This document shows positions 1 to 24,358 of a stretch of 24,358 nt of DNA, piece after piece. The notes beneath the pieces were generated by a model. It was not told the DNA's origin and ran no database searches. It saw only the letters and a list, made by a program, of their open reading frames with translations. The position numbers were made by a program, and so were the translations under genes. The stretch lies in IMG/VR virus record IMGVR_UViG_3300017528_000498, positions 1 to 24,358 of that record. One strand, written 5' to 3'. The DNA comes from a virus. Numbering within the stretch: the stretch's first letter is position 1; the number at the start of each line of letters is the position of its first letter.

Positions 1-206
1 TATTTATCTAGCAACTGCCCAGACTCACCAACAAATGGGGATCCCTCAATATCTTCGTGTTTCCCCGGAGCCTCCCCGATAATCAGGATCTGAGCATCTG
101 GATTACCGTACCCAAAAACTACGTTCTTTCTAGTTGCTCCTAGCTTGCAGGCATAGCAATTAGCCCATCCCTGCTGCATTTGAGTCAGCCAGGCAACTTT
201 ATCCAT
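1..206 (-). CDS. Family-4-type Fe-S uracil-DNA glycosylase, C-terminus cut by window edge
   Basis: The first 68 or so residues of a gene running off the left edge. Seen: a start ATG at 206-204 preceded by a strong GAGGAG Shine-Dalgarno, two bases after the helicase stop. The protein has a CYAC pair (C17, C20), the first two Fe-S ligands expected in family 4/5 uracil-DNA glycosylases. This is followed by [12 protein letters not shown] and [11 protein letters not shown], the catalytic/uracil-pocket block of that family. Family knowledge: these enzymes excise uracil from DNA as the first step of base excision repair. Inference: it repairs deaminated cytosine or excludes dUMP from the phage (or host) DNA, and is co-transcribed with the helicase. 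The remaining Cys ligands and the C-terminal His motif lie outside the window, so a UdgX-like or other superfamily member cannot be excluded. Confidence 0.88.
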
Positions 207-208
207 AG

Positions 209-1597
209 CTACTCCTCTATAAGCGGAACTGGAAGATCGACATATGGGATCTTCCATCCCCTAAGTGTTTTCTTAAGTTGATAAATCATTCCTCTGAATC
301 TTTCAATGTTTTTATCATCAAAAATTACGACGATAGGCTGACGCTTATTAGGGTGTGGTCTTTGAACTCTCCCCAACATTTGTTGCAAGTCATTGGGGGA
401 ACTTAGAGGGGTAAGAATAAAAAGAGCGTCCAAGGCATCATCGCTTAGACACTCCTTGCCCAGCTTCTCGATAACAAACCCGAGCCTGCTTTCCCGTACC
501 ATTGAGATACGATCTTCTGCAGGCGTCTCAGAGATTACCAGCGCTGAAGATGGAAATTTAGTATTTAGGTTCCTTAGCAGGTCTTTGGAGTGACTGATAC
601 AAAGTATCTTGCGCCCAGAATCCAGCGCCTCACGAATGCAGAACTCCCGAAGTTTCAAGCTTCTCGGATTCGACCCAAGAGCAGTTCTAAGTTTTGAAAC
701 ACTCACCTCTCCCGCCTTATCCCTAGCTTCCTTAGAATTTTCATTGATGATGACGTCGGTCTCTTGGAAATACACTTCTGGAATCAGCGGTTGCTCGAGA
801 TCTTTGTAGAAAATGTCGCCTACGTGGTAATGGTATACCCACTGTCTCTGGTCCAGCCGATCCGCAGTTGCAGTAAGTCCAAACCGTAGGCCAGTTACAA
901 GCGGGGCTGATAGAACAAACCAGGGGGCTGATAAATGGTGAACCTCATCAAACCATACAGACCCAAACCATGACGAAAATCCTACGGGGATTTCCCCCTC
1001 TTTTGCTCGTCCGGCAAGGGTCTGTATGGTCGCTATCGTTATAGGTCGTTTCCAATCGGAGATCTGTGCCTGAAATTCCCCTATCTTCTCCCCTGAGGGT
1101 AGTGCAAGATGTTGGGCAATCTCCCCTCGCCAATGTTCTAACTGAACCCCATCATTCACAACGATTAGAGAAGGAACTCCTAGCTCAGCAATCTTTTTAA
1201 GAGCAAGGACCGTTTTGCCCTTACCACAGGCTAGATTTAGAATCCCTCCTCTGGCTTGCTGTAGAGAATCCCATGCCTTACTTTGCTCTTCTGTTCTCCA
1301 CTTTATACGATCTGTTATATGAGTACGAGTAAAGTACTGTGGAGTTAGATCTACAAAAGGAAAGCAAAAATCATTGTATTGCTCTGGTTTAAGGAACTCC
1401 CGAGGCACAATGATATGATGATCCGTCATATCCCAGAATTTGGTTAATACTGGGTCACCCTTCTTTGCTTCCCAATACTGTAAAGCATTTTGTACTGCAT
1501 CTACCCTTATCAATGCCTTCGGGAGCCACAACATGGTAGACACGTAAGCAGTGTCCGGTCGCTTCTTTACTAAGCTATATGCTTCCGTGTCATGCAT
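209..1597 (-). CDS. Superfamily 2 DNA/RNA helicase (DExH type)
   Basis: A 462-residue helicase. Motifs seen in order: an N-terminal region of about 100 residues, a Q-rich lead-in, Walker A ACGKGKT (123-129), DEVH box (217-220), motif III LTATADR (241-247), motif IV-like ILCISHS (331-337) and motif [11 protein letters not shown] (405-413). These are the two RecA-like lobes of an SF2 ATPase; the spacing and the single-lobe N-terminal extension recall phage UvsW-like and XPB-like helicases. Role inferred: ATP-driven remodelling of branched DNA or RNA in replication, recombination or repair. The start ATG has AGAGG six bases upstream. It sits between the proline-rich gene (gap of 7 bases) and the glycosylase (gap of 2), so all three are probably one operon. 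No nuclease or zinc domain is visible. Confidence 0.92.
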
Positions 1598-1604
1598 GTT
1601 GCCT

Positions 1605-2141
1605 CTATTTTTTATTCGGTGGCCATCTCCATAAACCTAGAAAAGCTGCTAGTTCATGAAACAAGATTTGCCCTAACCTAAGTATCATATGCTTACCCAA
1701 TCTCTCTATAACCGTCTCGCCTGGATAAGGAGAATAGTATTGGGTGAAATACGGAGAATGCGGAGAATTAGGTGCTAAATTGTTTGATGCTGGCATCACC
1801 TGTGGTGTAGACTGAGGTGCCATCTGAGGCTGCGGAACAAATGCCATCGAAGTAGGAGGAGCCGATAACGCTTGATAGGCTGGAATAGTAGGCGCCTGTG
1901 CTGTCCCCAATCTGATAGGCTGTTGCTGGGGAAATGGCGACGGTAGCTGCGGCCAGGTTTGCTGAGGTAATGGAGCTGATGGATACATTGGTAGAGATAC
2001 TGCCCCTGGAGTGTTGTTATTACGAAAGAAAGTCGGTTTGCAGGACAACCTATACTCACATTGGTTCATGCACTCCTTGTCACTCTCGTCGTACTGACGC
2101 CCCCAACAGGGTGGCGCTGAGGGTGGTTTCTGGTCGATCAA
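1605..2141 (-). CDS. Proline/glutamine-rich hypothetical protein with N-terminal Cys cluster
   Basis: A 178-residue protein of unrecognised family. The start chosen is TTG at 2141-2139, because AAGGAG lies eight bases upstream and no in-frame ATG is near. Seen: four cysteines at 12, 24, 28 and 34 inside a short charged segment, a plausible zinc or metal site. A long low-complexity stretch rich in Pro, Gln, Ser and Ala (about 45-140) follows, then a C-terminal hydrophobic/amphipathic segment (about 146-174) containing Leu-, Trp- and Phe-rich stretches. The layout suggests a metal-binding head, a disordered linker and a binding or membrane-touching tail. It leads the helicase-glycosylase operon. 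Inference only: it may be an adaptor for the helicase. Confidence is high that it is a gene because of the SD and operon position, low for function. Confidence 0.7.
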   Translation of the reverse strand: MIDQKPPSAPPCWGRQYDESDKECMNQCEYRLSCKPTFFRNNNTPGAVSLPMYPSAPLPQQTWPQLPSPFPQQQPIRLGTAQAPTIPAYQALSAPPTSMAFVPQPQMAPQSTPQVMPASNNLAPNSPHSPYFTQYYSPYPGETVIERLGKHMILRLGQILFHELAAFLGLWRWPPNKK

Positions 2142-2169
2142 GAATGATTCTCCTTAGCAAAAGAAACGT

Positions 2170-2185
2170 CAGGCAAATCTGCCTG
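2170..2185. repeat. Perfect inverted repeat, 6-bp stem, loop of 4
   Basis: CAGGCA and TGCCTG separated by AATC. On the minus strand it lies in the leader of the proline-rich gene, and is followed by TTTCTTTT shortly before the AAGGAG site. That arrangement resembles a weak attenuator, or a hairpin that could mask the ribosome site. Confidence 0.5.
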
Positions 2186-2264
2186 CGTACAGTCTTATCC
2201 CTTGGATGCTACTAATTTGATTGTCAGTTTGGCTTTGCAAACAGGCCCTTAAACCCGTAGGATG

Positions 2265-2279
2265 ACGGAAGAGTTCCGT
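2265..2279. repeat. Perfect inverted repeat, 6-bp stem, 3-base loop, next to a Shine-Dalgarno site
   Basis: ACGGAA-GAG-TTCCGT ends three bases before the GGAG at 2283-2286 that serves the gene at 2293. It could form a small stable RNA or single-strand DNA hairpin. The role is unknown: translational control or a polymerase recognition site are both possible. Confidence 0.5.
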
Positions 2280-2292
2280 ATTGGAGCACAAG

Positions 2293-3702
2293 ATGAACAA
2301 GTTCGCTGGCTTGGTTATTGATTCTTATGATGATATGGATGGGGCGTTAATTCGCTCTATGTTGGAGTTATCTAGCATCCCAGACTTCATTAAGTCTGCG
2401 GAGCATCTAGATCCAGCTCAGGCAAATAACTTACCAGATGATAATTACGCCTTAGTTCTTTTGGACCGAGGCATGAAGATGAGAAAGTACGCTACTATTG
2501 ATAAGGGCAATACTGCCTTGTCAGTGATGTACCTTTTGAAGCAAGCTCATTATCTTCCAGAGGCTGCTGTTAAAATAGCAGCTCAGAATCTAATAGAAGC
2601 ATGTGAGAGATTTGGGCTCGATGTACCTCCCCAGCTTAAGCTAGCGGCCTCGACTGGAGTTAGTGGTATATCTGGAGAGTCTCAACATCCTTATTTTCGC
2701 CAAACCTATAATAAGCAAGTTCAAGCTCCTATGAAGGAGCCTAAAAAGGAAAGCGACACGAATCCTCAGCTAGGTAAGGGCGATGCTAATCAGGATGTCC
2801 GTAAGAGGACTAATATGGAGCCTGTAATGGGCACCAATTTTATGGAGCTTCCCCCCTTCTCTACAAAAGAGAGATTTGCAGATTCGCAGGGGACATCTAT
2901 TGATCATGAGAAACTCGCCGAAGCTGACCGAGATACTATGCATATGTTCAGTATGGGAGTAGAAACCAAGAAGCGAAATTGGCGTACTTCTCCCTATGTA
3001 GATGTAGCAGATTGGGAGCCCGGAGCTGATTTGATGCACAAGCATGCATCAGCTCGACGTACACTTCTAAATGGTAAGTACCCTGTTGATTCGTATGAGC
3101 AAGTAAAGCTGGCGGAAACTTACTTTCAAGAGAATCAGACAGCCTTCCATCCAAAAGATCGCCGCACATATTGTGTTAAGCTGGCAGCTCGTGCAGATGA
3201 ATTGGGTATTGAGCTTGATGACTCAGTAAAGAAGTATGCTGCAGACGGATATGGTAGTGCAGTATCCTCCTTTGTGAATTTTAGAAAGCAGTATGTTTCT
3301 GATGACCTCCACCCTGTTCTCGATACTCTGTTGGAGAAACAAGCTTACGTTAAGCCCGAGACTTTTGCAGAGGCTCTAGAAGAGTTTGATAAATTAGCGC
3401 ATATCAACCACCTGTGGGATGGTCAAATCCCCGATCCTTGGAGATCTACCTTTGGTGTGACATTGGAGAAGATCGCTGAAGAAGAATGGCGATGGGACAA
3501 TAATGGGGTACGAGTCTGTGAAGGAGATCTGGAAAACCTAGCGACCAACGGACGCCATCTAGTAAAGAGGACCTTTGGTGACAAGTTTGCCGAAGGATTT
3601 TGTGATAGCCCCAAAACCTTTTTTGAAGCTCTACCGTTACCCAATAAGTTGGTATTAGGGCGTCTGGCAATGGACCGGTATAGTGGCACTGGAACTGAAT
3701 AA
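2293..3702 (+). CDS. Hypothetical protein, probably virion-associated
   Basis: A 469-residue acidic protein of no recognised family, first gene of the rightward structural operon. Start: ATG at 2293, with GGAG six bases upstream. The in-frame TTG at 2281 would add four residues but has no better ribosome site. Seen: a helical N-terminal part (1-120), a polar low-complexity linker (about 135-175) and a helical C-terminal half. There is no signal peptide, membrane segment or metal site. The phrases KLA, KIA and KYA recur through the C-terminal half. The next gene begins after three bases and the portal gene is the fourth in the run. Inference from position: head, neck or scaffold-related virion protein. 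An enzymatic role cannot be excluded, but no catalytic motif is visible. Confidence 0.75.
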   Translation: MNKFAGLVIDSYDDMDGALIRSMLELSSIPDFIKSAEHLDPAQANNLPDDNYALVLLDRGMKMRKYATIDKGNTALSVMYLLKQAHYLPEAAVKIAAQNLIEACERFGLDVPPQLKLAASTGVSGISGESQHPYFRQTYNKQVQAPMKEPKKESDTNPQLGKGDANQDVRKRTNMEPVMGTNFMELPPFSTKERFADSQGTSIDHEKLAEADRDTMHMFSMGVETKKRNWRTSPYVDVADWEPGADLMHKHASARRTLLNGKYPVDSYEQVKLAETYFQENQTAFHPKDRRTYCVKLAARADELGIELDDSVKKYAADGYGSAVSSFVNFRKQYVSDDLHPVLDTLLEKQAYVKPETFAEALEEFDKLAHINHLWDGQIPDPWRSTFGVTLEKIAEEEWRWDNNGVRVCEGDLENLATNGRHLVKRTFGDKFAEGFCDSPKTFFEALPLPNKLVLGRLAMDRYSGTGTE

Positions 3703-3705
3703 AAA

Positions 3706-4668
3706 ATGCTTGCTAAGACTCCAGAAGACCTCTTCTACGAAGGACTGCTAGGTCCTAGGCTTCATAAGGAAGCTGAGGTTGCAGCTCCTACTCCAGAATC
3801 TAGAGAACCAGCTCCATCAGAAACTGATCCTGGAGACAAGGCTCAGCAACTAATTTTTCGCCAAGTTACTAAGTCTAATCTCTTTTCCCATCCTGAGGCT
3901 CATCCCTACGTTCTCGATTTAGCTCTTATTAAGACCTTCAACCTTGAGTGGTTTGAGTGGGAGCCAGATACCGTATTTCAAGAGATAAAGACGACATTTA
4001 ATACCAGTATCGCGGATATCAATAGAGTGAAGATAATGTCTACCATGACTCTTCATATTGTTGATACGGCTTGGGAGAGCTGGGAAATCTTTGAAAGTAC
4101 GATACATGCATTAAATGGTGTTATACCGAATCCTAGATATATGAACCCGTGCGACGTTGATTCTCTGATGGCTGGTGTAGACATCATTAATGACATTCGT
4201 AAAGAAGAGTTCAATGACGAGATTGGAAGATATGTAGCTGCTTGCTTCATGAATGATGAGATCAGCTATGCTCCTACTCCTTTAGATTTTTGCCAGCCTT
4301 ACCTATCTCAATTACGATATCGCTGTGCCCATTGTGGAAAGCATGGAAGCGCTCTTCCCCCTTTCAACGGACATTGCGATTCCTGCTCGGCTAAATTTCA
4401 ACACGAGCACCCCTTCAGCTTTAAAAATGCAGATTGGGCTAGGGATGATACTAAGGACGTTCATTATTATCTAGGACTGGACTTTCAAGATACGAAAAAG
4501 CGCTTTGATGAGCTTGTTGATCTCCCGGCCGAAAAGATATCTATTCAAGAAACTCCAAGTGACATTGAAGCAGCTAAATTGATTACTGCTTATGACTATA
4601 TGGAACTTCGTCGTAAGCAGAAAAATCAACAGCTAACAGACCTAAAAACCTGGTTAGGGGCCTCATGA
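3706..4668 (+). CDS. Hypothetical protein with CX2C...CX2C zinc ribbon
   Basis: A 320-residue protein of unknown family, starting three bases after the preceding stop and ending in an ATGA overlap with the next gene. Seen: a charged, Pro/Glu-rich linker at about 23-48, a mainly helical middle part, then a compact metal-binding site with C207, C210, C224 and C227 (CX2C, 13 residues, CX2C), and a charged helical C-terminus rich in Lys and Gln. The zinc ribbon is directly visible; its ligand, whether nucleic acid or protein, is not. Position just before the portal suggests a packaging, neck or head-completion role. It has no ATPase motifs, so it is not the large terminase. Confidence 0.75.
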   Translation: MLAKTPEDLFYEGLLGPRLHKEAEVAAPTPESREPAPSETDPGDKAQQLIFRQVTKSNLFSHPEAHPYVLDLALIKTFNLEWFEWEPDTVFQEIKTTFNTSIADINRVKIMSTMTLHIVDTAWESWEIFESTIHALNGVIPNPRYMNPCDVDSLMAGVDIINDIRKEEFNDEIGRYVAACFMNDEISYAPTPLDFCQPYLSQLRYRCAHCGKHGSALPPFNGHCDSCSAKFQHEHPFSFKNADWARDDTKDVHYYLGLDFQDTKKRFDELVDLPAEKISIQETPSDIEAAKLITAYDYMELRRKQKNQQLTDLKTWLGAS

Positions 4669-5255
4669 TCGACGATACCACTATAGATGCATTTGGTGAC
4701 GAGCTTGCCAAAATTTCAGGTATGATTGGAAACATGGGCAAGGCTATCACCCAATCCGTTCGTACGGGGTGGAACAAGCCTTTGGGACTATGGGAGAAAG
4801 CAAAGCATGTAGAAGGTCCACTGAAGGGTAAGGGTGTGATGGATGCAGCTGGAAAACAGGTCTGGAAGAAACGTCCGGATGCAACCTTTATGGGTCAAGG
4901 TAAATATACAAAGTATTTACCTATTGGGGATAAAGCGATAAATTCTGCAGTAATTGCTAGTGGTGTTCCTGGCGCGGTCGCTAAAGAAGATCCCCAAGGA
5001 GCCGGACGTTCTAGGGCGGAACGCATATCTGGTCTCGCAGGTGGAACTATTGGGATGCTCGCTGGACAAGGTGCTATGTCCCATATACCGATTAAGGGTT
5101 TGGGGATCACCCGATCTATTGTAGGAGGTTTGGGAGGCGGTATCATTGGCGAACGAATGGCTACTGGTCCCTTTCGCCGAGCTAGGGCTGAAATGCCTCC
5201 TGTTCCTCAAGCCGAACAAAGTCAACAACCAGTCCCTAATGGAGTTGCCGCGTGA
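4665..5255 (+). CDS. Gly-rich, membrane-like small protein preceding the portal
   Basis: A 196-residue protein whose ATG overlaps the previous stop (ATGA) and whose stop overlaps the portal start (GTGA), so translation is probably coupled on both sides. The N-terminus carries FGDELAKIS. The middle is basic. Residues about 124-163 form a Gly/Ala/Ile-rich stretch with small-residue packing like that of membrane-inserting or glycine-zipper segments. The tail is Pro/Gln-rich. No family is recognised. Inference: a minor virion protein, possibly one that enters or crosses the host membrane during DNA delivery. A second protein in this window (22369-23193) has a similar Gly/Ala/Ile C-terminus, which supports a shared membrane role. 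Confidence 0.7.
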   Translation: MIDDTTIDAFGDELAKISGMIGNMGKAITQSVRTGWNKPLGLWEKAKHVEGPLKGKGVMDAAGKQVWKKRPDATFMGQGKYTKYLPIGDKAINSAVIASGVPGAVAKEDPQGAGRSRAERISGLAGGTIGMLAGQGAMSHIPIKGLGITRSIVGGLGGGIIGERMATGPFRRARAEMPPVPQAEQSQQPVPNGVAA

Positions 5256-7312
5256 CAGGAACTAACGGACTGGGATTTATTGGAAACACGTCGAGATTCG
5301 ATTCGTTCCATAATCAAAATCAAAACGGTACCATGCGGTACCCAAGCCCGTTCTTTGACATCGGGCATACCTATCTCCCAACGAGCGTCAAGCAGATGTT
5401 CCGTTGGTGTAGGTACTATTTTCTCGTCAATCCATTGATCAACGCTGTCACCTACAAGATGGCAGAATACCCAATCACTAAGATACAGGTTCAGGAAGCT
5501 GATTCCGTACTCCGTGATAAGTGGACTAAATTTATTGATACGGGCTTAAAACTACGTAGTACCCTTATAGAGATTGGGTTAGATTTTCATTGCTACGGTA
5601 ACACATTCATTACACTCCACTTCCCTATTCAGAAGTATCTGATTTGCTCAAACTGCAAAGCTAAGCAGCTAGCCTCTAGAGCCATCTATAAGTTTAGAAA
5701 CTTCAGATATTACCTAGCATGTCCGAGCTGCAACGTTACTGCAGAAGCTGGTGTAGATGACCTAAATGTCAAAGATCTTCACGGTATCAAAATAGTTCGT
5801 TGGAATCCAGAGAACATCACCGTTGAGCATAATGAAGTTACGGGAAAGACCGATTACTTCTTCGACATACCTATCTCGCTAAAGAATGCGATTATGATGG
5901 GTAAGCGCCATGTCATAGAATCTATTCCTAACGAGTTCATACTGGCACTTCGAGAATCTAAGACTATCAAGTTCCGTGATGGAGAGGTTTTCCATTTTAA
6001 GCGCCCTACTCTATCCGAGAAGGATCAAGGTTGGGGAATACCTCTTATCCTACCGGTATTGAAGGATAGCTATTACCTACAGGTACTTCGTAAGGCTCAA
6101 GAATGTATTGCTCAGCAGTATATTGTTCCGTTGCGAGTGCTCTTCCCACAAGCAGGTAGTGGAACATCTGATCCTTATTCTACTATTGATCTCAGCTTGT
6201 GGCGGCGTCGTATTGAGGCAGAGATCGAGAAGTGGAAGCTAGACCAGAACTACATACCGATCCTACCTATCCCCATTGGTAACGAAACCATCGGTGGAGA
6301 GGGTAAAGCGCTGATGCTTCATCAGGAGATGAGGGCCTGGTCGGAGCAAATTGTTGCAGGCATGCATGTTCCTATTGAATTCATCTTCGGAGGATTGCAG
6401 TATTCGGGCTCAAATGTATCTATGCGGATGCTGGAAAACCAGTTCGATGGTTACCGCACAGATCTGCTTATATTCTGCCGTGACTTCGTTCTGAAGCGAA
6501 TTGCGAACTTCATGGAATGGCCCGCTCCTGATATTGAATTCTCTAGATTCCGTATGGCGGACGATCTTCAGCGTTCTGCCCTTATTATGCAGGCAAATCA
6601 GGCTATGAAGGTATCCGATACTACGTTCCTTAACGAGCTTGAGCTTGATCTGGTCCAAGAAGAGAAGTACAAGGCTTCCGAGCTTAGCAAGCAGCTGGAG
6701 AACAATCGTAAAACTCAGATCGCTAATGCTCAGCTTCAGGGTGAGCTACAGATCATCAGTGCTCGTTACCAGGCACAAGCAATGCGGATCATGGGAACTG
6801 TTGCTCCTGGGGCAATGCCTACACTTCCAAATAACCCAGGAAGCTTTGGATCAAGTGTTGGTGGGGCAACTATGGACGGGGATCCGACATCTGCTGGTAA
6901 TTCCCTTCCAGGTGGGGGACAGCCCGCCTCAGGTGCTACACAACAACCGTTACAAGGAGAACAGGCAGCACCGGGTATGCCTGAAGGCGCGACAGTTTAT
7001 CCCGAGAATGCGGACAAACCTCCAGCTGAGGGACTCCCTCCAGAAGTTCAGTCGCCTCTCAACATGACCCAAGCAGGTGGCCAGATGAACGCCTTGTATT
7101 TGGCGAGACGGGCTGCTACTGATCTTGGGAAGATGGATGGCATGCAGCGACAGCTCGCACTAATGAATCTGCAGGTTTCCAACCCCAAGCTCTCCGGAGT
7201 AGTTCTCTCGATCATGCAAGGAGAGAAGGGATCTCAGACAGATAACCTGGATCCGATGCAGAGTCCGCTGCCTCAACAGAAGCCGCCACGCAGACAAGTC
7301 TCCCTCGGCTAA
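5252..7312 (+). CDS. Phage portal protein with inserted zinc ribbon
   Basis: A 686-residue protein that would form the dodecameric DNA gate at the capsid vertex. Seen: an N-terminal segment typical of portals (FRWCRYYFLVNPLINAV, then MAEYPITKI, about 50-80), a wing/clip part with WNPENITVEHNEVTG and FHFKRP, and the helical core GMHVPIEFIFGGLQYSGSN followed by NQFDGYR and a long helix with RDFVLKRIANFM. Cysteines C132, C135, C157 and C160 make a rubredoxin-like zinc ribbon in the wing. The C-terminus from about 520 to 625 is Gly/Pro/Gln-rich and probably disordered. The start is GTG in a GTGA overlap with the previous gene. Recognised by pattern rather than a search; the alternative is another large capsid-vertex protein. 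Confidence 0.8.
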   Translation: MTGTNGLGFIGNTSRFDSFHNQNQNGTMRYPSPFFDIGHTYLPTSVKQMFRWCRYYFLVNPLINAVTYKMAEYPITKIQVQEADSVLRDKWTKFIDTGLKLRSTLIEIGLDFHCYGNTFITLHFPIQKYLICSNCKAKQLASRAIYKFRNFRYYLACPSCNVTAEAGVDDLNVKDLHGIKIVRWNPENITVEHNEVTGKTDYFFDIPISLKNAIMMGKRHVIESIPNEFILALRESKTIKFRDGEVFHFKRPTLSEKDQGWGIPLILPVLKDSYYLQVLRKAQECIAQQYIVPLRVLFPQAGSGTSDPYSTIDLSLWRRRIEAEIEKWKLDQNYIPILPIPIGNETIGGEGKALMLHQEMRAWSEQIVAGMHVPIEFIFGGLQYSGSNVSMRMLENQFDGYRTDLLIFCRDFVLKRIANFMEWPAPDIEFSRFRMADDLQRSALIMQANQAMKVSDTTFLNELELDLVQEEKYKASELSKQLENNRKTQIANAQLQGELQIISARYQAQAMRIMGTVAPGAMPTLPNNPGSFGSSVGGATMDGDPTSAGNSLPGGGQPASGATQQPLQGEQAAPGMPEGATVYPENADKPPAEGLPPEVQSPLNMTQAGGQMNALYLARRAATDLGKMDGMQRQLALMNLQVSNPKLSGVVLSIMQGEKGSQTDNLDPMQSPLPQQKPPRRQVSLG

Positions 7313-7348
7313 AAAATCTAGAAACCGTGGCATAAGGGTTGGCAAACA

Positions 7349-7372
7349 CCCATGTCATGGGCTTTTTGTTTT
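7349..7372 (+). terminator. Rho-independent terminator after the portal operon
   Basis: A CCCAT stem with a GTC loop and ATGGG, followed by CTTTTTGTTTT. Flanking AAACA and TGTTT can extend the pairing. It lies 36 bases after the portal stop and before the ribosome site of the reductase, so it separates the structural run from nrdJ. The stem is short, so termination may be partial. Confidence 0.6.
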
Positions 7373-7380
7373 GTCCCTAC

Positions 7381-7385
7381 GGAGG
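7381..7385 (+). promoter_or_regulatory. Shine-Dalgarno site that fixes the nrdJ start
   Basis: GGAGG is ten bases before ATG at 7396. It decides against the longer in-frame reading from TTG at 7339, which would run through the terminator hairpin and add 19 residues not typical of the family. Confidence 0.75.
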
Positions 7386-7395
7386 TCGCATTCCA

Positions 7396-10095
7396 ATGGA
7401 TATCTCTATGCTTACAGCTAAGGCAGCTAGCACCGTCAAAAAACCCGAAAGCCCAAAGTTACAACTCAAGCGGATCTTTACTACTAAAGGTGTCGACCCA
7501 CTAGACTCGATTGAGTGGGTAATCAAGGATGCCGTAATTCGCGGCGGTGGAGGTAAAGAAAAGTTCCGTCAGAATGGCGTCGAAGTCCCAGCGACGTGGG
7601 AAGATAATACGGTAGGAATTGTTGCAGAGAAGTATTTTCGGGTGGTTTTGGGAGTTAAAGAATATTCTGCGAGACAGATGTTTACGAGAGTAGCAGGCTG
7701 GATGGCTAGTAGCGGGTTTGACCAGGGGTTGTTTACCCATGAAGGTTACGAAATATTCTATGACGAGCTTTTATATTTGCTTGCTCATGGAATGTATGCA
7801 TTCAACTCTCCTGTTTGGTTCAATGTAGGAATTCAGGCAGAACCACAGTGCTCGGCGTGTTTCATCCAATCGGTTGATGACACGATGGAAAGCATCGTAG
7901 CCCTTCAGCGTAATGAAGTGATGCTGTTTAAGGGAGGATCTGGTACCGGATCCAATCTCTCCAGCCTTAGAAGTTCCTGGGAGACCCTTTCTCGAGGAGG
8001 CTATGCTTCAGGGCCTGTATCTTTTATGCGGGGATACGACTCTTGGGCAGGTGTTACTAAATCTGGTGGCGGTACTCGTAGGGCTGCCAAGCTCAGCTGC
8101 TTGAATATGGACCACCCAGATATTCTCGAGCAGATGAATGGTATGGCTGGCTTCATCACTTGTAAGTCGGATGCGGAGCAACAAGCTCATGCTCTATATA
8201 GCACTGGCAAGTACTCGGCTGAATTTAACGTCGCTGGTAATGTATACGACCGAACCTGGTTTCAGAACGCTAACCACTCAGTTCGGGTTACTGATAACTA
8301 CATGCAAGCTGTAATGGAAGATAAGACTTGGACTACTAAATTAAAGAATGGAGAAGTCCATAAACATTATGGAGCGCGCCAGCTCTTTGATGCGATTTCT
8401 GAGGCTGCTTGGGTATGTGGTGATCCCGGTATTCAGTTCGATACAGCAACCAATGCGATGCATACCTGCCCAAATGATGGGCGTATCAACGCTAGCAATC
8501 CTTGTTCAGAGTACTTATTTTTAGATGATACTGCTTGTAATCTAGGATCTTTGAATTTGATGAAGTTTCTAGATTCCGACGGTGACTTCCAAATTGAGAA
8601 CTTCCAGCAGGCTGTAAATATCGCTATTACGGCCAAGGAAATCATCGTTGACGCTTCCTCGTATCCAACCGAGATTATTGCTAAGAATAGTCGCCGATAT
8701 AGGACGCTGGGCCTCGGGTTCACTAATCTCGGTGCACTTCTTACTTTTTGGGGTTTACCTTATGATAGTGAGAATGGGCGTAAAGTCGCTAGCGCTATAT
8801 CTGCGTTGATGGGTGGCCAGGCATATCTACAATCCGCAAAACTAGCCGAGGTACAAGGACCCTTTCCAGCATACACAGATAATAAGTCAGCAATGTTGGG
8901 AGTAATCGATAAGCACCTAGAATCGGCCCGTGAATTACGGATATCGGTCAAAGATAACCCCTTTCTAGTCTTATCTTTTGCATCGCTATTTATTAATGCG
9001 GAGAACGCATGGATTGACGCATATAATGCTGGTGATGGTTACGGATTCCGTAATGCTCAAACTACGGTTATAGCCCCAACAGGAACTATATCGTTTTTGA
9101 TGGGAGCTGATACAACCGGTATAGAGCCTATGCTTGGAGTCGTTACCTATAAGAAAGCTGTCGGGGAAGGTTTTCTAATTCTTCCGAACAATACTATTGC
9201 TCCCGCCTTGGTAAGACTTGGATATAGCTCGGACGCAATTGCTCGCATTCTCCAGCACATAATTGATAAGCAGAACATTCATACTGCTCCGGATTTCAAC
9301 AAGAAACACAGCCCTATTTTTGCTGAAGCCCTTGGCGAGTGGGCACTTAGGCCAGAAGCTCATGTGGATATGATGGCTGCTGTTCAGCCATTTATATCGG
9401 GGGGCATCTCCAAGACCGTTAATATGCCTAACAAGGCTACGAAGGAGGAGATTGGCGAGATCTATGTGAGGGCTTGGAAGAGCGGTCTCAAGTGTGTTGC
9501 GGTATATCGTGATGGCTGCAAGATGTCCCAGCCCATATCCACAAAGGTGGATGAGAAAAAGGAATCTCCTCTCCTTTGGGGATCCCGAAAGAAACTGTCG
9601 AAGACCCGAGAAGGCAAGACCCACTCGTTCAGGGTTGGTGATGTCGAGGGATACCTAACAGCTAATACTTATCCAGATGGCACCCTAGGAGAAATATTTG
9701 TTCGAGTCTCTAAGCAGGGCAGCTTCGTTGGTGGAATCGTAGATTCATTCGCCATAAACTTCTCTATGGCACTGCAAGCAGGAACTCCTCTCGATAGCCT
9801 AGTTGATAAGTTCAAGGGTACACGATTTGACCCTTCTGGATTTACTGGGGATGGTCGGATACCTATTGCTACGAGCATTCTCGATTATATTGTTAGATGG
9901 TTGGAGCTAGAGTTTTTGAAACCAGCTGAGCCTTCGGAGTCTACAGAAATCATAGTAGGTAAACAGGTTCCTAGGGCTTCCATACCTGTAATAGACTTAT
10001 CGGGTAATCCTTGCCGCACATGTGGTGGGCTTACCAAAAGAACCGGAGCTTGTTACACCTGCACTTCGTGCGGTGATACTACTGGCTGCGGATGA
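7396..10095 (+). CDS. nrdJ: Adenosylcobalamin-dependent (class II) ribonucleotide reductase
   Basis: An 899-residue enzyme that reduces ribonucleotides to deoxyribonucleotides for phage DNA synthesis, using a thiyl radical generated from adenosylcobalamin. Seen: the family N-terminus; FNSPVWFNVG then CSAC with C155 as first redox Cys; GSGTGSNLSSL; NPCSE with the radical Cys at C370 flanked by N368 and E372; the second redox Cys C381 in ACNLGSLN; PTGTIS at 561; a TSCPD-type domain at about 736-845; and a Cys-rich C-terminus (CRTCGG...CYTCTSCGDTTGCG) that should re-reduce the active site. Full length with no broken motif. No ATP-cone is evident at the N-terminus and no cobalamin riboswitch fits in the short leader. 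It lies between two terminators, so it is likely its own unit or fed by read-through. The phage depends on host-supplied cobalamin. Confidence 0.96.
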   Translation: MDISMLTAKAASTVKKPESPKLQLKRIFTTKGVDPLDSIEWVIKDAVIRGGGGKEKFRQNGVEVPATWEDNTVGIVAEKYFRVVLGVKEYSARQMFTRVAGWMASSGFDQGLFTHEGYEIFYDELLYLLAHGMYAFNSPVWFNVGIQAEPQCSACFIQSVDDTMESIVALQRNEVMLFKGGSGTGSNLSSLRSSWETLSRGGYASGPVSFMRGYDSWAGVTKSGGGTRRAAKLSCLNMDHPDILEQMNGMAGFITCKSDAEQQAHALYSTGKYSAEFNVAGNVYDRTWFQNANHSVRVTDNYMQAVMEDKTWTTKLKNGEVHKHYGARQLFDAISEAAWVCGDPGIQFDTATNAMHTCPNDGRINASNPCSEYLFLDDTACNLGSLNLMKFLDSDGDFQIENFQQAVNIAITAKEIIVDASSYPTEIIAKNSRRYRTLGLGFTNLGALLTFWGLPYDSENGRKVASAISALMGGQAYLQSAKLAEVQGPFPAYTDNKSAMLGVIDKHLESARELRISVKDNPFLVLSFASLFINAENAWIDAYNAGDGYGFRNAQTTVIAPTGTISFLMGADTTGIEPMLGVVTYKKAVGEGFLILPNNTIAPALVRLGYSSDAIARILQHIIDKQNIHTAPDFNKKHSPIFAEALGEWALRPEAHVDMMAAVQPFISGGISKTVNMPNKATKEEIGEIYVRAWKSGLKCVAVYRDGCKMSQPISTKVDEKKESPLLWGSRKKLSKTREGKTHSFRVGDVEGYLTANTYPDGTLGEIFVRVSKQGSFVGGIVDSFAINFSMALQAGTPLDSLVDKFKGTRFDPSGFTGDGRIPIATSILDYIVRWLELEFLKPAEPSESTEIIVGKQVPRASIPVIDLSGNPCRTCGGLTKRTGACYTCTSCGDTTGCG

Positions 10096-10103
10096 AGTAA
10101 TGG

Positions 10104-10145
10104 GCAAAGAAGCGACTTGGGATTAACCCCAGGTCTTTTCTTTGC
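10104..10145. terminator. Bidirectional terminator between convergent genes
   Basis: The inner stem GACTTGGG/CCCAGGTC (one G-T pair, loop of six) is continued by a perfect outer stem GCAAAGAA/TTCTTTGC. On the plus strand TTTTCTTT follows the inner stem; on the minus strand the mirror strand gives TTCTTTGC. It closes nrdJ and reaches the last base of the minus-strand gene stop codon at 10145, so it can serve both directions. Confidence 0.85.
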
Positions 10146-10633
10146 TATTTGTTGTGCCCGTTTGGATGGAAGAATGGATTAGGCGGAAATGGCGACCAGG
10201 GAGGAGTGGGGAGTTGAGGTCCTTGAACCATTGCGCTCTGTACAATGGGATCCGGATCTTCTTCCTCAACTTCTTCTTCCTCTTCCTCACCCTCCATGAC
10301 CTCTTCTATTTCGTCATGGCATACCGAACACGTTCTACCTAGCTCATCTACGACCTCATCGTAGACTTCTTGTTTCAATTCGTCCCGCATCTCTTCAACA
10401 ACTTGTTTCCGGATAATTTTCTTATGGTGCTCTATGATGGAGTTATAAAGCTCTCCGTCAATACGACCGAGATACTCCTGAATGCACCCAAAATGGATTG
10501 TGTCGGTAGCGTAGCCCTTGATTATATCTCGTTGGGACTTTTGTGACTGCTCTACCTGTCCAAATTCTAGGCTTATTGCCCGCTGGCCTCTATATATTGG
10601 GAGTGTACAGGCTATACAAGTCAACTGAGTCAT
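10145..10633 (-). CDS. Hypothetical Cys-motif, coiled-coil, acidic protein
   Basis: A 162-residue protein of unknown family and last gene of the minus operon. The start ATG at 10633 has AGAGG six bases upstream, which supports a true 44-base overlap with the preceding gene. Seen: C6, C9, H47 and C50 (a possible zinc site), a charged helix likely to form a coiled coil (about 62-98), a second pair C102/C105, an acidic run (about 110-126) and a Pro/Phe-rich tail. The arrangement looks like a protein-interaction factor rather than an enzyme. Function is not known; an effect on host or phage transcription is only a guess. Confidence 0.72.
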   Translation of the reverse strand: MTQLTCIACTLPIYRGQRAISLEFGQVEQSQKSQRDIIKGYATDTIHFGCIQEYLGRIDGELYNSIIEHHKKIIRKQVVEEMRDELKQEVYDEVVDELGRTCSVCHDEIEEVMEGEEEEEEVEEEDPDPIVQSAMVQGPQLPTPPWSPFPPNPFFHPNGHNK

Positions 10634-10874
10634 TTGATTCCTCTGTTGGGAAATCGAAACCAGTTCCGTAGAATCCTAGTAATGCCCCTATTTCTGAGTT
10701 TGAGCGAAGAAGGCAACTTATACATACAAATTTTTCTGCAGTACCGTCTGGAAATAAATCTTCTTGTGGGATAGGACGACCAGAACGAGGACTTATATCC
10801 GCCGATATTGTTTTAATAATAACGCCCGGGGTATCGAGTCCGAATAGTGCTCCACACCCGCAGCACGTCATCAT
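10590..10874 (-). CDS. Small zinc-ribbon-like hypothetical protein
   Basis: 94 residues. It begins MM (ATG at 10874 or 10871), the first ATG overlapping the preceding stop as ATGA. Cysteines at 4/5 and 7 and a CX2C at 51/54 could bind one zinc. There is a conserved-looking SGRPIP turn between them and an acidic C-terminus that overlaps the next gene by 44 bases. No recognised family and no membrane segment. Gene status is supported by the overlap chain; the function is unknown. Confidence 0.65.
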   Translation of the reverse strand: MMTCCGCGALFGLDTPGVIIKTISADISPRSGRPIPQEDLFPDGTAEKFVCISCLLRSNSEIGALLGFYGTGFDFPTEESNDSVDLYSLYTPNI

Positions 10875-11104
10875 GTCTTACTGACTCTGGGCAGCTGATG
10901 CATCTTTACGATGACTTTTGTCGACTCAGCTGCCTTACGAAGTCTCGCATCGTGTGACCCCGATCCAGGTTTACCATCTAGCCCCCAGTCAGCTTCGACT
11001 TCGATATTAATACTTTCAAAGAGAGCTACAATCTCCTCCATAAGGGCAGTTTTGCCGGTATTTACTTTACCGGATATCGTGACTGTTACTTCTTTTTTGC
11101 TCAT
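10871..11104 (-). CDS. Miniature P-loop protein
   Basis: 77 residues with a clean Walker A, GKVNTGKT (12-19), after a hydrophobic beta strand (VTVTIS). The start at 11104 is chosen because it overlaps the preceding stop as ATGA; a longer reading from 11176 would add 24 residues inside the upstream gene. No Walker B acid cluster or sensor motif is visible, and a flexible GKPGSGSHD segment follows. Tiny proteins of this kind, with only the first part of a P-loop fold, are common in phages; whether they bind or hydrolyse nucleotide is unclear. It may work as an oligomer or with a neighbour. Confidence 0.7.
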   Translation of the reverse strand: MSKKEVTVTISGKVNTGKTALMEEIVALFESINIEVEADWGLDGKPGSGSHDARLRKAAESTKVIVKMHQLPRVSKT

Positions 11105-11484
11105 GGTATAGTTGTTCCAATTACAGTTAAAAGTTGGAGAACGATAGAATAGCGCTCGTCGCCATTGCGATGGCATTGAGGTCTTTGGCAGAATCCTTCT
11201 GAATAGAATCCCGGCAATTTAACTTCTAATCCAAGTTCGCGTGCTGAATTACTTATTTGTCCTACGCACGATGGACATATCCATAGAGATGTAACTCCTT
11301 GGCTAGCTATGGCCATCAAGGAGTGCCGCATAAATGTACAGTGATCACAATCCCCTGGTTCTCGGCAACGTCCTCGTACTAGATCCCCATCAAATATTGG
11401 AGATCCATTGTCTCGGACTTTACCCCCATTAGCTTGCCAAAGTATTGGGCAAAACTCTTCATCATTAGGATCCGGTTCGTCCAT
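11101..11484 (-). CDS. Hypothetical protein with eight cysteines
   Basis: 127 residues. Cysteines at 12, 40, 46, 49, 70, 73, 99 and 104 (with H105) could form two zinc sites, the clearest pairs being CDHC (46-49) and CPSC (70-73). The N-terminus is acidic. The start ATG lies inside the end of the 34-residue gene before it, and its stop overlaps the P-loop gene start as ATGA. No family is recognised; nothing suggests catalysis. A nucleic-acid- or protein-binding role is plausible from the metal sites, but this is inference. Confidence 0.7.
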   Translation of the reverse strand: MDEPDPNDEEFCPILWQANGGKVRDNGSPIFDGDLVRGRCREPGDCDHCTFMRHSLMAIASQGVTSLWICPSCVGQISNSARELGLEVKLPGFYSEGFCQRPQCHRNGDERYSIVLQLLTVIGTTIP

Positions 11485-11569
11485 AGATGTATGGCCTATA
11501 ATGATGTTCTAGAATAAACGCTACTCTAACTACAAATGCAAACCCGAAAGCTACAAAGAATAAGATCAT
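11465..11569 (-). CDS. Very small single-pass membrane peptide
   Basis: 34 codons: an N-terminal hydrophobic segment (residues 2-20, rich in Phe, Val, Ala and Leu with one Arg) and a polar, Tyr/His-containing tail. It has no clear Shine-Dalgarno site but its ATG overlaps the stop of the gene before it as ATGA, and its own stop lies 20 bases inside the next gene, so translational coupling is likely. Such peptides can be membrane-disturbing or membrane-anchoring phage factors. The short length makes it the least certain gene of the operon. Confidence 0.5.
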   Translation of the reverse strand: MILFFVAFGFAFVVRVAFILEHHYRPYIYGRTGS

Positions 11570-11736
11570 GGTTTTTTATCGGGATCGGGTATTACTACAA
11601 ATGCAGCTACTAGGGCTGCGGTTTTCTCTAATTCATAGCGGGTAGCAGATTCCTGGAATTGGGAAAAGAATTGGTCGGTATTTTCGACGTTGGGTGTTTT
11701 CTTCCTAATCGGTTTACCCGACTTAGAAGTTGGCAT
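11566..11736 (-). CDS. Small basic-to-hydrophobic hypothetical protein, first gene of minus operon
   Basis: 56 residues. ATG at 11736 with AGAGGTG a few bases upstream, the best ribosome site in this operon. The N-terminus is basic (SKSGKPIRKK), the middle polar and aromatic, and a short hydrophobic stretch (about 41-50) precedes a DPDKKP end. No family is recognised. As leader of six overlapping genes it probably marks the start of the transcript, though I could not find a convincing minus-strand sigma70 promoter upstream. Confidence 0.65.
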   Translation of the reverse strand: MPTSKSGKPIRKKTPNVENTDQFFSQFQESATRYELEKTAALVAAFVVIPDPDKKP

Positions 11737-11779
11737 AGGTCACCTCTCAATTCTTATGCCATAGCAATGCCAGGAATTG

Positions 11780-11808
11780 TTGACGTGGGGTATTGAATGC
11801 CCTATTCT
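11780..11808 (+). promoter_or_regulatory. Sigma70-like promoter for the RNA polymerase operon
   Basis: TTGACG (-35) and TATTCT (-10) are exactly 17 bases apart, giving a predicted transcript start near 11815 and a leader of about 85 bases to the GTG at 11900. This is the best host-type promoter I see in the window. Confidence 0.65.
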
Positions 11809-11822
11809 CGGGCAGTCTGTAA

Positions 11823-11859
11823 CTTCCCAGGGACTGTCTCAGCGCGAGACATAGGGAAG
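11823..11859 (+). promoter_or_regulatory. Nested inverted repeat in the RNA polymerase leader
   Basis: An outer CTTCCC/GGGAAG (11823-11828 with 11854-11859) encloses an inner perfect TGTCTC/GAGACA (11835-11840 with 11846-11851, loop AGCGC). It lies between the predicted transcript start and the ribosome site and has no T-run after it, so it looks like a protein-binding or translation-control element rather than a terminator. Confidence 0.5.
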
Positions 11860-11884
11860 GTAACTACATAACCTGAAAACCTCT

Positions 11885-11891
11885 AAGGAGG
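11885..11891 (+). promoter_or_regulatory. Strong Shine-Dalgarno site fixing the GTG start of RNA polymerase
   Basis: AAGGAGG lies eight bases before GTG at 11900. It supports this non-ATG start and suggests high translation. Confidence 0.85.
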
Positions 11892-11899
11892 GCGCACAG

Positions 11900-14800
11900 G
11901 TGTCTACGCCAGATATTACTTGGAAAGAGCTTCAGTCCGGGGCTGTTGATGCAATCAAGAGCACGTTTCCTATTGAAGGAAGAACCCGGTCACTTGTTCT
12001 GAATAACGTCAACATCGATGACAGCGGTGCTGTAATTGGGGATCTCCGAAGTCAAGAGCGTGCTAAAGAGACTAATCGAACTTGGGGCGCTAACGTTGTA
12101 GCCGATATCAGTCTAGTCGATAAGGCAACCGGCAATGTAATTGATCGTTCGAAGACCAAGATCTTTACATTACCCAGACCCACAGAGCGATATAGTTATA
12201 TTGTCGACGGGAGTGAGTGGCAGGTGGATAACTTATGGCGCTTGAAGCCTGGCGTATATTCTCAGATCAAGGCTAACGGAGAGCTTGAGACCGAATTCGC
12301 TCTTGCAGGAGCGTCATTTGCTAAAGAGTCTCGCTTGAAGATTCCGTTCAGCCCTGAGAATAAGAAATTCAAATTTCGTTGGGGTACTACCAACATCAAC
12401 TTATACCCCATTCTGAAGACCCTCGGTGTTCAGGATGAGGAAATGAAGAAGGCATGGGGTCCTGATATCTATAAGGCTAACTCAACAGCCAAGATAGAGC
12501 AGGACATCCTGAAGCTCTATAAGGGTATTTCTAAGCGAGGTGTAAAAGCAGAGAACTCTTCGTACGATGCCATAGCAGCGGCAGTTTTTAAAGAATTTCA
12601 CAATGCTGAGCTAGCTCCTGACACTACTAAGCATACTCTCGGTAAGCCTATTAGTCACGTTACAGGAGAAGCACTGCTTCTTGCCTCGAAGCGGATCTTG
12701 GACGTTGCGCAGGGAATAACGCCTCCAGATGATCGGAACTCTCTAATATTCAAGAAGCTTACAGGAGTAGACGACTTCTTAAGAGAGAGACTGTCGAAGT
12801 CATCCACCCAACGAATCATTAAGCTGAAGGTTGGTAACAATATAGATAGAGCAGACAAGGTACGAGACATTTTATCATCAGAACTATTCTCGAAACCTAT
12901 CAAGCAGATATTTACTAACTCTTCTCTATCTAAGAATCCAGAACAGACTAATCCGCTTGAAATGATATCTAACTATCGCTCGACCACTATTCTAGGTGGT
13001 GATGAGGGAGGCATCAAGAGTGACCGTACGCTCAACAAACAGATGAAGTTGATCAACCCCACGCACATGGGGTTTTTGGATCCTATCCACACACCAGAGA
13101 GTGTTCGAACAGGTATCAGCCTTACTCTTCCTCTAGGAGTCACGAAGGACGGCAACGAAGCCCGAGCTACGGTTTACGATCTCAAAGAGCATAAAGTTTT
13201 AGAGGGCAAGAAAGGATTGACCCCTGCAGAGCTACATTCCGAGTTCATCTTGCTTCCGGATCAGGTAAGGATGAAGGATGGTAGACCTGTACAACCAAAG
13301 AACCTAGTCAAGATGAAGGACCCAGAGACGGGAGAGATTGTTCTGCGTCCAATGAAAGATGCGAGATACATGTTTGTATCCCCACATCAATTGTTTGATG
13401 AGGCAACTAATCTAATTCCGTTCTTACAGAACAATCAAGGTAACCGAACAATGACCGCCTCTCGTCAGGCATCGCAAGCGGTGGGATTGAGAGATAGAGA
13501 AGTACCCCTTGTGCAGGTACAAGGAGGTAATACTACTTGGGAGCACCTAATTGGTATACCGTTCTCTCAGACTGCTCCAACAGCGGGTAAAATCTTAGCT
13601 ATAAAATCCGATCAATCAGATAATCGATTCCCTGATTCTATTGTACTTCAGGATAAGGGCGGTAAGAAGCACGAGATACAACTCTATAATCACTTTCCGC
13701 TTAACGATACAAAGACCTTTATGCATTCGATACCTAAAGTGCAAGTAGGACAAGAAGTTAAGGAAGGCGATCTATTGGCGGATACGAACTTCACGAGAGA
13801 CGGTAAACTAGCGCTTGGTACGAATCTTAGAGTCAGTTATATGCCATATAAGGGATATAACTTCGAAGACGGTATCGTAATATCCCATAGTGCTGCACAG
13901 AAGCTCACCTCAGAGCACGTTCATCGGAAGTCTATAGAGATCGATCCTACTAAGGATTCGATGAACAAGAAGAAGTTTCAGGCATTCTCCTCGGTGACCG
14001 CTAAAAAGTATGGAAAGACTCAACTGGACCGTCTAGATGATGATGGGGTTATTAGGATAGGTGAAAAAGTTAGTCCTGGGGATTTGTTGATTGCTGCTGT
14101 GGGTAAGAAGGAAAACTTAGGAATGGTGACTCGTCTGGCCGCTAGGCTAGATAAGAGCCTATTCGATCGTACCGATCGCAGTGTTTCTTGGGATGGTAGT
14201 GCAGCAGGAGAAGTTGTAAAGGTTCAAAAGCTTGCTAATGGGAAAGGAGCCGTAGTTCACGTTAGGACCGATGAGCCTGCTGAGGTAGGAGACAAGATTG
14301 TTGGTCGGCACGGCAACAAGTGTTTTGATGAGAATACTGAAGTGCTTACTGATATAGGATGGAAGAAGTTTTCTTCATTAAATAGAACTGAATGTATTGC
14401 TACACTTAATCAAAATACTTTCCAGATTGAATATCAACTTCCGACTGCCTATGTCGCCGAAAGTTACAACGGCAAAATGTATCGTTTCCAGGGACGTAGG
14501 TTGGATTTATTGGTAACTCCAAATCACAATCATTTCGTTAGAGGACGTTCTGATAGAAGCAAGGAAGAAGGAAAATGGAGATTAGAATCAGCCGAATCTT
14601 GCTTTGGTAAGCAGAGAGTTCATCTTAGAACTGGAGAATGGAATCCTGTAGTTGATTGTGATGTTATTACAATTCCAGGACGCCCACATGAACCTCATCA
14701 ACATTACGAGTTTTCCAAGCCTAAGATGTATGATGCAGACGATTTTTTGGAGTTCTTTGGTTATTGGGTAACGGAAGGATGCATTAGTGATTCTAAAGTA

Positions 14801-17800
14801 CTTGTTGCACAACGTAAGGAAGTTAACCCAGAAACGTATGAGCAAATAAGAGTCTGTTTAATCCGATTAGGATATGAGCCGTGGTGCTACCCCGACACTC
14901 TTGGATTTTCAGATCCTAGATTAGCCCACTGGTTATCAAAATTTGGGAAGGCTAGGGACAAATACATTCCTAGATCATTCCTCTCTACAAATAAACGGCA
15001 GCTTAAGATTTTAGCTGATGCTTGTTTTGCAGGAGACGGAGGAAATTACTATAGGGAAAAAGATAATCACACTCGTTATGAACTATTTACTTCGTCAAAA
15101 AGGTTAGCTGATGATTATCAAGAACTTGCTTTCAAATTAGGGATGTCAGCTAATATTAAGGAGGCAGCTGAAGGTAGAAAAGTAGTTAGATTCTCTTTAA
15201 ATCCAGAAGTCTGGACCACTAAAGACGTTCGATATGGAGAAAAGGAGAGCTGGGTAGAATATAATGGGATGATCTACTGTGTGGAAGTCCCAAATCATAT
15301 TATCTACATACGTCGAAACGGTATTCCTGTATGGAGCGGTAACTCTATCGTTACCCAAATAATACCCGACCACGAAATGCCTAGAATTGGAACACCTGAT
15401 GGACAGCATGTAGAAGTATTGATGAACCCGTCTGGTGTGCCGAGCCGTATCAACTTAGGTCAAATGCTAGAGACTGCGGCATCCAAAATAGCTGTTAAAA
15501 CCGGAAAACCATATATCGTAAATAACTTCGATAGCGTGAATACCGAGGACTATACTGAAAAGGTTAAGCAAGACCTTAAGGACCACGGTCTTACCGACAC
15601 TGAAGAGATTTACGATCCGGTTACTCATAGAAAATTAGGTGATGTTCTGACTGGAGATCAGTACATCATGAAGCTGAAGCACCAAGTTGAAAAGAAGTTG
15701 GCAGTTAGAAGCACTGCTAACTATACAATCGATCGAGCACCTAAGGGCACAGGTTCTGAGAATCCAGGACAAGGTATCGGCCAGCTCGAGTTCTACGCCT
15801 TATTAGCCCACGGTGCTCGTAAGAACTTGAAGGAGATGGCGACGTATAAGGCAGATCAACAAGTAGATGAGCGGTTGAATCCACAAGCTCATATTGATTT
15901 CTGGCACCGGGTTCAAATGGGCCAGCCCCTTCCAGCTCCACGACCGACTTTCGCCTATCGCAAATTCGAGTCCTATCTTAATGGTCTAGGTATCAACGTC
16001 CGTAAAGAAGGACATGAAATGCAATTGACACCTCTAACAGATAAAGGTGTCCTTGCTATGTCCAATGGTGAGATAGAGGATCCTGGACGGGTCTTGCGTG
16101 GAAAAGATGCCAAGGAGTTGGAGAAAGGTCTGTTTGATCCAAAAGTTACTGGAGGACTCCCTGACTCCAATGAGCCAGGTAAAGGATTGAACTGGGCACA
16201 TATTACTCTTGCTCGCCCAATGCCTAGTCCTATTTTTGTCGGTACGGCTCAGAAGCCAGGGCCAGCAGTGATACTAACTGGGCTAAAGTTTAATGAGTTT
16301 GAGGATATCGTTAAAGGCAAGAAGACATTGAATGGTAAGACTGGAGGAGAGGCAATTAAAGAAGCCCTCGATGGGGTGAATGTTAAAAAAGAACTCAGCA
16401 AGGTGATGGCAGAACTTCCAGAACTACGAGGTAGTGCCCTTAATCATGCAAACCGTAAAGCAAAATATTTACGGTCTTTGGATTCTTTGAACATGAAGCC
16501 GAGCGAGGCTTATATGATGAATCACGTACCAGTGATTCCTCCTGTCTTCCGCCCCATTGTACCGATGCCAGATGGATCTCTCCGATTTGATGACATCAAC
16601 CACCTATATAAAGATCTAGGTATAGTAAATAACAAACTCAAAGAGGGTGTTAAGGATCTTCCTGAGGTGGAGCAGCCCCTACGCGAAGAGTTATATGACT
16701 TGCTTAAGTCAACGATGGGTGTTGGTGGAATACCTCAGTATGAATCGAGCCGTAAGCTCAAGGGTATTCTAGATACGATCGCAGGGACGAGTCCTAAGCA
16801 GGGGTTCTTTCAAAAGAAACTCATGAAGCGTCGGCAAGAACTCTCCATGCGTTCGACAATTATTCCAGAGCCAGCTATGCACCTTGACTATGTCGGTATT
16901 CCACGTAGTGCGGCCATGGAACTATACAAACCCTTCGTCATCCGTGAACTAAAGGGGGTTGGCAGGAGTCCTCTGGAAGCTCGTAAAGATCTAAAAGAAG
17001 AAACTCCAGCAGCTTGGCGTGCTTTAGAGAAAGCTCTAGAGAGTCGACCGATTCTACTTAAGCGAGATCCAGCGCTCCATAAATTCTCCATTATGGCTTT
17101 CAAACCTAAGCTGGTAGATGGGAAAGCTATCCGAATTCATCCTTTGGTGACTTCTGGATTCAATGCAGATTTCGACGGGGATACTATGAGCGCCTTCCTT
17201 CCGCTAACCGATGATGCGGTACGAGAAGCACATAAGATGTTCCCTTCTAATAACCTATTCAGTTCCACCAATGGCGGAATCATGTATGCGCCCTCTCAGG
17301 AATCACTCCTGGGACTTCACCTATTGTCGAAGTGGGGCAAAGAGTCAGACAAGAAATATCAAAACTTTGACCAGGCAAGAAAGGATTACGATAAAGGATC
17401 TTTACCAGCAAATGAGGTAGTTTCAGTTAATGGTAAAAGGACAACTTATGGGCGCCGCCTTCTCGCTAATGCCTTACCTAAGGAATACCAAACAGATCAG
17501 CTTCTATATGACCCTCATCTGGTTATTTCAAAGAAAGGCGTTAGCTTAAAGAGATCCTCGGATACCGATAATGGAGAATCCGCTTCCTCTGCTATTGGAA
17601 TTCTAAGCCTGCTTTCCGATATCGGTAAAAAGGATCCTAAGAAATTTGCTAATACCGTCGATCGCCTTAAAGATATCGGTAACAAACATGCGTACGATGT
17701 CGGATTCTCTCTCAGCCTAAACGACTTGAAAGTTCACAAGGACATCAGGAATTCCATATTGGATAAGGCTGATGAAGAGGCAGCAACTATCCGTAAATCG

Positions 17801-19261
17801 TCCGCCAGTACACAAGATAAAGAAGATAAGTTGGTAACTCTATATGATGGAGCTAGCCATGCTATGGACAAGGCTATTCGGCCTCTCATCGAGAAGAGTC
17901 ATAACAACATTTACACAATGGTAGACTCTGGTGCTCGCGGTAACTGGTCGCAGTTTAGACAAATGAATATCGCTCCGATGATCATGCAAGACGCTACAGG
18001 GCGTAAGCTACCAACCCCGGTAAAGAGATCTTATTCAGAAGGTCTTGATGTTGGAGATTACTGGACAGCATTGCATGGCGCCCGAATGGGTACTCTGCAG
18101 CGTGCAGAAGGAACCTCCGAACCAGGAATGCTAACGAAAGACATCATCAACTTCGTTATGCCAGAAATGATAGTCTCTCATGAGTGTGGGACTAAAGAAG
18201 GCATATCCATGAGCATCAATGACGAAGATGTTCATGATCGTCTATTGGCGAAACCAATATCAGTCGGAGGACAGAAATTTGATCGTAATACAATAGTAAC
18301 ACCTGCGATGACTTCTCTTCTGAAGAAAAATCGTATTGACCAAATTGTGGTTAGAAGTCCATTAAAGTGTCAACATGGGCTTGGTATTTGCTCAAAATGT
18401 TTTGGACTTAATGAGAATGGTGTTGAACATGAGATTGGGACCAATATCGGAGTTATCGCGGGGCACTCCTTGGGCGAGCCGGCGATGCAGTTGGCTATGG
18501 ATAGCTTTCATACTGGTGGTGTTTCAGGTTCTCGCGGTGCTGGTGCGACGACGCGGATCGGACGACTAAAAGAATTGCTAAAGCTCCCAGCTAAACTCCC
18601 AGATTCAGCTACGCTGGCAAGAACTAGTGGTAAGGTAGATAAAATAGAGAAAGACCCGACTGGTTGGAACATCTATATCAACGGTCAGCCACACTTTGCC
18701 CCAGCTACTCGGAAACTTCTGTACGACAATAAGCCTCTAGAAGTAGGAATGTCTGTAAAGAAGGGATCTCCTATCACAGAAGGCCCTATTAACCCCCGCG
18801 ACCTGCTTCCTCTCACAGATGTTCCAACAGTTCAGAATCATCTTGTGAGTGAACTTTACGACGGTATCTATAAAGACGAGCGTGTTCGTCGTAGAAACAT
18901 AGAGATGATTGTCCGTTCTCTGACTAATCTATCTCAGATTCGAGATCCGGGTGATACTTCTGGGTTTATGACTGGAGACGTGGTTAGCCGTTCTCTAATA
19001 GAGGAACACAACCGAAATCTAGAGCCCGGCCATCGACCTATAGATTCCCGTCCCGTATTAAAAGGAATGGAACAAGGAGTTCTCGATACTCAAGAAGATT
19101 GGCTTGCCAGACTCAACTTCCGTCGTCTAAAAGAAACAGTTATGGAAGGTGCTGCTAAGGGATGGAAGACTAACATTCACGGGACTCATCCAGTCCCAGC
19201 CTACGCATTCGGAAGTGAGTTCGGAGAAGGCACTAAGCGCGAACCATGGAAGTATGGTTAG
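11900..19261 (+). CDS. rpoBC: Single-chain beta-beta' DNA-dependent RNA polymerase with intein
   Basis: 2453 residues, about 2112 after intein removal. Beta part (1 to about 1370 with intein): RYSYIVDGSEWQVDNLWRLK (family N-terminus), rifampicin-pocket-like block around 345-366, GTNLRVSYMPYKGYNFEDG from 640, GDKIVGRHGNK ending at 807, and after the intein DGQHVEVLMNPSGVPSR. Beta' part from SNGEIEDP (1388): GLFDP at 1410, WAHITLARP at 1432, VIPPVFRP, catalytic NADFDGD (1755-1761, three Mg-binding Asp), MVDSGARGN at 2007, second zinc site C2096, C2157, C2164, C2167, trigger-loop His 2204, and a full-looking C-terminus. The N-terminal beta' zinc ribbon is missing and the two subunits meet without a long linker. 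Mature length is well below the sum of E. coli beta and beta'. No alpha, omega or sigma gene is in the window. The next gene starts after three bases. Confidence 0.95.
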   Translation: MSTPDITWKELQSGAVDAIKSTFPIEGRTRSLVLNNVNIDDSGAVIGDLRSQERAKETNRTWGANVVADISLVDKATGNVIDRSKTKIFTLPRPTERYSYIVDGSEWQVDNLWRLKPGVYSQIKANGELETEFALAGASFAKESRLKIPFSPENKKFKFRWGTTNINLYPILKTLGVQDEEMKKAWGPDIYKANSTAKIEQDILKLYKGISKRGVKAENSSYDAIAAAVFKEFHNAELAPDTTKHTLGKPISHVTGEALLLASKRILDVAQGITPPDDRNSLIFKKLTGVDDFLRERLSKSSTQRIIKLKVGNNIDRADKVRDILSSELFSKPIKQIFTNSSLSKNPEQTNPLEMISNYRSTTILGGDEGGIKSDRTLNKQMKLINPTHMGFLDPIHTPESVRTGISLTLPLGVTKDGNEARATVYDLKEHKVLEGKKGLTPAELHSEFILLPDQVRMKDGRPVQPKNLVKMKDPETGEIVLRPMKDARYMFVSPHQLFDEATNLIPFLQNNQGNRTMTASRQASQAVGLRDREVPLVQVQGGNTTWEHLIGIPFSQTAPTAGKILAIKSDQSDNRFPDSIVLQDKGGKKHEIQLYNHFPLNDTKTFMHSIPKVQVGQEVKEGDLLADTNFTRDGKLALGTNLRVSYMPYKGYNFEDGIVISHSAAQKLTSEHVHRKSIEIDPTKDSMNKKKFQAFSSVTAKKYGKTQLDRLDDDGVIRIGEKVSPGDLLIAAVGKKENLGMVTRLAARLDKSLFDRTDRSVSWDGSAAGEVVKVQKLANGKGAVVHVRTDEPAEVGDKIVGRHGNKCFDENTEVLTDIGWKKFSSLNRTECIATLNQNTFQIEYQLPTAYVAESYNGKMYRFQGRRLDLLVTPNHNHFVRGRSDRSKEEGKWRLESAESCFGKQRVHLRTGEWNPVVDCDVITIPGRPHEPHQHYEFSKPKMYDADDFLEFFGYWVTEGCISDSKVLVAQRKEVNPETYEQIRVCLIRLGYEPWCYPDTLGFSDPRLAHWLSKFGKARDKYIPRSFLSTNKRQLKILADACFAGDGGNYYREKDNHTRYELFTSSKRLADDYQELAFKLGMSANIKEAAEGRKVVRFSLNPEVWTTKDVRYGEKESWVEYNGMIYCVEVPNHIIYIRRNGIPVWSGNSIVTQIIPDHEMPRIGTPDGQHVEVLMNPSGVPSRINLGQMLETAASKIAVKTGKPYIVNNFDSVNTEDYTEKVKQDLKDHGLTDTEEIYDPVTHRKLGDVLTGDQYIMKLKHQVEKKLAVRSTANYTIDRAPKGTGSENPGQGIGQLEFYALLAHGARKNLKEMATYKADQQVDERLNPQAHIDFWHRVQMGQPLPAPRPTFAYRKFESYLNGLGINVRKEGHEMQLTPLTDKGVLAMSNGEIEDPGRVLRGKDAKELEKGLFDPKVTGGLPDSNEPGKGLNWAHITLARPMPSPIFVGTAQKPGPAVILTGLKFNEFEDIVKGKKTLNGKTGGEAIKEALDGVNVKKELSKVMAELPELRGSALNHANRKAKYLRSLDSLNMKPSEAYMMNHVPVIPPVFRPIVPMPDGSLRFDDINHLYKDLGIVNNKLKEGVKDLPEVEQPLREELYDLLKSTMGVGGIPQYESSRKLKGILDTIAGTSPKQGFFQKKLMKRRQELSMRSTIIPEPAMHLDYVGIPRSAAMELYKPFVIRELKGVGRSPLEARKDLKEETPAAWRALEKALESRPILLKRDPALHKFSIMAFKPKLVDGKAIRIHPLVTSGFNADFDGDTMSAFLPLTDDAVREAHKMFPSNNLFSSTNGGIMYAPSQESLLGLHLLSKWGKESDKKYQNFDQARKDYDKGSLPANEVVSVNGKRTTYGRRLLANALPKEYQTDQLLYDPHLVISKKGVSLKRSSDTDNGESASSAIGILSLLSDIGKKDPKKFANTVDRLKDIGNKHAYDVGFSLSLNDLKVHKDIRNSILDKADEEAATIRKSSASTQDKEDKLVTLYDGASHAMDKAIRPLIEKSHNNIYTMVDSGARGNWSQFRQMNIAPMIMQDATGRKLPTPVKRSYSEGLDVGDYWTALHGARMGTLQRAEGTSEPGMLTKDIINFVMPEMIVSHECGTKEGISMSINDEDVHDRLLAKPISVGGQKFDRNTIVTPAMTSLLKKNRIDQIVVRSPLKCQHGLGICSKCFGLNENGVEHEIGTNIGVIAGHSLGEPAMQLAMDSFHTGGVSGSRGAGATTRIGRLKELLKLPAKLPDSATLARTSGKVDKIEKDPTGWNIYINGQPHFAPATRKLLYDNKPLEVGMSVKKGSPITEGPINPRDLLPLTDVPTVQNHLVSELYDGIYKDERVRRRNIEMIVRSLTNLSQIRDPGDTSGFMTGDVVSRSLIEEHNRNLEPGHRPIDSRPVLKGMEQGVLDTQEDWLARLNFRRLKETVMEGAAKGWKTNIHGTHPVPAYAFGSEFGEGTKREPWKYG
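14321..15343 (+). mobile_element. Intein with LAGLIDADG homing endonuclease in the RNA polymerase beta part
   Basis: A 341-residue in-frame intein, residues 808-1148 of the precursor. Seen: Cys1 in CFDENTEVLTDIGWK (block A), TPNH at 873-876 (block B), endonuclease block C EFFGYWVTEG with E959, block E AGDGG with D1046, block F VEVPNHIIYIRRNG with H1133, and a terminal Asn 1148 followed by Ser as the +1 residue. The penultimate residue is Gly rather than the usual His, a known tolerated variant. Both endonuclease acidic residues are present, so mobility may be intact. It splits GRHGNK from SIVTQI, right after the active-site lysine. Two sampled 60-base lines of the intein have about 32% G+C against roughly 40-53% in sampled flanks, in keeping with separate origin. 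Confidence 0.95.
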
Positions 19262-19264
19262 GTT

Positions 19265-20377
19265 ATGAGTGCAAATCCAAAACCAGTACGTTCCCCGAGT
19301 ATGGCCAAAGATTCGAGTCTCCTTATGGGGGCTCTTGTGGAACGTGCTCGAGTAGTCAATGTCAACATTCGAGACTATACGGTCGATGTAAAGACGGAGT
19401 TCAGCTTCAAGAATCGATTCGACATACCCATCATGGTCCCCTACTGTAACCAAGTGCAGGGAGAGGGGACTAATTTCCTACCAGAGGTTGGAGCCGTATG
19501 TTGGATATGTACTTCATCGGAAGATGGGCGTGACTCCTTTGTACTTGGATTTACGATGGTCGATGAAGGTGGATCCTATCGAGGAGGTAGGGCACTCTTA
19601 AATCCAGGTGATATTCACTACAGTACTCGAGATGGTAACTTTTTGGTATTACGAAGAGGAGGGGTAGTTCAGATAGGATCAACTGCTATATGCCAACGAG
19701 TATTCATTCCTATTAGAAATATCATCCAAGATTTTGCTGAAAACTATGAGCTGCACACTCCGGGTGGAGATCTGACTTGGCAAACTGCCCGGAAGGATGA
19801 AGATTCTGACGGTCATCAGATGTGCCTGTTTACCTTAGCTACTAAAGAATTTGCGGATGATCCAAATGACAAGACCGTAGCGGTCTTGAAAATGGGTTCC
19901 CACGGTCAAGGAACCGACACTATTCTTAGCATGCTAACCCGTGACAAAGGCGGGGGAATCACCCAGACCCTACTTGAGATAGATAAATCAGGGCAATTTA
20001 ATCTGAAGGTTAAAGGCTTAGACCTCAAAGTAGAAGGTGATTTGGGAGCTACTATTACGGGACAAGCAACTCTGAAAGTAACAGGACCCCTAACGATACA
20101 ATCCATGGCAGCTATTAATGCAACAGCTAGTTCCATTGCTTTGACGGCAGGAAATGTATCGCTAGCCCTGTCATCTAGCGGGGGTACTATAGATGGTCCA
20201 CAATTCACAATTGCTGGAGGACAGTTTCCTCCTCTACGTGCTTCCCCAGACATGTTAGCTTGGATGGGAGTAGTTACTGCCGCTATTAATGGGGGAACTC
20301 CTGGCCACCCAGTAATATCTGTTGGCCCCGCCCTTGTTCCTCCATCCCAGCACATAAACCCGAAAGTAAAAATATGA
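19265..20377 (+). CDS. Baseplate/tail-spike protein with OB fold and beta-helical C-terminus
   Basis: 370 residues, starting three bases after the polymerase stop and ending in an ATGA overlap with the next gene. Seen: an N-terminal beta-barrel-like part (about 22-97; alternating hydrophobic strands, VPYCNQ, PEVGAVCWI, FVLGF), followed by NPGDIHYSTRDGNFLVLRRG, a phrase common in gpV/gp5-like hub proteins. From about 243 a run of short strands with alternating hydrophobics (KVKGLDLKVEGDLGAT and onwards to 318) looks like a triple beta-helix spike. The C-terminus is polar and Pro-rich. Family knowledge: such trimers form the membrane-puncturing tip of contractile tails. No lysozyme domain is seen between OB fold and helix. 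Confidence is by pattern, not search. Confidence 0.78.
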   Translation: MSANPKPVRSPSMAKDSSLLMGALVERARVVNVNIRDYTVDVKTEFSFKNRFDIPIMVPYCNQVQGEGTNFLPEVGAVCWICTSSEDGRDSFVLGFTMVDEGGSYRGGRALLNPGDIHYSTRDGNFLVLRRGGVVQIGSTAICQRVFIPIRNIIQDFAENYELHTPGGDLTWQTARKDEDSDGHQMCLFTLATKEFADDPNDKTVAVLKMGSHGQGTDTILSMLTRDKGGGITQTLLEIDKSGQFNLKVKGLDLKVEGDLGATITGQATLKVTGPLTIQSMAAINATASSIALTAGNVSLALSSSGGTIDGPQFTIAGGQFPPLRASPDMLAWMGVVTAAINGGTPGHPVISVGPALVPPSQHINPKVKI

Positions 20378-22365
20378 ATCCCGCCCCTTTATTTTTTGAC
20401 AGTCGTGTAAAGGTACGCTTCGAAAAGGTGGCGTCTCCTATCAAGTTGTCTGACAATGTAGATAACTGGCAAAGAGAGGTCAGTTCGGAGATATTCAAAT
20501 ATCTACCATTCTTATCTAACTACTCTGTTAACGTCTTGATTCAGAGAGCTAACCCAGAGCGCGGATATGCTTATGGCAGTGCCCAGGTCATGAATAAGGC
20601 GGAAGGTATAGAATCGGGTCAAGCTACTCCGGTGGTAATACCTATTATCATCGTCGATCGAATGCTAAAGCCTCTGGATGTGTTCTTCACAGGAGATAAA
20701 GCATACCCTCTGAATGAAGAGCGAGTTCGAGAAGCTCTATTCGACCCTCGAACCTTTGAACTATCGGATCGAAAACCCACTGATCAAGGAATGGTAGATA
20801 GCCTCTACCCTCCGATTCGGACAAATTACGGCTATGGCTCTGGTGTAACTACAGGAGCTGCTGCCGGAGGTGCCGGATTTGGTAAGTTTGCAAGTTTAGC
20901 CTCCGCTATCTCATCTACTATTACCGACAGTGAAGCAACTACTTTCATCGAGCGTCTCGTTGATGATTTTCAGCTATCCACCGCGATTGAAGTAAACCCC
21001 GCTTTCAGGAAGGCAGCCTCGGCAATCATATCGGCCGATAGAGTTCCACTACAGAAAACGGCAATGGCCCTTGTTGAAGCTATTGAGCCTACTGTAGTTC
21101 AATTTACTAAGCTAGCGGATGGTAATTTTAGAGTGAAGTGGGCCAATGCAGATGCTTTCTCCCCACAGGAGAAAAACTTCACTCCATCTGAGGCGCAGCA
21201 GATGGCCGGTACAGAATCTGTACAAAAGATGAAGCCCGACCAATCTGTAACCATGGGGACTGGAGCGGCTAACCCTCCCCTTGATACTCCTCACGTTGTT
21301 CAAATTCAAGAGTTTGGCCAATACACGGTCCGTATTGAGGAAACAGGCCAAGATTCTGTAGGATGGGTATTACCGGTAGTAAATTTCGATCAGAACCCTA
21401 TGGGGCTTATGCTGTTCACAAACGGTGAAAGCTACAGCCTTCAGGATGAGATGGTCGGATCACGTGTTGGTGATGACATCTCACAGATTCCTATTGGTGA
21501 GCCTCATGGTGATGGTGCATTTTTTTACGCCAAGTCAGATGGTACAGCTGTCTCCCTTCCGGCAGTAACTATCCAAAACTCTGTTACAGATCCAGAAGGT
21601 AATATAGGGTATTTGTGCCAGACTCCATTTGGTGAGCAGATAACTCTCCATTTAACCCCCTCACTCGAGGCTATCCAAAAGATCTCTGATTCAGAGTACG
21701 CAATTCCTCAGGATATGCTGTTCTCTCCTCTAGGATCTGCCATTCATGTTGCCAAGTCGCTCTACACGGAATCGAAGGTCAAAGAAGCGAGAGCCCTTCC
21801 GACACGTGGTTTCCTTAGAGGAACCGGAGTTGATGAGTTTCATCTAGAGGGCCAGCCATTCTCGAAACTAGCCTCGGATGTTAGATATTGGATAAACCCA
21901 AGGCAGACGGAATTTTTACTTGTAGCTGCCGGGCTTGACCAAGAAACTGCTAGGGAAAAAATTGCTGAGGCTGGTAAAGGTCGTAAGGCAGTTGAAATTG
22001 ATGGATTGAATACTATAACGCCTTTAGATCAGGTACATCAGGATATGACGAAGAAGGCAGCTGAGATTTTGAAGGATTTCCCGTACCATCTACGTAGAGA
22101 CCTAATAAAAATTGCAGCTACACTTGAGGATACAGAGACTGCTGATAACATCTTGTCTCTAAACTTCCTCAACCCAGAAAACATATCCATCTTTGCATCC
22201 TACTTGCCTCAGCTAAATGATAGCTCACAGAAGCTAGCCGAGATGTTAACAGCCTCTCGAATGGGTCTGAAGCAACTAGATGAGGGAGCATTGGAAAGAG
22301 CGATGCTTAATTTGGAGGAAGTAATCCGCGGACTAAAAGGTCTGCAGCAGAGGGAGCTGCTGTAA
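20374..22365 (+). CDS. Large hypothetical virion protein
   Basis: 663 residues, ATG overlapping the previous stop. No recognised family. Seen: an N-terminal globular part (1-160) with VVIPIIIVDRMLKPLDVFF; a Gly/Ala-rich hinge (about 153-172, TGAAAGGAGFG); a helical stretch; a beta-rich middle (about 310-455); and a long helical C-terminus (about 500-663) rich in Lys, Ala, Glu and Leu. There is no catalytic signature, signal peptide or strong membrane segment. Placement between spike and C39-like peptidase suggests a tail or internal virion protein. The KLA/KIA phrase recurs in the helical parts (FSKLASD, KIAATLE, QKLAEML). Certain as a gene; function unknown. Confidence 0.8.
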   Translation: MNPAPLFFDSRVKVRFEKVASPIKLSDNVDNWQREVSSEIFKYLPFLSNYSVNVLIQRANPERGYAYGSAQVMNKAEGIESGQATPVVIPIIIVDRMLKPLDVFFTGDKAYPLNEERVREALFDPRTFELSDRKPTDQGMVDSLYPPIRTNYGYGSGVTTGAAAGGAGFGKFASLASAISSTITDSEATTFIERLVDDFQLSTAIEVNPAFRKAASAIISADRVPLQKTAMALVEAIEPTVVQFTKLADGNFRVKWANADAFSPQEKNFTPSEAQQMAGTESVQKMKPDQSVTMGTGAANPPLDTPHVVQIQEFGQYTVRIEETGQDSVGWVLPVVNFDQNPMGLMLFTNGESYSLQDEMVGSRVGDDISQIPIGEPHGDGAFFYAKSDGTAVSLPAVTIQNSVTDPEGNIGYLCQTPFGEQITLHLTPSLEAIQKISDSEYAIPQDMLFSPLGSAIHVAKSLYTESKVKEARALPTRGFLRGTGVDEFHLEGQPFSKLASDVRYWINPRQTEFLLVAAGLDQETAREKIAEAGKGRKAVEIDGLNTITPLDQVHQDMTKKAAEILKDFPYHLRRDLIKIAATLEDTETADNILSLNFLNPENISIFASYLPQLNDSSQKLAEMLTASRMGLKQLDEGALERAMLNLEEVIRGLKGLQQRELL

Positions 22366-22368
22366 GTT

Positions 22369-23193
22369 GTGCGGCTATCGGATCTACATACGGTACGTCA
22401 GCGACTGGTAAAGCTGGCGCAAGTCGGAACACATCAACAAGAGACTGAATGGACTTGTAGTGCTGCCTGTTTGCGGTCGGCACTTATCCATCTTGGTTAT
22501 GACTTACCAGAATCTGAGCTTGCTAAGGTAATAGGAGCACAGCAAGGTAAAGGGGCAGAAACTACAGACATCGTAGATGCTGCCAAGAAGCTTGGGCTGG
22601 AGTCTTGGGAACAATCCTTTAGGACTTTGGAGGTAGCCAAGGAAGTTCTTCGACAAGGAATTCCGATTATAGCAGACATCCAAAGTTTCAACCATCCAGG
22701 TAAAGGGCATTACGCTTTACTAGCTGGATTTGGTGAGGATGGGTTCAAGATGATGGACCCAAATACCAAAGGTAAAACAGCCGTTCCCAATTGGAGACAG
22801 ATCTCGGATAGCAAGCTAGAAGAGATTTGGTGGGATCGAGCAATGGCTCCTCCTCACGAGATGATGCCCAAATGGGGCGTTATGGTGATGGAGCCACTGT
22901 CCAAAGAAGCTACTACTTTCGCATCGTCTATGGTCAGCGAACTAACCAAAATAGGTGCAGATTCGGAGATGATTAAGGCCATAATATCTGGAGCAAAGGC
23001 TCTTGGTATCATTGGCGCAGGTATCGGATTCGTAAAAGGCTCAGATCCTGGAGCAGACGGTAGTGGTCCTTCTGGTCCTATATCTGGAGCAGTCACTGGT
23101 GCCATTAAGGGAGCTATTATAGGAGCAATAATAGCCCTCGGTATTCAGCGCAATGTGGCTGGTGGCACTACCTTACCCAATATTTTCAAGTAG
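22369..23193 (+). CDS. C39-like cysteine peptidase with membrane-like C-terminus
   Basis: 274 residues. Seen: Q24 and C30 in QETEWTCSAACLRSAL, H114 in GHYALLAGF and D130 in KMMDPN, i.e. the oxyanion Gln and the Cys-His-Asp triad of the papain-like C39 fold. Family knowledge: C39 domains cleave after double-Gly motifs or act as other amide hydrolases. From about 203 the protein becomes Gly/Ala/Ile-rich with two hydrophobic runs (204-223 and 238-261), likely to enter a membrane. Start is GTG at 22369, four bases after the previous stop; AGGGAG lies 12 bases upstream. Inference: a virion protein that processes structural proteins or acts on the host envelope at entry. Loss of transport ATPase domains separates it from peptide exporters. 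Confidence 0.82.
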   Translation: MRLSDLHTVRQRLVKLAQVGTHQQETEWTCSAACLRSALIHLGYDLPESELAKVIGAQQGKGAETTDIVDAAKKLGLESWEQSFRTLEVAKEVLRQGIPIIADIQSFNHPGKGHYALLAGFGEDGFKMMDPNTKGKTAVPNWRQISDSKLEEIWWDRAMAPPHEMMPKWGVMVMEPLSKEATTFASSMVSELTKIGADSEMIKAIISGAKALGIIGAGIGFVKGSDPGADGSGPSGPISGAVTGAIKGAIIGAIIALGIQRNVAGGTTLPNIFK

Positions 23194-23201
23194 AGTTAGT
23201 C

Positions 23202-24098
23202 ATGCCCAGCATAATGCTTCCTCCCAAGATCGATAGTCGTCATCCTTCTGAGTACTTTGTCAAGTACCTTTTAACCTTACCTCAGCCAGAAGCACAGGAT
23301 GACAATTGGATAAGAGCTGGAGTTAATAGTATTGGGTATCCTCCACCATCTGTCCCATACATATCGATATTACGTCAGGTTTTGCGCAACGATTTACCCG
23401 TGGATTATGATCCATTCAATAGATACAACCGGCAAACTACGAAGTTTTTGAGAAACCATGGAGTGTGGGCTCTCCATAATCCTGGAGAAGATACCAAAGA
23501 ATCTACTAGACTTCTCAATGAGCCCCCCATCCGGAAAGTGGTAGAACAGCTTTTGCTGGGGCGTCTAGAATCGAAAGAGATCGCTAGTCGTGTAAACAGT
23601 CGATTCAAAAGGTTCTACACCGCAGATACTATCTCTGATTACAGTCACTATTTTTGGAACTGTAGCTTAATGAAGACTAGTGACTGGGTGACCTTCTTTG
23701 ATATGTACGATCGCCCAGAGCAGTCCAAGAACTTGTCTATTGTCAATGGCGGTAGTGGAATGGCTCTACACATTGCTGGCTTTAAGCAAGAGATGGAGTC
23801 AAAAGAGATTCTTCGAGATATGCTAGAAGCCATCAACTTTGACTTCAAGGATTGGAAGAACTCTCCTCGCTCAATGGAACGTACTCGTGCCTATTCTATG
23901 CTTGCTAAGGCCGTTAAAGATATAGATGAGCGTATGTCCGAGTCCAGCACTGCTATTAGAGATCACCTTGCGCTATTCAAGAATTGGCAGATGGCTCATA
24001 ATCAACAGACAGTCAAAGGTATCGAAGACGTTGCTCCCAATGGAAATTTTAGTGATTCTGGGTTTGAGCTTAAAGAATTACCGGAGAAGGCTAAATGA
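23202..24098 (+). CDS. Hypothetical protein with possible helix-turn-helix
   Basis: 298 residues, all soluble. The region 113-155 (VEQLLLGRLESKEIASRV... to SHYFWN) has the spacing of a helix-turn-helix followed by a Tyr/Phe/Trp-rich helix, a pattern seen in small terminase subunits and other phage DNA-binding proteins. The C-terminal half is helical and charged (about 195-270). It begins nine bases after the peptidase stop with a weak ribosome site and ends in an ATGA overlap with the following gene. Inference: DNA packaging or DNA-binding factor. Not certain, since no homologue can be named from sequence alone. Confidence 0.72.
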   Translation: MPSIMLPPKIDSRHPSEYFVKYLLTLPQPEAQDDNWIRAGVNSIGYPPPSVPYISILRQVLRNDLPVDYDPFNRYNRQTTKFLRNHGVWALHNPGEDTKESTRLLNEPPIRKVVEQLLLGRLESKEIASRVNSRFKRFYTADTISDYSHYFWNCSLMKTSDWVTFFDMYDRPEQSKNLSIVNGGSGMALHIAGFKQEMESKEILRDMLEAINFDFKDWKNSPRSMERTRAYSMLAKAVKDIDERMSESSTAIRDHLALFKNWQMAHNQQTVKGIEDVAPNGNFSDSGFELKELPEKAK

Positions 24099-24358
24099 GC
24101 ATTCAAGAAACCCATAAATGGGCAAAAGAAAAAATGAGTCAATGGGAGGAGCTGTCTAAGGAAGTTGATAAAACTTGTAATATCCAATCTCTAAAAGAGA
24201 ATAAGTTCCGTAACGATTCCTTCTTCGGTGATGTAACTTCCAGAGACGGAGACCTATTCTTCCATTTTTTCCCTACTGATAACAGTAGATTTAACTTGCG
24301 TGCACAGAGTGATCAAAAGATTTGGATCTTCAATAGTGGGTTTGTTACCAGCCTAACA
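24095..24358 (+). CDS. Partial hypothetical protein, cut by right edge
   Basis: 88 codons are open to the last base, starting at an ATG that overlaps the previous stop. The start is charged and helical (KWAKEKMSQWEELSKEVDK), then a beta-like part rich in Phe and Asp (SFFGDVTSRDGDLFFHFF). There is no recognised family or motif in this piece. Its frame and the ATGA overlap support a real gene of the same operon. Function is not guessed. Confidence 0.65.
   Translation, partial: MSIQETHKWAKEKMSQWEELSKEVDKTCNIQSLKENKFRNDSFFGDVTSRDGDLFFHFFPTDNSRFNLRAQSDQKIWIFNSGFVTSLT

Follow-up and report, generated by a model that had tools for sequence, protein, structure and literature searches.

The window analysed here, an IMG/VR metagenomic fragment of 24,358 nt, carries an open reading frame (11900..19261; plus strand, as for all coordinates below unless marked minus) in which a bacterial-type RNA polymerase beta subunit is followed directly by beta'. 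The gene would encode a complete, phage-owned core RNA polymerase as one polypeptide. We give a probability of about 65% to the reading that this single-chain phage core enzyme is carried in the virion, matured by intein removal and free of alpha and omega. The gene belongs to a large group of tailed phages, most of them uncultured, that encode both big polymerase subunits as one protein, with the partner subunits undetected, and whose more than 100 distinct sequences can still be aligned residue by residue to the bacterial enzymes. Phage-encoded bacterial-type polymerases are known, and what appears to be new is that a whole family shares the one-chain architecture; searches of the open literature turned up no description of such a phage polymerase with fused beta and beta'.

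Architecture of the polymerase chain and its intein

The reading frame has no internal stops and encodes 2,453 aa, intein included. A Shine-Dalgarno-like AAGGAGG (11885..11891), read from the sequence, precedes the GTG start by 8 nt; GTG is likewise the start codon in the relatives L005 and L006, and the alignment runs from the first residues. The Pfam matches follow the order Rpb2_3, Rpb2_6 (8e-53) and then Rpb1_1 to Rpb1_5, with a LAGLIDADG domain splitting beta. Aligned with the E. coli, Enterococcus and Acinetobacter subunits, beta and beta' are colinear with the bacterial proteins almost end to end, beta' following E. coli beta' as far as its C-terminal region, and the identity to bacterial beta is about 28 to 30%. 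Beta is composed of an N-terminal extein (aa 1-807; 11900..14320), whose last residues are the catalytic GRHGNK, and a C-terminal part assigned by alignment (aa 1149-1371; 15344..16012), and beta' (aa 1372-2453; 16013..19258) is assigned by alignment, profile and fold model. The subunits are joined directly, with no linker, at about aa 1371/1372, where the beta end (...GLGINVRKEG) runs into the beta' start (HEMQLTPLTDK...), which aligns about 15 residues into E. coli beta'.

The catalytic Asp triad NADFDGD (aa 1755-1761; 17162..17182) is recognized by motif and alignment, and a degenerate DNA pattern for it has one match in the window and none in 100 shuffles. The trigger-loop SFHTGG with the His of the catalytic step lies at 18503..18520 (FHTGG being aa 2203-2207), and the alignment also locates the bridge-helix region SEGLDVGDYWTALHGARMGTL (18035..18097) and zinc-binding domain 2 with its four cysteines retained (18176..18391). 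At the position of the bacterial beta' zinc-binding domain 1 (ZBD1) the alignment shows GGLPDSNEPGKGLNW (16151..16195), and the domain is absent. When 35 phage chains are combined into a profile of the C-terminal 1200 residues, its PDB hits are bacterial beta' chains, with E values down to 2e-226; a PDB search from an alignment that includes bacterial rows would be circular and is left aside here. The AlphaFold model of aa 1254-2453 (pLDDT 87.7, pTM 0.86) reaches a TM-score of 0.78 to bacterial beta', its match to the viral proteins of BFVD being poorer. The initial annotation had read beta motifs followed by beta' motifs in one frame, with NADFDGD and the trigger-loop His present, and Pfam, alignment, PDB profile and fold all agree with it. 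Its description of the two subunits as complete holds for their near-full length and colinearity, but not for ZBD1 and the first 15 or so E. coli beta' residues, which have no counterpart in the window.

The active site is strictly conserved in the family: beta K1065, K1073 and R1106 and beta' D460, D462, D464 and R425 are invariant in all 34 representatives, the trigger-loop H936 is retained in 33 of them, and 31 keep the cysteines of ZBD2. None of 44 phage chains of the family has the four cysteines of ZBD1. The clamp-helix residues R275 and E295 of E. coli beta', which contact sigma in bacteria, are invariant in the 29 bacteria compared; they are replaced by V and L in the window and unconserved across the family. 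Canonical sigma dependence, considered as a candidate, is weakened by these replacements. The rifampicin-site residues differ as well, with the equivalents of S531, H526 and D516 changed.

The insert that interrupts beta is 341 aa long (aa 808-1148; 14321..15343) and has Cys1, TPNH, two LAGLIDADG-type motifs, a terminal Asn and a Ser at the +1 position. It sits right after the catalytic lysine, between GRHGNK and SIVTQ. In the closest relative, L005 (85% identical), which has no intein, GRHGNKSIVTQ is uninterrupted, so that the insertion in the window is a clean one. A profile from six such inserts matches the VMA, PI-PkoII and NrdHF inteins, and the model of the window insert (pLDDT 87) has a HINT/endonuclease fold and matches the TliVMA intein (E 6e-19), while a PDB sequence search with the insert alone was uninformative. 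Judged by all the sequence and fold features looked for, aa 808-1148 is a LAGLIDADG intein. We infer that this predicted intein is self-splicing: after translation it would excise itself and GRHGNK would be ligated to SIVTQ, restoring the active centre in a chain predicted to have 2,112 aa.

About 15 distinct chains of the family carry inteins, one or two each and mostly at active-centre sites. These lie between TPE and C, around GRHGNK, behind NADFDGD and, within the trigger loop, between FH and TGG. Recurrent active-centre inteins are seen at loci L065, L081, L086, L188, L190, L248, L257, L034, L076, L062, L057, L083, L080 and L075. The chain of L009:4901-11398 (P0009), in which beta is fused to an N-terminal part of beta' (beta'N), has an intein at the site between TPE and C and also, inside beta, an inorganic pyrophosphatase domain (PF18823; E 5.6e-19, aa 1152-1274), making it a polymerase with its own pyrophosphatase.

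Distribution and phylogeny of the family

The IMG/VR scans do not support a view of the fused polymerase as a one-off: it belongs to a large phage family with cultivated and partly split relatives (Salmonella phage Arash and Vibrio phages D69, D148 and D181). A scan with an alignment of five relatives returned 264 related places, and a second scan, with divergent members as query, at least 389; a scan of viral_contigs from the Rhizobium phage beta' gave no relatives. We classed 192 loci, the window and the isolates included, and 143 of them (119 distinct sequences) carry an unbroken chain, of about 1900 to 2200 aa without inteins and 2300 to 3006 aa with them. The remainder comprises 18 loci cut by a contig end and 31 that are otherwise arranged. 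Three entries filed as phages (OR846602.1, CAKLQH020000005.1 and AFYI01000006.1) have an ordinary bacterial rpoB-rpoC and are apparently host DNA.

Most of the 31 make up the Arash/D69 branch, where either a beta+beta'N fusion is accompanied by a separate gene for the C-terminal part of beta' (beta'C), as in the isolates Arash and D69, or beta, beta'N and beta'C are three genes. Some loci of this branch have an extra break inside beta; in D181 the break is occupied by a homing endonuclease. Other breaks are found in four contigs. The three-gene loci (L272, L276, L279, L281, L282, L283 and L286) are nested in the Arash branch, and their later cut falls at the old beta/beta' joint. On the larger tree, with L270 correctly labelled, the joint changes twice, and the simplest reading, with the bacteria as outgroup, is one fusion followed by one fission. 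The family connects the intact bacterial enzyme to the split phage enzymes, as one clade has the chain whole, cut or cut twice, first after the beta' barrel, which is the phiKZ/cyanobacterial split site, and then at the beta/beta' joint.

Between the window and L005 and L006 synonymous sites are saturated (proportion 0.76-0.89), and nonsynonymous change is 0.09-0.21 in beta, the junction and beta'. Because synonymous change is saturated and nonsynonymous change stays low across the joint, the whole chain is under purifying selection, and selection on the single-chain polymerase gene is near certain. In a metagenomic fragment of 24,358 bases one might suspect that two bacterial genes had been brought together by misassembly or misbinning, but the fusion recurs in many independent contigs with conserved phage neighbours, and isolated phages share the beta/beta' joint. 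We discarded an assembly accident because the 143 loci carry the same unbroken chain; the 119 distinct chains and the saturated synonymous change with the frame kept rule it out, and we give it almost no credence.

The main tree, calculated over 1986 columns, compares 48 phage chains with 29 bacteria from many phyla, and it places the phage family and the bacteria on opposite sides of one branch with 100% SH-aLRT. An LG+C20 mixture tree of 46 rows gives the same separation, the sampling of both trees being without Helicobacter, Wolbachia and mReC sequences. In the LG+C20 tree it is not clear that the single-chain members form a clade of their own apart from the Arash branch, and the joint is present on both sides. 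The YerA41-type polymerase groups with the family on a branch of 1.6, which may be long-branch attraction, and we build nothing on this grouping.

Helicobacter and Wolbachia have naturally fused RpoBC, cellular enzymes that use alpha, omega and sigma and have one chain in the same order, and the NCBIfam models of these fusions are among the best matches of the window. The scores are, however, only about one-tenth of the cut-offs (NF007172, 534.8 against 5372 bits; NF011417, 461.5 against 4632 bits), and the models for the separate subunits also stay below theirs (RpoB TIGR02013, 292 against 801 bits; RpoC TIGR02386, 533 against 963.5 bits). The phage family lies outside all sampled bacteria, which argues against a host rpoBC fusion having been copied recently. 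On the model scores and on trees whose bacteria include neither genus, we reject a host-derived fusion of the Helicobacter or Wolbachia type and regard its recent capture as extremely improbable. Contrary to what a copy from one host genus would give, the gene nests in no sampled bacterial group.

Comparison with known polymerases

The closest characterized systems are Arash (Gp206 plus Gp216) and the Vibrio phages D69, D148 and D181, which share with the window a homologous chain, the same beta/beta' joint, the missing ZBD1 and an adjoining homologous portal. The difference lies in beta', which is whole in the window but in the Arash/D69 type is divided behind the double-psi barrel, with the remainder encoded by a second gene; the phiKZ split site after the barrel (PMC7598289) recurs in the Arash branch. 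We read Arash Gp206 as beta+beta'N and Gp216 as beta'C. In the passages searched of the Arash paper (PMC10585845), Gp206 is annotated as "beta" and its fusion of beta with beta'N goes unmentioned.

The mReC phages, published in 2020, are tailed phages whose beta and beta' resemble the bacterial subunits and branch outside the bacteria (PMC7481178). They share with our family the NADxDGD motif and a phage polymerase branch outside the bacteria (the mReC sequences not being in our tree), and the metagenome of locus L218 (3300017989) is the source of two mReC examples. The mReC text reports neither a one-chain fusion nor inteins, fusion being mentioned there for crAssphage only (PMC7481178). The mReC capsid family PF07068 was found in none of 29 related records, with a positive T4 control, although the window may stop short of the capsid gene, and among the mReC contigs one was detected in just 8 of 97 (PMC7481178); PF07068 is present in three phages with other, non-fused polymerase genes. 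The family likely overlaps mReC, but we do not equate the two because PF07068 disagrees, even though the motif and the shared metagenome agree.

The phiKZ-type enzymes lack alpha and omega and consist of four or five chains (PMC7598289). The phiKZ and AR9 polymerases are two-barrel phage enzymes without alpha and omega, as here, but they are multi-chain and far more divergent. The design first noted as unlike the phiKZ type is confirmed, with one open reading frame in the window and in the 143 loci as against four or five chains. The crAss-like polymerase, YonO and P23-45 gp64/gp96 carry both barrels on one polypeptide, as here, and the crAss and P23-45 gp96 enzymes are virion-borne. This class is highly divergent from cellular subunits (PMC10770324), whereas the window chain is a near-full bacterial-type beta plus beta' and matches cellular subunit models strongly (Pfam, NCBIfam, PDB).

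Yersinia phage GN1/YerA41 and Cobetia phage Carin-5, which have a two-gene polymerase beside a sigma factor gene, resemble the window in having bacterial-like beta and beta', but ZBD1 is kept, the genes are separate and in the order beta'-beta, the motif is NLDYDGD, the tree branch is long and PF07068 is present. The loci L097 and L098 show this two-gene phage polymerase (beta' then beta) with NLDYDGD, and in Carin-5 the adjoining sigma factor is an annotated one.

Partner subunits, virion genes and proposed mechanism

As far as is known, every cellular multisubunit polymerase is assembled on an alpha dimer. Neither RpoA nor RpoZ/Rpb6 was found in 22 large family records, three isolated phages among them, with positive controls that worked, although these records may not be whole genomes and a strongly diverged alpha could escape detection. 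The earlier suggestion that a single chain may do without alpha and omega fits this result, and an active core without them is likely. The alpha dimer normally nucleates beta-beta' assembly and would not be needed for it here because beta and beta' are already tethered; through the tether, the crab-claw core would fold without the alpha dimer or omega.

Of the 22 records, 12 show a match to region 2 or region 4 of sigma, and no sigma-like domain was found in the other 10. In the 191-kb contig of a 70%-identical relative the matching protein has 155 aa and contains just region 4. The phage chain could borrow host alpha or omega, and it might even borrow host alpha, omega or sigma and serve the host enzyme as an exchangeable beta-beta' module, as the near end-to-end alignment with bacterial subunits and the 10 records without a sigma-like domain would allow. 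The low identity to bacterial beta, the loss of the sigma-clamp residues and ZBD1, the tether that makes alpha unnecessary and the phages' own sigma-like proteins in 12 records speak against such a module, which we consider improbable.

The polymerase gene of the window is placed among virion genes. Upstream lies the gene of a 686-aa portal protein (5252..7312), a homologue of Arash gp204 (probability 100) with counterparts in 96 of 128 loci. The downstream neighbour is a conserved spike/baseplate-like gene (19265..20377; 84 of 128 loci), followed by homologues of the Arash virion protein gp218 (20374..22365; profile probability 99.4, 99 of 128 loci; PMC10585845) and of Arash gp219 (23202..24098; profile probability 97, 73 of 128 loci). 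The polymerase had been described as standing beside portal and spike genes; the portal is secured by its gp204 homology, while the spike label derives from a baseplate match that is weak (E 7e-4). The gene order portal, polymerase, structural genes is common to the window and Arash. In Arash virion preparations, published mass spectrometry yielded more spectra for Gp206 than for any other protein, the major capsid protein included, and also detected Gp216, the sigma factor Gp10, the portal and gp218 (PMC10585845). The synteny of portal, gp218 and gp219, together with these spectra, points to a virion polymerase, and delivery of the single-chain enzyme in the virion is likely by analogy.

The Arash authors name two explanations for the virion polymerase, early transcription or carry-over from abundant expression (PMC10585845). 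Carry-over would suit a non-virion single-chain enzyme that transcribes middle or late genes after infection, with host polymerase reading the early genes, like the phiKZ nvRNAP. All 22 large records have one polymerase locus each, as against the virion and non-virion enzymes of phiKZ-type phages, which also suits this reading. It is set against the conserved place between portal and virion-protein genes and the leading rank of the Arash polymerase in the virion spectra, and we hold it possible but rather doubtful.

In the virion-carried reading that we prefer, the enzyme would be produced among virion genes, packed into the particle and carried to the next cell, where early phage genes would be transcribed with a phage-coded, probably non-canonical, initiation factor. 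We infer catalysis, splicing, packaging in the single-chain clade and the initiation factor. At somewhat less than even odds we propose, for the family, a crab-claw polymerase of one chain without alpha, omega and canonical sigma-clamp contact, which would be delivered by the virion and in some members switched on by splicing at the active centre. A natural one-chain polymerase would be a minimal enzyme with which to probe the roles of alpha, omega, ZBD1 and the sigma-clamp contact.

The other genes of the window include an XPB/Rad25-like SF2 helicase (209..1597, minus strand). Its profile match to Arash gp217, which is encoded next to beta'C, is a partial one (94.7). A Rad25-type helicase accompanies phiKZ-type polymerases (PMC7824862), and the helicase of the window is a possible polymerase accessory. 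A class II (B12-dependent) ribonucleotide reductase of 918 aa (7339-10095) lies between portal and polymerase, a place that it takes in 4 of 128 loci. A protein with a C39-like cysteine peptidase domain (22369-23193) is encoded within the virion block, and the start of a uracil-DNA glycosylase superfamily gene (3-257, minus strand) is truncated at the contig end.
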